A program made the translations under genes and the position numbers. From positions 7,793,501 through 7,857,500 of the forward strand of contig NZ_JACHNB010000001.1 in the NCBI RefSeq assembly GCF_014205225.1: DNA of 64,000 nucleotides. Direction: 5' to 3'. Of this stretch, positions 1-64,000 are shown one piece after another. The DNA is from Actinoplanes octamycinicus. GTDB lineage: Bacteria; Actinomycetota; Actinomycetes; Mycobacteriales; Micromonosporaceae. How positions within the stretch are numbered: the stretch's first letter is position 1; every line of letters starts with the position of its first letter. The notes below the pieces were generated by a model that worked only from the letters and a program-made list of their open reading frames with translations, had not been told where the DNA came from and ran no database searches.

Positions 1-1
1 C

Positions 2-349
2 ATCGCTACCTGCTACGCATTGAACGTGAGCGCTCGTACGACCTGGGCCTACTACTACACCGGCTTCCCACTAGTCCGGATCACTGATACGAAGGTCAGT
101 CCCTTCTCGTCGAGCCCGGTCCGCGGGGCGCGGGGGGTATTGATCCACGACGACGTGGTGGTCTTCATCGGTAGGTACGGCGAGCCGCACCAGCTGACCG
201 AGTGTCGGCTGCGTGACGGAAGCATTGTTGAACACGGACCGGTCGCCCTTGCCCCGTTGATGGAGTTTGGCCTTGTGAGCACCCGAGGAGGCCGTCTCTA
301 CGTGCAAACCGCCGATTCGGTCTTCGAAGCCGACCTAGCCCAGTTCTAA
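2..349 (+). CDS. Hypothetical protein, C-terminal fragment (5' end outside window)
   Basis: The frame is open from base 2 to a TAA at 347-349, so only the last 115 residues are visible and the start lies upstream of the window. Short strand-like stretches such as VLIHDDVVVFIG and GGRLYVQTADSVFEADL suggest a beta-rich fold, but I recognise no family motif. The TTG at 20 is just a codon inside the frame. Base composition is less GC-rich than in most of the window, like the next few genes. Confidence 0.5.
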   Translation: MATCYALNVSARTTWAYYYTGFPLVRITDTKVSPFSSSPVRGARGVLIHDDVVVFIGRYGEPHQLTECRLRDGSIVEHGPVALAPLMEFGLVSTRGGRLYVQTADSVFEADLAQF

Positions 350-521
350 TCGCTAAGCGTGCAACTTGGCAGCGGCGGACGCCCTCTCTTGCCTCCGAGC
401 GTCCGTTGAACGCTCTTGGTGGCCAGCCGGCCGACCGGCGTGGTGCTCCAGTCAAGCGGCTCTGGCCCGCAACAGTAGGCGGAGCGCCCGAGCCTCAGCA
501 AGGGGAATTCGCCGTAGCCTA

Positions 522-815
522 TTAGTATCTTACCGGGGCTTCGTTGAGTTGTTCCGCAATCGGAGTTGGGGAGCCACCAAAATACGGCGGCTCCCCCGAC
601 TTCGGCACGACCACCGGGCCGTTACCGACAAGCGATGCCATGAAATCGCCCTGAAGGAAACGGCGTGTCTGGTAGCCAAAAACCCACGAGCTCGGGAATT
701 CTTGACATGAACATATCACCACATCACTAGTAAACTTCCTTATAGCCCCGTCCAACATTTTCTGAGCTTGCACATAAGCGTCTTCAAGAACGAGTATCTT
801 GTCAGTTGGTTTCAA
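522..815 (-). CDS. YrhB/Imm35-type immunity domain protein
   Basis: A 97-residue protein with the hallmarks of the YrhB / immunity-protein-35 family: an N-terminal helix, then WVFGYQTRRFLQGDF, then GNGPVVVPKSGE. These correspond to the family's W-F-Y-(Q/T)-x-R-(R/K)-(F/Y)-L and GNGP-(I/V)-(I/V)-V blocks. Family members are small cytoplasmic proteins found near polymorphic toxins and predicted to neutralise a cognate toxin. No toxin is visible next to it, so it is an orphan here. It is clearly AT-richer than the chromosome around it (codons such as AAA, ATA, TTT and ACA are common), which suggests recent acquisition. The family call is by motif memory, not a search. Confidence 0.65.
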   Translation of the reverse strand: MKPTDKILVLEDAYVQAQKMLDGAIRKFTSDVVICSCQEFPSSWVFGYQTRRFLQGDFMASLVGNGPVVVPKSGEPPYFGGSPTPIAEQLNEAPVRY

Positions 816-1073
816 CGTATGTCAGCTCCTCAGGCGCCGGCTGGCGTCGGCGTCGGTTTCCATGCGTCGCCAGACGATAGTCGAGCCGCTCCGTCGAACC
901 TCATCCCGAGGAGGGTTCGACTCACTGATCTGCCGCCGTCCGCACGGTTACCGCCGTCAGCTCGCCACTCTTCGTGCTGACTGCTGGCTGCTGACTGTGA
1001 GGGGCAGCGTCCGAAGTACCCGATTGAGGGCGTCGGCCGATAGATTTGCTGTGAACCTTTTCTCACCTTTCGA

Positions 1074-2005
1074 TTAGATTTCATATATGCCGGGCGGCAA
1101 CGTAACAGGCCCGGCGCCTGGCACGGCAGCCAGCACAGGGCTGCCATGGATGAGCGAGTCATGAGGATGCTTCCACCCGACGTCGACGCTGACCGCAGCG
1201 GCGACATCATTGGCCTCGTAGAAATCCACATCGTGTCCGAGAATTCGTCGTCGTACACGAGGACCCCGTGCTCGTTGTATCTGCAATGGTCCTCCGGGCG
1301 GCCTGGAACACCATGTGCAGCCATCCAGTCCTGTTCGATCGGCAGCGGGTCACCGGTCGTATCCTGGAGGTCGAAAGTACTGTAGCGACGTACCGTGACG
1401 CCGTTCCTTGCGACCAGCCACGCGGTTCCGTTGTTGTGCGCACTGAACGAGAACGCGTGCACCTCGCCGCAATCCGCGCTCAACCGCTCGATGGTCGTTC
1501 GGACTTCATCAGCACGATCGCCGAACGCGTCGCACCACGGACCGACGACGGGCGTCCATCCGTTGATCTTCGGACCGACATAGACAAGGCCAGACTCGTC
1601 GTCCGAGTCGATTATCTCCATGGCGCTGTTGGCCAGCTTGTACGTCACCGGCCTGGGTGAGGTCAGTCCGAGCGAAGCCATAACCCTCGTCTGGTCGAAA
1701 TCGCGAACACACCACCAAGTCGTCTCGATCGACATGACAGGCGTGAGGAGATCGGTGCGCTGGCGAATCCGGATGAGACGCTCGACAGCAGCCACGTCCG
1801 TCGAATCCAGGCCCGATTCCCCTTCGAGGTGCATGAGAGCATCGAGGGCGGCGGCGCGCAACCGGCCCGGGCCGTGTCGACGTATGTCCCGCAACAGCGT
1901 CGCAGCATTCGGTGCCTTCTCGATTTTGCAGCGGATCTCCCAACGCCGGTGGAAATCATGTTCCACCGACAAAAGCGCTAGCAGCCCGTGCACTTCCCAT
2001 GCCAT
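1074..2005 (-). pseudogene. Hypothetical actinobacterial protein, frameshifted
   Basis: Reading leftward from ATG at 2005, about 255 residues look like a real protein: an all-helical start, then blocks such as GLVYVGPKINGWTPVVGPWCDAF and AHNNGTAWLVARNGVTVRRYS. Around 1221-1245 the original frame turns into Arg/Ser-rich nonsense. The neighbouring frame there carries a plausible continuation (DFYEANDVAAAVSVDVGW..., ending LPPGIYEI) with a stop at 1074-1076. Joining the two gives about 310 residues. The family is one I associate with uncharacterised actinobacterial proteins; no function is known. The shift could be genuine decay or a sequencing error. Confidence 0.5.
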
Positions 2006-2178
2006 CCGCGCACCTTACGGCACGAGGGACCGCGCACCGTTCGAACGTCTCCTTCCGCCGCGATCAGGGCGCGCCGTCGCGCAGGCGCTCGGGGTCGCCG
2101 GCGACCGGTTAGCTCACTCGCCGAACGCGTCGATCCGAGTGGCCCCGGCCGCCGTGGTTGCTGGTGGACACTCAGGTC

Positions 2179-2520
2179 ATGATGACTAGTGCTGACGAGG
2201 TTGGTGACCTGCTGACCGGGACGATGCTGGCGGACCGGCCGCTGGGGTACGGGCCTCGCGGCACGATCATGGTGCAGGAGATACCGCCGGAGCGGGTGCT
2301 GGAGGGTTGGCAGGCGGCGTAGGAGCTCGTTGCGGAAACTGGTCGATGGCCCGTCATGGTCACCGTCGCCGCCTCGCCGAAGCCCCGAACGGATACGAGC
2401 ACAACTCCTTGGACGACGCGGTATACGCCTGCAACTCGTCGCCTGGAACGCCAGCCAAGGGGACCCCGAACTACAAGCCGAAATCGAACACCGACGCCGC
2501 TACGACATCGGAAATCCCAG
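2179..2520 (+). pseudogene. Interrupted small hypothetical gene
   Basis: ATG at 2179 opens a 47-residue frame that ends at TAG 2320-2322 (MMTSADEVGDLL... VLEGWQAA). Immediately after the stop the same frame reads ELVAETGRWPVMVTVA, which looks like natural protein and would join smoothly if the TAG were a sense codon such as TGG. Downstream, plausible pieces appear in shifting frames until about 2520. I read this as a decayed gene with a nonsense mutation and later frameshifts. I could not assign a family. Confidence 0.35.
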
Positions 2521-2554
2521 CCATAACGACCGGGGGCACGGCAGTCCAGAACGG

Positions 2555-2851
2555 CTACTCCTCGGTCGATATGCCGAGGGCGTCGTTCAACTGGGCTCGC
2601 CAGTCGTCATCGGCAAGTTGTGCCGCAACCAGGACGTCACGCCAGTCCGCCACAGCCAGAGCCGCTGCCTGGAGAAATCGCTGACTGTTCCCGCCGGAGA
2701 GCAGGACCACCGCAGCTTGGACGCGCTCGATGCCGTCGGGCGTATCGCCCTCTTCTCCGGGCACTGCGTGAGTCAGCAGAGCCAGGACCGACTCTACTTC
2801 CGCAGGCCCGAAATGTTGACGGATCCAAGCCTGGAGGCGGTTGCTAACCAT
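2555..2851 (-). CDS. Hypothetical helical protein, 98 aa
   Basis: The frame is open further upstream, but residues before the ATG at 2849-2851 are low-quality Arg/Ser-rich sequence, so I choose that start (MVSNRLQAW). The 98 residues are almost entirely helical. They contain the blocks GIERVQAAVVLLSGGNSQRFLQ and LAVADWRDVLVAAQLADDDW, which I associate with a small uncharacterised family common in Streptomyces and relatives. No catalytic motif, signal peptide or membrane segment is visible. Confidence 0.55.
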   Translation of the reverse strand: MVSNRLQAWIRQHFGPAEVESVLALLTHAVPGEEGDTPDGIERVQAAVVLLSGGNSQRFLQAAALAVADWRDVLVAAQLADDDWRAQLNDALGISTEE

Positions 2852-3044
2852 AGGCGTCAGTGTGTCGTCGCTACGCCAACGCGAGCTGTCGCTCCATCGA
2901 CCCGTCAGCGGTATCAGCAGTACTCTGCTGCCGCGATCCGGGTCGCGGGCTTCACGGTGGGTAACGATAGCCAGCCGCACCGAACAGCTTAAGAGTCACG
3001 AGATCCGACCACCTCAGCAGTCGGTACCTTCTAGCTTGACAGGC

Positions 3045-3173
3045 ATGGACGCCGCCGCGCTCTCGTTTCTCATGCTCGTCGCCGGTCTGGTCATCAGCTA
3101 TTGGGTGATCCGCCTCGCGGTACGACACGCCATCCAGGATGCCGATCGCCGCAGATTTCGTAACCGTTCGTAA
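3045..3173 (+). CDS. Small single-pass membrane protein, 42 aa
   Basis: ATG at 3045 starts a 42-residue peptide with one hydrophobic helix (residues 5-24, ALSFLMLVAGLVISYWVIRL) followed by a basic tail (DADRRRFRNRS). This is the typical layout of a small inner-membrane protein with a cytoplasmic C terminus. The frame is open upstream, but the sequence before this ATG is not protein-like. Function unknown. Confidence 0.4.
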   Translation: MDAAALSFLMLVAGLVISYWVIRLAVRHAIQDADRRRFRNRS

Positions 3174-3309
3174 GTGCCTTCCGGCTGGGCGCAGGGAACA
3201 GATCACGCCGGTGCACCTTCGTGCGGTTCTCTCCCCGCGATGACCGCTGTACGGCACCTGAACTTCTCTTGAGGCGTCACGCTCGTGGCGGCAGTTGTGT
3301 GCGGCTGAG

Positions 3310-4119
3310 TCATGGCACTGGCAGGACGGGGCGCACCGGCGTTTCACCGACAAGATAGGGATAGATCGCTTCAACCAGGACCGGGTCGCGGTAGGCGGTG
3401 GCCAGGGTGATCCAGGACAGGAAGCCGCCATAGCCGCCGCACAGTGCGCCGCCGCCGTCACCGCCGCACAGCACTGCCGGGTCGGTGGTGAATTCCGCCC
3501 GGTACGGGTCGTCGCCGATGACGAGGCCGAAGAAGTTGGGATTCTGGATCAGCGGGACATCGCCGTAGGGCTCACCCTCAGGGTATTCGTCGCCCCAGCG
3601 GAACAACGTGGTCGCTCCGGCACCGCAGTCGTATTCCCACTCGTCCGGCGTGGGCGGCCGCAGACCTCGCCACTCCAGCCGGGCCATGACAGATTCGTGG
3701 TCGTCGGTGCCGTCATGCTCGGCTGTCAGCAGCGAGTCGGCGTCAACCGAACGCACAGCGACCAGCCGAGCCGGCAGGGCCACCCGGCGCGCGGGAGACA
3801 GTTGCCCGGCCAGGAAGTGGTGGATCGGCTCGGGCACCGAATACTCGGCTACCGCCTCGGCGAAGTCTTGCCGTTGGCGAGAGGTGGGGACGAACCGTGC
3901 AGGATCGAAACCGAGCTCTACCGTGCCGCCGGGCACCAGCGCGTACCGAATACCGTCACGCTCGAACAGCGCCACCCGTCCGCTACGGCCGGCGTAGGCG
4001 TGGGTGTTGACCGACAGCAGCGCAGCCCCTACGTCGTGAGCGATCGCGGCAGCGACGCCGAGGGCACCAGCATCAGAGAGGGTCAGCCACTCATCCACAG
4101 TAAGATCGGCATGCGACAT
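3310..4119 (-). CDS. Formylglycine-generating-enzyme-like (SUMF1-fold) protein
   Basis: A 269-residue protein. The C-terminal half carries LRPPTPDEWEYDCGAG followed by TLFRWGDEYPEG, the R-L-P-(T/S)-x-x-E-W-E-x-(A/D) and F-x-W-G-(D/N) signatures of the SUMF1/FGE/EgtB fold. Residue 256 onward lacks the usual C-terminal GGSW/FR-x-A block, and I do not see the paired active-site cysteines of true formylglycine-generating enzymes, so sulfatase activation is unlikely. The N-terminal half looks like the uncharacterised extension found on actinobacterial members. ATG at 4119. It stands alone between hypotheticals in the accessory left end. Function unknown beyond the fold. Confidence 0.55.
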   Translation of the reverse strand: MSHADLTVDEWLTLSDAGALGVAAAIAHDVGAALLSVNTHAYAGRSGRVALFERDGIRYALVPGGTVELGFDPARFVPTSRQRQDFAEAVAEYSVPEPIHHFLAGQLSPARRVALPARLVAVRSVDADSLLTAEHDGTDDHESVMARLEWRGLRPPTPDEWEYDCGAGATTLFRWGDEYPEGEPYGDVPLIQNPNFFGLVIGDDPYRAEFTTDPAVLCGGDGGGALCGGYGGFLSWITLATAYRDPVLVEAIYPYLVGETPVRPVLPVP

Positions 4120-4222
4120 GCAGGCATTATGCAGATGCAGTCCTCGCTGATCTCGCGCGGTTGATAGCAGCGCGGCAATTTTTCAGTGCTGCGGCCGAAC
4201 GCAGGCCGGATAGGTTTCGGGT

Positions 4223-4573
4223 ATGTCGACAGCGTCGGGCGGCACGCCTGGTCCGCGTCTGGATGACCAGCTTGTCGCGGTGGACAACAACGTGTACGGC
4301 TTCATGCACAACGTCTCGGACTTGGAGTCGCTTGCTCGTGCGTTCGCACGGTCGAGATGGAGGGTCCGCAGATCGGCGCTGGACGAGTACGAGGTTGAGT
4401 GTTCGTGGTGTCAGGTGAACCTCTTCGATTCTGGCGGGATGCCGAAGTTCGCCGGCGTGGTGGAGCCGGCCAGCGCCGACAAGCTGGCGGACACCTTCCG
4501 CTCACTCGACGTCGACTATGAAATTGAGCTGTATGACGTCGACGGGGAGCTGGTCCGAACAATTCTGCCTTGA
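4223..4573 (+). CDS. Hypothetical protein, 116 aa
   Basis: ATG at 4223, 116 residues, soluble and acidic. It has visible blocks NNVYGFMHNVSDLESLARAF, SALDEYEVECSWCQVNLF and SLDVDYEIELYDVDGELV. The strand/helix mix and small size resemble the small immunity-like proteins common near toxin loci, but I cannot place it in a named family. The roughly 260 bp from its end to 4833 hold only GC-skewed low-information sequence with no convincing gene. Confidence 0.5.
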   Translation: MSTASGGTPGPRLDDQLVAVDNNVYGFMHNVSDLESLARAFARSRWRVRRSALDEYEVECSWCQVNLFDSGGMPKFAGVVEPASADKLADTFRSLDVDYEIELYDVDGELVRTILP

Positions 4574-4833
4574 GCCCGGCGAACCCCATCACCGAAGAAG
4601 TGGCACGCACTCTCAACGGCATGACAGCGCACCAGCCGCTACAGCCGGCCTTGGGGCGTAACAGCGGCGGCTGGGCCGAGCTGAGACCAGCTCGGCAGCC
4701 AGCCTTCGGCGTTACCTGCCAGGAGGCGCAAGGGGGGTGAAAGCGAGAAAGGGGTGGGTCACTGGCGATGAGTCGCGAGGGGTGGCCGCGGCGAGGAAGT
4801 GGCCACCGGGGGTGATTGGTCAGGGAGGGGTGG

Positions 4834-5739
4834 TCACTGGGGCTGGGTGGCGAGGGTGGTGGCGGCGTCCAGGTGGGTCAGGAAGTTGGTTACGGCGGGC
4901 AGGCGGGTTCGGCCGGCGAGGGTGGCGGCGTAGATGCGGCGAGCGGACGCGTCCTGGGGATGCAGGCGGAGCAGGACCAGGTCGGCGGGGGCCATCCGGG
5001 CGGCCAGGGCGGGCACCAGGGTGACGCCGAGGCCGGCCGCCACGCAGCCGAACTTGCCGGTCCACTCGCCCACCACGATGTCGATGCGGGGCTGGAAGCC
5101 GGCCGCGGCGCTGCCGCCGAGCAGCGTCTCGGCGGCCCGGGGCGAGCTGGCCACGAAGGACTCGTCGGCCAGCTCGGCGAGCCGGACCGTGCGGCGGCCG
5201 GCCAGCCGGTGCTCCCGGGAGACGGCGACCAGCATCGGCTCGTCGAGCAGGTGGTGCAGGTCGAAACGGCCCGGGTCGGGGAGCCCGGCCGGGGCGGTGC
5301 TGACGACCGCCACGTCCGCGTCGCCGGCGGCGAGCCGCTCCAGCAGGGCCGGCGAGAAGCCTTCCACCAGGGACACCTCGACCGCCGGGAAGGCGGCCCG
5401 GAACGACGTGACGGCTCGCGGCACCAGCGCGGCGACCGCGGTGGCGAACGCGCCGACCCGCACCCGCCCGGCGGCCAGGCGGTCCAGGTCACCGACGGCC
5501 TGGCGGGCGGCGGCGAGCCGGTCGAGGACCGCCTCGGCGTGCGGCAGCAGCGCCCGGCCCGGCTCGGTGAGCGCGATGCCGCGCGGTAAACGGTCCAGCA
5601 GCCGGGCGCCGACCTCGGCCTCCAGCGCCGCGATCTGCCGGGACACCGCCGACTGGGTGAATCGCAGCCGCCGGGCGGCCGCGGTGATCGAGCCGAGGTG
5701 GGCGACGGTCCGGAACACCTCGAGCAACTGCGTCTCCAC
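4834..5739 (-). CDS. LysR-family transcriptional regulator
   Basis: A 301-residue LysR protein. The N-terminal winged helix-turn-helix (about residues 1-60) reads LGSITAAARRLRFTQSAVSRQIAALEAEVG followed by LLDRLPRGIALTEPG, a textbook LysR DNA-binding module. The rest is the periplasmic-binding-like effector domain (about 90-290). ATG is at 5739. It is divergent from the dehydrogenase gene starting at 5819, and the 79-bp gap contains a perfect inverted repeat. The usual LysR arrangement therefore applies: it probably represses itself and activates the dehydrogenase-RidA pair in response to an unknown small molecule. Confidence 0.92.
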   Translation of the reverse strand: METQLLEVFRTVAHLGSITAAARRLRFTQSAVSRQIAALEAEVGARLLDRLPRGIALTEPGRALLPHAEAVLDRLAAARQAVGDLDRLAAGRVRVGAFATAVAALVPRAVTSFRAAFPAVEVSLVEGFSPALLERLAAGDADVAVVSTAPAGLPDPGRFDLHHLLDEPMLVAVSREHRLAGRRTVRLAELADESFVASSPRAAETLLGGSAAAGFQPRIDIVVGEWTGKFGCVAAGLGVTLVPALAARMAPADLVLLRLHPQDASARRIYAATLAGRTRLPAVTNFLTHLDAATTLATQPQ

Positions 5740-5763
5740 CGATCCATGCTAGCCGGGCATGGC

Positions 5764-5795
5764 AGCCATGCGAGACAGTCGTTTGTCGCATGGCT
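5764..5795. promoter_or_regulatory. Inverted repeat, candidate LysR operator
   Basis: Perfect 10-bp arms AGCCATGCGA (5764-5773) and TCGCATGGCT (5786-5795), separated by 12 bp, in the divergent promoter region between the LysR gene (start 5739) and the dehydrogenase (start 5819). The spacing places the arm centres about two helical turns apart, which fits a LysR dimer-of-dimers recognition site. Function is inferred from position and symmetry. Confidence 0.6.
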
Positions 5796-5818
5796 TGGCT
5801 GCTTCTAGCGTCGTGGTC

Positions 5819-6631
5819 ATGACGAACATCGCGGTGCTGGGCACCGGGAGGATGGGCAGTGCGGTCGTGCGCCGGCTCAGCGCGGCGGGTTATCCGGTGA
5901 CCGCGTGGAACCGGGATCCGGCGCGCGCCGCCGCGACCGGGGCGAAGGTGGCCGACACGGTGGCCGACGCAGTTGCCGGGGCCGATCTGGTGATCACCAT
6001 GCTGACCGACGGGGCGGCGGTCGAGGCGGTGCTGTTCGGCTCCGGGGTGGCCTGGCGGCCCGGGACCGTGCTGGTGCAGATGTCCACGATCGGGCGGGAC
6101 GCCACGGGGACGATCGTGGATCGGCTGCCGGCGGGCGTGTCGTTCGTGGACGCGCCGGTGATGGGCAGCGTCGACGCGGTGGCGGCCGGGACGCTGACCA
6201 TCCTGGCCGGCGGCGCGGTCGAGGCGGCCGAGCCGGTGCTGCGGCACCTCGGCACGGTTCAGCGGTGCGGCGCGGCGGGTGCGGCCAGCGCCGTCAAGGT
6301 GCTGCAGATGACCGCGGCGCTGACCGCGATCGGCGCGCTGCGCGACACCCTCGCGGTGGGCGGCGCGCTCGGGTTCGACCGGGCGGCGGCGGTCGAGCTG
6401 CTGGCCGCCGGGCCGCTGGGAGCCGCGTTGCGCCGGGCGACCAGCACCACCGCCGACTTCCCGGTCGCGCTGGCCGCCAAAGATCTTCGTTTTGGGTACG
6501 CGGAGGTGCGGGGCGACGCAAACGCGTACCGGAAAGCGTCCTTGCCTGTCGTGGAAGCCACGCTCGGCCTGCTCGCGGCGGTGCCGGAACAGCAGGCCGA
6601 CATCTCCGCACTGATCACCCCGGAGGCCTGA
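5819..6631 (+). CDS. NAD(P)-dependent dehydrogenase, 3-hydroxyisobutyrate dehydrogenase family
   Basis: A 270-residue protein starting MTNIAVLGTGRMGSAV, the GxGxxG dinucleotide-binding loop of a Rossmann domain (residues 7-13). NRDPARAA follows strand 2, suggesting NADP preference. The middle segment DAPVMGSVDAVAAGTLTILAGG is the beta-hydroxyacid dehydrogenase substrate loop. Lys160 in GAASAVK occupies the catalytic-lysine position, but the asparagine normally four residues later is Met, so the substrate may be unusual. An imine-reductase-like role is possible. ATG at 5819 is chosen over earlier codons because the Rossmann strand begins right there. It shares a TGATG junction with the RidA gene. 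Confidence 0.85.
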   Translation: MTNIAVLGTGRMGSAVVRRLSAAGYPVTAWNRDPARAAATGAKVADTVADAVAGADLVITMLTDGAAVEAVLFGSGVAWRPGTVLVQMSTIGRDATGTIVDRLPAGVSFVDAPVMGSVDAVAAGTLTILAGGAVEAAEPVLRHLGTVQRCGAAGAASAVKVLQMTAALTAIGALRDTLAVGGALGFDRAAAVELLAAGPLGAALRRATSTTADFPVALAAKDLRFGYAEVRGDANAYRKASLPVVEATLGLLAAVPEQQADISALITPEA

Positions 6632-7032
6632 TGAAGCTCACTCTGGACAACCCGGCGAGCGTCGCCGCGCCGTACGCGAACAGGTTCTCCCATGTCGCCC
6701 GCCTGGACCTGCCCGGCGGCGCCCTGCTGACGCTCTCCGGGCAGGTGGCGGTCGACGACGCCGGCGCGGTCCTCGCGCCGGGCGAGGCCGGGCCGCAAGC
6801 CGAGCGCGTCTTCGAGATCATCGGCGGTCTGCTGGCCGCGCACGGCGCCGGCTTCGGCGACGTGCTGCACATCCGGACCTACCTGCTGGATCTGGCCGAC
6901 CTGCCGGCCTACGCGGCGGTCCGCCGGGAGGTGTTCCCCGGCCCCCCGCCGGCCAGCACGACGGTGCAGGTCAGCGGGCTGTTCCTGCCCGGCCTGGTGC
7001 TGGAGGTCGAGGTGACCGCGGCGGTCCACTGA
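6631..7032 (+). CDS. RidA/YjgF-family protein
   Basis: A 133-residue single-domain RidA-fold protein: LTLSGQVAVDDAG near the N terminus, then GFGDVLHIRTYLLDLADL, then STTVQVSGLFLPGLVLEVEVTA. RidA proteins deaminate reactive enamines/imines using a conserved Arg just before the (S/T)TV motif. Here that position reads PPPASTTVQV, so the Arg is absent and this is probably a non-archetypal subfamily member. ATG overlaps the dehydrogenase stop (TGATG, 6629-6633), implying translational coupling and a shared pathway in which the dehydrogenase may make or consume an imine/enamine. Confidence 0.85.
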   Translation: MKLTLDNPASVAAPYANRFSHVARLDLPGGALLTLSGQVAVDDAGAVLAPGEAGPQAERVFEIIGGLLAAHGAGFGDVLHIRTYLLDLADLPAYAAVRREVFPGPPPASTTVQVSGLFLPGLVLEVEVTAAVH

Positions 7033-7082
7033 GACGCGAGCCGTGGGCCGGGGCTGCTGACGCGGCCCCGGCCCGTGGTGGG

Positions 7083-8666
7083 TCAGTTGCAGGTGGCGCC
7101 GTTGAGCCGGAACCCGGTCGGGGCGGCCGCGTTGCCGGTGTGGGTGGCCTGGTAGCCGATGGTGGTCGAGGCGCCGGCCGCGAGGGTGCCGTTGTAGCCG
7201 GCGTTGGTCGCGGTGACGGTGCCGGTGGACGGGCTGTAGGTGGCGCTCCAGCCCGCGGTGATGGTCTGCCCGCCGGCCAGGGTGAAGGCGAGCTTCCAGC
7301 CGTTGACCGCGGTGGTGCCGGTGTTGGTGATGGTGATGCTGTTGGTCAGGCCGTTGTTCCAGGCGTTGACCGCGCTGGTGACCCGGCACGCGCCGGCCGG
7401 GCTGCTCGACGGCGGGGTCGAGGGCGGCGTCGCCGACGGGCTGCTGGGCTGCGGGCTGGTGGTGCCGCCGCCGGCGGCGCCGATGATGGCGTCGATGATG
7501 CCCTGCTGGGTGACCGTGGCCGAGCTGCGGTTGAACAGCCCGAACCCGTACGCCCCGTTGTAGCCGTTGTCCCAGTACGCGGTGGCCGCGCCGTACTTCT
7601 TGGCGGCGGCGACCAGGGTGCGCGCGTAGTCGGCGCGGTACCGGTTGTTCGCCGGGTCGGCGGCGGTCTTGTCGATCGAGCCGTATTCGCCGACGAGGAC
7701 CGGGTAGCCGCGCGCGACGAACGTGTCGTGCACCTTCTTCAGCTGCCCGTCCAGGTAGTCGGCCTGGCCCCAGGTCGAGGTCTTCGCCGGGTTGGTGGCG
7801 TTCGGACCCCACTGGGTGACGTTGCCGTCCTCCTGGCCGGTGAAGTCCCAGGGGTCGTAGTAGTGCACGGAGATCATCAGTCGCTGTTCGGCGCTGGGGA
7901 CGGACGCCGACCGGTACTGGTCGGTGGGCAGGGTGAACCCGTAGTTGCCGACGGTGTAGTCGATGTTGGTGTTCCAGCCGGGGACGAGCAGCCAGCGGGA
8001 GGCGTTGGTGCCGCCGGTTTTGCGCACGGTGTCGACGAAGATCTGGTTGTAGGCGTTGATGTTCGAGTAGCACGGCTGGGTGGGATTGCCGTACTGGCCG
8101 TCGAACTCCTCGTTCATCGACTCCAGGATCAGGTGGTCGTTGTAGTTCGCGAACTTCGTCGCGACCTGCTGCCACACCTTCTGGTACTTGGCCTTGACCG
8201 TTGTCTGGTCGGCCGCGTCGCAGATCAGCCAGGAGCCGGCGACCGACTTGTAGCCGTCGCCGTGCATGTTGACGACCACGTACAGGCCCTGGTTGTAGGC
8301 GTAGTTGACCACCTCCTGGATCCGGGTCAGCCAGGCGGCGTCGACCGTGTAGTCCGGGCCGGCCCCGATTTTGCCCAGATAGGAGACCGGGATGCGGATC
8401 GTCTTGAAGCCCGCCGCCTTCACCCGGTTGATCAGGGTCTGGGTGATGACCGGGTTGCCCCACGCCGTCTCGCTGGGGATGCCGTTGTTGCTCGCCTCCA
8501 ACTGGTTGCCGAGGTTCCATCCGGCGCCCATGTCGGCGACCAGCTGAGGAGCGGTCAGCTGTGCGGTGACGTCGGCCGATGCCGAGGTCACGCCGTACAC
8601 GGCGCCAGCCAGGGCCAGACCGGCGGCGGCGCACGCCAGCCCGGCCCTCCTTGCCATCGAACTCAT
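7083..8666 (-). CDS. Secreted GH5 endoglucanase with C-terminal CBM2
   Basis: A 527-residue secreted cellulase. The signal peptide is about residues 1-31 (MSSMARR core, cleaved near SASA-DVTA). The GH5 catalytic domain spans roughly 35-385, with entry motif GAGWNLGNQLEA. The acid/base Glu186 lies in LESMNEEFDG and the nucleophile Glu327 in VLVGEYGS. A Ser/Pro/Thr linker (about 396-424) leads to a CBM2 cellulose-binding module (427-527) with the bracketing cysteines Cys427 and Cys526 and the surface tryptophans AWNNG, NGWKL and AGWSATY. It should hydrolyse internal beta-1,4-glucan bonds outside the cell. A CebR-like operator lies upstream. Confidence 0.95.
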   Translation of the reverse strand: MSSMARRAGLACAAAGLALAGAVYGVTSASADVTAQLTAPQLVADMGAGWNLGNQLEASNNGIPSETAWGNPVITQTLINRVKAAGFKTIRIPVSYLGKIGAGPDYTVDAAWLTRIQEVVNYAYNQGLYVVVNMHGDGYKSVAGSWLICDAADQTTVKAKYQKVWQQVATKFANYNDHLILESMNEEFDGQYGNPTQPCYSNINAYNQIFVDTVRKTGGTNASRWLLVPGWNTNIDYTVGNYGFTLPTDQYRSASVPSAEQRLMISVHYYDPWDFTGQEDGNVTQWGPNATNPAKTSTWGQADYLDGQLKKVHDTFVARGYPVLVGEYGSIDKTAADPANNRYRADYARTLVAAAKKYGAATAYWDNGYNGAYGFGLFNRSSATVTQQGIIDAIIGAAGGGTTSPQPSSPSATPPSTPPSSSPAGACRVTSAVNAWNNGLTNSITITNTGTTAVNGWKLAFTLAGGQTITAGWSATYSPSTGTVTATNAGYNGTLAAGASTTIGYQATHTGNAAAPTGFRLNGATCN

Positions 8667-8743
8667 AACGGGGTTCCTCTCGTGCGGTCCGCGGCGCGGG
8701 ACCGGCGGTGAACTCCGGTTCGCGCCCGCCGAGAAGTGTCGGA

Positions 8744-8757
8744 TGGGAACGCTCCCA
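8744..8757 (-). promoter_or_regulatory. CebR-like operator upstream of the GH5 cellulase
   Basis: TGGGAACGCTCCCA on the plus strand differs by one base from the 14-bp palindrome TGGGAGCGCTCCCA bound by the LacI-type cellulose-utilisation repressor CebR in Streptomyces and relatives. It sits about 80 bp upstream of the GH5 start, next to a TTGACG hexamer (minus strand) and a second small inverted repeat TCGAA-N4-TTCGA at 8764-8777. Release by cello-oligosaccharides is inferred from the known family. Confidence 0.7.
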
Positions 8758-8879
8758 CGTCAATCGAATCGCTTCGATAATTCTGGGGCCGCGCATTGGG
8801 GAGCGGTCGGCGCCTCGCGGAGGCGGGCTGGTGCTTCGCGCAGGCGGGCCGGTGCTTTGAGGGCGGCCGGCGCGGTTGG

Positions 8880-9638
8880 TCAGAGGCCGGCGGCGAACCG
8901 GGACACCAGCCGGTCGCGGATCTCCCGCTCGGCCCTGTCACCGGTCGGCAGCCACGGGCAGGCCACGTGGATCGCCACGACCCGCCCGGTCGCCACCAGC
9001 CGGGCGCACGCGTCCAGGACGGCCTCCGTGGACGGCCCGCCCGGGACCGGGTAGCGCAGGCCGGGCAGCTCCCCCGCGTCGATCACGTCGGCGTCGACAT
9101 GGATGACCAGGTCACCCGCCGGGACCGTGTCCGTGTCCACTTCGGCCACCGGGATCCGGCGGGTGGCGCTGCCGGCCAGATACTCCGCCTCGGCCGGGTC
9201 CAGGTCGCGGGCGTCGGCCAGGACGGCCCGCTCCGGAGCGACCGGCCGCAGCCCGAACGCGTCGGCGTAGCGCTCCGGGTGGGCGCCGGTCAGCACCCGC
9301 AGCGACATCCCGCCCAGGTAGCCGGAGGTGCTGGTCTCCAGGGTGTGGACGTCGCCGTGCGCGTCGAACCAGACGACGCCCGGGTCCCGGCCGGCCCGCT
9401 GCGCGCCGGCGACGGTTCCGCCCGCGAGCAGGCAGTCCCCGGAGAACACCACCGGAACCCGGCCGCCGCGGACCGCCGCCGCCACCGGCTCGGCGATCGC
9501 GGCGCAGGTGACGGCAGCCTGCTGCCAGAGGTCCGCGCCGGCGGGGAACTCCGCGGTGACGGTGACGTCGGCGTGCACCGGGATCTCGGCGTCGGCCAGC
9601 CGCTCGCCTTGGTGGTAGGGCGCGAGGATCGTCGTCAT
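8880..9638 (-). CDS. Arginase/agmatinase-family ureohydrolase
   Basis: A 252-residue ureohydrolase-fold protein. Metal-ligand motifs are visible: WFDAHGDVHT (Asp92, His94, Asp96, His98) and HVDADVID (Asp182, Asp184). The first motif, usually GGDHS or GGNHS, reads SGDCLLAG with Cys69 at the usual histidine ligand position. This variant marks a divergent actinobacterial subfamily whose substrate (arginine, agmatine, guanidinobutyrate or other) cannot be told from sequence. ATG at 9638. It stands alone; the GH5 promoter region follows it and two strong hairpins lie upstream. Confidence 0.8.
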   Translation of the reverse strand: MTTILAPYHQGERLADAEIPVHADVTVTAEFPAGADLWQQAAVTCAAIAEPVAAAVRGGRVPVVFSGDCLLAGGTVAGAQRAGRDPGVVWFDAHGDVHTLETSTSGYLGGMSLRVLTGAHPERYADAFGLRPVAPERAVLADARDLDPAEAEYLAGSATRRIPVAEVDTDTVPAGDLVIHVDADVIDAGELPGLRYPVPGGPSTEAVLDACARLVATGRVVAIHVACPWLPTGDRAEREIRDRLVSRFAAGL

Positions 9639-9745
9639 GCGACCCAGCTAAGCAGAGGACGCCACGGCCGGCTGCCCCGTCGGCGCCGGCAACCGGCCTT
9701 TGTGTACGACGGCCTCGCGGCCGCGGCCGCGGTCCCGGATTCCCC

Positions 9746-9798
9746 GGCTGGGCGTCAGGGGTGTCTCGACGTCGTCGAGACACCCCTGACGCCCAGCC
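9746..9798. terminator. Perfect 25-bp inverted repeat, likely terminator hairpin
   Basis: The left arm 9746-9770 and right arm 9774-9798 are exact reverse complements with only three bases (GTC) between them. It lies between the 3' end of the AI-2E transporter gene (9875, leftward) and the 5' end of the arginase-family gene (9638, leftward). An intrinsic terminator protecting the downstream gene is the simplest role. There is no clear U-tract, as is common in actinobacteria. Confidence 0.65.
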
Positions 9799-9827
9799 GA
9801 TCACCGTGGGTCGCGGCTGGACCTCGG

Positions 9828-9859
9828 CCCCAGCGGCGCTCGCGCCGGCGCCGCTGGGG
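9828..9859. terminator. Second GC-rich hairpin after the AI-2E transporter gene
   Basis: Arms CCCCAGCGGCGC (9828-9839) and GCGCCGCTGGGG (9848-9859) form a perfect 12-bp stem with an 8-base loop. It begins 16 bases beyond the transporter stop at 9875 and stands in tandem with the longer hairpin at 9746-9798. Confidence 0.6.
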
Positions 9860-9874
9860 GCTTCGGCGATCCGG

Positions 9875-11212
9875 TCAGCCTCGGGCGGGGGCGACGGACG
9901 TGTCGGCCGGGGGCGGGGTGGCCGGGTCCCGGCTGCGGTCGAGGGCCTCGGCGGCGTCCTCGGCCTCGGCCGCGTCGTCGTCGGTGGGTTCGGTGCCGGG
10001 CGGCTCGCGGTCCGGGGTGGGTTCGCCGGAGGGGTGGCTGACCAGGTAGCGGATCGCCGTGTTCAGGACCGCGAGCAGCGGCACCGCGATCAGGCCGCCG
10101 ACGATGCCGGCCACCACCACGCCGGCCGCGATCGCCAGGATCACCGCGAGCGGGTGCAGGGCCACCGCCCGGCCCATGATCAGCGGCTGCAGCACGTGGC
10201 CCTCCAGCTGCTGCACCGCGATCACCACGGCGAGGATGCTGATCGCGGTGACCGGGCCGTTCGCGACCAGCGCGACCAGCACGGCGATCGCGCCGGTGAC
10301 GGTCGCGCCGACCACCGGGATGAACGCGCCCAGGAAGATCAGCGCGGCCAGCGGCAGGGCCAGCGGCACCCGGAAGACGAGCAGGCCGATGCCGATCCCG
10401 ACGGCGTCGATGAAGGCGACCAGCACGGTGCCGCGGGCGTACGAGATCAGGGTGTGCCAGGCGTAGTGCCCGGCCCGGGCGGTCGGGACCCGGGCGTCGC
10501 GGGGCAGCAGCCGGCACAGGAACGACCAGATCTGGCCGCCGTCGCGCAGGAAGAAGAAGAGCGTGAACAGCACCAGGAAGAACCCGGTGAGCACCTCCCC
10601 GACGGTGGTCGCGGTGCTCAGCGCCCCGGTGGTGAAGGAGCCCTGGTTCGCGCTGATCTGATCGCGCGCCTTGTCCAGGTATTGGTCCAGCTGGGCGTCG
10701 GTGAGGTGCAGCGGGCCGCGCTGCAGCCAGCTCTGCACCTCGGCGAGGCCGGCCTCGACCCGGGTGGTGAGGTCGTCGAGCTGGGTGATGAAGGTCCGCA
10801 CGATCAGGCCCAGACCGCCGAAGACCAGGACCAGCGCGGCGACCAGCACCAGCCCGGCGGCCAGGGACTTCTTCATGCCGTTGCGGACCAGGGTGGCGCT
10901 CAGCGGCTGGAACAGCGCGGCCAGCAGCACGGCGACGACGACCGGGATGAGCATCACGTGCAGCAGCGCGATGACGCGCAGGAACAGGTAGGCGGCGACC
11001 ACGAAGAGGATGAATCGCCAGGACCAGGCGCCGGCCGTACGCACCCCGCGGGGCAGGACGTCGGCGCTGCTCGACTGTTGGTTGACCACCACCACGGGCG
11101 GGGTGGTGTCCTGCAGGTCGGGGCCGACCGTGAACGGTGGTGGAACGTTGCGGTTGGCCGCCGCGGCCAGCGTCGCCCGGGCGCGTTCCCGGACTGTGTG
11201 TGTCCAACTCAT
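9875..11212 (-). CDS. AI-2E family (PerM/TqsA-like) membrane transporter
   Basis: The ATG at 11212 (MSWTHTVRER) has a clear ribosome site, GAGGGGG about eight bases upstream, so I prefer it to an upstream in-frame start at 11263. This gives 445 residues. A cytoplasmic N-terminal segment leads to about eight membrane helices: paired helices at the start, a long periplasmic/coil segment (about 140-205), then the conserved core with FFLVLFTLFFFLRDGG, FIPVVGATVTGAI and the terminal VIAVQQLEGHVLQPLIMGR, a diagnostic AI-2E family block. The C-terminal tail is acidic and Pro-rich. Substrate unknown; relatives export autoinducer-2, ions or other small molecules. Confidence 0.9.
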   Translation of the reverse strand: MSWTHTVRERARATLAAAANRNVPPPFTVGPDLQDTTPPVVVVNQQSSSADVLPRGVRTAGAWSWRFILFVVAAYLFLRVIALLHVMLIPVVVAVLLAALFQPLSATLVRNGMKKSLAAGLVLVAALVLVFGGLGLIVRTFITQLDDLTTRVEAGLAEVQSWLQRGPLHLTDAQLDQYLDKARDQISANQGSFTTGALSTATTVGEVLTGFFLVLFTLFFFLRDGGQIWSFLCRLLPRDARVPTARAGHYAWHTLISYARGTVLVAFIDAVGIGIGLLVFRVPLALPLAALIFLGAFIPVVGATVTGAIAVLVALVANGPVTAISILAVVIAVQQLEGHVLQPLIMGRAVALHPLAVILAIAAGVVVAGIVGGLIAVPLLAVLNTAIRYLVSHPSGEPTPDREPPGTEPTDDDAAEAEDAAEALDRSRDPATPPPADTSVAPARG

Positions 11213-11292
11213 CGACTTTCCCCCTCGGTTGCAGCTCGGATGCCCGGGGAAGCCTCGTTTCATGCTTGATCAACCGGTTTAGGGTTCAGCTC

Positions 11293-11958
11293 ATGTGGCG
11301 TTTCGGACGGATGGTGCTGGTGGCGTTGTGGCTGTTCGCGGCGGTCACCGCGTGGTGGAGCGCGCCCCGGCACGCGGACAGCGAGCACGCCCGCGTCGAT
11401 CTCACCAGCGGCTATGTCACCGCCTACGAGTGGGGCCAGCGGTGGACCGACGTGGCGCCGGACCGCTGGTTCGCGTCACCGGACGTGGCCCCGCCGACCA
11501 CCGAGCCGGCCCCGATCTTCGCCTGGCGCACCCCGGACGGCCGGGTGCACTGGACCGAGAACGACGGCACGTTCGGCGTCGGCGGTCTGGAGTACAAGCA
11601 GGCCGACGTGATGGTGCTGAGCACCCTGATCAACGGCATCGGCCTGCTCTTCACCGTGGTCTTCCTGGTCGTGCTGCTGACCGCCCGGCCACCGCTGACC
11701 GGCACCCGGTGGTACTGGTTCTGGCTGTTCGCCCTGGTCCCCTTCGGACTCGGGGTTCTCTACTGGACGTTCCGCGAGGTCCCGTGGACCCAGCCGCGCA
11801 CCCTGCCCGAGCCGCACCCGGAGGGTGCTGAGCACCGGCGCCGCGGCCTGCGCGGCCTGATCACCGGCATCGTCGTCTCGGTCGTCGCGTCCGCGCTCCT
11901 GCTCGCCCTCACCCACCTGCTCGGCGAGCGCTGGGTCCCGGACCTGCTGAACCCCTGA
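11293..11958 (+). CDS. Membrane protein with extracytoplasmic domain, 221 aa
   Basis: ATG at 11293 gives MWRFGRMVLVALWLFAAVTAWW, a first membrane helix. It is followed by an extracytoplasmic region (about 30-112), then three further helices near residues 113-135, 145-160 and 185-205. The soluble part contains FAWRTPDGRVHWTENDGTFG. I do not recognise the family. It is divergent from the AI-2E transporter (start 11212) and convergent with the hydrolase whose stop is at 11962, three bases away. Confidence 0.65.
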   Translation: MWRFGRMVLVALWLFAAVTAWWSAPRHADSEHARVDLTSGYVTAYEWGQRWTDVAPDRWFASPDVAPPTTEPAPIFAWRTPDGRVHWTENDGTFGVGGLEYKQADVMVLSTLINGIGLLFTVVFLVVLLTARPPLTGTRWYWFWLFALVPFGLGVLYWTFREVPWTQPRTLPEPHPEGAEHRRRGLRGLITGIVVSVVASALLLALTHLLGERWVPDLLNP

Positions 11959-11961
11959 CCG

Positions 11962-12633
11962 TCAGAGCGTGGCGAGCAGGGTGGCCAGCTCGGCGGGGCG
12001 GGTGAGCATGGGCCAGTGGCCGGAGTCCAGGTCGAGCATGTCGAGGTGCTTGACCTTCGGCAGCTCCGGCAAGTCGCCGGCGTCGAGCCACTCGCGGGCC
12101 TGGGCCGGGGTGTACTCCGGGCAGATCAGGGTGACCGGGACGTCGAAGCGGCGGTCGCTGGTGTAGCGGACCGCGCCGCGGGCGACCGCCTCCGGGACCG
12201 GGACGGAGGCGGCGACGAACGCCTGGCGCCGGGGTTCGTCCAGGTCGGCGGCGTCGGCACCCTCGAACGGGGTCCAGCCGGGGAACGGCATGACGCCGTC
12301 GGCGATCGGGAACCAGTCGGCGTAGCCGGCGCCGTCCGGGCGGGGCCAGCCGCCGATCAGGGCGACCCGGGCGACGCGGTCGGGGCGGGCGTCGGCGGCC
12401 AGCCAGGCCAGGGCGCAGGCGGCGGAATGGCCGGCCACCACCACCCGGCCCGGGGCGTCGTCGATCGCGGCCAGGACCGCGGCCAGCTGGTCGGCCAGGG
12501 TGGTGTCGCGGTCGGCGGGCAGGTGCACCGGCACCGCGTCGCGGCCGCGCTCGGCCAGCTGGACGACCACCTCGGTCCAGACCGAGGAGTCCAGCCACAG
12601 GCCACCGACGAGAACGATTCGTTCAGCACTCAT
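11962..12633 (-). CDS. Alpha/beta hydrolase
   Basis: A 223-residue alpha/beta-hydrolase. It starts with ERIVLVGGLWLDSSVW, then VVVAGHSAACALAW carries the nucleophile elbow GHSAA. Later come LICPEYTPAQAREW and DSGHWPML, the last supplying the catalytic histidine. I take ATG at 12633; a TTG nine bases upstream is also possible. Relatives act on small esters or lactones; substrate unknown. It is divergent from the WYL regulator beginning at 12687, which may regulate it. Confidence 0.85.
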   Translation of the reverse strand: MSAERIVLVGGLWLDSSVWTEVVVQLAERGRDAVPVHLPADRDTTLADQLAAVLAAIDDAPGRVVVAGHSAACALAWLAADARPDRVARVALIGGWPRPDGAGYADWFPIADGVMPFPGWTPFEGADAADLDEPRRQAFVAASVPVPEAVARGAVRYTSDRRFDVPVTLICPEYTPAQAREWLDAGDLPELPKVKHLDMLDLDSGHWPMLTRPAELATLLATL

Positions 12634-12686
12634 GGGAAGCAACCTAGAGCGTATTCCGGACGATCGGCTTCCGGTATCTTGGGCGG

Positions 12687-13652
12687 GTGCCGACCGGTTC
12701 CAGTCCCACCGCGCGGGCGCTGCGCACCCTGGAGATCCTGCAGGCGCGGCCCGGGACGACGGCCGAGCAGCTGGCCGCCGCCCTCGACGTGACCGAGCGG
12801 GCCGCCCGGCGCTATGTGGAGATCCTGCGCGAGGCCGGGATCCCGGTCGAGTCGGTGCGCGGGCCGTACGGCGGGTATCGGCTGGGCCGCGGCACCCGGC
12901 TGCCGCCGGTCGTGTTCACCGAGGAGCAGGCGCTCGGCCTGGTGATGGCGGTGCTCGACGCCAGCACCGCCGACGAGCTGGTCGGCGAGGCGCTCGGGAA
13001 GGTGATCCGGGCGCTGCCGGAGGGGGTGGGACGGCAGGCGGCGGCACTTCGGGCGTACGCCGCCATCGCTCCGGACCCCCGGGCGGCCCGGACCGATCCG
13101 GCGACCGCGAGTGCTCTGGTCGCGGCCGTCGCCGAACGGCGGCGGGTGATCGTCGCCTATCGCCGGGCGAGCGGCGAGGAACTCGACGCCGAGGTCGACC
13201 CGTGGGCGGTCGTGGTCCGCTACGGCCGGTGGTACCTGCTGTGTCACTCGCACCGGGCGGACGCGATCCGCACCTACCGCATCGACCGGATCCGCGCGGT
13301 CCACCGGACGCCGCACCGGTTCGTCCCGCCGGACGGCCTGGACCCGGTCGCCGCCCTGGAGCAGAACCTGGGGAAGGGCTGGCGGTTCACCACCCGGGTC
13401 CGGTTCCACGCGCCGATCGAGCAGGTGGCGCCGTGGATCCGGCCGCCGATGGGCACGCTGGCCGCGGACCGGGACCGGTGTGTGCTGACCGGCAGCACCC
13501 GCAACCCGGCGATGTACGCCCAGGAGTGGCTGGCCGCCGTCCCGATCGACTTCACCGTCGAGGAGGGCCCGGAGCTGCGCGCCGCCGTCGCCGTCGTGGC
13601 CGAGCGGTTCCGCCGCGCGATCGGCGAGGTTGCCGGGCCCGCGGGTGGGTAA
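12687..13652 (+). CDS. WYL-domain (YafY-type) transcriptional regulator
   Basis: A 321-residue regulator starting at GTG 12687. The N-terminal DeoR-like winged helix (about residues 8-65) reads ALRTLEILQARPGTTAEQLA...VTERAARRYVEILREAG. The central WYL domain (about 130-215) contains GRWYLLCHSHRADAIRTYR, the ligand-sensing W-Y-L motif, followed by the C-terminal extension. Such proteins sense nucleotides or nucleic-acid ligands and usually control adjacent genes. Here the divergent alpha/beta hydrolase 53 bp away is the obvious candidate. Confidence 0.9.
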   Translation: MPTGSSPTARALRTLEILQARPGTTAEQLAAALDVTERAARRYVEILREAGIPVESVRGPYGGYRLGRGTRLPPVVFTEEQALGLVMAVLDASTADELVGEALGKVIRALPEGVGRQAAALRAYAAIAPDPRAARTDPATASALVAAVAERRRVIVAYRRASGEELDAEVDPWAVVVRYGRWYLLCHSHRADAIRTYRIDRIRAVHRTPHRFVPPDGLDPVAALEQNLGKGWRFTTRVRFHAPIEQVAPWIRPPMGTLAADRDRCVLTGSTRNPAMYAQEWLAAVPIDFTVEEGPELRAAVAVVAERFRRAIGEVAGPAGG

Positions 13653-13663
13653 AGGCGGGTGCC

Positions 13664-14386
13664 ATGGGGCAGTTCGCGTGGCTGGGCATCGTGCGGCATG
13701 GGCAGAGCATCGGCAACATCGCGGCGGCGAAGGCGGAACGCGCCGCCGCCGAGGTGATCGATCTGGCCGAGCGGGACGCGGACGTGCCGCTCTCGCCGAC
13801 CGGGCGGCACCAGGCGCAGGCGGTCGCCGCGTTCCTGGCCAAGCAGGACGCGCCACCGGACCTGGCGCTGGTGTCGCCCTATCTGCGCGCCCGGCAGACC
13901 GCCGAGCTGGCGCTGGCCGGCACCCGGATCCCGATGCTCGTCGACGAACGGCTGCGGGACCGTGAGCTGGGTATCCTCGACCTGCTGACCAACGCCGGCG
14001 TGCAGGCCCGGTTCCCGGACGAGGCGGTGCGCCGGGCGCACCTGGGCAAGTACTACTACCGGCCGCCCGGCGGGGAGAACTGGGCCGACGTGCAGCTGCG
14101 CCTGCGGTCCCTGCTGCGGGAGCTGCGCGAGGACCACCCGGGCGAGCGCATCCTGCTCTTCGCGCACGAGGCCACCGTCTGGCTGATCCGGGCGCTCGCC
14201 GAGGACCTGGCCGAGCCGGAGCTGATGGCGCTGACCCGCAGCGAGGCGATCGCCAACTGCTCGGTCAGCTCCTGGTGCGGCGACGGGGTCGCGCTGGCGC
14301 CGGAACGCTTCAACGACGTCGCGCACCTGGAGGAGCACGGCGCGCCGCCGACCGAACAGGAGGAAGTCCGTGCCGAACCGGCCTGA
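13664..14386 (+). CDS. Histidine phosphatase (phosphoglycerate-mutase-like) family protein
   Basis: A 240-residue protein. The catalytic RHG motif is LGIVRHGQSIGN (Arg11, His12). The second half of the active site is LSPTGRHQAQAV with VSPYLRARQTAE, and the late histidine lies in ILLFAHEATVWL. The lack of the full mutase signature favours a broad phosphatase. It begins 11 bp after the WYL gene and its end overlaps the NAD(P)H-hydrate dehydratase start by 17 bp, so the three genes probably form one transcript. Confidence 0.88.
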   Translation: MGQFAWLGIVRHGQSIGNIAAAKAERAAAEVIDLAERDADVPLSPTGRHQAQAVAAFLAKQDAPPDLALVSPYLRARQTAELALAGTRIPMLVDERLRDRELGILDLLTNAGVQARFPDEAVRRAHLGKYYYRPPGGENWADVQLRLRSLLRELREDHPGERILLFAHEATVWLIRALAEDLAEPELMALTRSEAIANCSVSSWCGDGVALAPERFNDVAHLEEHGAPPTEQEEVRAEPA

Positions 14387-15212
14387 GATCATCACCCCAC
14401 GGTTGCTGCGCGAGTGGCCGCTGCCCGATCCGCAGGGCGGCAAGGAGGCCCGCGGCACGGTGCTGGTGGTCGGCGGGTCCCGGTTCAACCCGGGCGCGGT
14501 GCTGCTGGCCGGTGAGGCGGCGCTGCGGGCCGGGGCCGGGCGGCTGCAGCTCGCGGTCGCCGACGAGACCGCGATCCCGCTGAGCATCGCGGTCCCGGAG
14601 GCCAAGGTGGTCGGTTTCCCGTCCGGTGGCGAGCCGCTGCCGGAGCAGGTGACCGAGCTGGCCGCGAAGGCCGACGTGATCCTGATCGGGCCCGGCCTGG
14701 ACGACATCGAGCAGACCGACGCGCTGCTGCGGCAGGTGCTCGGCGCGGCCGGCCCGGAGACCGGGGTGGCCCTGGACGCCTACGCGCTGGGCGCGCTGAG
14801 CAAGGATCCGTCGCTGCTGCGTCAGCAGCGTGCGGTGCTCACCCCGAACCTGACCGAGGCCGAGCACCTGCTGGGCCGGGCGCCGGGCGACGACCTGGGC
14901 GCGGCCAGCCTGGCGCTGGCCGAGAAGTATCGGGCGGTGGTCTCGCTCTTCGGCCACATCGCCGACCCGGCCGGCGGCCTGTGGCGGGAGGAGAGCGCCG
15001 ACGTCGGGCTGGGCACCTCGGGCAGCGGCGACGTCCGCGCCGGGATCGTCGCCGGGCTGCTGGGCCGCGGCGCCGAGCCGGCCCAGGCGGCATGCTGGGC
15101 GGCCTTCGCCCACGCGGTCAGCGGGCAGCGCCTCGCGCCGCGCCACGGCCGCACCGGCTTCCTGGCCCGGGAGCTGGTCGGCGAGGTCGCTTTCACCCTT
15201 GCCACCGTCTGA
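14370..15212 (+). CDS. nnrD: ADP-dependent NAD(P)H-hydrate dehydratase
   Basis: A 280-residue ribokinase-fold enzyme that repairs hydrated NAD(P)H. Signatures are GTVLVVGGSRFNPGAVLLAG near the N terminus, VILIGPGL in the middle, LTPNLTEAEHL, and LGTSGSGDVRAGIVAG late in the protein, with the catalytic Asp in GSGD. The usual (G/T)-G-T-G-D-x-L is GSGDVRAG here. It lacks the NnrE epimerase domain often fused to it. GTG start at 14370 with GGAGGAAG just upstream, inside the end of the phosphatase gene. Confidence 0.88.
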   Translation: MPNRPEIITPRLLREWPLPDPQGGKEARGTVLVVGGSRFNPGAVLLAGEAALRAGAGRLQLAVADETAIPLSIAVPEAKVVGFPSGGEPLPEQVTELAAKADVILIGPGLDDIEQTDALLRQVLGAAGPETGVALDAYALGALSKDPSLLRQQRAVLTPNLTEAEHLLGRAPGDDLGAASLALAEKYRAVVSLFGHIADPAGGLWREESADVGLGTSGSGDVRAGIVAGLLGRGAEPAQAACWAAFAHAVSGQRLAPRHGRTGFLARELVGEVAFTLATV

Positions 15213-15283
15213 GAAAAACAAACACCCGCATTTTTTCGTACGTTTTCCGCGTCGCGATTATCCGCGGTGTTCTACTCGACCCC

Positions 15284-16030
15284 ATGCGACGACGATGGAA
15301 GGCTTGTGGCGGCGGAGCGTTGTCCGCCGTTTTCCTGTTGATGACCGCGAGTCCGGCGGTGGCCGATGTCGAATACCCGGACTTCGGCGCCGCCGGGACG
15401 CTGAGCCTGAACGGTTCGGCGGCGGTGGTCCGCACCGGTCCCGGCCGGGTGCCGGTGCTGCGCCTGACCGGTGGCGGCTACCAGCAGATGGGCTCGGCCT
15501 GGGCGGCCGAGCGGGTGGACCTCACCAAGTCCTTCGACACGACGTTCGAGGTGTTGCTGGACGGCCGGGCGCGGGGTGCCGACGGCATCGCGTTCGTGCT
15601 GCAGGCGTCCGGGCCGCGGGCGCTCGGCGGCTGGGGCGGCGGGCTCGGATATCGCGGCCTGAAACGGAGTGTCGCGGTCGAATTCGACGATTACCGGAAT
15701 GCGCCGGATCCGAATGACAATCACATCGGGCTGGTGGTGAACAACAATCCTGATCATCACCTGGTCACCGCCGAGTCGCCGGTTCCGCTGTTCGGCGCGC
15801 CGTTCCGGGCCCGGGTCGTCTACGACGGGGTGAGCCACCGTCTGCGGGCCTATCTGGGCGGGCCCGGCGGCGAGGCGGAACCGCACCTGGTCCTGGACCG
15901 GACCGTCGACCTGAGCCGCCAGATCGGCGCGGCGGCGGCCTGGGCCGGCTTCACCGGCTCGACCGGGTACGTCCGCTCGACCCAGGACATCCTGTCGTGG
16001 TCACTGACCACGTCCGGGAACGGCCGATAG
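15284..16030 (+). CDS. Secreted L-type (legume-like) lectin domain protein
   Basis: ATG at 15284 gives 248 residues with a basic start and a signal peptide through about residue 28 (ASPAVA-DVEY). The mature part is one beta-sandwich lectin domain: GGGYQQMGSAWAAERVDL, GADGIAFVLQASG, SVAVEFDDYRNAPDPNDNHIGL (the metal-binding loop characteristic of L-type lectins) and AWAGFTGSTGYVRSTQDI. It should bind glycans outside the cell. The 70 bp upstream include an unusually A/T-rich stretch (about 15212-15245), a likely promoter. Confidence 0.85.
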   Translation: MRRRWKACGGGALSAVFLLMTASPAVADVEYPDFGAAGTLSLNGSAAVVRTGPGRVPVLRLTGGGYQQMGSAWAAERVDLTKSFDTTFEVLLDGRARGADGIAFVLQASGPRALGGWGGGLGYRGLKRSVAVEFDDYRNAPDPNDNHIGLVVNNNPDHHLVTAESPVPLFGAPFRARVVYDGVSHRLRAYLGGPGGEAEPHLVLDRTVDLSRQIGAAAAWAGFTGSTGYVRSTQDILSWSLTTSGNGR

Positions 16031-16057
16031 GCCGGCCGCACGTGCCCCGGCCGCTGG

Positions 16058-16351
16058 TCACGGCCGGGGCGACGTGCGGGTCCAGGAGCGTTCCCCGCGC
16101 CGGCTGGTCGCCGCCACGCAGCGCGGGCAGACGTAGCCGACCTGGTCCTCCGCGGTGATCACGTCGGTGGCCCGGAAGTCGAACTTGACGTGCGGGAACC
16201 GCCGCAGGTGCGTCCGGCTCAGCGCCAGCCCGCACAGCGTCTGGTTCATCCCCGGCGTCCAGGCGTGCACCTCGCCGCCGGGCTGCCGGATGCCGTCCTC
16301 GCCGACCCATTCACTGGAGGCCGCCACCGAGGCGGCGCGTGCTCTGGCCAT
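16058..16351 (-). CDS. Small zinc-ribbon-like actinobacterial protein, 97 aa
   Basis: A 97-residue protein with VHAWTPGMNQTLCGLALSR followed by VGYVCPRCVAATSRR. The CPxC knuckle plus an upstream TLCG cysteine suggests a single metal site. Proteins of this shape (H-A-W...T-x-C-G-x...C-P-x-C) recur in actinobacteria without known function. It is convergent with the lectin gene, 27 bp from its end, and lies 38 bp downstream of the alcohol dehydrogenase stop on the same strand, so it may belong to that transcript. Confidence 0.6.
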   Translation of the reverse strand: MARARAASVAASSEWVGEDGIRQPGGEVHAWTPGMNQTLCGLALSRTHLRRFPHVKFDFRATDVITAEDQVGYVCPRCVAATSRRGERSWTRTSPRP

Positions 16352-16389
16352 GGTCGCCGATTTCCCGGTCCGGCCCCGGCTACACGCCG

Positions 16390-17559
16390 CTACGGCAGGA
16401 AGACGGCGCGGACGCAGTCGTCCTCCTTCTCCTTGAACAGGCGGTAGCCCTCCGGCGCCCGGTCCAGCGGCAGCACGTGCGTGGCCAGGTGCTCGGTCAC
16501 CAGCTCGCCCTTGGCCATCCGGTCCAGCAGCATCGGGATGTAGCGCTGCCCGTGCATCTGCGCGCCGCGTACCGTCAAGCCCTTGTTCATCAGGGCGCCG
16601 AGCGGGAACTTGTCGACGAAGCCGGCGTAGACGCCGAGGACGAACACCGAGCCGCCCTTGCGGCAGGCGTGGATCGCCTCGCGGACCGCGATCGGCCGGT
16701 CGGTCTGCAGCCGCAGCTGCATCTTGATCTGGTCGTAGGCGAACTGTGGGCCGGGCGCGTGCGCCTCCATGCCGACCGCCTCGATGCAGACGTCCGGTCC
16801 CCGCCCGCCGCTGCGTTCCCGCAGCTCGCCGGCCACGTCGGTCTTCTCGTAGTTCAGTGTCTCCGCGCCGACGTGCTGCTCCACCTGCCGCAGCCGGTTG
16901 TCCAGCCGGTCGATGACGATCACCCGCTCGGCGCCGAGCAGCACCGCGGCCCGGGCGGCCATCTGCCCGACCGCGCCGGCGCCCCAGACCGCGACCACGT
17001 CACCGGGCTTGACCCCGGACAGGTCGGCGCCCATCCAGCCGGTCGACGCCGAGTCGGAGGCGAACAGCGCCCGCTCGTCGCTGACCCCGTCCGGCACGGT
17101 GAACGCGCCGACGTCGGCGAACGGCACCCGGATGTACTCGGCGTGGCTGCCGGCGTTGCCGCCCATCGCGTGCGAGTATCCGAAGCAGCCGCTGGGCGCG
17201 TGCCCCCACAGCGTCTCGGTGATCGCCGGGTTGGTGTTGCCGTTGTCGCACAGCGAGTAGAGCTTCTGGTCGCAGTACCAGCAGTTGCCGCAGGAGATGA
17301 ACGAGGAGACCACCACCCGGTCGCCGACCCGGTGGTTGCGCACGTCCGGCCCGACCTCGATCACCTCGCCGAGGAACTCGTGCCCGATCACGTCGCCCTT
17401 CTCCATGAACGGGATGTAGCCGCCGAGCAGGTGCAGGTCGGAACCGCAGGTCACGGTCCGGGCCACCTTGACGATGATGTCGCCCGGGTTGCGCAGCTGC
17501 GGGTCCGGGACCGTGCCGACGGCGAGCTTGTTGACGCCCTGCCACTGCAACGCCTTCAC
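16390..17559 (-). CDS. Zinc-dependent alcohol dehydrogenase (formaldehyde-dehydrogenase-like)
   Basis: A 389-residue medium-chain dehydrogenase. Catalytic zinc residues are Cys38 (TVTCGSDLH) and His60-Glu61 (GHEF). Four structural-zinc cysteines are Cys90, Cys93, Cys96 and Cys104 (ISCGNCWYCDQKLYSLC). The cofactor loop is VWGAGAVGQMAARAA. The long insert near 255-285 resembles glutathione-independent formaldehyde dehydrogenases. Substrate not provable from sequence. GTG start at 17559 overlaps the preceding membrane protein's TGA (GTGA), so the two are translationally coupled. Confidence 0.9.
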   Translation of the reverse strand: MKALQWQGVNKLAVGTVPDPQLRNPGDIIVKVARTVTCGSDLHLLGGYIPFMEKGDVIGHEFLGEVIEVGPDVRNHRVGDRVVVSSFISCGNCWYCDQKLYSLCDNGNTNPAITETLWGHAPSGCFGYSHAMGGNAGSHAEYIRVPFADVGAFTVPDGVSDERALFASDSASTGWMGADLSGVKPGDVVAVWGAGAVGQMAARAAVLLGAERVIVIDRLDNRLRQVEQHVGAETLNYEKTDVAGELRERSGGRGPDVCIEAVGMEAHAPGPQFAYDQIKMQLRLQTDRPIAVREAIHACRKGGSVFVLGVYAGFVDKFPLGALMNKGLTVRGAQMHGQRYIPMLLDRMAKGELVTEHLATHVLPLDRAPEGYRLFKEKEDDCVRAVFLP

Positions 17560-17996
17560 AGCAGTCCCCCCTCACGGCCGTGCTGGGTGGCCGCCTGCAG
17601 CGGCCGGTTCAGCAGCGTCGGCTCGGTGGTGGCCGGTCCGGACAGCAGCAGCACGTCGCCGGCCTCGATCAGCGAGCGGGTCTCGCGCAGCGCGCGGCGC
17701 ACCTCGCCGTCGCTGACCGGCGAGCCGTCCGGCACCCGCACCGAGATCTCGGTGCCCCGGCCCCCGGGCGCGGCGGCCAGGCCGATCTCCACCCGGTCCG
17801 CGATCTCCCGCAGCGAGCCGGGCAGCTGCGTCGCCTCCAACTCGGCCAGTGGCTTGTAGACGGTCACCACGTGCCGGCGGCGCGGCACGGGCGTGGACGC
17901 GCCTCGCCGGCGGGCCACGGCCACCGCCGCGGCGCCGGCCGCGAGCGGCCCAACGATCAAAAGAGTTTTCTGTGTACGACCCATGGGTCCCCGCAT
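17556..17996 (-). CDS. Membrane-anchored small protein upstream of the alcohol dehydrogenase
   Basis: 146 residues from ATG 17996 (a second ATG at 17984 is equally plausible). One N-terminal membrane helix (TLLIVGPLAAGAAAVAVA) is followed by a soluble domain with LPGSLREIADRVEIGLAAAPGGRGTEISVRV. That block recalls actinobacterial proteins found near polyketide-cyclase/dehydrase-type SRPBCC genes. Function unknown. The four-base overlap with the dehydrogenase start suggests the proteins are made in step. Confidence 0.7.
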   Translation of the reverse strand: MRGPMGRTQKTLLIVGPLAAGAAAVAVARRRGASTPVPRRRHVVTVYKPLAELEATQLPGSLREIADRVEIGLAAAPGGRGTEISVRVPDGSPVSDGEVRRALRETRSLIEAGDVLLLSGPATTEPTLLNRPLQAATQHGREGGLL

Positions 17997-18065
17997 ACCT
18001 CAGGAGGCCCGGGCTAAACGGAGGAGCGGTTTGCGCTTGCCGAGGCGTGGTAAACGGGAAGAACC

Positions 18066-18473
18066 ATGCCGAACTCGTCATACGTCGCCACCGCGGCCCG
18101 CGCCGGATGGGGCTGCGTCCTGCTGCTCGCCCCGGAGTTCGTGCTGCGGATCGGTGGGCGGCCGGCGCCCGGTCCGCTGCTGACCGGGCTCGCGCGGGCG
18201 CTCGGCGCCCGGCACCTCGTCCAGGCGGCCGTCCTCACCGCCTGGCCGAGCCGGGCCGTCGCCGGGGGCGGCGCGGCCGTGGACGTCCTGCACGCGACGA
18301 CCGACCTCTGGTACGCCGCGACGTCCCCGCGCCATCGGCCCGCCGCCCTGCTCGACGCGGCGATCGGCGCCGCTCTGGCCACCGCCGGTGCGGCCGAGGC
18401 CCGGCGGCGGCTCCCGGACCGCGTCGCTCCCCGTCCGCCGCACGTCGGCGCGCGAACCGCGCCCGGTAGGTGA
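18066..18473 (+). CDS. Hypothetical membrane protein, 135 aa
   Basis: ATG at 18066. Three hydrophobic segments (about residues 12-30, 45-62 and 95-115) occur in an Ala/Gly-rich protein with LARALGARHLVQAAVL and VDVLHATTDLWYAA, resembling small actinobacterial integral membrane proteins. It ends four bases before the epimerase start at 18478, so the two are likely co-transcribed. Family not recognised. Confidence 0.65.
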   Translation: MPNSSYVATAARAGWGCVLLLAPEFVLRIGGRPAPGPLLTGLARALGARHLVQAAVLTAWPSRAVAGGGAAVDVLHATTDLWYAATSPRHRPAALLDAAIGAALATAGAAEARRRLPDRVAPRPPHVGARTAPGR

Positions 18474-18477
18474 CGGC

Positions 18478-19503
18478 ATGCGGATCGTGGTGACCGGGGC
18501 GAGCGGCAACATCGGCACCGCCCTGCTGGACCGGCTCGCCGCCCACGACGAGGTCAGCGAGATCGCCGGGATCGCCCGCCGGGTGCCGCCGGTCGACGCC
18601 GGGCCGCCCTACGACCGGGTCGCCTGGCACCGGCTGGACGTGGCCGGTTCGGGCGCCGCCGCTCAGCTGGCCGCGATCTTCCGGGGCGCCGCCGCCGTGG
18701 TGCACCTGGCCTGGCACATCGTCGGCGGCCACGACCGGCGGGCGCAGGCGCGCACCAACCGGGTGGGCTCCACGGCCGTGCTGGCCGCCGCGATCCAGGC
18801 CGGGGTGCCGCAACTGGTCCACCTCTCCTCGGCGGCGGTCTACTCGCCGCGGACCGGGGACGTCGTGGTCCCGGAGAGCTGGCCGCGGCGGGGCTGCGAA
18901 CGGTCCGCCTACAGCCGGGACAAGGTGGCCGTGGAGGACCTGCTGGACCGGGTCGAGGCGGAGCGGCCGGGCCTGCGGATCGCCCGGATCCGGCCGCCCG
19001 CGGTGCTGCAGCCGGCGGCCGCCGGTGACCTGGCCCGGCTGGCGCTGGGCCGGGTGGCGCCGCTGGCCCGGCCGGTCGGCGCGCGGGCGCTGGTGCTGCC
19101 GCTGCCGGCCGGGGCGACCATGCAGGTCGCGGCGGCCCCGGACGTCGCCGACCTGGTGACGCGGGCGGTGCTGGCCCGGGCGGCGGGTCCGTTCAACGTG
19201 GCGGACCCGCCGGTGCTGACCGCCCGGGTGCTGGCCCGGCTGCTCGGTGGGCGGCACCTGCCGGCGCCGCGCCCGGTGGTGCGTGGGCTGCTCGGCGCCG
19301 CGTGGGCGCTGGGGCTGCAACCGCTCGACGCGTCCTGGGCCGACCTGCTGCTGGACACTCCCCTGCTGGACTGTTCCCGGGCCGAGGCCGTGCTGGGCTG
19401 GCGGCCACGGCACGACGCGCGGCTCACGGTGCTGGCGACCCGGCGGGCGATCGCCGGGGGCGTGGGCACGGCGAGCCCGCGGCTGCGCCCGGCCGGCCGC
19501 TGA
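18478..19503 (+). CDS. NAD-dependent epimerase/dehydratase (extended SDR)
   Basis: A 341-residue extended short-chain dehydrogenase. The GASGNIG cofactor loop is at residues 7-13 (RIVVTGASGNIGTALL), VVHLAWHIVGG lies near the ribose site, and VHLSSAAVYSP carries the catalytic Ser. Instead of the usual YxxxK the sequence reads SAYSRDKVAVEDLL, with Tyr and Lys correctly spaced. The C-terminal lobe ends with AEAVLGWRPRHDA, the typical substrate-domain block. Nucleotide-sugar or steroid-like substrate unknown. Confidence 0.85.
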   Translation: MRIVVTGASGNIGTALLDRLAAHDEVSEIAGIARRVPPVDAGPPYDRVAWHRLDVAGSGAAAQLAAIFRGAAAVVHLAWHIVGGHDRRAQARTNRVGSTAVLAAAIQAGVPQLVHLSSAAVYSPRTGDVVVPESWPRRGCERSAYSRDKVAVEDLLDRVEAERPGLRIARIRPPAVLQPAAAGDLARLALGRVAPLARPVGARALVLPLPAGATMQVAAAPDVADLVTRAVLARAAGPFNVADPPVLTARVLARLLGGRHLPAPRPVVRGLLGAAWALGLQPLDASWADLLLDTPLLDCSRAEAVLGWRPRHDARLTVLATRRAIAGGVGTASPRLRPAGR

Positions 19504-19717
19504 GCCGGGGTACCGGAGCGGCACACCCGTGACCGGGCCAACGGCGGTGTCGCGAAGCGGCCAGGCGAGGACGGCGTCGCACAGCACGTGTCAGAAGCGG
19601 CACGCCCCGACCGCGCGAGAAGCCTGCGCACCGACGCCGGCGTGTACCACCGGGTTGAACAGCCCGCTTCCGGCGTACCGAAATCGGATCTTGATCGTGG
19701 TGGTCGCAGAATGAGGC

Positions 19718-20557
19718 ATGGACAGCGCCGAGTGGGACGACTTCGGGCCGTGGATCCGGGAGGTGCGCGGGCCGGATGAGGTGCCGCGGCTGTTCCGCGG
19801 CGCGGGGATCGAGCCGGCGGGCTGCCGGCTGGTGCTGAAGGTGCCGCGGAGCATCGACCGGCGCAACGCCCGGCCGGAGATGGATCTCTACGACCATCTG
19901 ATCGCGGTCGAGGAGGAGACCCTCGCGGTGCTCGGCCGGCGGGACGGCGGTTACGACGCGGTGCGGCTGCCGTTCGATCACATCGTGGCGATCGAGGACA
20001 GCGTCTGCCTGCTCGACGGCCGGCTCGGCCTGCACACCGCGGACGGCGCCGCGGTCGTCATCCCGTACAACGGAGCGTCACGGGCGCCGATCCAGCGGCT
20101 GGCCGGTCTGCTGCGCGGCAGCTATCTGCCGTTCGCCCCGGAGCCGCTGCCACCGGCCGGCCAGCCGGTGCCCTACCTGGGCGGGGTGGAGACCGGGCTG
20201 GTCACCGCCTACCACCGGGTGCTGGCCCGGGAGCCGGAGATGCGGCTGGTCAGCGCGACCGCGCGGCGTCCCGGGCTCCGATCGTCGATCACGCTGAGCG
20301 ACGGCCGGGAGATCCTGATCCTGCATCGGCGGGACTGGTTCGGGCGGGGCGGCGACGACTACTCGGTGGTGGTGACGGTGCTGCCCCGGCCGCGGATCAG
20401 CGGGGCCGAGGTGCGCCCGTTCCCGCGCCGCCGGGGCATCTGCCTGGTGACCGTGCAGGTGGCGGCGGCGCGGCTGCGGTTCCCGGTGCCGGACGGGCCG
20501 GAGCTGGACGCGTTCCTGGCCGCCCTCAGTCACCTGGGACGGCCACCCCTTCCTTGA
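19718..20557 (+). CDS. Hypothetical protein, 279 aa
   Basis: ATG at 19718, 279 residues, soluble and strand-rich. Blocks include GPWIREVRGPDEVPRLFRG, YDHLIAVEEETLAVL, VRLPFDHIVAIEDSVCLLDG and RRDWFGRGGDDYSVVVTVLP. The pattern of alternating strands and FDHIVAIED suggests PH-like or related beta barrels, but I recognise no named family. Its last 32 bases overlap the 3' end of the JmjC-cupin gene on the other strand (20526-20557), a convergent coding overlap. Confidence 0.6.
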   Translation: MDSAEWDDFGPWIREVRGPDEVPRLFRGAGIEPAGCRLVLKVPRSIDRRNARPEMDLYDHLIAVEEETLAVLGRRDGGYDAVRLPFDHIVAIEDSVCLLDGRLGLHTADGAAVVIPYNGASRAPIQRLAGLLRGSYLPFAPEPLPPAGQPVPYLGGVETGLVTAYHRVLAREPEMRLVSATARRPGLRSSITLSDGREILILHRRDWFGRGGDDYSVVVTVLPRPRISGAEVRPFPRRRGICLVTVQVAAARLRFPVPDGPELDAFLAALSHLGRPPLP

Positions 20558-21737
20558 GCAGGCGGCGGGCCAGCACCAGGCGGTCCGCGTCGTCCGGCAG
20601 CGGCAGCTCGCCGACCCGGTGCACCCGCCCGTCGAGGGCCAGGCGCAGCGCCGCCTCGCAGGAGTCCGGAAGCCGCAGACTCCGCCCGTTGAGCCGCAGG
20701 ACCACCTGGTCGCCGGAGCGTTCCAGGGTCCAGCGCAGCCCGGGCCGCAGCCTGATCTCGTGGTGCGGGGTGAGGGCCGCGGCGAAGTCGAGCTGGGCGA
20801 GCGGGCTGAGCGGCGCCGGGCGCGCCTGTGGCCAGGTCCGTTCGCGGAGACGTCCGGCGATCGCCGCCGGGTCCGCGGTGGTCAGCCAGGAGCGGAGCGC
20901 GTCGATGGTCGCGGTGAGCTCGGCGGCGACGGTCTCCGGGTCGGTGAGATCTTTTCCGTACGGCAGGCTCGCCCGCAGCCGGGCGTCGCCGGCCGCCGCC
21001 GTGAGCAGCTCCTCGACCAGGGCGTACCGGGTCAGCCCGCGGATCCCGACGGTCAGGTGCAGCGAGCGGGAGCCCTGCGCGCGGGCCGAGTGCAGCCACC
21101 CGCGTGGCAGGTAGAGCGCGTCGCCGGGGCGCAGCACCACGTCCAGGGCCGGTTCGCCCTCGGCGGTGGCGGCCACCTCGTCGGCGCGCCCGCCCCACGG
21201 CTGCTCCTCCAGCGGATCGGGGAGCACCGGCGGGTGCACGCACCAGCGCTTCTCCCCCTCGGCCTGCAGCACGAAGACGTCGTGGGTGTCGTAGTGGGTG
21301 GCGAAGCCCTGGCTGTCCGGGGGTGTCAGATACGCGTTGACCTGCAGCGGGCGGCACAGTTCGGCGCCCAGCCGGTCGGCCAGGCCGACGATCGGCGGCC
21401 AGAGCCGGTGCAACCCTTGCAGGACCAGGGTGGCGCCGTCCGCGAAGAGGCGCATCACCTGCTCGTCGTGGACCTGGTCGGCGATCTCGGCGCCGGCCCC
21501 GCCACCTCCGGTGTAGCGCTGGTGGGGCAGCACCTTGCCCTGCTTGGCGACCCGCAGGAACGGGGTGCGCAGCCCGCGCCGGCTCAGCAGCTCGTCGACC
21601 GCGGCCGAGGAGAGCAGACCGGTGAAGCCGGCCGGGCCGCCGAGGTCGGCGGCCCGGGACAGCAGGGGCGCCCGCCCCCAGTAGGTGGCCGCGAACTCAT
21701 CCCGGCCGACCGCGACCACCTGGGCGAGCGCGGTCAT
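20526..21737 (-). CDS. JmjC/cupin-fold 2-oxoglutarate oxygenase (ROX-like hydroxylase)
   Basis: A 403-residue cupin-4/JmjC protein of the bacterial ribosomal-oxygenase type (YcfD/ROXA-MINA53-NO66 relatives). Iron ligands are His148 and Asp150 in FATHYDTHDVFVLQ and probably His216 in YLPRGWLHSA. EKRWCVHPP follows the first strand as in that group. The N-terminal third is the entry domain; residues beyond about 250 form the dimerisation and winged-helix-like tail. Known relatives hydroxylate Arg or His side chains on proteins. Its ATG overlaps the stop of the repetitive peptide gene (TGATG, 21735-21739), so the peptide is the natural candidate substrate. Confidence 0.85.
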   Translation of the reverse strand: MTALAQVVAVGRDEFAATYWGRAPLLSRAADLGGPAGFTGLLSSAAVDELLSRRGLRTPFLRVAKQGKVLPHQRYTGGGGAGAEIADQVHDEQVMRLFADGATLVLQGLHRLWPPIVGLADRLGAELCRPLQVNAYLTPPDSQGFATHYDTHDVFVLQAEGEKRWCVHPPVLPDPLEEQPWGGRADEVAATAEGEPALDVVLRPGDALYLPRGWLHSARAQGSRSLHLTVGIRGLTRYALVEELLTAAAGDARLRASLPYGKDLTDPETVAAELTATIDALRSWLTTADPAAIAGRLRERTWPQARPAPLSPLAQLDFAAALTPHHEIRLRPGLRWTLERSGDQVVLRLNGRSLRLPDSCEAALRLALDGRVHRVGELPLPDDADRLVLARRLLKEGVAVPGD

Positions 21738-21997
21738 CAGGCCGCCGGGCCGTCGGCGCCGCCGTCGTGGCCGCCCGGGTTCGCCCCGCCGTCGGCCGGT
21801 CCCTCACCGGAGGCGCCACCGTCGGCGCCGCCGTCCACCGCGTTCGGGTTCGCGCCGCCGTCGGCCGGACCCTCGTTACCCGCGCCGCCGTCCGCGCCGC
21901 CGTCGTGGCCGGTCGGGTTGGCGCCGCCGTCAGCCGGACCTTCGCCGTTCAGGCCGTCCGGGTCGGAGCTGATGATTTCCTGATCACTGAGTCCCAT
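21737..21997 (-). CDS. Repetitive Gly/Ala/Asp-rich small peptide, candidate modified-peptide precursor
   Basis: An 86-residue peptide. An 18-residue leader-like start (MGLSDQEIISSDPDGLNG) is followed by three near-identical 23-residue units, each EGPADGGANP + three variable residues + DGGADG(G/P)A + a short linker. The variable triplets are TGH, NAV and GGH. There is no Cys, Lys, Arg or aromatic residue. Low complexity, leader/repeat layout and translational coupling to a protein hydroxylase suggest a multi-core ribosomal peptide precursor or a hydroxylated structural peptide. This is inference; no known RiPP leader motif is recognised. The STAS gene ends 11 bp upstream. Confidence 0.7.
   Translation of the reverse strand: MGLSDQEIISSDPDGLNGEGPADGGANPTGHDGGADGGAGNEGPADGGANPNAVDGGADGGASGEGPADGGANPGGHDGGADGPAA
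21740..21943 (-). repeat. Three 69-bp tandem coding repeats
   Basis: Residues 19-86 of the peptide gene consist of three units (23, 23 and 22 codons) that keep EGPADGGANP and DGGADG identical while the intervening triplet and linker vary. Conservation of the amino-acid motif with change confined to fixed positions suggests selection on repeated cores rather than neutral expansion. Confidence 0.8.
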
Positions 21998-22008
21998 GCC
22001 CGGAGGAA

Positions 22009-22431
22009 TTACCCAAGAAGATCATCACTAATCCGCGGATCGCCGAAGGTCTCCAGCAGCCGGGTGATCCATAGCAGATCGTGCACGATCCGGCTGGCGT
22101 GGCTGATCGTCAGCGGGCAGCCGGCCCGGGCGGCCCGCTCGTGACAGGTGAGCAGCGTCCGGATCCCGGCCGCGTCGAGGAACCGCAGGCCGCGCGCGTC
22201 GATCGCGATCGGCCGGCCCGGGTGCTCGGCCAGGATGGTGGCGATCGCGTCGTGGAACCGGCCGGTCTCCTCCCGGTCGAGCTCGCCGGTCACGGCCAGC
22301 CGCACCGGCCCGGCCGTCTCGGCGGCCACCCGCCAGGCCAGGTCGTGCGCCGGCGCGGTGGCATCGGATCGGTTCACCGTCGCTCCTGATCTTCCGTGTC
22401 GTGTGCCCGAATTATTCACCTCGCCAGGCAT
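22009..22431 (-). CDS. STAS-domain anti-anti-sigma-like protein
   Basis: 140 residues. The STAS fold starts near residue 40 with GPVRLAVTGELDREETGRFHDAI. It contains IAIDARGLRFLDAAGIRTLLTCHERA, where the strand-loop-helix of anti-anti-sigma factors carries its phosphorylatable serine. The usual D-S-(S/T/A)-G is LDAAGI here, so the target serine is Ala and switching by phosphorylation is doubtful. The first 25 residues may not be translated if a downstream GTG is used. It lies just upstream of the peptide-JmjC pair on the same strand. Confidence 0.8.
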   Translation of the reverse strand: MPGEVNNSGTRHGRSGATVNRSDATAPAHDLAWRVAAETAGPVRLAVTGELDREETGRFHDAIATILAEHPGRPIAIDARGLRFLDAAGIRTLLTCHERAARAGCPLTISHASRIVHDLLWITRLLETFGDPRISDDLLG

Positions 22432-22678
22432 TTCGGCAGGTCACCCGCCGGATCGGCGTCCGGATCACTCGTGGTGTGCGGCAGACCCACCAGGCCGAGC
22501 ACGTGCTGGGCGACGCTGCCGGGTGGCGCGTCGAGCCGCAGCGGGTGGCGCCGGCCGCCGCGCGGCTCGTCGCTGGGGTTGGCCTCCAGCGGGCCGTGCA
22601 CCGCGATCCGGCGCGGCCGGCCGCGCCGGGCTGGCCCAGGAACCATGGTCAGCCCGAGCCGGTGACCCCGCTGGACCG

Positions 22679-23677
22679 TCAGGTGGAGTCGCGGACGATC
22701 AGCTGCATCCGGACGGTGTCCACCACGCCGGCCTCGGCCGGCTCCTCGATCAGCCGGTGCACCAGCGCGGCCAGCTCGCCGGCGCCGCTCAGATCGATCC
22801 GCACCGAGGTGAGGGCGGGCCGCGCGATCCGGCCCGGCAGCAGGTCGTCGGCGCCGGCCACGGCCACCGCGCCGGGCACCTCGAGGCCGACCTCCTGCAG
22901 GGCCCGGACCAGCAGCAGCGCGTAGTCGTCGTTGTAGCCGAAGACGCCGTCGAAGCCGGGCCAGGAGCGGGCCAGGGCGAGCGCGTCGTCCCAGTCGTAG
23001 CGCAGCGGCACCGGGGTGACCTCGACGCCCTGCCCCTCGGCGGCGAGCCGCACCCCGGCCAGCCGCTCGGCGGCGAACGCGTCCAGGCCGCGCTCGCCGG
23101 GCATCAGGACGGCCAGCCGGCGCCGGCCGCGCTCGATCAGGTGCGCGGCGGCCAGCCGGCCCAGCTCCTCCTGCCGGAAGATCAGCGTGTGCGCGCCGGG
23201 GACCGGCTCGCCGCCGGTCGCGATCACCGCCCGCACCCCGGCCGTGTGCAGCAGCTCGACGGCGGCCGGGGTGAGGCCGGGGACCGGCGCCAGCACCGCG
23301 GCCGGCCGCATCTCCGCCCAGGCCCGGGCCACCTCGACCGGGCCGGCGCCCCGGCCGCCGTGCAGGACCAGCGTGTAGCCGTACTCGTGCAGGGCTTGCT
23401 GCAGGTCGTCGAGCCAGTCGCTGACCAGCCGGCCGATCGCCGCCTGGGTGGCCGGCATCAGCACCAGGTTGCTGCGGCCGGCGCGCAGGGCGCGGGCCGC
23501 GGCGTTGCTGACATAGCCCAGCTGCTCGGCGGCGGCGCGGACCCGGGCCCGGGTGGCGTCGCTGACCCGGCCGGGCTCGGTGTCGTTGAGGACGAACGAC
23601 ACGGTGGCGCGCGAGACCCCGGCCAGGCGCGCGACGTCGGCGCTGGTGGCGCGGGCGGGATCGGGGCGTCCGGACAT
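22679..23677 (-). CDS. LacI-family transcriptional regulator
   Basis: About 332 residues from ATG 23677; an upstream GTG at 23695 is an alternative. The LacI helix-turn-helix with hinge is TSADVARLAGVSRATVSFVLND...RVRAAAEQLGYVSNAAARAL (about residues 10-60). It is followed by a periplasmic-binding-like effector domain with FDGVFGYNDDYALLLVRAL and VAVAGADDLLPGRIARPALTSVRIDL. Divergent from the MFS gene, it probably represses that operon through the two palindromes at 23743-23770. Confidence 0.92.
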   Translation of the reverse strand: MSGRPDPARATSADVARLAGVSRATVSFVLNDTEPGRVSDATRARVRAAAEQLGYVSNAAARALRAGRSNLVLMPATQAAIGRLVSDWLDDLQQALHEYGYTLVLHGGRGAGPVEVARAWAEMRPAAVLAPVPGLTPAAVELLHTAGVRAVIATGGEPVPGAHTLIFRQEELGRLAAAHLIERGRRRLAVLMPGERGLDAFAAERLAGVRLAAEGQGVEVTPVPLRYDWDDALALARSWPGFDGVFGYNDDYALLLVRALQEVGLEVPGAVAVAGADDLLPGRIARPALTSVRIDLSGAGELAALVHRLIEEPAEAGVVDTVRMQLIVRDST

Positions 23678-23742
23678 CGTCCGACATCGTGTCACGCCGA
23701 ATCACCTCTGGCGCTCGCGGGTGCCGTCATGCGACCATCGCC

Positions 23743-23770
23743 GTTACACGAGTAACGTTACACGTGTAAC
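23743..23770. promoter_or_regulatory. Two abutting 14-bp palindromes, LacI-type operators
   Basis: GTTACACGAGTAAC (23743-23756, one central mismatch) directly joins GTTACACGTGTAAC (23757-23770, perfect palindrome with a central CG step). They occupy the LacI-MFS divergent promoter region and end 20 bp before the MFS start. Central-CG palindromes of this length are the standard LacI/GalR-family operator type, so they are very likely bound by the adjacent regulator. Confidence 0.8.
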
Positions 23771-23790
23771 CACGATGGGTGGTCTTTTCC

Positions 23791-24999
23791 ATGAATCTCA
23801 CCGCAACCGTCACCGGGCGCGGCCTGCTTCCGCTGCTGCTGCTCGGCAACGTCGCCATGTACACCGTCTACCTGGGCATCGGCGGCGTGCTGGTGCCCGC
23901 TCAGGTGGCGGCCATCGACCCGGCGCACAAGGTGACCAGCCTCGGCCTGGTCGCCGGGGTCAGCGCCGTCTTCGCCACACTCGTCAACCCGATCGCCGGG
24001 GCGCTCTCCGACCGCACCGGCCGGCGCAACCCCTGGATCCTCGGCGGCGGCCTGGCCGCGCTGGGCGTCTTCGCCCTGCTCGGGCACGCCGGCACCGTGC
24101 TGCTGGTCGCCGTCGGCTGGTGCCTGGGCCAGGCCGCGATGAACGTCTACCAGGCCGCGCTCACCGCGGTGGTCCCGGACCGGGTGCCGGCCAGCCGCCG
24201 CGGCGCCGCCTCCGCCGTGGTCGGGCTCGGCGTGCCGATCGGCGGCACGCTCGGGGTCGCCGTCGCCTCGGCCACGGTCGGCACGCCGAGCACCGGATAC
24301 TTGATCCTCGGTGTGATCGTCGCGGGCGCGGCACTGGTCTTCACCCGGCTGGCCCCGGAGCGGCCCGCCCCGGTCGAGGGCCGTCACCCCGGCCTCGGCG
24401 AGCAGGTCCGGGTCTTCCTGTCCTGCCTGGCCCACCACGACTTCCGGTGGGCGTTCATCGGGCGGGCGCTGCTGGTGCTCGGCTACTTCACGGTGAGCGC
24501 GTACCAGCTCTACCTGCTCACCGACCACATCCGGCTGCCGGCCGGCCTCAGCCCGGCCGCCGCGGTCGCGGTGCTCACCCCGATCTCGATGGGCGCCATG
24601 GCACTCGCCACGGTGGCCGGCGGGGTGCTCTCCGACCGGCTCGGCCGTCGCAAGATCTTCATCGGGATCTCCGCCGGGCTGGCCGGCCTGGTCATGCTGA
24701 TCCCGCTGGTCAGCCCCACCTGGACCGGCATGCTGCTGTTCGGCGGGCTGAACGGGCTCGCCTTCGGCTGCTTCATGGCGGTCGACACGGCGCTGGTCAC
24801 CCTGGTCCTGCCCCGCGCCGAGGACGCCGCCCGCGACCTCGGCGTGCTGAACGTCGCCAACGCCGGCCCGCAGATCATCGCGCCCTTCGTCGCCTCGGTG
24901 ATCGTCACGACGGCCGGTTACGGCTCGCTCTTCCTGATCGGCGGTGCACTCTCGGTGCTGGGCGCGCTCGCCGTCATCCCCGTCCGCAGCGTCCGATAG
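23791..24999 (+). CDS. Major facilitator superfamily transporter
   Basis: A 402-residue protein with about 12 membrane helices in two six-helix bundles. The loop 2-3 signature is LSDRTGRRNPWILGGG and its counterpart in the second half is LSDRLGRRKIFIGISAG. ATG at 23791 is chosen because the first helix starts soon after; a GTG at 23779 is in frame. It ends 10 bp before the hydrolase gene, forming an operon with the hydrolase and SurE. Substrate unknown, though LacI control hints at a sugar or glycoside. Confidence 0.88.
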   Translation: MNLTATVTGRGLLPLLLLGNVAMYTVYLGIGGVLVPAQVAAIDPAHKVTSLGLVAGVSAVFATLVNPIAGALSDRTGRRNPWILGGGLAALGVFALLGHAGTVLLVAVGWCLGQAAMNVYQAALTAVVPDRVPASRRGAASAVVGLGVPIGGTLGVAVASATVGTPSTGYLILGVIVAGAALVFTRLAPERPAPVEGRHPGLGEQVRVFLSCLAHHDFRWAFIGRALLVLGYFTVSAYQLYLLTDHIRLPAGLSPAAAVAVLTPISMGAMALATVAGGVLSDRLGRRKIFIGISAGLAGLVMLIPLVSPTWTGMLLFGGLNGLAFGCFMAVDTALVTLVLPRAEDAARDLGVLNVANAGPQIIAPFVASVIVTTAGYGSLFLIGGALSVLGALAVIPVRSVR

Positions 25000-25009
25000 G
25001 AGAACCTTC

Positions 25010-25693
25010 ATGCAGCTCAACACACGTACCTGGGGGGACGGCGGGAAGACCGCGCTCCTGGTGCACGGCATCATGTCCGACTCGCGCACCTGGCACCGGG
25101 CCGGGCCGCGGCTCGCCCGGCTCGGCTACACGGTGACCGCGGTCGACCTGCGCGGGCACGGGAGCAGCGGGCGCGGGTCGTACAGCCCGCGGGAGTGGGC
25201 CGACGACCTGGTCACGACCGTCCCCGGTCACCTCGACCTGGCCGTCGGGCACTCGCTGGGTGCGGTGGCGCTCAGCCTCGCGGCCGACCGGCTGGACTGC
25301 GACCGGATCGTCTACAGCGATCCGGCGTGGCTGGCCGGGGCGGAGGTCGACGCCGCGATGTTCAAGCAGTTCAAGACGGCGACCCGGGACCAGGTCGCGG
25401 CGCTGAACCCGAAGTGGGACGAGGCCGACATCGACGTCGAGCTGGCCACCCTGGCCGACTGGGACGAGACGACGGTGGACGCGGTCGGGGCGGTCACCGC
25501 GCTGCGGGCGCCGGTGTCGCCGCGGGTGCCGTCGCTGGTGCAGGTGGCCGAGCTGAGCTTCGGCAACGTGCCGGAGAAGATCGAGGAGATGCGGCGGGAC
25601 GGGCTGGTCGTGCGGGTGGTGCCGGGGGCCGGGCACACCATCCACCGGGACGATCTGGACGGGTTCTTCGACTCGATGCGGGGGTGGCTGTGA
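25010..25693 (+). CDS. Alpha/beta hydrolase
   Basis: 227 residues from ATG 25010, with AGGAGAA seven bases upstream. Hydrolase landmarks are TALLVHGIMSDSRTWHR (oxyanion region), VDLRGHGSSGRG, LAVGHSLGAVALSLA (nucleophile Ser in GHSLG) and VVPGAGHTIHRDD (catalytic His). Ester, lactone or similar substrate unknown. The stop overlaps the SurE start (TGATG). Confidence 0.88.
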   Translation: MQLNTRTWGDGGKTALLVHGIMSDSRTWHRAGPRLARLGYTVTAVDLRGHGSSGRGSYSPREWADDLVTTVPGHLDLAVGHSLGAVALSLAADRLDCDRIVYSDPAWLAGAEVDAAMFKQFKTATRDQVAALNPKWDEADIDVELATLADWDETTVDAVGAVTALRAPVSPRVPSLVQVAELSFGNVPEKIEEMRRDGLVVRVVPGAGHTIHRDDLDGFFDSMRGWL

Positions 25694-26640
25694 TGCGGAC
25701 CCTCGCGCTCGCCATAGCCGTCGCGCTGACCGCGGTCGGTGGCACGCCCGCTCGGGCCGCCGGGCCGGCTCCGGCCCCGCTTCCGCCGGCCGGATCGGTG
25801 GCTCAGCTTTCTCCGGCCTCGCCTCCTTCCGCCCGGCCCGCCCCGCTACGGATCTTGGTCACCGACGACGACGGGTACACCGCCCCGGGCATCCGGGCGG
25901 TGGCCGCCGCCCTCACCGAAGCCGGACATGACGTCACCATCGTCGCCCCGGCGGTGAACAACAGCGGCGTCGGCACCAAGCAGGGCTACGGCCCGGAGGT
26001 CCGCGCCCGGCAGGCCGAACCGAAGGTCTGGGCCGTCGACGGCACCCCGGGCGAGGCGGTCCTCTTCGGCCTGCACCAGGTCTTCGCCGCCAGCCCGCCG
26101 GACCTGGTCGTCTCCGGCGCCAACTTCGGCCCGAACGTCGCCGCCGTGGCCAACCACTCCGGCACCGTCGGCGCCGCGATCACCGCGCTCGACTACGGCA
26201 TCCCGGCCATCGCCGTCTCCACCGACCTGGACCTGACCGGCGACCCGCAGCCGACCCTGCGCGCCATGCCGCTGGCCGCCGCCTTCACCGTCCGGCTCGT
26301 CACCCAGCTGCGCGCCCGGGCCGGCCGCGGCCCGCTGCTCCCCACCGGCCTCGGCCTCAACGTCAACTATCCGCTGGTCGGCGACGGCTCCCGCCCGGCC
26401 CGAGGCGTCGAACTGACCCGCCAGAGCCACCAGCCGATCTTCCGCCCGGCCTACACCCCGGACGGCGCCGGCCAGTGGAAGGTGACGGTCGGCATCGACG
26501 CCGCCTCCGCCCCACCGGGCACCGACCTGCACGCCCTGCTCGCCGACCGGGTCTCCATCACCCCGATCACCGCGGACTGGAACGCGGTGTCCTTGGGGTC
26601 CGCTCTCCGTCCGGGTTCGCTCGCCGGCCTGACACCCTGA
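25693..26640 (+). CDS. surE: Secreted SurE-family 5'-nucleotidase/phosphatase
   Basis: A 315-residue SurE protein. A signal peptide runs through about residue 23, followed by a Pro/Ala-rich spacer. The metal-binding start is LVTDDDGYTAPGI (Asp58-60), with Ser91 in VNNSGVG, Asn144 in SGANFGPNV and HSGTVGAA. SurE enzymes remove phosphate from nucleoside 5'-monophosphates. Most are cytoplasmic, so an exported form next to a transporter suggests phosphate or nucleoside scavenging outside the cell. A strong hairpin follows at 26646. Confidence 0.88.
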   Translation: MRTLALAIAVALTAVGGTPARAAGPAPAPLPPAGSVAQLSPASPPSARPAPLRILVTDDDGYTAPGIRAVAAALTEAGHDVTIVAPAVNNSGVGTKQGYGPEVRARQAEPKVWAVDGTPGEAVLFGLHQVFAASPPDLVVSGANFGPNVAAVANHSGTVGAAITALDYGIPAIAVSTDLDLTGDPQPTLRAMPLAAAFTVRLVTQLRARAGRGPLLPTGLGLNVNYPLVGDGSRPARGVELTRQSHQPIFRPAYTPDGAGQWKVTVGIDAASAPPGTDLHALLADRVSITPITADWNAVSLGSALRPGSLAGLTP

Positions 26641-26645
26641 CGCAC

Positions 26646-26677
26646 GGCCGGCCCTCCGGCCTCCCGGAGGGCCGGCC
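26646..26677 (+). terminator. Hairpin terminator after surE operon
   Basis: Perfect 14-bp arms GGCCGGCCCTCCGG (26646-26659) and CCGGAGGGCCGGCC (26664-26677) with a four-base loop, starting five bases after the SurE stop and followed by CTCTC. Typical actinobacterial intrinsic terminator without a long U-tract. Confidence 0.75.
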
Positions 26678-26775
26678 CTCTCACTCACGGTCCGTCCCAG
26701 CGCCGGGCCGCCGCTTTCCGGTACGCACACAACCGCCCGCCCACTCAGTCCGCGCCCGCCCGGTCCCCCGCATGC

Positions 26776-27084
26776 TCAATTTCCGCCTGCCCGGTCCGCG
26801 CCCGCCCGGCCCCTGTCCACGCTGTCGTGCCGGAGGGCCAGCAGGCCGCCGATGCCCGGCACCAGAGCCAGGAGTCGGGCGGTCCGAGCAGCGGTGTTGG
26901 TGGCGGTCAGGATCACCACGAACAGGTAGGCGCAGCCGTGGATCGGGCCGCCCAGTGAGGTGATCGGCTTCAGATGCGCGGTGACCAGGTTGAGCAGCAG
27001 GACCGCCAGGGAGGCCAGCTCGATCAGGGCCGCGATCTCCAGCGGCCGCCGGGACGGGCGGACGGCGGGGTCCGGTAGGGGCAT
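26776..27084 (-). CDS. DUF3817-type small integral membrane protein
   Basis: 102 residues. The conserved pattern of a glutamate in the first helix (IAALIELASLAVLLLNL), then GPIHGCAYLFVVIL with the helix-2 histidine, then a third helix (ARLLALVPGIGGLLAL), matches DUF3817 proteins. The C-terminal tail is charged. Function unknown. It starts just two bases after the stop of the next gene on the same strand, so they form an operon. Confidence 0.7.
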   Translation of the reverse strand: MPLPDPAVRPSRRPLEIAALIELASLAVLLLNLVTAHLKPITSLGGPIHGCAYLFVVILTATNTAARTARLLALVPGIGGLLALRHDSVDRGRAGADRAGGN

Positions 27085-27086
27085 GG

Positions 27087-27512
27087 TCAGGCGCCCGTCG
27101 TGGAGCCGGGGCGGACGATCATCAGGACCACCACCGCTGCCCAGAGCAGGTTGAAGACGCCGGTGAGCATGCCGAGCCGGGCCGGGTTCGGGGAGTCACC
27201 GGCGAGGAAGCGCCGCTGTCCGGGAAGGATCAGCAGGGCGAGCAGCGCGGCGGCGAGCGCGGTCAGGGCGATCGAGGTGAGCAGCCACGGGTCGCCGAGG
27301 ACGCCGAGGCTGCTGGCGGTGGCCAGGCCGAAGACCGGGACGGTCACCCCGAGCAGGGCGTAGACGCGGCAGATCCGGTGCAGCAGCGGGAGGGCGGCGT
27401 GGTCGGGGCGCCGGGCGGCGGCGGGGAACATGCTGGCGGCCACGGCGACCGGGCCGATGGCCAGAATCGCGGCCACGACGTGCAGGCTGAGCAGGAGCTT
27501 TGTCACGACCAT
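27087..27512 (-). CDS. Integral membrane protein, four helices, 141 aa
   Basis: ATG at 27512 (MVVTKLLLSLHVVAAILAIGP) gives 141 residues with four membrane helices. Histidine 11 in helix 1 and the arginine-rich loop (AARRPDHAALPLLHRICR) resemble small DUF2269-like proteins, but the assignment is loose. Sequence upstream of this ATG in the same frame is not protein-like. It is divergent from the GlxA regulator at 27601, its likely controller. Confidence 0.65.
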   Translation of the reverse strand: MVVTKLLLSLHVVAAILAIGPVAVAASMFPAAARRPDHAALPLLHRICRVYALLGVTVPVFGLATASSLGVLGDPWLLTSIALTALAAALLALLILPGQRRFLAGDSPNPARLGMLTGVFNLLWAAVVVLMIVRPGSTTGA

Positions 27513-27600
27513 GGACGGTAGTGAGCGTGGCGCACGCGGGGAACTGGCTGGATTGCCACCCTCCGACAGGTTCTGGCCAGCCGGGACGTAGGGTGGCGGC

Positions 27601-28557
27601 ATGCACATCGTTGCGGTGCTCGCGCTCGACGGGGTGATTCCGTTCGACCTGGCCACGCCGCTGGAGGTGTTCGGCCGGGTGCGGCTGGCGGACGGCAGCA
27701 CGCCGTACGAGGTACGGGTCTACTCGGCGGCCGGGACGGTGCGGGCCGGCGCGTTCACCCTCGACGCGCCCTGGGGTCTGGAGACCCTGCTCGACGCGGA
27801 CACCATCATGCTGCCGGGGTGTGCGGACGGGGCGGTGGTCGTACCGGAAGGGGTGTTGACCCTCCTCCGCAAGGCGGCGGCGGACGGGACTCGGCTCGCG
27901 TCGATCTGCGTCGGCGCGTTCATCCTGGCCGAGACGGGTCTGCTCGACGGGCTGCGCGCTACGACCCACTGGTTGGCGGCATCGGCGCTGGCGGCGAGGT
28001 ATCCGCGGGTCGAGGTGGATCCCGGAGTGCTCTACGTGGACAACGGGCAGTTCCTGACGTCGGCGGGCGCCGCGGCCGGGCTGGATCTGTGTCTGCATCT
28101 GATCAGGCGGGACCATGGTTCGGCGGTGGCGGCGGACGCGGCCCGGCTGTCGGTGATGCCGCTCGAGCGGGAGGGCGGCCAGGCGCAGTTCATCGTGCCG
28201 GAGCAGCCGCCCACGCCGCGCGGGTCGACGCTGGAACCCCTGCTCCGGTGGATGCAGGAGAACACCGACGTCGACCTCACGCTCGGTGACATCGCGGCCC
28301 GGGGCGGGATGAGCATCCGGACGCTGAACCGGCGGTTCCGCGAGCAGACCGGCACCACGCCGCTGCAGTGGCTGCTCCGGGCCCGGATCCGCCGTGCCCA
28401 GCACCTCCTCGAAGCGTCCGACGAGCCGGTCGAGCAGATCGCCGGTCGTGTCGGTTTCGGATCACCCACCGCCTTCCGCGACCGCTTCAAACGCGTCGTC
28501 GGCGCCAGCCCGCAGACCTACCGCGCCGCCTTCCGCCGCAGCGCCTCCCCACGATGA
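27601..28557 (+). CDS. GlxA-type AraC-family regulator with DJ-1/PfpI domain
   Basis: A 318-residue regulator. The N-terminal DJ-1/PfpI-like sensor (about 1-185) shows TIMLPGCADG and RLASICVGAFILAETGLLDG, whose Cys is the class nucleophile position. Two AraC helix-turn-helix motifs at the C terminus (about 215-315) include LTLGDIAARGGMSIRTLNRRF and EQIAGRVGFGSPTAFRDRF. Ligand unknown. Its divergent neighbours are the small membrane protein pair. Confidence 0.92.
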   Translation: MHIVAVLALDGVIPFDLATPLEVFGRVRLADGSTPYEVRVYSAAGTVRAGAFTLDAPWGLETLLDADTIMLPGCADGAVVVPEGVLTLLRKAAADGTRLASICVGAFILAETGLLDGLRATTHWLAASALAARYPRVEVDPGVLYVDNGQFLTSAGAAAGLDLCLHLIRRDHGSAVAADAARLSVMPLEREGGQAQFIVPEQPPTPRGSTLEPLLRWMQENTDVDLTLGDIAARGGMSIRTLNRRFREQTGTTPLQWLLRARIRRAQHLLEASDEPVEQIAGRVGFGSPTAFRDRFKRVVGASPQTYRAAFRRSASPR

Positions 28558-28599
28558 AGGCCCGCCGCAGCACGACCCCCAGCCCACCTTGAGACCAGC

Positions 28600-29286
28600 T
28601 CATCCCGAGAGAGGCCGCAACCCGTCGGCCCCGATCAGATAGGCGTCCGCCAACCCGCTGGCCGGCAACCCGAGCACCGCCGCGCCCACCGAATCCGCGG
28701 TCGCGGTCAGCCGCCCGGCGAACTCGTCCCGGGAGACACCCGACGCCTCCGCATAGGCCCTGATCGCCGTCTCCCCCACCCCGGTCCCCGGCGTCAGCCC
28801 CGGCAGCACCGCGGTCATCCCGATACCGAGGTCCCGCCCCTCCGCCGCCGCATAGCCGGTGATCATCCGCACGGTCGCCTTGGCCCCGGCATATCCCCCG
28901 CTCAGCGGCGACCCCCGCAGTTCCGCCGCGCTGCCGAACACCACCACCCGCGCCCCCGCCGGCAGCGGCAACCGCAACGCCGCCCGCAACCAACCGAACG
29001 CGATCCGCACGTCCTGGTGCCAGCCGACCGAGAACGACTCCCACGTGTGCCCGCTCAGCGGCCGCATCTCCGGAACCGCCCCGGCCGTCACCACCAGAAG
29101 CTCCGGCCGGGTCCCGGCGAGCACCTGGTCGGCGAACGCCTCGTCGGTCGCGTCCCCGGCCAGCCCGCTGGTCCGGGCGACCGTGGTGACCCGCGCCCCG
29201 GCCGCGCGGGCCGCCCGCACGACGCCGAGCCCGAAACCGCGACTGCCACCGACCACCACCACCGACTTACCTGTCATCGCTGTCAT
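28600..29286 (-). CDS. Short-chain dehydrogenase/reductase
   Basis: 228 residues. The cofactor loop is VVVGGSRGFGLGVV. A VVFGSAAELRGSPLSGGYAGAKA segment provides the Ser and the Tyr-x-x-x-Lys (YAGAK) catalytic residues. Substrate unknown. Its start lies inside the end of the sigma-factor gene (20-bp overlap; an ATG at 29277 would still overlap), so expression is coupled to that regulator. Confidence 0.85.
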   Translation of the reverse strand: MTAMTGKSVVVVGGSRGFGLGVVRAARAAGARVTTVARTSGLAGDATDEAFADQVLAGTRPELLVVTAGAVPEMRPLSGHTWESFSVGWHQDVRIAFGWLRAALRLPLPAGARVVVFGSAAELRGSPLSGGYAGAKATVRMITGYAAAEGRDLGIGMTAVLPGLTPGTGVGETAIRAYAEASGVSRDEFAGRLTATADSVGAAVLGLPASGLADAYLIGADGLRPLSG

Positions 29287-30235
29287 ACCCGGGTAGATCC
29301 CGGGCGGCCGCCGCGTTCACCGGCTGTCCGAAGATCGGGAACAATTCCGGTTGCAGGAAGATGTGGACGTGCCGGATCCCGCTCGGGTCCACGTCGAGCA
29401 CGTGCAGCGCGTGCGCCTCCGCGCCGGCGTACATGGCGATCGTCGGCTGGCCGTTCGCCGGCGGGGACACCGGCAGCATGGTGAACCGGCCGGGCTCGCG
29501 CAGCACCCGGGTCCCGAGGAAACCGACGACCGGCTCGCGGCCGGCGAACCACGTGCGGTGCGGCGGCATCTCCAGGGTGACGTCCTCGCGGAGCACCGCG
29601 GCGAGCGCGCCGACGTCGGCACGGGCGAACGCGTCGACGTACCGGAGCAGTTGTTGGCGCAGTTGCGGGCTGTCCGGCTCGCTCATCGACTCGGGGTCGG
29701 GGGCGTGCCGCCGCATCCGGTCGCGGGCGCGCAGCAGGGCGCTGTTGACCGCGGTGGGGCTGGTGCCGAGGGCGGCGGCGACCTCGTCGGCGGACAGCTC
29801 GGCGACATCGCGCAGGATCAGGACGGCCCGCTGCCGGGCCGGCAGGTGCTGGAGCGCGGCGACGAACGCCAGCCGGATCCGCTGCCGGGCGCCGGCTTCC
29901 TCGGCCGGGTCCACCGGCAGCGGTCCCAGCCAGCGCGTTCCCGGGGGCGCCGGCCGGGCGGGCGCCTGCCAGTCGGTCTCCGGACCGCCGAGGCCGGCCG
30001 GCAGCGCGCGACGGCCGCGCTGGTCGAGCAGGCGCAGGCAGACGTTCGTGGCGATCTGGTGGAGCCAGGTGCGCGGCGACGACCGTCCCTCGAACCGGTC
30101 GAAGCCGCGCCAGGCCCGCAGGAACGCGTCCTGCACGGCGTCCTCGGCGTCGGCCGCCGACCCCAGCATCCGGTAGCAGTGCGCGAGGATCTCCGGCCGC
30201 AACGGCGCGGCCACCTCAGCGAATCCCATCGGCAC
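29267..30235 (-). CDS. ECF sigma factor with C-terminal SnoaL-like domain
   Basis: A 322-residue protein. Sigma region 2 is ILAHCYRMLGSAADAEDAVQDAFLRAWRGFDRFEG and region 4 is LPARQRAVLILRDVAELSADEVAAALGTSPTAVNSALLRARDRM. These are followed by a NTF2/SnoaL-like domain (about 190-310) with YVDAFARADVGALAAVLREDVTLEMPP. ECF sigma factors with this fused domain have no separate anti-sigma; the domain is thought to sense a ligand. Start ATG/GTG region at 30235. The overlapping SDR gene is the most obvious target or partner. Confidence 0.9.
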   Translation of the reverse strand: MPMGFAEVAAPLRPEILAHCYRMLGSAADAEDAVQDAFLRAWRGFDRFEGRSSPRTWLHQIATNVCLRLLDQRGRRALPAGLGGPETDWQAPARPAPPGTRWLGPLPVDPAEEAGARQRIRLAFVAALQHLPARQRAVLILRDVAELSADEVAAALGTSPTAVNSALLRARDRMRRHAPDPESMSEPDSPQLRQQLLRYVDAFARADVGALAAVLREDVTLEMPPHRTWFAGREPVVGFLGTRVLREPGRFTMLPVSPPANGQPTIAMYAGAEAHALHVLDVDPSGIRHVHIFLQPELFPIFGQPVNAAAARDLPGYDSDDR

Positions 30236-30274
30236 ATCACCTCCCGGGATACAGACCCACGGGCCGCCCGGAAC

Positions 30275-31636
30275 TCACCGGTCCGCGGTGGCCGCGATCG
30301 CCGGTTTCCGGTACGCCGCCCGCACCACCGCCGTCACGAGCAGCAGCACGGACAGGAGCACGAACCAGTTCCCGGTACGGCCATAGACCGTCCCCCGAGC
30401 CGACGGCGTCACCGTGACCAGCAGGTCCGCGTCGCCGGCCGTGGCCTCGCCGAGCACCCGGCCGGTCGGGTCGCTGACCGTCAGCCGCCCGAAGCCCGCG
30501 GCCCGCACCACGGTCGTCCCGCTCTCCACGCCGCGCACCACCGCCATCCGGCTGTGCAGCCACCCGTCCCCGGTGAAGTCGAGCGCCGGCACCAGCATCA
30601 TCGTGGCGCCCCGCGCGCGGTAGCCCCGGACCAGCTCGGGGAAGTCGAGGTCCTTGCAGATCGCCACCCCGTACCGCCCGTCGACGATCAGGTCCCGGTC
30701 ACCCGGCGTGATCCAGTCCTCCAGGCCCTTGATCACATGCTGTTTGGTGTACGTCCGGACCGTCCCGCCCAGCACGAACGCCACGTTCCGCTGCCCCTGC
30801 ACCGCCCCGGCCACCACCTGGACGCCCCGCGCGGTGACCGGCCGGAACGCCTCGGCCAGCGCCGCCGGCGAGTCCACCCCGAACACCTTCTCCGGCAGCA
30901 CGACGATCCTGGCGCCGCGCTCGGCCAGCGACTCCACCCGCGCGACGTAGCGGGCCAGCAGCTCCCGCCCGGCCGCCTCGCCGAGCGGCATCCCGTCCTC
31001 CGGCTGTTCCAGCGCGACCAGCCCGACCCGCAGCTCCGCGGCCGCGTCCGGCACCCGGGTCAGCGACCAGGTGGCCCAGCCGCCGGCCGTGACGGCCAGC
31101 GCCAGCAGGCAGGCGAGCGCCGGCTTCGGCCGGGTGCGCAGGGCGGCCAGCCCGATCGGGACGGCGACCAGCAGGTAACTGACGCCCCACACGCCGGTGA
31201 GCGCGGTCAGCTGGACGACCGGGCGGACGTCGGCCTGGGTGTAGGCGAGACTCCACCACGCCCCGTTCGGCAGCGCCAGCGTCACGAGGTATTCGCCGAG
31301 GACCCACAGGGCCGGGGCGGCGAGGACGGCGGTCCCGGTCCGGCCGCGCCGCAGCAGCGTGACGGCGAGGACGACGGTCCCGGCGGCCAGCGCGGTGCCG
31401 TAGAGCACGAACGCGATCACCACCGGCAGCGGGATCTGGAGTGTGCGGATGAAGTATCCGGCCAGCCCCAGCTGCCCGATCGGCCAGGCGACCAGGGTCG
31501 CGGTCAGAGCCTTTCTCGGTACGGCGAGCAGCAGGAGTGGCAGCGGGGCGAGCCAGGTCAGCGCGGGGACCGGGTGCAGGCCGGACCCGGCGAGCCAGAG
31601 CAGGCCGCTGAGTGCGGCGGCAACGATCGTCGACAT
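30275..31636 (-). CDS. Lnt-like membrane carbon-nitrogen hydrolase
   Basis: A 453-residue protein. About six N-terminal membrane helices (1-190) precede a nitrilase-fold domain (about 205-415) with the Glu-Lys-Cys triad: Glu249 (VVLPEKVF), Lys298 (YTKQHVI) and Cys327 (VAICKDLDFPEL). One final helix lies near 425-445. This is the architecture of apolipoprotein N-acyltransferase, though it is shorter and divergent (nitrilase-like CKD instead of the usual CYE). True lipoprotein acylation is therefore uncertain. The 110-bp gap to the divergent histidine kinase start at 31747 probably holds both promoters. Confidence 0.75.
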   Translation of the reverse strand: MSTIVAAALSGLLWLAGSGLHPVPALTWLAPLPLLLLAVPRKALTATLVAWPIGQLGLAGYFIRTLQIPLPVVIAFVLYGTALAAGTVVLAVTLLRRGRTGTAVLAAPALWVLGEYLVTLALPNGAWWSLAYTQADVRPVVQLTALTGVWGVSYLLVAVPIGLAALRTRPKPALACLLALAVTAGGWATWSLTRVPDAAAELRVGLVALEQPEDGMPLGEAAGRELLARYVARVESLAERGARIVVLPEKVFGVDSPAALAEAFRPVTARGVQVVAGAVQGQRNVAFVLGGTVRTYTKQHVIKGLEDWITPGDRDLIVDGRYGVAICKDLDFPELVRGYRARGATMMLVPALDFTGDGWLHSRMAVVRGVESGTTVVRAAGFGRLTVSDPTGRVLGEATAGDADLLVTVTPSARGTVYGRTGNWFVLLSVLLLVTAVVRAAYRKPAIAATADR

Positions 31637-31746
31637 GGGACCGAGCCTGCGGGGCGGGGCGGGACGGCGGATCGCCGTACCGAAGGAATCCGATCTGGTC
31701 CCGTGGAGGGAGGCGGCGGACCCGGACCACGGTCGATACTGCCCGC

Positions 31747-32859
31747 GTGAAGCGGTCCGTCAATCTCGCCGTCACCCTGGCCGCGGTCGTCGCGACCGTG
31801 CTGCCCGCCCTGGCCGGCGGGCCGGACGCGGGGTGGGTGCTGCCGCTCGCGCTGGCCTCGTCGGTGCCGGTGCTCTGGCGGGAGCGGGCCCTGGTCCCGG
31901 TCAGCCTGACCGTCGGAGTGGCGACCACGCTCTCGGCCTCGCTCGGCGCGCCGCCGCTGCTGCCGGTCGGGCCGCTGGTCTGCCTCTACACCTTCGCGGC
32001 GCGCGCCTCGCTGCGGCTGCGCCTGCTCGGCATCGCGGTCACCGCGGCCGGGCTGCTGGTGTCGGTGCTCTTCCCCAAGCCCGACGTCGAGGTGCTGCGC
32101 TATCTCGCGGTCGCTTTCATCTTCGCGTACGCACTGGGCACCAGCGTCCGGGCCCGCCGGGACCGGGAGTCGGCGCTGGCCGAACGGGAGCTGCGGCTGG
32201 CCGGGGAACGGGCGGCGGCCGTGCTGCGCGAACGGACCCGGATCGCGCGGGACCTGCACGACATCGTGACGCACGCGCTGGGGGTGATCGTGGTGCAGGC
32301 CGAGGCGGGGCCGTTGGTCGTCCGCACGGACCCGGATCGGGCCGACGCGGCCTTCGCGGCGATCGCGGCCACCGGCCGCGACGCGGTCGGGCAGCTCCGG
32401 CGGGCGGTCGCCGGCCTGCGCGAACCCGCCGACCGGCCGCTCGACCAGCCCGGCCTGGCGCAGCTGCCGGCCCTGCTGGACCGGGTGCGCGCCACCGGCC
32501 TGGCGGCCGAGCTGACCGTGGCCGGCACGCCGTTCACGCCGCCCGCCGACGTCGGGGTGGCCGCCTACCGGATCGTCCAGGAGGCGCTGACCAACGTGCT
32601 GCGGCACGCCCGGGCCGGCACCGTCCGGGTCGCGCTGGACTATCTCGCCTCGTCGCTGACCGTGTCGATCACCGACGACGGGTGCGGGCCGGCTGCGGTC
32701 GGCCCGCCCGGCTACGGGATCGTCGGGATGCGGGAGCGCGCCCAGGCGTGCGGCGGCTCGCTGCGCGCCGGGGCGGTCGACGGCGGCTTCGCGGTGTCGG
32801 CGACCCTGCCGGCCGGGCCTCTCCCGGTCGCCGCGACCCTCCCGGCGGCGGGGGCGTGA
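31747..32859 (+). CDS. NarL-type sensor histidine kinase
   Basis: 370 residues from GTG 31747. Four to five N-terminal membrane helices (about 5-120) lead through a coiled linker to a HisKA_3 dimerisation domain with His171 in IARDLHDIVTHALG. The HATPase_c domain contains YRIVQEALTNVLRHA (N box), TDDGCGPA and GYGIVGMRERA. It probably autophosphorylates His171 and passes the phosphate to Asp54 of the next protein; their stop and start overlap (TGATG). Confidence 0.9.
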   Translation: MKRSVNLAVTLAAVVATVLPALAGGPDAGWVLPLALASSVPVLWRERALVPVSLTVGVATTLSASLGAPPLLPVGPLVCLYTFAARASLRLRLLGIAVTAAGLLVSVLFPKPDVEVLRYLAVAFIFAYALGTSVRARRDRESALAERELRLAGERAAAVLRERTRIARDLHDIVTHALGVIVVQAEAGPLVVRTDPDRADAAFAAIAATGRDAVGQLRRAVAGLREPADRPLDQPGLAQLPALLDRVRATGLAAELTVAGTPFTPPADVGVAAYRIVQEALTNVLRHARAGTVRVALDYLASSLTVSITDDGCGPAAVGPPGYGIVGMRERAQACGGSLRAGAVDGGFAVSATLPAGPLPVAATLPAAGA

Positions 32860-33515
32860 TGCTGCGCGTGGTGCTCGCCGACGACCAGGACCTGTTCCGG
32901 GCCGGGTTCGCCACCATCCTGGGCGCCGAGCCGGACATCGAGGTGGTGGCCGAGGCCGCGGACGGGGCGGCGGCGGTCCGGGCCGCGGTCGAGCACGCGC
33001 CGGACGTGGTGCTGATGGACATGCGGATGCCGATCCTGGACGGCGTCGCGGCGACCCGCCAGGTGTGCGAGCGGACCGTCAGCCGGGTGCTGGCGCTGAC
33101 CATGTTCGACACCGACGAGTACCTGTACGCGGTGCTGCGCGCCGGGGCCAGCGGCTTCCTGCTCAAGGACGTGCCGCGGGCCGAGCTGGTCCGGGCCGTC
33201 CGGGTGGTGGCCGGCGGCGAGGCGCTGCTCGCTCCGGCGGTGACCGCCCGGGTGCTCGGCGAGCTGCACCGGCGGGGCCGCCCCGATCCGGCCCTGGCCG
33301 CGGCGGTGACCGGGCTGACCGCGCGGGAGACCGACGTGCTGCGGCTGATCGCCGGCGGACTGTCCAACGCGGAGATCGCCGCGCACCACCACCTGAGCGA
33401 GCACACGGTGAAGACCCATGTCGGCAATCTCTTCGCCAAGCTGGGCCTGCGTGACCGCGCCCAGGCGGTGATGGTCGCCTATGAGTCAGGGCTGGTGACC
33501 CCCGGCTCGCCATGA
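32859..33515 (+). CDS. NarL/LuxR-family response regulator
   Basis: 218 residues. The receiver domain has acidic pair VVLADDQDLFRAG, phospho-acceptor Asp54 (DVVLMDMRMPILDG) and GASGFLLKDVPRAE. The C-terminal LuxR helix-turn-helix is LTARETDVLRLIAGGLSNAEIAAHHHLSEHTVKTHVGNLFAKL. It pairs with the kinase whose stop overlaps its ATG at 32859. Target genes unknown. Confidence 0.93.
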   Translation: MLRVVLADDQDLFRAGFATILGAEPDIEVVAEAADGAAAVRAAVEHAPDVVLMDMRMPILDGVAATRQVCERTVSRVLALTMFDTDEYLYAVLRAGASGFLLKDVPRAELVRAVRVVAGGEALLAPAVTARVLGELHRRGRPDPALAAAVTGLTARETDVLRLIAGGLSNAEIAAHHHLSEHTVKTHVGNLFAKLGLRDRAQAVMVAYESGLVTPGSP

Positions 33516-33534
33516 TCACGCATAGAGTGGCGTC

Positions 33535-34104
33535 ATGCCGACGGGGATGTCCTGGCTCAACGAGCCGCCGCAGTGGTCCGATCAGGACGGCGAGGTCCGG
33601 GTGGTGACCGGGCTCGAAACGGACTTCTGGCGGAAGACGTTCTACGGCTATGTGACCGACAACGGTCACTTCTACCACCGGCCGGTCAGCGGCGACTTCA
33701 CCGCCGAGGTGACCGTGGCGGCCGGCCACTCGGCGCGCTTCGACCAGGCCGGGCTGATGCTCCGCGCCGACGCGCGGACCTGGCTCAAGACCGGGCTCGA
33801 GGTGACCTCCGGGGCGGTGCAGCTGAGCACCGTGCTGACCCGTGACGAGTCCGACCTGTCGGTGCTGCCGCTGCCCGGCCACGACGGGACCATGACACTG
33901 CGGCTCACCCGGTTCGGCGACGCGGTCTGCGTGCACCGCGGCGACGGCGCCGGCGGCTGGGAGCTGGTCCGGCTCGGGCGCCTGGACCTGCCGGAGACCG
34001 TCCAGGTCGGGCTGATGTGCTGCTCGCCGGAGCGGGCCGGGCTGGAGGTGGCGTTCCGCGGCTTCCGGGTCGGCGAGCCGATCCCCCGCGACGGGCTCGA
34101 ATAG
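33535..34104 (+). CDS. DUF1349 family protein
   Basis: A 189-residue beta-sandwich protein. SWLNEPPQWSDQDGEVRVVTGLETDFWRKTFYG at the N terminus, SARFDQAGLMLRADARTWLKTGLE in the middle and VQVGLMCCSPERAGLEVAF at the end are the characteristic DUF1349 (concanavalin-like) pattern. Related proteins are cytoplasmic and of unclear role; a carbohydrate-binding function is suspected from fold alone. It begins 19 bp after the response regulator and 11 bp before the protease. Confidence 0.85.
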   Translation: MPTGMSWLNEPPQWSDQDGEVRVVTGLETDFWRKTFYGYVTDNGHFYHRPVSGDFTAEVTVAAGHSARFDQAGLMLRADARTWLKTGLEVTSGAVQLSTVLTRDESDLSVLPLPGHDGTMTLRLTRFGDAVCVHRGDGAGGWELVRLGRLDLPETVQVGLMCCSPERAGLEVAFRGFRVGEPIPRDGLE

Positions 34105-34115
34105 GGCGCGCCGGC

Positions 34116-35075
34116 ATGCGGGGGTGTCTCGGCGTTCTCCTCTCGGTGGTCACGTGGCTGCTGCTGAGCTGCTCGGCGCCGCCGGCACAGGCGATCGCGA
34201 ACGGCGCGACGGTGCCCGACGGCCGGTACGGCTTCGCGGTGAAGCTGACCGATTACGACATCCCGGTGAAGGGCGGCGGGACCCGGGACAGCTCGTGCTC
34301 CGGCGGCCTGGTCGCGCCACGCTGGGTGCTGACCGCCGCGCACTGCTTCCGGGACGTCGACGGCAGGCGGGTCGCCCGGCCGGTGGCCCGCAAGACGGTG
34401 GCGACCGTGGCCGGGAGCAAGCGGACCGCCCGGGTGATCGCGGTGCGGCAGAGCGGGACCGCGGACGTGGCGCTGGCCAAGCTCGACGTGCCGATCACCG
34501 ACGTGACGCCGCTGCGGCTAAGCCGGGACGCGCCGCAGGTCGGGACGAGCGTGCGGCTGGTCGGGTACGGGTTGCTCCGGGCCGGGACCACCGAGACGCC
34601 GGACCGCCCGCGCACCGGGGTGTTCCAGGTGACCTCGGTCAGCAAGCTGGAGATCGGGATGTCCGGGGTGCAGCCGCAACGGACCACCAGCCCGTGCGAG
34701 CACGACTCCGGAGGGCCGTACTTCACCGTCGCCGACGACGGCACGGCCACCGTGGTCGGCGTGGTCAGCCACGGGCCGGACTGCCCGCACACCGGGGCCG
34801 ACCAGGCCGGGCGGGTGGACGCGGTGGCCGGCTGGGTCCGCTCGGTGATCGGCAAGGAGGCCTCCCCCGCCGCCAAGCCGAAGCCGAAACCCAAGCCGGG
34901 CGCACGGTCGGCGACGCCGGTGGCCACCCCGCCCGGGCCGACCGGCATCCCGGCGTCCTGGAAATACGTCGGGGCGGGCGCGGTGACGCTGCTGATCGCG
35001 GCCGGCTTCGGGCGGCTGGCGGCCTCCGGCGGCGGCAGTCATCGCCGTGGCGGGACCCGGCGCCGCCGCCGGTAG
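34116..35075 (+). CDS. Secreted/membrane-anchored trypsin-like serine protease
   Basis: A 319-residue S1-family protease with a signal peptide (about 1-27). The mature part begins IANGATVPDGRYGFAVKL. Catalytic triad: His76 (LTAAHCF), Asp117 (TADVALAKLD) and Ser198 (CEHDSGGPYF). A Lys-Pro-rich spacer near 255-266 leads to a C-terminal membrane helix (YVGAGAVTLLIAAGFGRLA) and an Arg-rich tail, the sortase-less anchor layout seen in mycosin-like and other actinobacterial surface proteases. It should cut peptide bonds on the outer face. Substrate unknown. Confidence 0.88.
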   Translation: MRGCLGVLLSVVTWLLLSCSAPPAQAIANGATVPDGRYGFAVKLTDYDIPVKGGGTRDSSCSGGLVAPRWVLTAAHCFRDVDGRRVARPVARKTVATVAGSKRTARVIAVRQSGTADVALAKLDVPITDVTPLRLSRDAPQVGTSVRLVGYGLLRAGTTETPDRPRTGVFQVTSVSKLEIGMSGVQPQRTTSPCEHDSGGPYFTVADDGTATVVGVVSHGPDCPHTGADQAGRVDAVAGWVRSVIGKEASPAAKPKPKPKPGARSATPVATPPGPTGIPASWKYVGAGAVTLLIAAGFGRLAASGGGSHRRGGTRRRRR

Positions 35076-35112
35076 CGCCGGGCGCCGCGCCGCGCTCCGA
35101 CCTCGTCACTCC

Positions 35113-35712
35113 CTACGGTTCGAGCAGTTCGGTCAGCCGGGCGGTCATCAGCTGAGAGAGGCGGTCGCGGTAGGCGCGGGCATACTCGTCGAGTTCGTTG
35201 ATCTCGCGGATCGCGGCGGCACGCTGCCCGGTCAGGCTGTTGATCTCCCGGGCGTGACGGTGGCGCGCATCGCTGTCGATCGTGGAGGCTCGCAGGCTCG
35301 CCTCGCTGAGCAGCCGCTCGGCGCGTTCCACGGTATTGGTCAGCAGTTTCTCCGCCTCTTCCCGGGCGTCGCGGACGTACTCGTCGCCGGTGCGCCGGGC
35401 CATCGCGACGAACCGGTCGTTGATGAGCGCCGGTTCCTGTGCGGTCTCGCCGCGCAGCCGGTCGAGTTCGGCGCGGATCCCGGCGGCGCGTTGTTCGGCG
35501 GTTGCCTGCTCGGCGCTGAGCCGGTCGATTTCGGCGGTGAGGTCATCCCGGTAGAGCCGTTGCCGCATCTCCCGGTTCTCCTCGATCAGCCGGACGAACT
35601 CCTCGTGCGCCCGCAGCAGGAAGGCGTTCACCTCGTCCTCGGCGTAGCCGCGTTTGCCCAGCGGGGGCCGGCGGAATTCGATCTCGCGCATCTCGGACGG
35701 GTCGAAGGTCAC
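35113..35712 (-). CDS. DivIVA-domain coiled-coil protein
   Basis: 199 residues from GTG 35712. The DivIVA entry motif reads REIEFRRPPLGKRGYAEDEVNAFLLRAHEEF and is followed by a long, almost uninterrupted coiled coil to the C terminus. DivIVA proteins bind curved membrane and organise polar growth or septation in actinobacteria; this shorter copy may be a secondary family member. GTG overlaps the preceding membrane protein's stop (GTGA), so both are co-produced. Confidence 0.82.
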   Translation of the reverse strand: MTFDPSEMREIEFRRPPLGKRGYAEDEVNAFLLRAHEEFVRLIEENREMRQRLYRDDLTAEIDRLSAEQATAEQRAAGIRAELDRLRGETAQEPALINDRFVAMARRTGDEYVRDAREEAEKLLTNTVERAERLLSEASLRASTIDSDARHRHAREINSLTGQRAAAIREINELDEYARAYRDRLSQLMTARLTELLEP

Positions 35713-36011
35713 GGGGCGTCCATTCCACGGGCGGAGCGAGCGGGGGCGGGTGTCCGCTCGGCGTCGGTGCGGAGCACGAGCAGGACGGCGGCGGCGTAGG
35801 CCAGCAGGACGAGCACGCAGGCCGAGGCGTACGCCAGCAGCCCGACGTGCGGCAGGCGGTGGCGCTCTGCGGCGCGTTCCCGGCCGCGGCGAGCCAGGCG
35901 GGTCTCGGACGGCTCGGGGGTGGGCAGTGCGGCGCGTGCGGGCTCGCGCGGAACGTACGGCGGGATCCACCCGCCGATGCGCAATGTCGGTGGGTCCTCG
36001 ATGTCGGACAT
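35709..36011 (-). CDS. Small membrane protein paired with DivIVA
   Basis: ATG at 36011 (MSDIEDPPTLRIGGWIPP) gives 100 residues with a Pro-rich cytoplasmic start and one membrane helix (LLAYASACVLVLLAYAAAVLLV), ending in a short basic tail. Upstream in-frame sequence is not protein-like. The four-base overlap with the DivIVA start suggests it anchors or positions that protein. No family recognised. Confidence 0.6.
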   Translation of the reverse strand: MSDIEDPPTLRIGGWIPPYVPREPARAALPTPEPSETRLARRGRERAAERHRLPHVGLLAYASACVLVLLAYAAAVLLVLRTDAERTPAPARSARGMDAP

Positions 36012-36163
36012 GACCTTCTCAGCTCCGGAACTATTTCGAACCGGCGTTGTCACCAGTGGTTCGTAATGGCGGGGAAATAGTAACGGCCACGCCCGTATCT
36101 GAGAAGTACTCATGTTCACGCCGCTGACGAGGGGAAACCTGGGAGCGCTTCCGCTTCCGTAAG

Positions 36164-36868
36164 ATGTCCGACATGACGGAACCCGCGGCGGAAGCCCCTG
36201 CCAAGGCCCGGCGCGGCCGCCCGCCGTCCACGTCGCTCAACCAGGCGCTGATCCTCGACACCGCGCTCGCCATCGTCGAGGAACACGGGCCGGACGCTCT
36301 CACCCTGCGTCGCCTCGGCACCGAACTCGGTGCCAACCACACCGCGGTGCTCCGTCACTTCTCCAGCAAGGACGAGATCCTGCTCGGCCTCGCCGAACGG
36401 CTGATCGAACGCGCCATGGACGGTTTCGTCCCGGACGCGCACTGGCGGCCCACCCTGGAGGCCCTGGCTCGCCGGATCCGATCCGTCTGCCTCGCCCATC
36501 CGGCGCTCGCCGCGCTCACCGCCACCCGCGTCTCCCGGCGGGCCGCCGCCTTCCAGGGCGCGGACACCGTCATCCGGGCCCTGCGCGTCGCCGGCTTCGA
36601 CGACCGGGACGCGGCCCGCTACTACCGGGCCCTGGTCGACGCGGCACTCGCCGTCTCCTCCTACGAGGCGGCCACCGCCGCGCTGGAGAACACCTCCCGC
36701 GAAGGTGACCGACTGGCCTGGGGCCGGGAATACCTGGCCGCCTCCCCCACTCGCTATCCGGACCTGGCCGCCGTGGCCCCGTACCTGGCCCAGGCCGACG
36801 ACGACGACCAGTTCGAGACCATCCTGGGCTTGATCCTCGACGCCGTCGAAGCCCGCGCGAAAGCCTGA
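36164..36868 (+). CDS. TetR-family transcriptional regulator
   Basis: A 234-residue TetR protein. The helix-turn-helix lies at about 28-75: LILDTALAIVEEHGPDALTLRRLGTELGANHTAVLRHFSSKDEIL. It is followed by an all-helical ligand domain. A second ATG at 36173 is possible. A sequence close to a LacI-type palindrome (TGGGAGCGCTTCCG, 36140-36153) stands 10 bp upstream. Target genes unknown; nothing obvious is coupled to it. Confidence 0.9.
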   Translation: MSDMTEPAAEAPAKARRGRPPSTSLNQALILDTALAIVEEHGPDALTLRRLGTELGANHTAVLRHFSSKDEILLGLAERLIERAMDGFVPDAHWRPTLEALARRIRSVCLAHPALAALTATRVSRRAAAFQGADTVIRALRVAGFDDRDAARYYRALVDAALAVSSYEAATAALENTSREGDRLAWGREYLAASPTRYPDLAAVAPYLAQADDDDQFETILGLILDAVEARAKA

Positions 36869-37364
36869 CCTGCCGCAGGGAGGCCCCGGACCGGGGGCAA
36901 TCGGCCCCTGCGCGGCGGCCAGACCGTCAATCCGGCACCGCGAAGCGGACCTGCGTGACGCTCGCGTGAAGGACGCCGGCCTAGATCAGATGGTCTCGTC
37001 CGGTGTTGCTCTGGAGCCATCAAATTCACGGTGTGCCGATTGGTCGGTGCTCACCGAAGAGACCGGCGAGGTCGCCACCATTGACGTCAGCGACCAAAGC
37101 GCTCACGATCGGGGACGAAGGTGCTCACCAATGGATCGCTGCTGTGCGAGCGCCTGCCGCGGCACCGGCGACGCCTGCCCTTGCGGAACACAGGCGCCGC
37201 CGTCGCGACTCAGATCTTGGTCTGGTTGATCTGCCAGTTGCCTCCGAGCCTCCACGGGTCGACGATCCATACCGGCCCGATGTACGCAAAGGTGGCGTAC
37301 CCGGGAGGGTCGCTGTGGCCCGATACTCGGGGGCGATGTATGCGCCCGCCGCCTCGGCCCGGAG

Positions 37365-37592
37365 TTGACCTGGCAGCCGCTGATCCGGGCGTTTGGCCTG
37401 GTCGCCGTGCCGCTGCCGGTCAAGCTGCCGGCTCCGCCGATCGTCTGCTGTTGGCACCAGCGCTACGACACCGACCCGGCACACATCTGGTTGCGCGACC
37501 GCGTCCGGGCCGCGTTCACCACGGTCCTCACCCGGGGACCGGCGGGAACGACATGTGAGGGGAGAGTGAGGGCCTTATTCTCACGTGCGTAG
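37365..37592 (+). pseudogene. LysR effector-domain remnant
   Basis: The 776 bp between the TetR gene and the SMI1/KNR4 gene contain no intact gene. In one frame near 37365-37545 the text reads VAVPLPVKLPAPPIVCCWHQRYDTDPAHIWLRDRVR. It matches the C-terminal end of LysR-family effector domains, where a W-H-x-R-(Y/F)-D-x-D-P-A-H-x-W-L-R block is typical. No start, DNA-binding domain or continuous upstream frame is present, so this is a truncated relic. The rest of 36869-37644 shows nothing supportable. Confidence 0.5.
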
Positions 37593-37644
37593 GGACCGTT
37601 TCGCCATGATCTGGGTCCTCGCGGACGGTTTGAGGAGGTAGGTC

Positions 37645-38193
37645 ATGTCGGTGGTGGCGGTGCTTTCGGACCTCGAGGGCTGGCTGGCGCGCCATGCTCC
37701 GCGTACGCATGCGATGGTGAATCCGCCGGCCACGCCGGACCAGCTCGGTGCGCTCGAAGCAGCCCTCGGATTTCCGCTGGTGCCCGAGGTCGGCGCCGCC
37801 CTGCGCTGGCACAACGGCACGGAGGAGGACTCCGGAGGCTTCGAGCTGGTGCCGACGTTCTGGATGCTCAGTGCCGAGTCCATCGCGGCTGATGCCCGGC
37901 GGCTCAACGCGAGCGCCGCGGCATACGCTCGCGACGAGTGGAGCGACCGGTGGGTTCCCGTCGCCGCCGACCGTGGTGGCGCCTACGTGCTGGTCGACCA
38001 TGGCGACAGCCCGGACCGGGGACGGGTCTTCACCTGGGACCCGGAGAGCGGCGAGGGCGATTCCTGGTCGAGCCTGGCGGACTTGTACTCCGAGCTGCGT
38101 GCCGCGCTGGCGGACCGTACGCCGTTGCTGGGGTGCACCTACGAGCTGGTCGACGGTGGCGTGGAGTGGGAAGACGCCGACCTGGCGGATTAG
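37645..38193 (+). CDS. SMI1/KNR4 (SUKH) domain protein
   Basis: 182 residues with ribosome site GAGGTAGG just upstream of ATG 37645. The SUKH signature is MVNPPATPDQLGALEAALGFPLVPEVGAALRWHNG, with the later GRVFTWDPESGE completing the fold. SUKH proteins are widespread immunity proteins in polymorphic toxin systems and also occur as orphan regulators. No toxin is adjacent, so its partner is unknown. It follows the LysR remnant, in a stretch that looks rearranged. Confidence 0.85.
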   Translation: MSVVAVLSDLEGWLARHAPRTHAMVNPPATPDQLGALEAALGFPLVPEVGAALRWHNGTEEDSGGFELVPTFWMLSAESIAADARRLNASAAAYARDEWSDRWVPVAADRGGAYVLVDHGDSPDRGRVFTWDPESGEGDSWSSLADLYSELRAALADRTPLLGCTYELVDGGVEWEDADLAD

Positions 38194-38867
38194 GGCCGGT
38201 GTGGCTTTTCCCGGCCGGCCGAGCGGCGCCGCAGCACCCAGCGGACGACCAGGACACCGGTCAGCACGGTCAGTACGGCCGCCACGGCGAAGGCCACCCT
38301 GCCGACGACACCGGCAACCCTGAGATCGGTGTTCAGCGCGGCGTTACGAGCCTCGAGCGAGACCAGTAGCCGATCAGACAGCTCGCGAACCTGTTCACCG
38401 TGGTCCCGGCGAATGCTTTGCCAAGGGTTACGCGCCGTCAGGCCGCCGGTACCGGTGTTCTGGCGGTCGAACTCGGCCGCCTTGCTGCTGGCGGCGTAGT
38501 AGTCGTCGACGGCCAGTCGCAGCGGTTTCCGGAGCGCGCGTTCCTCGAAGGTCAATTCGGCGGCGTCCAGCGCCTCGAAGGCCTGATAGACCGATGCCCT
38601 GTTCTCGAATTCCGCAAGGCGCTGGTCGGCAGCTGCTCGGGCGGCGGGATCCAGCCCCCGCATGTCGGGGAGGAGGAAGAGGTCGTGGGGGACGGTCATG
38701 ATGTTCTGGACGGCGGGGATGGTCTCGGCCAGACCGGTAACCTCGCGGCGGATCTGCTCTCGGGTGCTTGTCATCCACCAGCCGACACCGGCAGCGCCGG
38801 CCAGCAGAACTACGAGCAGACCAAGCGACATGCCACGGCGGATCGCGTCCCGTCTGCGGCTCGGCAT
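38190..38867 (-). CDS. Membrane protein with four-helix-bundle sensor-like domain
   Basis: 225 residues with two membrane helices (LGLLVVLLAGAAGVGWWM near the N terminus and VAFAVAAVLTVLTGVLVVRW near the C terminus). They flank a 150-residue all-helical extracytoplasmic domain, the four-helix-bundle layout of chemoreceptor sensor modules. No HAMP, kinase or signalling domain follows, so it is a stand-alone sensor or adaptor. Its 3' end overlaps the SMI1/KNR4 gene end by four bases, and the opposite side faces the giant secreted protein gene. Confidence 0.6.
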   Translation of the reverse strand: MPSRRRDAIRRGMSLGLLVVLLAGAAGVGWWMTSTREQIRREVTGLAETIPAVQNIMTVPHDLFLLPDMRGLDPAARAAADQRLAEFENRASVYQAFEALDAAELTFEERALRKPLRLAVDDYYAASSKAAEFDRQNTGTGGLTARNPWQSIRRDHGEQVRELSDRLLVSLEARNAALNTDLRVAGVVGRVAFAVAAVLTVLTGVLVVRWVLRRRSAGREKPHRP

Positions 38868-39269
38868 GAGCAGCGCCCCTTTCCCACATCTCCCCGCCGG
38901 CTGACCGTCCCCTATCGGACGCCGGCAAGGCCGGCTTCAGGTTTGTCGAGCCGCTTTCCATCTTGCAGAACGCCGGTCTTCCAGACCCGGCACCGCTACG
39001 ACCGTACGGTTGAGCCTTTCGCTCTGCGGTATTGCCCACTGGTTGCCGGTGGGCAATAACGGGAGGGACCGGTGAGTCTCGACGAGGATCCTGTGGCGCA
39101 CGAGGCGATTCCTTCAGATCCTGACCCCCCGAACGGCGGACAGACATCGGTCGCCTTTGCCGGCGCGCGTGGACCAGTTCGAGGGCAGCGACCGTCCGTT
39201 TCCCGGTAGCTGGGCGAATCTGGCATAGCGGACTCTTTGCGGGTTCATAACCTGCAGGAGGACCATTTC
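38868..39269. promoter_or_regulatory. Intergenic region with a 10-bp inverted repeat before the giant gene
   Basis: About 400 bp without a gene. At 39030-39058 the arms TATTGCCCAC and GTGGGCAATA are perfect reverse complements with a 9-base spacer. This is a candidate operator or short hairpin in the divergent promoter region of the sensor-like membrane gene and the giant secreted gene. CAGGAGGACC at about 39255-39264 supplies the ribosome site for the latter. Confidence 0.45.
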
Positions 39270-42200
39270 ATGGCGGCTCACGTCGGGCATCGGGCCCGCG
39301 GTTCGGCACAGCCGATGGCGTCCACCATCGGTCGTCGTTCGACGACATGGGTGGCGTGGTGTGTCGCCACGCTACTGACGACGTTCGTGGCGGTGCCCGC
39401 GGCGCACGCGGCAACCGCCCCGGTGATCACCAGCCCTGGTGCCCAGTCCAGCCCGTCAAAGGTGGCGCTGTCGCTGGCGATGAAGTTGACCGGAGGCACC
39501 ACGCCGTTCGCGTGGTCGGCAACGGGCCTGCCCGTCGGCCTGACCATCAACGCCACCACCGGTGTCATCTCCGGTACCCCGACGAGCGCGGGCACGGTCA
39601 CCTCCACGGTGAAGGTGACCGACGGGGCGAAACTCAGCCACAGCGTGTCGTTCCCCTGGGCGACCGGCGTACTCGTGACCAATCCCGGAATGCAGGGCGT
39701 CGCCACCGGGACGGCCGCCAGTCTGCCGATGAAAGCTGCCGGCGGCACCACGCCGTACACGTGGAGCGCGACCGGCCTGCCCGCCGGCCTGACCATCAAC
39801 GCCACCACCGGTGTCATCGCCGGCACTGCCACGACCGCGGGCAGTTACACCGTGACGGTCAATGCCACCGATACCGCGAAAGTCGCCGGCAGCGCCCCCT
39901 TCACCCTCAACGTGGGGCCGGCCCCGGTGGTGACCAGTCCGGGTAACCAGAGCAGCCCCACCCTGATCGCGACGACCGTGCCCGTCACCGCGACCGGCGG
40001 CACCGCCCCCTACAAGTGGAGCGCGACCGGTCTGCCCGCGGGACTGAGCATCGACATCGGCACAGGGACCATCAGCGGGACTCCCGCCACTGCCGGAACG
40101 ACCACGGCGACGGTGACCGCGACCGACGCGAAGGCGATTCCGCAGAGCGTCTCATTCACCTGGGCCACCGGTGTGTTCGTCGACAGCGTCCCCAGCCGGG
40201 GCAGTGCCACCGGCACCGCCGTCTCCCTGGCGCACGCCGCCCGGGGCGGTACCGCTCCCTACAAGTGGAGCGCGACCGGCCTGCCCGCCGGCCTGACCAT
40301 CAACGCCACCACCGGAGCGATCACCGGTACTCCCACCGCCACCGCGACGTACACCACCAAGATCACCGCGACGGATGCCGCCGCCGTGGCCGGTAGTGTC
40401 ACCTTCACCTGGAACACCGGACCCGGTGCGACGGTCACCACGCCGGGCGCACAGGCCGGCACGACCGGAACCGCGGTCTCCAAGACAATCTCCGCAACGG
40501 CCGGCACCACTCCGTATCAGTGGACGGCGACCGGTCTGCCGGCCGGTCTGATGATCAACGCGCAGACCGGTGTCGTCACCGGCACGCCGACCGCCGCGGG
40601 TAGCAGCAATGTCACCGTGACCGTCACGGACGCCAAACTGATCGCCAAGAGCGTCGCCTTCACCTGGGCGGTCACCGCTCCGTTGCAGGCCACGAACCCG
40701 GGCGCGCAGTACTCCACCACGGGTGCAGCGGTGTCCAAGACGCTGACCGCTGCCGGCGGCACGGGTTCATACAGCTGGACCGCGACCGGTCTGCCGGCCG
40801 GTCTGATGATCAACGCGCAGACCGGTGCCGTCACCGGCACCCCGACCACCGCCGGCTCCACCAGCGCCTCGGTCACCGTCACCGACACGGCCGGGCGCAC
40901 CCACAACGTCGCCTTCGCCTGGACGGTCAGCGCGCCCCTCGCCGTCGACAACCCAGGCGCCCAGACCGGGACCACCGGTACCGCTGTCGCCAAGACGGTC
41001 ACCGCCAAGGGTGGTGCCGGCCCGTACACCTGGGCGGCAACCGGCCTGCCGGCCGGTCTGATGATCAACGTGCAGACCGGTGTGGTCAGCGGCACCCCGA
41101 CCACCGCGGGCTCCACCAGCGCCTCGGTCACCGTCACCGACGCCGCCGGCCGGACCAGCAGCACCACCTTCACCTGGGCTGTGGTGGCCCGGTTGCAGGC
41201 CACCAACCCCGGTACGCAGAACGCCACCACCGGTGAGGCGGTGTCCAAGACGCTGGCCGCCACCGGCGGTACCGGCTCCTACACCTGGGCGGCGACCGGT
41301 CTGCCGGCCGGTCTGATGATCAACGCGCAGACCGGTGCCGTCACCGGTACGCCGACCACCGCCGGCAGCAACAGCGTCACCGTGACCGTTGCCGACACCG
41401 GCAGCCGTACCGACAGCGTCACCTTCACCTGGGCCGTCGGCGCCCCGCTCATCCTCGACAACCCCGGCGCCCAGGACAGCAGCACCGGCACCGCGGTCTC
41501 GAAGACGATCGTCGCCAGGGGTGGTACCAGCCCGTACGCTTGGACCGCGACCGGCCTGCCGACCGGTCTGATGATCAACGCGCAGACCGGTGTCGTCACC
41601 GGCACGCCGACCACCGCGGACGCTCCTCGTACGGTGGTCGTCAAGAGCACCGACGCCGTCGGCCGGATGAGCGCCGTCACCTTCGCCTGGACCGTCAGCG
41701 GGCCGGTCATCGTGACCGATCCGGGCCCTCAGCAGGCCGTGACAGGCGGAACCGTCTCCCTGACCGTCGGCGCCACCGGCGGCGCCAGCCCGTACACGTG
41801 GTCGGCTTCCGGTCTGCCCGCCGGATTGGCCATCGACGCGCAGACTGGCGTTGTGACCGGCACCCCGATGGCCGCGGGATCCACCAGTGCCACGGTCACC
41901 GCCACCGACACCGTCGGCCGCACCAACAGCGTCACCTTCACCTACCAGGTCGTCCTCGGCGTGCCGGCGCAGATGTCGGCCCGGGCGGAGGGTGCGCAGA
42001 CGGTGCACTTGGCGTGGGTGGCGGTGCCCGGTGCGACCGGTTACCAGCTCTACCGCAACGACGAGCTGGTGGCCGTCACCGGCTGGTACCCGGGTTTCAT
42101 CGACCGGCAGCTCGAGGGTGCCACCACCTATCGTTACCAGGTCAAGGCGGTTGACGCCGACGGACGCGACTCCGGGCTGAGCATGCCGGCGAGCGTCACC

Positions 42201-45200
42201 ACCGACGCGCTGCCGTTAGCACCAGTCAACTTCGCCCGCTGCGAGGCGGCGGAGGGTGCGCCCGGCTGTCCTTACGCGGCCAGTGTCGCCGCGAGCGCGA
42301 CCTACCCGGACACCGGTCACGTCTCGCTGACCGATGGCGTGCACGGCACCGCGCTCTACGGTCCGGCCTGGCAAGGTCGCGACAACGTCAGCGTTTACTC
42401 CTTCACCGTCGATCTCGGCACGGCCCGGCCAATTACCGAGATCAACAGCAGCTGGTTCCAGGTGACCAGCGACTTCACCATGCTGCCGCCGAGCGTCACC
42501 TACCTGACCTCCGCCGATGGCGTTACCTTTGCCAAGGCCGCTTACCTCGACCGGCCCAACGTCAGCAGCGCCACCCAGATCGTCACCTACCGGGCCGTCG
42601 GCCTGGACCTCACCGCCCGTTACGTCAAGGTGGAACTCGACGGGGGTAGCGCGTGGACCATGACCGACGAGGTCGAGATCCGCGGAGCGGACGCACAGTT
42701 GCCGCCGGTCGGGGATGAATCCACCCTGGACTTCCAGCCCGGCCCGGCGCGCAATGAGGGGGAAAGCCTTGAAGACTACCTCCAGCGCATCGCGGTACCG
42801 GTCGAGTCCCTTGCTGAGGTGATTTCCCAGGTTAAGAGCAACGCGAAATTGCCGGGGGCGGTGAAGCCCGCCGGGGCACCGGAATCCGAGGTGGCCGCCG
42901 AGGGGCGGGTTGGGATCGCCGCTACGCCCAGCGCCGGTGACAGAAGGTTCCAAAGGTGCCAGGACCGGCACGAAGAAGCGAAGAAGAACAACTCAGACGG
43001 GCCCAACTGGTACTACGACGGTCGCTTTTACGCCTGCCAGGTGAATGATGATGCCGTATACGAACAGAAGGAGTGCGACCTCCGGACCGGCCGCTGCAAG
43101 CGGATCGGCATTACCGAGTACCGATTGACTGTGGTCGGGGAGGCCGCGACCTCAGGCCGTTACATCGACTGGTACACGCGCATCGACAAAATGAAACAAA
43201 TCGAAGGAGCGGAAGCGCTGCAGGCCATCTCGCCCCTCAACGTGCAGATGGTCTGCGAGGCTCAAACGTCGGACGGCGGCTCGTGTGCCGGGAGCCCCGG
43301 TCGCACTGTGCCGCTGTCCATCTGGAAGATCGACAGCGATTACCATCAGCGCACCGAAGGCTTGACGACCGGATCCACGGGCTGGTCGGACAACAAGTTC
43401 TCCAAGCTGAGGAAGAAGACACTGAGCACGGACCCCAAGGTGTCGACCTTCAGCGCGTACGTCCAGGTTACCAATCCGCTGCCCTCGCTCGAGGACGCGA
43501 TTCCTCTTCTCGGCAAGGGCCAGCCCACCATCTTCCGCTGTGACACCGCCCAGTACATCGCCCAGAACAACACTGGCGGCTGTGTCTTCAGCGCGGTTCC
43601 CGGCTACATGGAGTACGACTACGCCGGCCCGACGCAGCAGGAGTCGGTGCACTTCTTCTACCTGGCCTACTACTACCTGGACAAGGTGAAGAAGAACCCG
43701 GTGCCGGGTGTCTACATTCCCGGCAGCGCTCAGCACCGGCCGATCGAGCCGATGACGCGAAACGTCTACGAGCAGCGCTCGCGGAGCAAGGTCCGGGCGG
43801 AATGCCGGCGGCAGAACGGCAACAAGCCGTACTCGACCGGCCCGAACGGCACCGAGTACGACTGCGACGAGATCCCGTTCAACTCCACCTATCAGGCCGC
43901 GCCCTTCGTCGACGACAAGAAGGTGAACACCCCGGTTCCCGGAACGGGCCCCGGCACCATCGACGACATCACGTACGCGACCTGGGCCGCACGGCCGGTC
44001 AAGCGGGACCACAACAGCGCCACCGGCAACGCGCTCGGCGTCTTCTATCAGAAGAACCGCATCCTCAGCCAGGACGAGTTCTACGTCAGCATCAAGAACG
44101 CGCCCGAGACCTGTGCCCCGTGCGCCGACATGCCACCGATGGCGGGCCCCGACCTCGACCCCCTCGCGCCCCTGCCGATCGTCGACCCGGACACCGACGA
44201 GTCGTTCACCGACGGCGAGACCCTTCCCGAGATTCCTCTGCCCCCGATCAACATCTACGGCGACCCGCACCTCACCACGCTCGACGGCCTGCACTACGAC
44301 CTGCAGTCGGTCGGTGAGTTCGACTTCGCGTCCTCCGCGAAGTACGGCCTGCGGATCCAGACCCGGTTCACGCCGATGGGCGAGACCTGGTCCGGCCTGG
44401 AATCGATGGCCACGATGGTCAACGGTCACCGAGTCGAGTTCACCGCTGCCGGCGGCATGCGCCTGGACGGCAAGGACTTCACGCTGCCCGGCGAGCACCT
44501 GGTCGACCTGGGCGGGGACGCCACCGTGCGGCGTACCGGCGGTCGCTATGTAATCGCCTGGGGCTCCACCGGCGACGGCCCGGTCCTGGCCTGGTCGCCG
44601 GGGATGACGGCCGGCATCGGCTTGTCCGTTCCCGCCGATGCGGACCTGCGAGGTCTGTTGGGCAACGGGGACAAGGATCCGCAGAACGATCTCAAGCTCC
44701 GCGACGGCACCCAGCTGCGGGCCGACACGCCGGCCTCCGTTCTGCACGGCACCTACGCCGACTCGTGGCGGATCGCCGCCGAGTCGTCCCTGTTCACCTA
44801 CAAGGCTGGGCAGAGCACCGCGACCTTCACCGACAAGACGTACCCCAAGAATGTCGTCACGATCAATTCGCTGACGGCGTCCGAGGTGGCGGCCGGCACC
44901 GAGACCTGCACGGCTCACGGTGTCACGCCGGGCCCGCAGTTCGAGGCCTGTGTGGTGGATGTTGTGCTCACCGGCAACGCCGAGTTCGCCGCCATGGCCG
45001 CCCAGCGTAAGGAGGTCGCCATCGATCCGCGGGCCGCGAACGTAAACGCGGCGGGTGACCTCGGCTTCGACTTCGAGGCCGCCACCCTGCCCTCGAACCT
45101 GGCGCCGACGACCCTGACCACCGATGCGGCCACGACGTCCTTCGCCGGTCCGTTCAGCGGCCGCAACGCGTCGTACCGCTTCTTTGCCCAACAGCTCCCG

Positions 45201-47903
45201 GCTCACCTGCAGGGCAGCCTCTCGTTCGACGTGATCACCATCGGTGACTGGTACCACGACGCGGACACCGAGAAGGTCGCCCTCCAGATCGACCGCAAGG
45301 AGGTGTGGACCAAGGCGTTCGACGCCACCGTCGCGCCGCAACGCACCGGCACCCTCGGCAACGGTCAACCGTTCGCGGTGCACCGCGTCACGGTGCCGCT
45401 GAGCCACATGCTCAGCCAGCTTGAGGCGGTCTTCACGGCCACCGGCGTCGATGGACTGGCGAACCAGGGCTTCGGCATCGACAACGTCGCTCTGCACGTC
45501 ACCGCCATCCCGCCGCAGGTCTTCGAGACACGCCTCCCGCTCACGGCTCCCGGAAGCGTCGGCGTCTCGGGTGCCGGCTACCTGGAGGCATCGGGCGTGC
45601 GTGACGAGTATCGGTTCACCGTCCAGCAGGGCGAGGAGCTCTACATCGACCCGCTCTACTGTGTGGACCAGACGTACCTGGAATGGCAGCTCCTCGCCGA
45701 GGCGACCGGGACGGCCGTCGCGCACGGTGGGTGCGGAGACGCGCGGACGCAGCCGCTCGCCGCGGGCACCTACCGCTTGATCGTCGGTGCGCCCGGCGAC
45801 CACAGCGGCCCCTACGTGATCTCCGCCTTCGTCGCCCCGGCGGCGCAACAGTTCGACGTGACCCTGCCGCTGCTGGTGAAAGCCGGCCAGCAGACCGGCA
45901 ACGGCGCCGGCAACCTCGAGACCAAGGCGTCGGTGGATCAATACCGTTTCACGCTGCAGGAAACGAGCGCGCTCGTGGTCACCATGCAGTGCGCCGACTC
46001 CTACTGCCCCAAGCGGGAGATCGTCAACACGACCACCGGTGAGGTCACCGCCCTCGCAAGCTCCGCGACGGATCGCACGAAGCGACTCCCCGCCGGCACC
46101 TACCGCCTGGTGGTGAGCTCGGTACTCGACACCAACCGGACCGGCCCGTACGGCGTGGAGATCTACGTGGTGCCGCCCGCCCAACTCTTCGACGTGTCGT
46201 TGCCGATCTCGGTGGCCGACGGCGCTCCCGCTGCCGGAGCCGGCAACCTCGAGGCGCGATCGTCGTCCGACGAGTACCGGTTCACCCTCAGTGAGGCACA
46301 GGAGGTGTACATCGACGTGACGACCGCCAACCGCGGGTGCCTCGACCAGGTGGTCTGGACGCTCGTCGACGACGCCACCGGTGCCATGGTGGAGACGCCG
46401 AGCACCTGCAGCAAGCTGACCAAGGCGCTGTTCGCGGGCCGCTACCGGCTGGTCGTTGACTCTCCCACCAACAAGGTCACGACCTATCAGGTACGAATCA
46501 AGCAGAGCCCGCCGCAGGTGTTCCACGTGACACTGCCGCTGGGTGTCACCGGACCGGAGCCGGGGTGGGCCGCTCCGCCGCGGAGTGTGGGTGCCGGCTC
46601 GGGTGTGATCGAGGACGCGGTCTCGCGCGACCAGTACCGGTTCACGCTCGCCGAGGAGCAGACCCTGCGATTCGTCAGCCAGGGATGTGCCGCCTGGGGA
46701 CCGGACGTCCGCCTGACCAACACCGCCACCGGTGCTGTGCTCGGTGGGGGCCGGTGCTATGAGGACCAGACCTTCACCCGGGTCCAGCCAGGCTCCTACC
46801 AACTGCAGTTCACCGCGAACAACCAGGCGGACATCTACGCGTTCGACCTGTTCGTGATTCCGCCGAAGCAGACGTTCGAGGTGGCGTTCCCCGTGCACAT
46901 CTCCGACGATGTGCCCGCCCTCGGTGCCGGCAACATGGAGACGCTGGCCTCGGTCGACGAGTACCAGTTCGTGCTCCCGGCCGCGCAGGCGCTCTACTTC
47001 GACGTGGACTGTCCCACCACCATTCCCCAGTTCTTCCTGCTGGACGAGGCGGGCGACGAGGCCGCGCCGCCGATGGGCTGCCGCGACGAGCGCACCCCCG
47101 TGTTGCCGGCCGGCAAGTACCGCCTGCGGGCGGAGTCCTGGTCCGGAACCGGCGCCTACACGGCGGCCCTCGTGCCGATTCCCGCCGCGCAGAAGTTCGA
47201 CATCTCGCTGCCCACGGAGATCAGCAGCGGTGTGCCCGGTGCGGGCGCCGGCGTCCTCGAGGACAAGAGGGCCGTCGACGAGTACCACTTCACGCTGGAC
47301 AGTCCGCAGTACCTGTACGTCGACGCCGGACAATGCACCGACGACCCCGCCTTCGAGTACCGGGTCGCTGACGCGGTCGGCGGCAGCCTGCTGGGCTCGT
47401 GCGGCCACGGACAGTCGCTCAACATCGACGGCATGTGGATGGAAGCCGGCGAGTACACGATCACTGTCAGATCGTACGAGGAGCGGGCGGGCACCTACCG
47501 GCTGAAGATCAAGACGCTGCCGGAGCAGAAGTTCGCGGTGTCACTGCCGGTGGCCATCAGCGCCGGTGTGCCCCGGGCGGGTGCCGGCACCATCGAGCCG
47601 GGAACCGGGAACGACCTGTACGAGTTCGACGTGGCCGCGGGGCAGCGTCTGTACGTGACGGTGCCGGAGTGCCCGGCGGCCTCCGACCCGGCCTGGGCAG
47701 ACCACGGGCTCACCTGGAACCTCGGACGATTCGCGACGCACAGCGTGTGGGGTTACGAGTACTTCGACGAGGTGGCCTCCGGTAAGTGCTCCGACGGGCA
47801 GACGGAGCCGCTTCCCGCCGGTCGGTACGCGTTGTATATCAGCACTTACGACAGTCCGATGAACTATCGGCTGAAGGTCGGCGTCCTGCCGCCACCGGCC
47901 TGA
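39270..47903 (+). CDS. Giant secreted multidomain protein with NucA/NucB-type nuclease module
   Basis: A 2,877-residue secreted protein; ATG 39270 follows an AGGAGG site and an upstream in-frame start at 39237 is less likely. The signal peptide ends near residue 47. Ten He_PIG Ig-like repeats (about 50-895) each contain (S/T/A)ATGLPxGLxI and GxxxGTPxxAG. FN3 lies at about 897-982 and a discoidin-like domain at 987-1140. A NucA/NucB-type module spans about 1395-1613, with the marker YDCDEIPFNSTYQ at Cys1532-Asp1533-Glu1534. A VWD-like domain begins GDPHLTTLDGLHYDL near 1664, then an FDFEA domain follows at about 1925-2085. Seven repeats run to the end, each LPL...GAGxxExxxxxDxYxFxL. I infer an extracellular adhesive DNase, possibly for eDNA use or competition. 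Confidence 0.85.
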   Translation: MAAHVGHRARGSAQPMASTIGRRSTTWVAWCVATLLTTFVAVPAAHAATAPVITSPGAQSSPSKVALSLAMKLTGGTTPFAWSATGLPVGLTINATTGVISGTPTSAGTVTSTVKVTDGAKLSHSVSFPWATGVLVTNPGMQGVATGTAASLPMKAAGGTTPYTWSATGLPAGLTINATTGVIAGTATTAGSYTVTVNATDTAKVAGSAPFTLNVGPAPVVTSPGNQSSPTLIATTVPVTATGGTAPYKWSATGLPAGLSIDIGTGTISGTPATAGTTTATVTATDAKAIPQSVSFTWATGVFVDSVPSRGSATGTAVSLAHAARGGTAPYKWSATGLPAGLTINATTGAITGTPTATATYTTKITATDAAAVAGSVTFTWNTGPGATVTTPGAQAGTTGTAVSKTISATAGTTPYQWTATGLPAGLMINAQTGVVTGTPTAAGSSNVTVTVTDAKLIAKSVAFTWAVTAPLQATNPGAQYSTTGAAVSKTLTAAGGTGSYSWTATGLPAGLMINAQTGAVTGTPTTAGSTSASVTVTDTAGRTHNVAFAWTVSAPLAVDNPGAQTGTTGTAVAKTVTAKGGAGPYTWAATGLPAGLMINVQTGVVSGTPTTAGSTSASVTVTDAAGRTSSTTFTWAVVARLQATNPGTQNATTGEAVSKTLAATGGTGSYTWAATGLPAGLMINAQTGAVTGTPTTAGSNSVTVTVADTGSRTDSVTFTWAVGAPLILDNPGAQDSSTGTAVSKTIVARGGTSPYAWTATGLPTGLMINAQTGVVTGTPTTADAPRTVVVKSTDAVGRMSAVTFAWTVSGPVIVTDPGPQQAVTGGTVSLTVGATGGASPYTWSASGLPAGLAIDAQTGVVTGTPMAAGSTSATVTATDTVGRTNSVTFTYQVVLGVPAQMSARAEGAQTVHLAWVAVPGATGYQLYRNDELVAVTGWYPGFIDRQLEGATTYRYQVKAVDADGRDSGLSMPASVTTDALPLAPVNFARCEAAEGAPGCPYAASVAASATYPDTGHVSLTDGVHGTALYGPAWQGRDNVSVYSFTVDLGTARPITEINSSWFQVTSDFTMLPPSVTYLTSADGVTFAKAAYLDRPNVSSATQIVTYRAVGLDLTARYVKVELDGGSAWTMTDEVEIRGADAQLPPVGDESTLDFQPGPARNEGESLEDYLQRIAVPVESLAEVISQVKSNAKLPGAVKPAGAPESEVAAEGRVGIAATPSAGDRRFQRCQDRHEEAKKNNSDGPNWYYDGRFYACQVNDDAVYEQKECDLRTGRCKRIGITEYRLTVVGEAATSGRYIDWYTRIDKMKQIEGAEALQAISPLNVQMVCEAQTSDGGSCAGSPGRTVPLSIWKIDSDYHQRTEGLTTGSTGWSDNKFSKLRKKTLSTDPKVSTFSAYVQVTNPLPSLEDAIPLLGKGQPTIFRCDTAQYIAQNNTGGCVFSAVPGYMEYDYAGPTQQESVHFFYLAYYYLDKVKKNPVPGVYIPGSAQHRPIEPMTRNVYEQRSRSKVRAECRRQNGNKPYSTGPNGTEYDCDEIPFNSTYQAAPFVDDKKVNTPVPGTGPGTIDDITYATWAARPVKRDHNSATGNALGVFYQKNRILSQDEFYVSIKNAPETCAPCADMPPMAGPDLDPLAPLPIVDPDTDESFTDGETLPEIPLPPINIYGDPHLTTLDGLHYDLQSVGEFDFASSAKYGLRIQTRFTPMGETWSGLESMATMVNGHRVEFTAAGGMRLDGKDFTLPGEHLVDLGGDATVRRTGGRYVIAWGSTGDGPVLAWSPGMTAGIGLSVPADADLRGLLGNGDKDPQNDLKLRDGTQLRADTPASVLHGTYADSWRIAAESSLFTYKAGQSTATFTDKTYPKNVVTINSLTASEVAAGTETCTAHGVTPGPQFEACVVDVVLTGNAEFAAMAAQRKEVAIDPRAANVNAAGDLGFDFEAATLPSNLAPTTLTTDAATTSFAGPFSGRNASYRFFAQQLPAHLQGSLSFDVITIGDWYHDADTEKVALQIDRKEVWTKAFDATVAPQRTGTLGNGQPFAVHRVTVPLSHMLSQLEAVFTATGVDGLANQGFGIDNVALHVTAIPPQVFETRLPLTAPGSVGVSGAGYLEASGVRDEYRFTVQQGEELYIDPLYCVDQTYLEWQLLAEATGTAVAHGGCGDARTQPLAAGTYRLIVGAPGDHSGPYVISAFVAPAAQQFDVTLPLLVKAGQQTGNGAGNLETKASVDQYRFTLQETSALVVTMQCADSYCPKREIVNTTTGEVTALASSATDRTKRLPAGTYRLVVSSVLDTNRTGPYGVEIYVVPPAQLFDVSLPISVADGAPAAGAGNLEARSSSDEYRFTLSEAQEVYIDVTTANRGCLDQVVWTLVDDATGAMVETPSTCSKLTKALFAGRYRLVVDSPTNKVTTYQVRIKQSPPQVFHVTLPLGVTGPEPGWAAPPRSVGAGSGVIEDAVSRDQYRFTLAEEQTLRFVSQGCAAWGPDVRLTNTATGAVLGGGRCYEDQTFTRVQPGSYQLQFTANNQADIYAFDLFVIPPKQTFEVAFPVHISDDVPALGAGNMETLASVDEYQFVLPAAQALYFDVDCPTTIPQFFLLDEAGDEAAPPMGCRDERTPVLPAGKYRLRAESWSGTGAYTAALVPIPAAQKFDISLPTEISSGVPGAGAGVLEDKRAVDEYHFTLDSPQYLYVDAGQCTDDPAFEYRVADAVGGSLLGSCGHGQSLNIDGMWMEAGEYTITVRSYEERAGTYRLKIKTLPEQKFAVSLPVAISAGVPRAGAGTIEPGTGNDLYEFDVAAGQRLYVTVPECPAASDPAWADHGLTWNLGRFATHSVWGYEYFDEVASGKCSDGQTEPLPAGRYALYISTYDSPMNYRLKVGVLPPPA

Positions 47904-47924
47904 CCTCGCACCACCTGAAATGAG

Positions 47925-47962
47925 GTGCCCCGGGGCCACCGACATCGGTGACCCCGGGGCAC
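47925..47962 (+). terminator. Hairpin terminator after the giant gene
   Basis: Arms 47925-47940 and 47947-47962 pair over 16 positions with one mismatch (GTGCCCCGGGG... against ...CCCCGGGGCAC) around a six-base loop, starting 22 bp after the stop codon. Strong intrinsic-terminator candidate. Confidence 0.75.
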
Positions 47963-48000
47963 GCTCGCGTCCGGGGACGGGCTTAGTACTGCAACGGCAC

Positions 48001-48545
48001 CTATTTTGATCTTCTTCGCCAGTGGCATTGCTGGGCCTGCCATTGCCGGCGGCGGAAGCGTGACCAGGCGATGGTGTGGTCGTTGTCCGGTTGGTGGTCA
48101 TGTAGCAGCGCGGCTATCAACCGGCGGGCTTCAGGCACGCTGATCGGAATGAGCTGCTCGCGGTCGCCGCAGGTTCCCCTTTTTTGCTGCTCAGCGGCGC
48201 GGACGACGGCCAGCCATGCCAGGGCGAGCATCGACAGGGTGATGTGGGCATACCAGCCGCGCCAGGTGCGGACCTGTAGTCGTCCAGACCGGTCTCTTGC
48301 TTGGCCTGTTTGAAGCATTCCTCGACCGGCCAGCGCCGCCCGGCGACCCAGACCAGCACGTTCAGGCTGGTCTGCCGGTGGGCGTAACAGATGTAGTAGG
48401 CAATCTCGCTGGGGTCGCTGATGCTGCGCCGCGAGAGCAGCCAGTGACCGGGCCCGGTGGCCCATTCCGCACCGTTCGGCACCCGGCCCCAGTCGTAGAG
48501 CCGCGGCCCATGAGCGCCGTCACCGCAGGACAACCGCCGCCAGGC
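48001..48545 (-). mobile_element. Decayed IS701-type transposase (3' fragment, frameshifted)
   Basis: Leftward reading from about 48545 gives GDGAHGPRLYDWGRV, then EIAYYICYAHR, then VEECFKQAKQETGLDDY, then after a frame change QVRTWRGWYAHITLSMLALAWLAVVR, ending WRRRSK-stop at 48001. These are the C-terminal blocks of actinobacterial IS701-family DDE transposases. One base is missing near 48275 (GACTACAGGTC where GACTACCAGGTC would keep the frame). The N-terminal half of the gene is absent. Bases 47985-48000 (GTACTGCAACGGCAC) may be the element's outer end. The copy is inactive. Confidence 0.7.
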
Positions 48546-48611
48546 CAAGTCCGCCCTCGCCCCGATGCGCAGACCGGGGCACCCGCCCGCACTCCGGTAG
48601 CGTGAGCTGTC

Positions 48612-49349
48612 ATGGCGGATGTCATTGACGACCTCGAGGCGGAGCAGGAGGCGTTGGCCGCGGTGCTGACCGGCCTGGCGGCCGCGGACTGGGACCGGGC
48701 GTCGGCGGCTTCCGGCTGGACCGTGGCCGACGTGGTGCTGCATCTCGCGCAGACCGAGGAGGCGGTGGCGGCCACCGCCGGCGGTGACTCGCGGGCGGTC
48801 GACTGGCGGCGGTTCGGGACGACCGTGGACGCGGCGATGGGCGCGATGGTCCGGGCCCAGGCCGATTCCGGGCCGGAGGTCCTGGCGCGCTGGCAGGCCG
48901 CGCGGCGCGAGTCGGTGCGGGCGCTGCGGGCGGCGGATCCGCGACGGCCGCTGCGGTGGGTGTCCGCGTCGCTGAAACCGCGGACACTGGCCACCACCCG
49001 GCTGGCCGAGCACTGGGCGCACGCGCTGGACGTCACCGGGCCGCTGCGGATCGACTATCCGGACACCGGCCGGTTGCGGCACGTCGCCTGGCTCGGGTTC
49101 AGCACTTTGCCGTACGCGTTCCACCTCGCCGGACGCCCCGCGGTGCCGGTCTACTGCGACCTGCGCGGTCCGGACGGGACCCGGTGGACCTTCGGGGATC
49201 CGTCCGCGGAATCGGCGATCGCCGGGCCGGCGGGCGCGTTCTGCCGGGTCGGGGCGCAACGGCTGGCGCCGGCCGGCTCCGGGCTGCAGACCCGGGGACC
49301 GCACGGCGCCGAGGCGCTCCGGCTGCTGCGCAACTACGCGGTGGTGTGA
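48612..49349 (+). CDS. DinB/maleylpyruvate-isomerase-type (TIGR03084-like) protein
   Basis: 245 residues. The N-terminal DinB-like helical bundle reads ALAAVLTGLAAADWDRASAASGWTVADVVLHLAQTEEAVAA, with the metal-ligand His in VLHLAQTE and later WAHALDV in RLAEHWAHALDV. The C-terminal domain has VYCDLRGPDGTRWTFGD and AFCRVGAQR. This is the mycothiol-associated family found in mycothiol-producing actinobacteria. Specific substrate unknown. The ATG at 48612 lies 66 bp from the transposase remnant. Confidence 0.85.
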   Translation: MADVIDDLEAEQEALAAVLTGLAAADWDRASAASGWTVADVVLHLAQTEEAVAATAGGDSRAVDWRRFGTTVDAAMGAMVRAQADSGPEVLARWQAARRESVRALRAADPRRPLRWVSASLKPRTLATTRLAEHWAHALDVTGPLRIDYPDTGRLRHVAWLGFSTLPYAFHLAGRPAVPVYCDLRGPDGTRWTFGDPSAESAIAGPAGAFCRVGAQRLAPAGSGLQTRGPHGAEALRLLRNYAVV

Positions 49350-49386
49350 GCCGCCTCCCCCCGGGCGGCTACCCGGCCTTGCGCAT

Positions 49387-49506
49387 CGTTTCTGCGCGGC
49401 GGCCTCGGTCGACTCCTCGTTTCTGCGCGGCGGCCTCGGTCGACTCCTCGTTTCTGCGCGGCGGCCTCGCTCGACTCCTCGTTTCTGCGCGGCGGCCTCG
49501 CTCGTC
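49387..49506. repeat. 31-bp direct tandem repeat, four copies
   Basis: Units start at 49387, 49418, 49449 and 49480 and share the core CGTTTCTGCGCGGCGGCCTC followed by a GGTC/GCTC-GACTC variable tail. They lie between the 3' ends of the DinB-type gene and the DUF6069 gene. The period is not a multiple of three and no spacers exist, so neither a coding repeat nor a CRISPR array fits. Confidence 0.85.
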
Positions 49507-49516
49507 TTGGCGCCGA

Positions 49517-49924
49517 TCAGCAGGACCGGCGGCCCGGCAGGCCGATGATCAGCGCCAGGCCGACGGTGAGGTGCATGCCGAGCAGGGTCAGCCGGGTGCC
49601 GGCGCCGACGCCGGCCAGCGGGCCGGCCAGCGACAGGACCAGCAGGATCGAGGTGATGATCCGGTAGGTCCGGACGGGGTGCCGGACCGTGCGCTCCAGG
49701 ACGGCCAGCAGGGCCCAGGCGGCCAGGCCGGCGACCAGCGCGGTGCCGGCCACCGCCGCCGGGCCGACCGGCTGCAGCGTGCCGCCCTGCCGGACGGTCA
49801 GGTCGAGGCCGCCCCAGAGGTCGCTGACCGTCCAGAGCAGCAGGGCGCCGGCGATGGCCGCGGCGATCGTGATCAGCCGGCCGGTGCGGCGGCGGGAGCG
49901 GGTGTGCTGCGAATTCGTCGTCAT
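49517..49924 (-). CDS. DUF6069-type membrane protein
   Basis: 135 residues from ATG 49924 with four membrane helices: ITIAAAIAGALLLWTV, AAVAGTALVAGLAAWALLAVL, IITSILLVLSLAGPLAGV and LLGMHLTVGLALIIGLPG. The end of helix 1 with WGGLDLTVRQGG is the typical DUF6069 block. Function unknown. Upstream in-frame sequence is not protein-like. It is divergent from the histidine kinase at 50057. Confidence 0.75.
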   Translation of the reverse strand: MTTNSQHTRSRRRTGRLITIAAAIAGALLLWTVSDLWGGLDLTVRQGGTLQPVGPAAVAGTALVAGLAAWALLAVLERTVRHPVRTYRIITSILLVLSLAGPLAGVGAGTRLTLLGMHLTVGLALIIGLPGRRSC

Positions 49925-50056
49925 GGCACCGAGACTGGCGGACCGGGGCGGGTGGCCACATCGGACCGCGGATGGCCCGGCGACCTCCCTTGGAGAGGGC
50001 CGGCCACCAACTTTCGATGGTGTCGACGGGCCTCCCGGGACCGATAGCCTCGCCCG

Positions 50057-51214
50057 GTGACCAGCCTTCCCGATGCCGAGCGCCCGCCCCGGATCGCGGC
50101 CGCCGCCACCCTCTTCGCCGCGTCCGGGGTGCTCATCGCGATGTCGCTGCTGGCCTGGTGGGGCGGGCGGCCGCTGGGGCCGCTGTTCGCGCTGGACCTG
50201 ACCGCCGGCGTGCTGAGCTGGCTGCTCACGCCGCTGGTGCTGTGGCGGCCGGTCGGCGCCACCGCGGTGCTCACCGCGCTGGCCACGGTGTCCCCGATGG
50301 CGACGCCGCCGGCCACCATCGGCATGCTGCAGGTGGCCCGGCGGCGGCGATTCCCGGTGGCGGTGGCGATGGCGGCGGCCGGGGTCGCGGCGCACGCGAT
50401 CCAGGGGCTGTGGCGGTCCAACGGCGGGATGGCTTACGGCTGGTGGCTGGCACTGATCACCTTCGCGTACGGGGCGCTGCTCGGCTGGGGTGCCTGGGCG
50501 CAGGCCCGGGCCGCGCTGATCGCCTCGCTGCGGGAGCGGGCCGACCGGGCCGAGGCGGAACAGGGCCGCCGGGTCGCCGAGGCCCGGATGCTGGAACGCC
50601 GCAAGATCGCCCGGGAGATGCACGACGTGCTCGCGCACCGGTTGTCGCTGCTGGCCACGTTCGCCGGGGCGATGGAGTACCGGCCGGACTCGTCGCCGGA
50701 GCAGATGTCCCGGGCCGCCGGGGTGGTGCGGGACGGGGTGCACCAGGCCCTGGAGGAGCTACGCGAGGTGATCTCGCTGCTCCGGGACGACGCACCGGCG
50801 AACGACGACGGGACCCGACCGCAGCCGGTCCTCACCGACGTGCCCCGGCTGGTCGCCGAGTCCCGGGAGGCGGGCACCGAGGTGCTGCTGGAGGAGACGG
50901 TGACCTCGCCCGCGGCGGCGCCGGCGGCGGTGGCCCGGACGGCGTACCGGGTGATCCAGGAAGGCCTGACCAACGCCCGGAAGCACGCTGCCGGGCAGCC
51001 GGTCCACGTGCACCTGCGGGGTGGGCCGGGCACAGGTCTGCAGGTCGAGATCCGCAACGCCCTGACACCGGACAACCCGGCGCCTCCGGGCTGGTCGGGC
51101 GGAGCCGGGTTGGTCGGGCTCACCGAGCGGGTGCAGCTGGCCGGCGGGCGGCTGGACCACCGGTCAGGTGACGGCGAGTTTCACCTGCACGCCACCCTCC
51201 CCTGGCCGTCCTGA
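50057..51214 (+). CDS. NarL-type sensor histidine kinase
   Basis: 385 residues from GTG 50057. About five N-terminal membrane helices (20-150) are followed by a coiled linker and a HisKA_3 domain with His189 in IAREMHDVLAHRLS. The ATPase domain includes YRVIQEGLTNARKHA (N box) and GAGLVGLTERVQLAGG. It is the likely partner of the response regulator at 51974, but the two are separated by about 760 bp of repetitive DNA instead of the usual tight coupling. Confidence 0.9.
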   Translation: MTSLPDAERPPRIAAAATLFAASGVLIAMSLLAWWGGRPLGPLFALDLTAGVLSWLLTPLVLWRPVGATAVLTALATVSPMATPPATIGMLQVARRRRFPVAVAMAAAGVAAHAIQGLWRSNGGMAYGWWLALITFAYGALLGWGAWAQARAALIASLRERADRAEAEQGRRVAEARMLERRKIAREMHDVLAHRLSLLATFAGAMEYRPDSSPEQMSRAAGVVRDGVHQALEELREVISLLRDDAPANDDGTRPQPVLTDVPRLVAESREAGTEVLLEETVTSPAAAPAAVARTAYRVIQEGLTNARKHAAGQPVHVHLRGGPGTGLQVEIRNALTPDNPAPPGWSGGAGLVGLTERVQLAGGRLDHRSGDGEFHLHATLPWPS

Positions 51215-51221
51215 CCCATCC

Positions 51222-51465
51222 CAGCCACCCCGCCTCCCGCCTCCCGCCGGGACCCCTCGCCGCTTCGCCCCGTTCCATCTCGCCCCACCTGACCTCGCCC
51301 CACCTCACCTCGCCCCGCCCCGCCCCATCTCGCCCCGCCCCATCTCGCCCCGCCTGACCTCGCCTTGCTTCGCCCTGCCCCACCTCGCTTTGCCCGCCCC
51401 GCCTCGCCTTGCCTTGCCCCGCCTCGCCTCGCCCGCCTCGCCCCGCCTCGCCTCGCCTCGCTGAT
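51222..51465. repeat. C-rich low-complexity tract
   Basis: Irregular repeats of CCTCGCCCC, CATCTCGCC and related words for about 240 bp after the histidine kinase stop; the complement is correspondingly G-rich. No coding signal. Slippage-prone sequence that may form G-quadruplex-like structure on the minus strand. Confidence 0.75.
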
Positions 51466-51490
51466 GCTGTGTGGTTGGCTCCGCGACGTG

Positions 51491-51890
51491 GTCCGGCAGC
51501 CCGTCGCCGTTTCTCGACACCCGCGGATCCGGTGGTCCGGCAGCCCGTCGCCGCTTCCTCGCCACCCGCAGATCCGGTGGTCCGGCAGCCCGTCGCCGCT
51601 TCCTCGCCACCCGCAGATCCGGTGGTCCGGCAGCCCGTCGCCGCTTCCTCGCCACCCGCAGATCCGGTGGTCCGGCAGCCCGTCGCCGCTTCCTCGCCAC
51701 CCGCAGATCCGGTGGTCCGGCAGCCCGTCGCCGCTTCCTCGCCACCCGCAGATCCGGTGGTCCGGCAGCCCGTCGCCGCTTCCTCGCCACCCGCAGATCC
51801 GGTGGTCCGGCAGCCCGTCGCCGCTTCCTCGCCACCCGCAGATCCGGTGGGGTGGCGGGCATTCGTCGCCTCCTCAAGACCCGCGGATCC
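51491..51890. repeat. 45-bp tandem minisatellite, seven identical plus two diverged copies
   Basis: Seven exact 45-bp units fill 51528-51842 (starting at 51528, 51573, 51618 and so on, each beginning TCCGGTGGTCCGGCAGCCCG). A diverged unit lies on each side. The identical copies imply recent expansion. The period is a multiple of three and the unit has no stop codon in several frames, so long artefactual reading frames run through it. It separates the kinase from its response regulator. Confidence 0.92.
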
Positions 51891-51973
51891 GGTGGGGCGG
51901 CCGATGGGCGGTCGTTGCGCCTCCGGGTACTCCGGTTCGGGCGGGGCGGTCGGCGGGTGGTGGGGTGGATAGC

Positions 51974-52636
51974 ATGACGGGCGTGGATCGGCCGGTTCGG
52001 GTGTTGGTGGTGGACGACGACGCGCTGGTGCGGGCCGGACTGACCATGATGCTCGACGGGGCGCCGGGGATCTCGGTGGTCGGCGAGGCGGACGACGGCG
52101 ACCGGGTGCAGGCGGCGGCTGACGCGCACGCGCCCGACGTGGTGCTGATGGACCTGCGGATGCCGCGCGTGGACGGGATCACCGCGACCCGGCGGTTGCG
52201 GGCCCGGCAGCGGCCGCCGGAAGTCATCGTGCTGACCACCTTCGACACCGACGAGAACATTTTGCACGCGCTCCGGGCCGGGGCCAGCGGCTTCCTGCTC
52301 AAGGACACCCCACCGGCCCGGATCGCGGAGGCGGTCCGTCAGGTGGCGGCCGGCGAACCGATCCTCTCCCCGCGGATCACCCTGCGCCTGATGGACCGGG
52401 TCGCGGTGCAGGCCGGCGCCTACGCCCGGGCGCGAGCCACGCTGGCGGCGCTCAGCCCCCGGGAGCACGACGTGGTGGTGGCCGTCGGGCAGGGGTACAA
52501 CAACGCGGAGATCGCCACCGAACTCGACATGACCCTGGCCACGGTGAAGACCCACGTCTCGCACATCCTCACCAAGCTGAACCTGGACAATCGAACCCAG
52601 CTCGCCCTGCTGGTCCACGACGCCGGCCTCGCCTGA
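51974..52636 (+). CDS. NarL/LuxR-family response regulator
   Basis: 220 residues. The receiver has VLVVDDDALVRAG, Asp60 in DVVLMDLRMPRVDG and ASGFLLKDTPPARI. The LuxR helix-turn-helix is LSPREHDVVVAVGQGYNNAEIATELDMTLATVKTHVSHILTKL. ATG 51974 starts exactly at the receiver fold. The same frame is open far upstream through the 45-bp repeats, but that stretch is not protein-like. Probable partner of the kinase at 50057. Confidence 0.92.
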   Translation: MTGVDRPVRVLVVDDDALVRAGLTMMLDGAPGISVVGEADDGDRVQAAADAHAPDVVLMDLRMPRVDGITATRRLRARQRPPEVIVLTTFDTDENILHALRAGASGFLLKDTPPARIAEAVRQVAAGEPILSPRITLRLMDRVAVQAGAYARARATLAALSPREHDVVVAVGQGYNNAEIATELDMTLATVKTHVSHILTKLNLDNRTQLALLVHDAGLA

Positions 52637-52934
52637 CCCGGACGCCAGGCTGACCTGACCCGGGTGCCGGGCTGACCTGTCCAGGACGGCGGTGTCGCCT
52701 TCCCGCGACGCCGGCCTCACCTGTCCAGACTGCGGTCTCGCCTTCCCGGGACGCCGGTTCCGCCTTCCCACGAGATCGAGCCAAATCTTCAGCTCGGCCG
52801 GGCTTTCACCCGTCCAGCAGCGAATCGCGTGCGCCTGAGGTTGCACGCCGACGGATATATCCTGATTTGGGGGCGAGCCGAGTCCGGACGCGTCCGCTGA
52901 GGCCGGCGGGTGGAGGCCGTTCGCCGGGAGGCTC
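52637..52934. repeat. Intergenic with imperfect short repeats
   Basis: The words ACGCCGG, ACCTGTCCAG and GTCGCCTTCCCG recur several times between 52640 and 52775 in varying order, an eroded tandem array. The rest of the gap carries no gene I can support. Confidence 0.45.
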
Positions 52935-53129
52935 GTGAGACTGGGGCGGAAGTTGCGTGGCGCGTATTGGTTGATCACGTTGGCGGGGCTGCACGCCGTC
53001 ATTTATCGGGAACGGTCGGTCTGGGTGACGGTTCTCCTGGTGGTCATGATCGCGTCGGGGACGCTGTCCTGCTTTTTCGCGGACCGGCGGAATTCCGCCA
53101 AGCGCCGGACCAGACCATCGGGTAGCTGA
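52935..53129 (+). CDS. Small two-helix membrane protein, 64 aa
   Basis: GTG at 52935 gives 64 residues with two hydrophobic stretches, WLITLAGLHAVIY and VWVTVLLVVMIASGTLSCFF, then a basic tail RRNSAKRRTR. It could be a small integral membrane protein or chance. Codon choice is AT-tolerant compared with neighbours. No family recognised. Confidence 0.35.
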   Translation: MRLGRKLRGAYWLITLAGLHAVIYRERSVWVTVLLVVMIASGTLSCFFADRRNSAKRRTRPSGS

Positions 53130-53140
53130 CGCCGGGACGC

Positions 53141-53236
53141 AACCGGCCGATGATGCAAACGGCCGGCAATGCGAACGGCCGATGATGCGAACGGCCGATG
53201 ATGCGAACGGCCGATGATGCGACCGGGCGGCGATGC
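53141..53236. repeat. 16-bp tandem repeat, six units
   Basis: Units of 16 bp start at 53141, 53157, 53173, 53189, 53205 and 53221. The three central ones are identical (GAACGGCCGATGATGC) and the outer ones differ by a few bases. It lies just downstream of the 3' end of the CHAT operon (53389). No spacers and a very short period, so not CRISPR. Confidence 0.85.
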
Positions 53237-53388
53237 CCTCGTCGGCCGTGACGACTGGAATCTTCGGCAGGGGCAGGAACCGGGAGCGGACCGTTTCGGG
53301 AAGCGATCGTGGGCCGCGTGGCGGGCCTGGGGTTCGCGGTGTCGCGGCCACGGCGGCACAGAGCCGCAAGTCGTACCGAAAAATGGTT

Positions 53389-55104
53389 TCAGGGTCGGGA
53401 AGCGACCGCTACCGGATCGCCATAGATGGCGTAGGCGAGTCTGGTCGGATCGGCGTTGTTGCTGCTCAGGGCGCCTCGGGCGGTCATTGACGCCGTGCCG
53501 AGCGGGACGCCGGCGGCGAATTCGCGGTAGAAGGCGAGGGCGAAGCGTCTGGCGGCCGGCGATTTGACCGCCCAGGAGGAGCCGATGAAGGCACCGGCCC
53601 CGGCTCGGAGGAATTGTTCGGCCCAGCCGCCCATCAACGTGTCGTAGGAACCGCCGTCCACGCTGCCACAGGCATTGAAGAAGACCAATGGACAACGGCG
53701 GGCCAGGGAACCGGTCGCCGCCGCGCGGGCCAGGGAGACCGGTTCGAAGCGGCCATCGGTCATCAGCACTCCGCCGGGCTGGCCGCCCTCCGGATTCGCC
53801 TGATGGCAGGCGAGATGCAGCAGATTGAAATCGCCGGCGTCGATCCGGGAGATGAGGCTTCGCTGATCGGCGATCCCTTCCGGAACGCCGACGGGCGCGG
53901 CAAGGGTGGCGGCGGAATCGGTGGTGGGGAGTGCGGAGGGCGAGTCGAAGAGGAGTTCATGGAGCCGGCTGATCTCGCGGTCGGCGCCGATCGGTGGGTT
54001 GCTGCCCAGCACGAACACCGGGTCGATCAGGGCGAGCGAGCGGCTCAGCGGCCTGGTCCCGGTCTGCCGGACCAGCGGCACCCGGTCGACCAGGAAGCCG
54101 TCGCCGGCCGGGTCGGTGAGCAGCTCCCAGGGCAGCGTGCTGACGTCCGTGCACAGCGTCAGCGCGCTGACCGTGGTGGCTTTGAGGCGGGCCGTGACCT
54201 CCGAGCGGACCGGGGGCGGCAGCAGTCCCCACAGCGTGGTCCCCCAGTCCGCCAGCCTGCGGCGCGCGTTCGGCGGCGTGAAGGCGGACTCCCCGGACGC
54301 CATCTGGTGCGCGTCCCGCAGGATGTCGCGGATCAGGGCCCGCGGGATCGGCTCGGCGAGCGCGGCCGGCCCGTCCGTGCCGATCAGGCGGCAGACCAGG
54401 CCGCTCACGGTGCGGTCGATCTGCACGGTCACCATGTCCGGGCCGGCGGCGAGGTGGTCCAGGCGGGCGGTGACGGTGCGCGGCCGGTCGGTGGTTCCGG
54501 CCGGATCGATCTCCACGGTACGCACGACCGCGCTCAGCTCGCCGCCGCCACCGGCGAGGAAGGCCCGGACCCGGACCTCGTGCCGGCCGGGCGTCGGCGC
54601 GCTCAGCTCGAACAGCACGGTGTCCGAGTCCGCGTCGGGCAGGACGCGCACCCGCTGCACCGCGTCCGACTCGATCTCCAGGGTTTCCGAGGCGACCGAG
54701 AGCAGCACGTCCACCCCGGGCGGCGGGATCGGGAACGGCCGGGTCGGCACGCTGCCCGGCCCGCCGTCCAGGGTGATCGCGGCGTGCAGGGCGAGCCGCC
54801 GGCCGCCGCGGGCCCGGGCCGGCAGCGAGGTGGTCAGGTAGCGGGCCGGTGGCGCGGCGCCCGGTTCGGCGCGCAGCCGGCTCTCGGCGGTGCGGATCGC
54901 CGAGCGGGCCCAGCGTTCCAGGCCGGGGTCGGCGCGCAGCGCCCGCTGCAGGGCGAGCTGGGCGAGCGGCCCGGACGGGCGGGCCAGCGCGGCGTCCAGG
55001 GCGGCCGCGACCCGGTCGGCCGCGCCGGGCTGGTCGAGCAGCTCGGCCAGCCGCTCCCGGGCCTGGCCGGCGATCCGGCGGAGGGCTTCCTCATCCACGT
55101 TCAT
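53389..55104 (-). CDS. CHAT-domain (caspase-like) peptidase 1
   Basis: 571 residues. The N-terminal third is helical and repeat-like, and the middle (about 95-250) is a beta-rich sandwich with RHEVRVRAFLAGGGG. The C-terminal CHAT peptidase (about 310-560) carries the His-Cys dyad: His434 in LLHLACHQA and Cys479 in VFFNACGSVDGG, followed by FIGSSWAVKSPAARRFALAFY. CHAT proteins are caspase-hemoglobinase-fold cysteine proteases, used as effectors in several bacterial conflict systems. ATG 55104 begins 10 bp after the stop of the second CHAT gene; it is the last gene of the operon. Substrate unknown. Confidence 0.88.
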   Translation of the reverse strand: MNVDEEALRRIAGQARERLAELLDQPGAADRVAAALDAALARPSGPLAQLALQRALRADPGLERWARSAIRTAESRLRAEPGAAPPARYLTTSLPARARGGRRLALHAAITLDGGPGSVPTRPFPIPPPGVDVLLSVASETLEIESDAVQRVRVLPDADSDTVLFELSAPTPGRHEVRVRAFLAGGGGELSAVVRTVEIDPAGTTDRPRTVTARLDHLAAGPDMVTVQIDRTVSGLVCRLIGTDGPAALAEPIPRALIRDILRDAHQMASGESAFTPPNARRRLADWGTTLWGLLPPPVRSEVTARLKATTVSALTLCTDVSTLPWELLTDPAGDGFLVDRVPLVRQTGTRPLSRSLALIDPVFVLGSNPPIGADREISRLHELLFDSPSALPTTDSAATLAAPVGVPEGIADQRSLISRIDAGDFNLLHLACHQANPEGGQPGGVLMTDGRFEPVSLARAAATGSLARRCPLVFFNACGSVDGGSYDTLMGGWAEQFLRAGAGAFIGSSWAVKSPAARRFALAFYREFAAGVPLGTASMTARGALSSNNADPTRLAYAIYGDPVAVASRP

Positions 55105-55114
55105 CGGTGGCAGC

Positions 55115-56314
55115 CTAGGCGCCGGTGAAGGTGAACGCGGCCCAGCTGGCCGGCTCGGACCAGGGCCGGCTGCCCGACTCGCCGGCCGCGAAGACGCCCG
55201 GGAGCAACGCCGCCGCCACCTCCTCCGGCAGCCACGACTCCCCCGCCTCCAGCGCCGCCGCCCAGTGGTCCTCGACCTCGGCCGGGGTGGCGTCGCGCAG
55301 CCACCGCTGGGCGCCGATCAGCGCGGCGGCCGGATCCCCGGCCGGCTCCCAGCGACGGTAGAACTCGGTCATCAGCAGCGCGGTGGCGTGGTCGTCGACC
55401 GCCCACATCGAGGCCACCACGCCGGCCACCCCGGCCTGCAGCAGCCCGGTGGGCAGGTTGATCACCTCGTCCGGCAGGGTCCGGCCGGGCACGAACGTGT
55501 CGCAGGCGGACAGCACGGCGAGCCGCAGACGCAACCGCATCGGCAGGATGTCGGCGAGCCGCAACGAGGTGGTGGCGGTCAGCCGGATGGCGTTCTGCAG
55601 CGGTTCGGTGGCGACCGCGCCGTGGCAGCCGAAGTGCGCCACGTCGGCGGCCGGCAGCAGCGCGCTGTCGAAGTCACTGCCGTCCCGGACCTCGCTCTCC
55701 GGGAACGCAGCGGCCGCGGCCAGCCCCTCCCACCGGGCGTGCGGCAGCCGCGCGTCGGTGACCACCAGCAGCCGCCGCGCGTCGACCCGGGCGGCCAGGT
55801 CGCGGGCGGCCGCGAGGGCCCGGGCGTTCGGGGTGTAGCCGGGCACCAGGTCGTCGATCAGGTAGCGGTAGCCGGTCGGCCGGGACGCGTCCGGGCAGCG
55901 GGCCGCGTGCAGCGGCAGCAGCCCGGTCAGCCCGGCCGGGACCAGCGTGATCCGGGTGGTGCCGGGCAGCGCGTCGAGCAGCGGCCCGGCGACCGCGTCC
56001 CAGAGCCAGCCGGTCAGCCCGGGCAGGTGCTGCCGCCAGCCGTCCCGGGCGGCGTGCCGTTCCGCCCAGTCGTGCACCTCGCGGTCGGTGAGGCCGGGCA
56101 GCCGTACGTCGGTGACCATCTCCCCGTGCACGATCAGGGCCAGCCCGGCCTGCTCGGACGGCACCAGGTAGACCAGCGGGTGCCCGGCGGTCGCGGCGAC
56201 GTCGGCGAACCGGGCCGGCGCGAGGAAACCCTCGAACCCGGGCACCTGCTGGATCGCGGTGATCGCCGCGGCCAGCTCGGCGTGCGCCACTTGCAGCTCA
56301 TCGGGCGGACTCAT
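55115..56314 (-). CDS. CHAT-domain (caspase-like) peptidase 2
   Basis: 399 residues, mostly a CHAT domain, with an N-terminal beta-rich segment (PLVYLVPSEQAGLALIVHG). The dyad is His231 in VAHFGCHGAVA and Cys271 in LAVLSACDTFV, followed by LLQAGVAGVVASMWAVDDHATALLM, the typical (G)-V-x-x-V-x-x-x-W-x-V block. It is clearly different from peptidase 1 in its N-terminal part and dyad context, suggesting two distinct targets or a cascade. The small ORF upstream overlaps its start by 17 bp. Confidence 0.9.
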   Translation of the reverse strand: MSPPDELQVAHAELAAAITAIQQVPGFEGFLAPARFADVAATAGHPLVYLVPSEQAGLALIVHGEMVTDVRLPGLTDREVHDWAERHAARDGWRQHLPGLTGWLWDAVAGPLLDALPGTTRITLVPAGLTGLLPLHAARCPDASRPTGYRYLIDDLVPGYTPNARALAAARDLAARVDARRLLVVTDARLPHARWEGLAAAAAFPESEVRDGSDFDSALLPAADVAHFGCHGAVATEPLQNAIRLTATTSLRLADILPMRLRLRLAVLSACDTFVPGRTLPDEVINLPTGLLQAGVAGVVASMWAVDDHATALLMTEFYRRWEPAGDPAAALIGAQRWLRDATPAEVEDHWAAALEAGESWLPEEVAAALLPGVFAAGESGSRPWSEPASWAAFTFTGA

Positions 56315-56558
56315 CGGCCTTCTTTCGTCTCGTCCGGTCCCGGCCGGAGCAGCAGCGTGTGCGGCACAGCGGCGCCGGCAGCGCGGCGTCCGGCGCCCGC
56401 AGCGAGTTCCGCGGGGCGACGACGGCGCCGCCGTTGCCGGACCGGCGAATCGCCGGACAGCCGGCGTGCCGCAGTTCCGGCGGCAGGTCCCGGCCCGGCG
56501 TGCCGGGGACGGACCGGCGGGCGGGCAGCGAGAACTGGGCGAAGCGCGCCGATCTCAT
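56298..56558 (-). CDS. Small Arg/Cys-rich ORF inside the CHAT operon
   Basis: 86 residues that exactly fill the gap between the phosphatase and the second CHAT gene: ATG overlaps the phosphatase stop (ATGA, 56558-56555) and its stop lies 17 bases inside the CHAT start. The text (DLPPELRHAGCPAIRRSG, LCRTRCCSGRDRTRRKK) is low in hydrophobic residues and basic, so it may be a small regulatory peptide or simply leftover sequence. Supported only by its position. Confidence 0.35.
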   Translation of the reverse strand: MRSARFAQFSLPARRSVPGTPGRDLPPELRHAGCPAIRRSGNGGAVVAPRNSLRAPDAALPAPLCRTRCCSGRDRTRRKKADESAR

Positions 56559-57256
56559 GGCCGGATGTCGACCACGAGGATGCTCAGGTTGTCCGGGGCG
56601 CCCTCGGCGTACGCCTCGTCGCGTAGTGCCTCGACCAGCTTGGCGGCGTCGTCGAGGCGGCAGGAGCGGCGCAGCACCCGGTCGTCGAGCACGCCGTGCA
56701 CCCCGTCGGTGCAGAGCAGGTAGCGACCCTCCGCCGGGGTGTCCCGGACGTACGGGTCGAGCCCGCCGGGCGTGTCGCCGAGCGCCTGGGTGAGCGTGGA
56801 CCGGCCGGACGCGTGGTCGACGCTGACCTGCTCCAAATACCCGTCGGTGATCCGGTAGACCCGGCTGTCCCCGACGTTGAAGATCCGGGCGCCGCCGGCG
56901 TGCAGCAGCAGCCCGGCCACCGTGGTGCGCATCCCGGCGGTGGCCGGCGCCCGGGCCGCGGTGTGGTGCAGCTTCTCGCTGACCGCGATCAGCCCGGCGT
57001 GCACCGCCTCCGCGGTGTCCCAGCCCGGGTGGCGGGCCACCAGGTCGCCGACCGCGAGCCGGCTGGCCAGGTCGCCGGCGTTGTGCCCGCCGAGCCCGTC
57101 GGCGACCGCGAACAGCAGCGGCGGCCCGTCGGTGGTCAGTTCGACGATCCGCGGCTCGGCGGCCTGGCTGGTCCAGCCGGCGACCAGCACGGCGTCCTGG
57201 TTGCCGGCGCGCACGCTGCCGCGGGCGGTCAGCGCGGTGACCCGGGCCCCGGTCAT
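56555..57256 (-). CDS. PP2C-family Ser/Thr protein phosphatase
   Basis: 233 residues from ATG 57256. PP2C motifs: TARGSVRAGNQDAVLV (motif 1), FAVADGLGGHNAGDLAS with the metal-binding Asp-Gly, GMRTTVAGLLLHAGGARIFNVGDSRVYRI, LTQALGDTPG, YLLCTDGVHGVLDD and GAPDNLSILVVDI. It should dephosphorylate proteins phosphorylated by the operon's kinase. ATG overlaps the FHA stop (ATGA). Confidence 0.92.
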   Translation of the reverse strand: MTGARVTALTARGSVRAGNQDAVLVAGWTSQAAEPRIVELTTDGPPLLFAVADGLGGHNAGDLASRLAVGDLVARHPGWDTAEAVHAGLIAVSEKLHHTAARAPATAGMRTTVAGLLLHAGGARIFNVGDSRVYRITDGYLEQVSVDHASGRSTLTQALGDTPGGLDPYVRDTPAEGRYLLCTDGVHGVLDDRVLRRSCRLDDAAKLVEALRDEAYAEGAPDNLSILVVDIRP

Positions 57257-57771
57257 GCCCCGGCCCGCCGGACCCGGACCCGGACCGTGCTGGAGAACCG
57301 CAGCTCGTCGCCGTCGTGCAACTGGCGCCGGTCGCCGTGCTCCACCTTGCGGTCGTTGACGAAGGTGCCGTTGGTCGAGCCGAGATCGCGGACGTAGAGG
57401 TCGCCGCTCTCCACCCAGACGATCGCGTGCTGGCGGGACACCTTGTCGTAGTCCTTCAGCGCGTCGGCGATCCGGCCCAGTTCCTCGGCCCGGCCGATGC
57501 GCAGCTCGTCGCCGCCGACCGCCACCGGGCCGAACGGGAACTCGAGCTGGAAGAGGATGCTCTCCCGGGTGGTCGCCGGCGCGTAGACGTCGGCCTCGGC
57601 CGCCATCGTCAGGCTGTGCAGCGGGCAGGTGCCGTCCGGGTTGAGCGGGTTCCCGCAGCCGGGCTCCGGGCAGGTCGGCTCCGGCTGCAGGAACTCCATG
57701 CAGCCGGGTTGCGAGCAGAGCGAGCCGCCGCCGCTCTGCGGGCCGTGGATCGGGCAGATCAGGGTCGCCAT
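57253..57771 (-). CDS. FHA-domain protein with N-terminal zinc ribbons
   Basis: 172 residues. Residues 1-55 hold paired cysteines (ICPIHG, SLCSQPGC, TCPEPGC, GTCPLH), a double-zinc-ribbon-like start. An FHA domain (about 85-165) shows LRIGRAEELGRI, VSRQHAIVWVESGDLYVRDLGSTNGTFVNDRKV and LHDGDELRFSS. FHA domains bind phosphothreonine, so this is the reader of the kinase mark. Its start overlaps the radical-SAM stop by 13 bp. Confidence 0.9.
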   Translation of the reverse strand: MATLICPIHGPQSGGGSLCSQPGCMEFLQPEPTCPEPGCGNPLNPDGTCPLHSLTMAAEADVYAPATTRESILFQLEFPFGPVAVGGDELRIGRAEELGRIADALKDYDKVSRQHAIVWVESGDLYVRDLGSTNGTFVNDRKVEHGDRRQLHDGDELRFSSTVRVRVRRAGA

Positions 57772-58394
57772 GACACGCCTTCCAGTTCGATGCCCTGGTC
57801 ACGCAGGACGCGCTGCAGCCGGGCCAGGTCACCGCGGCCGGGGATGCCGATCAGCCAGACCCGCTCGTCGTCGACCTGCAGCTGCAGCTCGGGGTGCTCG
57901 CGGACGGCGCCGGCCCAGCGGGCGTAGCGCTGTTCGCCGCGCGGGGTGCACGGGATCAGCCGCTGGTTGGCCGAGCCGCGCCAGAGCAGGTCGGTCGGCT
58001 CGGTGATCCGGAACGGTCCGGTGATCAGGGCGTCGATCTCCGCGACGGCGTCCGGGCAGCGCCGCCGGAACTCGTCCAGCTCGACCCCGGTGTAGCAGAG
58101 CAGGTCCCAGTCCGGGTCGATCCGGCGCAGCCCGCGCAGCAGCTCGGCGAGCGCCTCCGGCTGCTCGGACGGCTCGCCGCCGCTGATCGTCACCCCGTCG
58201 GTCCCGGCGGCCCGTTCGGCGCACCAGGCGAGCACGTCGGCCACCTCGATGTCGTGCTCCGGCCCGGCGGTCCAGGTGTCCCGGGCGACGCAGCCGGGGC
58301 AGCCGATCCCGCAGCCCTGCACCCAGATCCCGATCCGCCGGCCCGGACCGAGGGCGGTCACCGGGTGATGCATCCGAGCCAGCCGCAGCCTCAT
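57759..58394 (-). CDS. 4Fe-4S radical-SAM activase-like protein
   Basis: 211 residues. A CX3CX2C cluster motif at Cys28, Cys32 and Cys35 (WVQGCGIGCPGCVAR) is followed by VTISGGEPSEQPEAL, the GGEP SAM-binding block. This is the short NrdG/PflA-like radical-SAM fold. A C-terminal extension (about 155-211) with LQVDDERVWLIGIPG looks like an added small domain. It may oxidise or activate a glycyl-radical or peptide partner, but none is recognisable in the operon. It starts 43 bp after the AAA+ stop. Confidence 0.85.
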   Translation of the reverse strand: MRLRLARMHHPVTALGPGRRIGIWVQGCGIGCPGCVARDTWTAGPEHDIEVADVLAWCAERAAGTDGVTISGGEPSEQPEALAELLRGLRRIDPDWDLLCYTGVELDEFRRRCPDAVAEIDALITGPFRITEPTDLLWRGSANQRLIPCTPRGEQRYARWAGAVREHPELQLQVDDERVWLIGIPGRGDLARLQRVLRDQGIELEGVSWRP

Positions 58395-58437
58395 CCGGCC
58401 ACCTCAGTGACGCTCCGGCGGCCGTACCGGCGGGGCC

Positions 58438-60269
<1,832 letters not shown>

Positions 60270-60273
<4 letters not shown>

Positions 60274-61502
60274 AGTGTCCGCTCCCTCTGCTGCTGCGTG
60301 CTGCGCTGCGCGGTGCCGGCCGGGATGACCTCGTCGGCGACCGCCTGCACCGGGCGGGTGCCGGGCGCCTGCCGGGCCACCTCGGCGACCTGCACGCCCT
60401 CCTTGCGCATGGCGCGCAGCAGGACGTCGTAGTCGTCGCAGAACTTGCGCTCGGCGCCGGCGTCGTCGGCGGCCCCGGCGTGGTTGCTCCGGGCCCGGAC
60501 CACCTGGGTGCGGACCACCGGGTTGTCCCGGTCGAGCAGCACCTTGACGCCGTAGCCGCGGCCGTCGCTCATCCCCGCGTAGGCCACGCCGTCGCCGGCC
60601 AGCCGGGTCTCGAAGCCCTCGGCCACCTGGTAGCCGAGGTCGGCGAGTTTGGTGCGCAGCGCGTTCGCGACGGCTTTGCGGCGGCGGGCCCGGTCGGCCC
60701 GGTCGACCACCTCGTCCGCCTCGGCGCGCATGCCGTCCGGCACCTCGCGGACCCGCTCGGCGATCAGCCGGCCGATCCGCGCGCGCAGCCGCTCCGCCTC
60801 CTCCCCCGGGACGGTCTCCAGCGGGGCGGCGATGGCCAGCAGCTCGCGGCGGGCCCGGTCGACCTCCTCCTCGGCGCGCTGCGTGTCGCGGACCCGTTTC
60901 TCCAGGTCGGTCAGGAGCAGCCGGGTCCGGATCGGGGAGGCGCCGCCGGCGATCTCGGCGGCGGCCGCGGCGCAGGCCGCGCGGGTCTCGGCGGGCGCGC
61001 CGGCCGGCAGCCGGGAGACCAGGTCCGCGGCCCGCTCGGCGTCCGCTTCCCGGCGGGCCGCCAGTTTTTCGGTACGCCGTTCCGCGCTCCCGTCGCTGGT
61101 CCGCACCGGTTCCGGTGTCCTCTCGACGACCGAGTCGTCCCAGGTGCGCGTGGTGCCGGCCGCCTCGGCCGCGGGTCCGGCGGCGAGCAGTCCGCTGACG
61201 TCGCTGCGGGAGGCGGCGCTGACCGCGGCGCGCAGCGCGTCCCGTTCCTTGCGGGCGAGTTCGCGCAGCTCGCCGGTGGTCGCGGCGATCTTGGCCGGGG
61301 AGTGCTTGGGGCGGGCCTGGCGGCCGGCCGGCACCTTGGCGATCCGGTCGCCGTAGACCGAACGGTAGGCGTCCGCCTCGGCCCGGATCGCCTCCAGTTC
61401 GCCGCGCGCCTGCACGTACCGTTCCCATTCGGCGCGTTGCTCGCGGGCCAGCCGCTCGGCGGCGGTCTCCACCACGTAACGCGCGCCGGTCATCGAGCTC
61501 AT
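60270..61502 (-). CDS. Coiled-coil protein, 410 aa
   Basis: 410 residues, Ala/Arg/Glu-rich. Long coiled-coil segments cover about 10-50, 75-95, 145-165 and 205-290, followed by a compact strand-rich domain (about 280-360) with LGYQVAEGFETRLAGDGVAYAGMSDGRGYGVKVLLDR. A Gln/Thr-rich tail ends RSTQQQRERTL. No known domain. In the operon it sits between the kinase and AAA+ genes, so it may be a scaffold or adaptor. ATG 61502 begins 13 bp after the kinase stop. Confidence 0.7.
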
Positions 61503-61515
61503 GCGTCGTCTCCTC

Positions 61516-63999
61516 TCACCACTGCCACCACACCTCGGTCGGGGACGGCAGGAACGGCACCGCGACCTGCTGCCACACCCAGAGCGGCTGGACCAGGTAG
61601 AGCGCCACGACCGCGAGGATCAGCACGGTCCGGATCCGGCGGGCCACGGCGCCGCCGTCGCCGGCCTCGGTCTGCCAGCCGCGGTTCACCATCCGCCGGC
61701 CGATCCAGAGCGCGAGGATCCCGGCGCCGAGCATGGCGTACGGGAAGATCGCCGCGAAGTTGCCGTTCACCGCCTGCAGCGGGTCGTGGAAGGCGCTGCG
61801 CAGCACGATCGGGAACCGGACCAGGATCCGGTACTCGCCGTCCGCGACGGTCAGCACGATGGCCAGCGCGATCGCGAACAGCCAGCAGAACCAGCGGGCC
61901 CGGCGCAGCGCGGCCGGCGGGTCGGCCGGCCGGATCAGCAGGCAGCCGAGCACGACCAGCACCGGCAGCGCCACCATGGTCTGCACGTCGGTGATGTTGA
62001 GCAGGTAGAGCGGGGCCTTGCCGGGGACCAGGTCGTACGCCTCCAGCTTGCTGACCGCGGCGCCGAGGAAGGTGGTCAGGTAGGCGAGCAGCACGGCGAG
62101 CAGCAGGTTGACCACGTCCCGCCAGCCGTTGCGCAGCGCGGTCCCGCCGCCGCCCGGCGCCATCCCGGCGCGGGCCGCCCGCTCGTTGCGTTCCTCCTGC
62201 TTGGCCTGGGCGCGCTGGGCCTTGGCGGCGGCCGACTCGGCGGTGGCCACCGGGATCAGCGCGGTCGCCACCGCGCCGGCGGCCAGCTGCCGGTGGTCCG
62301 GGCCGCGGGCCTCGTCGCGCAGCTCGGCCCACCAGCCGACCTTGCCGGGCGTCTTCTGCCGGCGCAGCTCGGCGGGCAGGCGCTCGCGGTGGTCCGGGTC
62401 GACCAGCAGGCGGAACGCGATCGCGGTGGCGGCCGGCAGCGCCTGGTCCACCTCGGGCCGGCGGGCCGGGCCGTACCCGCCGGTGGACGGGTCGGTGAGC
62501 GCGAGCCGGACCGCCAGGTCGTTGATCCGTTCCTGGACCGCGGCGGTGACCTGGTCGAGCCGGTCGGCGGCCGCGGTGAGCACCGCGCAGCCGGGCTGGT
62601 CGCCGGCGCACTGCGGGTGGGTGCGGCAGCGGTGCCGGGCCAGCGCCCGCAGCAGGCCGACGTTCAGCGCCTGGAGCAGGCCGGTCGCGGTCGGGTCGCC
62701 GGCCGCCGCGGACTGGGCCAGCAGGGCCAGGCCGGGCGCGTCGGCGCGGCGCTGCTCGTAGACCGGCGGCATCTCCGGGGCGACCCAGGAGATCAGCCGG
62801 GTGAGCCGGGCGGCCGCGTCGGTGCGGTGGGTGACCTTGGTGCGCATCAGGTTCTCCGGCAGGTTGGTCGCCGGGAAGTTCTCCCGCATCCAGTCGGAGA
62901 GGTCGAGCTGCTGGGCCCGGTTCTGGAAGAGGGCGAGGCCGGCCGCCCAGTTCTCGGAGAGCGCGGCGCCGACCTCCTCCGGGGTGCGGCAGAGCCGGCC
63001 GGCCACCTCGAACGGCGCGACCGGCGGGGCGGCCACCGGCGCCGGCTCGGTGATCGGCGCGTCGTGCACCGCCGGGCGTTCGCCGGCCAGCCAGGCGCGC
63101 ACCTCGGTGGCACCCCAGCGTTCCTCCGGCGCCCGGGTGAGCAGGCCCTGGCAGAGCAGCCGCCAGTCCGGGTCGGTGATCCCGTCCAGGTCGACGCCGT
63201 AGGTGGCGATGTGCTCGAAGACCGCCCGCTCGTTGACCGCGTGCCCGCCGACGCCGCTGTTCGGGTTGCGCCCGGTGAGCAGCTCGACGATCACCACGCC
63301 GAGCGACCACCAGTCCTGTTCCGGCTTCTGGCTCTTCTGCCACCAGGTCTCCGGGGCCTGGTAGGCCGGGGTGCCGGCCCGGCCGGTGGTGCGCCGGGTG
63401 GCGCGCAGCTCGGCGACCAGGCCGAAGTCGCAGAGCACCAGGTCGACCGGGTGACGGCTGCGGAGCAGGATGTTCTCCGGCTTGATGTCGCGGTGCGCGA
63501 TCCCGGCGGCGGCGCCGTGCCGCAGCTCGCCGTGCAGGTAGGCGAGCGCGTCGGTGACCTGGCGGAGCACCTCCCGGACCTGGTCCGGCGGGAGCGCGCC
63601 GCCGTGGTCGCGGGCCAGCGCGGCGAGCGAGCCGGCCGGGGCGTACTCGAGCACCTCCCAGCTCATCTCGCGGCCGAAGGCGCCGGTCTCCTCGCCCCAG
63701 TCGATCACCCGGACCACGTGCCGGGCGTCGGCGGTGCGCAGCGCGTCGAGCAGGGCGGTGTCCGGCCGGACCGCGGTCGGGTAGACCTTGGCGACCCGCT
63801 GCTCGCCGGTCTCCCGGTCGCGGACCAGCATCACCAGGTGCGCCTCCCCGCCGGTGGCCAGGTCGGCCTCCGGGCGGTAGCGGGCGAAGATCGCGGCGGG
63901 CAGCCCACCGGAGTCCTCGGTCGGCGGGCGGCCCTCCGGACTCTCCCGGGTCGTCGGCGCGGGCCCCGCCGCCCCCTCCCGGGTGGTCTGTGCCGCGCC
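61516..63999 (-). CDS. Membrane-anchored Ser/Thr protein kinase (5' end outside window)
   Basis: The frame runs off the right edge; 827 residues are visible. A Pro/Ala-rich start leads into a protein-kinase domain: TGGEAHLVMLVRD (Gly-rich loop), VAKVYPT (ATP Lys), HRDIKPENILL (catalytic loop), LVLCDFGLVAEL (metal Asp) and GTPAYQAPETWW (activation segment). About 280 residues of helical domain follow, then five membrane helices with ALLAYLTTFLGAAV and LALWIGRRMV, ending VWWQW. It is probably the sensor/input of the operon, phosphorylating partners read by the FHA protein. Confidence 0.9.
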   Translation of the reverse strand, partial: GAAQTTREGAAGPAPTTRESPEGRPPTEDSGGLPAAIFARYRPEADLATGGEAHLVMLVRDRETGEQRVAKVYPTAVRPDTALLDALRTADARHVVRVIDWGEETGAFGREMSWEVLEYAPAGSLAALARDHGGALPPDQVREVLRQVTDALAYLHGELRHGAAAGIAHRDIKPENILLRSRHPVDLVLCDFGLVAELRATRRTTGRAGTPAYQAPETWWQKSQKPEQDWWSLGVVIVELLTGRNPNSGVGGHAVNERAVFEHIATYGVDLDGITDPDWRLLCQGLLTRAPEERWGATEVRAWLAGERPAVHDAPITEPAPVAAPPVAPFEVAGRLCRTPEEVGAALSENWAAGLALFQNRAQQLDLSDWMRENFPATNLPENLMRTKVTHRTDAAARLTRLISWVAPEMPPVYEQRRADAPGLALLAQSAAAGDPTATGLLQALNVGLLRALARHRCRTHPQCAGDQPGCAVLTAAADRLDQVTAAVQERINDLAVRLALTDPSTGGYGPARRPEVDQALPAATAIAFRLLVDPDHRERLPAELRRQKTPGKVGWWAELRDEARGPDHRQLAAGAVATALIPVATAESAAAKAQRAQAKQEERNERAARAGMAPGGGGTALRNGWRDVVNLLLAVLLAYLTTFLGAAVSKLEAYDLVPGKAPLYLLNITDVQTMVALPVLVVLGCLLIRPADPPAALRRARWFCWLFAIALAIVLTVADGEYRILVRFPIVLRSAFHDPLQAVNGNFAAIFPYAMLGAGILALWIGRRMVNRGWQTEAGDGGAVARRIRTVLILAVVALYLVQPLWVWQQVAVPFLPSPTEVWWQW

Positions 64000-64000
64000 C

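Follow-up and report, generated by a model that had tools for sequence, protein, structure and literature searches.

We analysed a window of 64,000 nucleotides from Actinoplanes octamycinicus (G000:C1:7793501-7857500), whose genome is a single contig of 10.28 Mb. Below, G numbers are genomes, L numbers are loci, and OWN is the operon of G000, the A. octamycinicus genome. Eight genes lie on the minus strand of the window (Table 1). They encode two CHAT peptidases (CHATa and CHATb), a PP2C phosphatase, an FHA protein, a radical-SAM protein, an AAA+ ATPase, a coiled-coil protein and a kinase. A preliminary description, made from the letters alone, had given these genes the same positions and domains, and Pfam bears this out. 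It had counted nine genes at 53389..63999. Eight were found, but the ninth was never named. The one candidate, an 86-residue open frame in the gap between PP2C and CHATb, is doubtful because PP2C directly abuts CHATb in the closest relative, G272, where neither gap nor frame is conserved. Most junctions are short, as described. Read 5' to 3', beginning with the overlap between the upstream gene and the kinase, they are -4, +13, -4, +43, -13, -4, 240 and +10 nt. Note that the 240-nt gap, between PP2C and CHATb, had been left out. Furthermore, while the genes had been placed correctly, the operon extends past the window, since both the kinase start codon and a 627-residue gene overlapping the kinase gene lie beyond it.

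Table 1. The operon, the gene upstream of it and the divergent operon beyond. All positions use window numbering; those above 64,000 are outside the window.
Feature	Position	Strand	Match or remark
CHATa, 571 aa; divergent CHAT peptidase, domain in C-terminal half	53389..55104	-	PF12770 4.8e-17
CHATb, 399 aa; canonical CHAT peptidase	55115..56314	-	PF12770 3.1e-40
Arg-rich open frame, 86 aa	56298..56558	-	within PP2C-CHATb gap; probably no gene
PP2C phosphatase, 233 aa	56555..57256	-	PF13672 (PP2C_2) 9.8e-10
Zinc-ribbon-like and FHA adaptor, 172 aa	57253..57771	-	PF00498 4.7e-18
NrdG-like radical-SAM protein, 211 aa	57759..58394	-	PF13353 (Fer4_12) 3.3e-26
HSP100-type AAA+ ATPase, 611 aa	58438..60273	-	PF07724 (AAA_2) 2.3e-42; ClpB D2-small 3e-7
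Helical coiled-coil protein, small alpha/beta C-terminal domain, 410 aa	60270..61502	-	no Pfam match
Ser/Thr kinase, 864 aa	61516..64000 in window; ATG at 64110	-	PF00069 1.9e-35
Kinase N-terminal tail, window part	63928..64000	-	whole tail ends at 64110
627-aa gene upstream of kinase	64107-65990		overlaps kinase gene
653-aa gene	66606-68567		divergent operon; no Pfam match
Weak SrfB match (actin-like member)	68564-71476		divergent operon; 16.1 bits, cut-off 27.1
429-aa gene	71476-72765		divergent operon; no clear match
vWA protein, two hydrophobic segments	72762-74267		divergent operon; VWA_2 1.2e-11
Tubulin-like protein	74299-77349		divergent operon; Tubulin_2 8.3e-35

Both CHAT proteins are predicted peptidases, with a CHAT domain and, as first described, an intact His-Cys dyad. 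The residues are H434 (53803-53805) and C479 (53668-53670) in CHATa, and H231 (55622-55624) and C271 (55502-55504) in CHATb. CHATa has homologues in G272, G299, G278 and G498, and CHATb in G272 and G498. The match of CHATa to SAVED_CHAT of CBASS (4.1e-4) covers part of the protein only, and CHATb scores 17.6 bits against a cut-off of 300 for Csx29 of type III-E. In the AAA+ protein, Walker A (59233-59256) and Walker B are in the second module. The first module lacks Walker A, and no P-loop was found in residues 1-325. The AAA+ motifs are kept in 43/43 homologues and the fold matches ClpB, ClpC and ClpA. For the coiled-coil protein, the structure model has a mean pLDDT of 82.1; a Foldseek search with it returned nothing at E<=0.001, though this does not establish a new fold. 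The kinase has intact HRDIKPEN and DFG motifs, with five hydrophobic segments near the C-terminus. PP2C residues D53, D184 and D222 are kept in 13/13 homologues.

The radical-SAM protein, to which the preliminary description assigned no role, has the cluster motif CGIGCPGC at 58290-58313. This CxxxCxxC motif and the GGEP motif, both expected of NrdG, are kept in 37/37 homologues. NrdG is the nearest named family, and a search of a phage collection returned only NrdG-like proteins (7 records, with about 30% identity over 64-69% of the protein). One might hence suppose that the gene encodes a normal NrdG, serving the anaerobic reduction of nucleotides, and that this part of the operon is housekeeping. 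We reject this role and regard it as highly improbable. The score, 85.6 bits, is under the family cut-off of 126.1, and no NrdD was found in the A. octamycinicus genome by a search that finds it in 6/14 named control genomes. In addition, the gene accompanies the AAA+ gene at most other loci, as described below. We conclude that the radical-SAM protein is, by conservation, part of a near-invariant core.

The preliminary description had proposed tabulating the neighbours of AAA+ homologues. Our query was the N-terminal 325 residues, without the ClpB-like second module. At E<=1e-5, matches occur in 5/246 genomes of the class, 17/67 of the genus and 35/300 of the family (overlapping sets). Hence, the spread is patchy. 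At E<=1e-30 there were 33 loci, of which 30 were examined with profiles iterated from the window proteins. When all six frames were searched up to 13 kb from the AAA+ gene, we found a kinase and an FHA gene at all 30 loci, the coiled-coil gene at 29, radical-SAM at 27, CHAT at 21 and PP2C at 13. Called genes gave the kinase and coiled-coil genes at 30/30, FHA at 29/30, radical-SAM at 26/30, and the same counts for CHAT (13 kb) and PP2C. The six-frame search adds FHA in G306 and radical-SAM in G241, and the coiled-coil match in G038 comes from gene calls only. Note that for the G310 kinase and seven radical-SAM genes, where the gene caller had misplaced the start, the start was taken from the upstream open frame. 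Radical-SAM is missing near the AAA+ gene in G409, G423 and G303, the last on a contig that stops, to one side, some 7 kb away from AAA+.

Co-occurrence is thus strong across 30 loci, and local adjacency in one genome does not account for it. However, the expectation that all eight families would occur together was not borne out, given the PP2C and CHAT counts. The gene set is, judged from these comparisons, conserved beyond chance across further genera and families within the class, with a reduced set in Proteobacteria. By the same measure, the core is the HSP100-type AAA+ protein, the NrdG-like radical-SAM protein, the coiled-coil protein and the kinase. The zinc-ribbon FHA adaptor joins it in actinobacterial loci, PP2C in some, and the output varies between loci.

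CHAT genes are found within the operon run itself at 10/30 loci (OWN, G272, G498, G400, G328, G326, G292, G303, G409 and G423). In G498, an opposite-strand gene, between those for PP2C and CHAT, separates CHAT from the rest of the run; it encodes a NACHT protein (L111:3280-5241; PF05729 1e-7) with homologues in G299 and G278. Presence at 21 loci within 13 kb, but at only 10 in the operon, suggests that CHAT is one of several outputs; we conclude that it is, on this comparative evidence, an exchangeable output and not core. A caspase-domain protein was confirmed near the core in G292, and proteins of the same sequence cluster occur at seven further loci.

Alternatively, the core might be a kinase-controlled chaperone or protein-repair system, and the CHAT genes functionally unlinked neighbours in defence islands. 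CHAT is absent within 13 kb at 9/30 loci, other genes often intervene between CHAT and core, and CHAT pairs are found elsewhere, this genome included. By chance, CHAT would be expected within 13 kb at about 4% of loci (binomial 1e-22 for the count observed), an estimate that takes the 17 CHAT matches of this genome for all genomes and ignores both relatedness and the clustering of defence genes. We nevertheless consider functionally unlinked CHAT genes improbable: where CHAT is in the operon run, its neighbours are FHA, PP2C, kinase or coiled-coil genes, and this holds for different CHAT lineages.

These lineages were separated in a tree of 51 rows, in which CHATa and CHATb of the window are counted twice. 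One clade (99/98) holds 28 rows, including one CHAT from elsewhere in this genome. CHATa and CHATb fall outside it, in two other lineages, so that CHATs near the core come from at least three. In each of the nine tandem pairs whose two members both belong to the 28-row clade, the dyad is complete in one protein and its partner retains neither His nor Cys (the Cys column is a gap in three). Both members are intact in OWN and in the G272, G498 and G253 pairs. The tandem CHATs at L114:13008-17458, L120:9481-14171, L127:5061-10364 and other loci, an active protease beside a pseudo-protease, are reminiscent of caspase/pseudo-caspase pairs. Two further tandem CHAT loci were seen in A. octamycinicus. 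The first, L010:9450-11989 (G000 6008825-6010716), is a very divergent pair, with one member lacking His, beside which phmmer found no core gene. The second is L166:10372-15003. Its main CHAT is in the 28-row clade, and AAA+, FHA, radical-SAM, PP2C and coiled-coil genes were not found there.

How kinase and FHA protein might communicate is suggested by the kinase N-terminal tail. Here, six T-x-x-E sites lie in the tail, of which five read TTRE, and the DNA encoding them is a tandem repeat whose period is 24. At least two T-x-x-D/E motifs precede the kinase domain in 28/30 core kinases and in 0/30 other kinases of this genome, the controls being the best 30 of 45 kinase matches. This array in core kinases is new here. 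The count covers the open frame ahead of the kinase domain, to a maximum of 110 residues. The mean per tail is 3.9 for core kinases, 1.0 after shuffling and 0.07 for controls, although control tails are shorter and part of the contrast is length. For 20/30 core kinases p<0.05. The array is lacking from the kinases of G326 and G400, both FHA-bearing loci, and at L027, L031, L033 and L035, from named genomes, FHA is present with no more than one motif in the called kinase tail. In the FHA protein, R94, S112 and N134, which we take to be pocket residues, are kept in 32, 32 and 34 of 34 homologues. At least one zinc-ribbon-type Cys pair lies ahead of the FHA domain in 32/34 FHA proteins. The protein here also carries a TTRE motif of its own, at residue 67, making self-binding possible. 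As the available text of PMC6375734 describes for yeast Rad53, pTxxD is a canonical FHA-interaction motif. The T-x-x-D/E array probably provides docking sites for the FHA adaptor.

At L025, L028, L029, L034 and L198, zinc-ribbon-type Cys pairs lie in the kinases themselves. FHA was not found in the available DNA of the first four, nor in the four genes of L198. A single tether may therefore serve both branches, covalent in one, where the kinase carries the Cys pairs, and made by phospho-docking in the other.

The 627-residue protein encoded upstream of the kinase has a homologue in G303 that directly precedes a 483-residue CHAT gene. The profile of the 627-residue protein gives a weak match (2.4e-6) to a different CHAT protein encoded in this genome, and Pfam finds no TPR in the protein itself. 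From its context, it may be one half of a split TPR-CHAT pair, the half that senses. At the other end of the operon, and convergent with it, genes for a sensor kinase (HisKA_3) and a response regulator of the LuxR type lie at 50057-52636. Genes of similar length lie at the operon end in G272, and in G299, G278 and G498 a two-gene pair separates the two modules. The two-component pair is possibly a linked trigger. A tandem array of period 45 (51488-51850, 8.1 copies, 98% matches) just precedes the response-regulator gene. Another, of units of about 16 nt (CGGCCGATGATGCGAA; 53144-53236, 5.2 copies), lies just beyond the operon end. Further away, a protein of 2365 residues, encoded at 40806-47903, combines Ig-like repeats with a VWD domain and matches a NucA/NucB-type DNase; it may be a large protein that is secreted or displayed at the cell surface.

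The divergent operon adjoins the core, as a Tubulin_2, transmembrane vWA and weakly SrfB-like module, in 5/30 loci (OWN, G272, G299, G278 and G498). It raises the possibility of a developmental or envelope-remodelling device, in which kinase, FHA, PP2C and HSP100 proteins would govern how the neighbouring vWA/tubulin-like/actin-like scaffold is assembled and the CHATs would be maturation proteases. The available text of Makarova and Koonin 2010 (PMC2875224) reports kinases in FtsZ-like 1/vWA operons and proposes membrane remodelling. The divergent module has the domains of such operons, Tubulin_2 and vWA, a domain match made without FtsZl1 phylogeny. It differs in that no GTPase or OmpA protein was found. 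Close SrfB-like homologues (57% identity or more) occur in 6/300 family genomes, and the sixth, G375, has the module with no core gene in the 40 kb examined. The core, for its part, is patchy and occurs on plasmids too, and in its proteobacterial form has a helicase-nuclease output. We thus reject the module as a part of the core, conclude that it is, from its distribution, apparently associated and not essential, and regard an envelope-remodelling device as unlikely, though worth keeping in mind.

Outside the class, 12 of 80 loci from named genomes were analysed, several on contigs that end close to the AAA+ gene. Radical-SAM and coiled-coil genes were each found at 10, the kinase at 9, FHA at 5, and PP2C and CHAT at 1 each. 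At L028 (Bradyrhizobium), L029 (Burkholderia; genes taken from open frames) and L034 (Sphingomonas), AAA+ and radical-SAM genes are followed by one for a fusion of 2,030-2,135 residues, and then by the coiled-coil gene. The fusion combines kinase, DUF4011, SF1-helicase and MTES_1575 nuclease domains. In L028 and L034, the two tested, it matches the PADLOC models PDC-S37, Hhe and MkoA. Unlike Mokosh-like and PDC-S37 systems, the helicase is fused to a kinase, and the gene for the fusion shares its operon with three others, for AAA+, radical-SAM and coiled-coil proteins. The AAA+ N-terminus also occurs in 8/72,556 plasmid records (seven Rhizobium, one Caballeronia; 29-33% identity), five of the eight typed conjugative. 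On the conjugative Rhizobium plasmid pRLgr12_2 (L198), four genes with overlaps of 4 to 8 nt are recognised by the profiles for AAA+, radical-SAM, kinase and coiled-coil proteins. Its kinase protein has 2,086 residues; the helicase/nuclease fusion was seen in the three loci scanned, L028, L029 and L034. At L027 (Methylocaldum), the type III-B CRISPR genes Cmr2, Cmr4 and Cmr6 lie downstream.

A second branch emerged from seven examined loci, out of eight with weak AAA+ matches. Kinase, radical-SAM, a gene of 348-417 residues and AAA+ follow in this order in 7/7, with an extra gene of about 500 residues in 6/7; G415 has an extra called frame between kinase and radical-SAM. In G260, this core adjoins PP2C, two vWA proteins and sub-threshold matches to DO-GTPase1 and GAP1-M, neighbours that tie it to the GTPase-centric conflict systems described by Kaur et al. 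2020. The loci of this branch, L205-L206, L155-L156, L207 and their kin, hold operons with vWA, PP2C, kinase, radical-SAM, an unknown gene and AAA+, with a membrane-type vWA gene in three.

We compared the locus with other known systems. In the available text of Kaur et al. 2020 (PMC7159879), actinobacterial GAP1-N2 conflict systems have a tubulin domain with an alpha-helical C-terminal domain, membrane vWA, kinase, PP2C and vWA neighbours, and variable outputs. Tubulin-domain, vWA, kinase and PP2C proteins, which are accessory and not defining features, are also found here. However, the defining TRAFAC GTPase and GAP1 protein are not: in the operon and divergent module, neither had a Pfam match at E<=0.5-1, and no GxxxxGK[ST] occurs outside the AAA+ protein. 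Conversely, HSP100 and NrdG-like partners, present in the core here, are not named for GAP1-N2 systems in that text. It also covers MoxR-vWA (VMAP and related) ternary systems, where a chaperone-type AAA+ ATPase is proposed to gate swappable effectors. Membership is rejected on AAA+ type, since the protein here is HSP100/Clp-type (ClpB/ClpA-like) and not MoxR; no VMAP was recognised.

The pattern of kinase, phosphatase, FHA reader and HSP100 ATPase is that of the type VI secretion regulators PpkA, PppA, Fha and ClpV. We reject membership on AAA+ type and scores. The AAA+ protein has 202.1 bits against a ClpV cut-off of 884.95, and the FHA protein 33 against 120 for TagH. No secretion genes were among the annotated operon proteins. 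Neither the gene set nor its parts were recognised in the literature searched, including the available text of PMC10853773, PMC8195603 and PMC13092281; most subscription journals and bioRxiv preprints lay outside this search, so it is no proof of absence.

We favour, with moderate confidence, a modular conflict system not described before, of which the operon here would be the actinobacterial form, armed with CHAT. The system would be phospho-gated, HSP100-powered, equipped with swappable effectors and perhaps of the abortive-infection type. A conserved system is well supported by comparative data, and defence or programmed death is our best reading of its purpose. A conflict role had been proposed from the start. 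It gains from the exchanged effectors, the defence-type helicase-nuclease fusion, the conjugative plasmids and the type III CRISPR neighbour, but the eight-family set on which it was based is not universal. The membrane kinase, with partners, would sense a trigger and then phosphorylate the T-x-x-D/E array in its N-terminal tail. Docking of the FHA adaptor at this array, we presume, would place its zinc ribbons and whatever it has bound beside the kinase, and PP2C would remove the phospho-mark, thereby setting the threshold. The HSP100 motor would then remodel and release the output, with a partner probably modified or gated by the radical-SAM enzyme. Here, abortive infection would result, with the CHAT protease pair cleaving proteins of the cell and halting it; the corresponding output of the proteobacterial form would be the kinase-fused SF1 helicase-nuclease. 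Note that we infer the radical-SAM substrate, the phospho-docking and the order of events. Against this explanation stand the loci without nearby CHAT or PP2C (the latter 17/30), those without the array (G326, G400) or a nearby radical-SAM gene (G409, G423), and CHAT pairs that exist without the core.

A bolder proposal, which we hold tentatively and which could go either way, is a new class of bacterial immune circuit, spanning Actinomycetota and Proteobacteria and built on HSP100 and NrdG-like radical-SAM proteins. The kinase tail would carry a multivalent phospho-threonine code, read by the FHA-zinc-ribbon adaptor (in the proteobacterial form, the zinc ribbon is fused to the kinase). CHAT-pair or helicase-nuclease cassettes would be swapped, and the radical enzyme would modify the unfoldase or its coiled-coil partner post-translationally. 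The four-gene plasmid form is small enough for direct testing, and the repeat array offers a simple, falsifiable switch model. There is also a chemical question: what the radical-SAM enzyme targets, and why a conflict system would need one. If our proposal is true, HSP100 unfolding, radical-SAM chemistry, a phospho-array/FHA switch and caspase-like proteases, a combination not met in the literature and models searched, would be united in one mobile system with interchangeable outputs.
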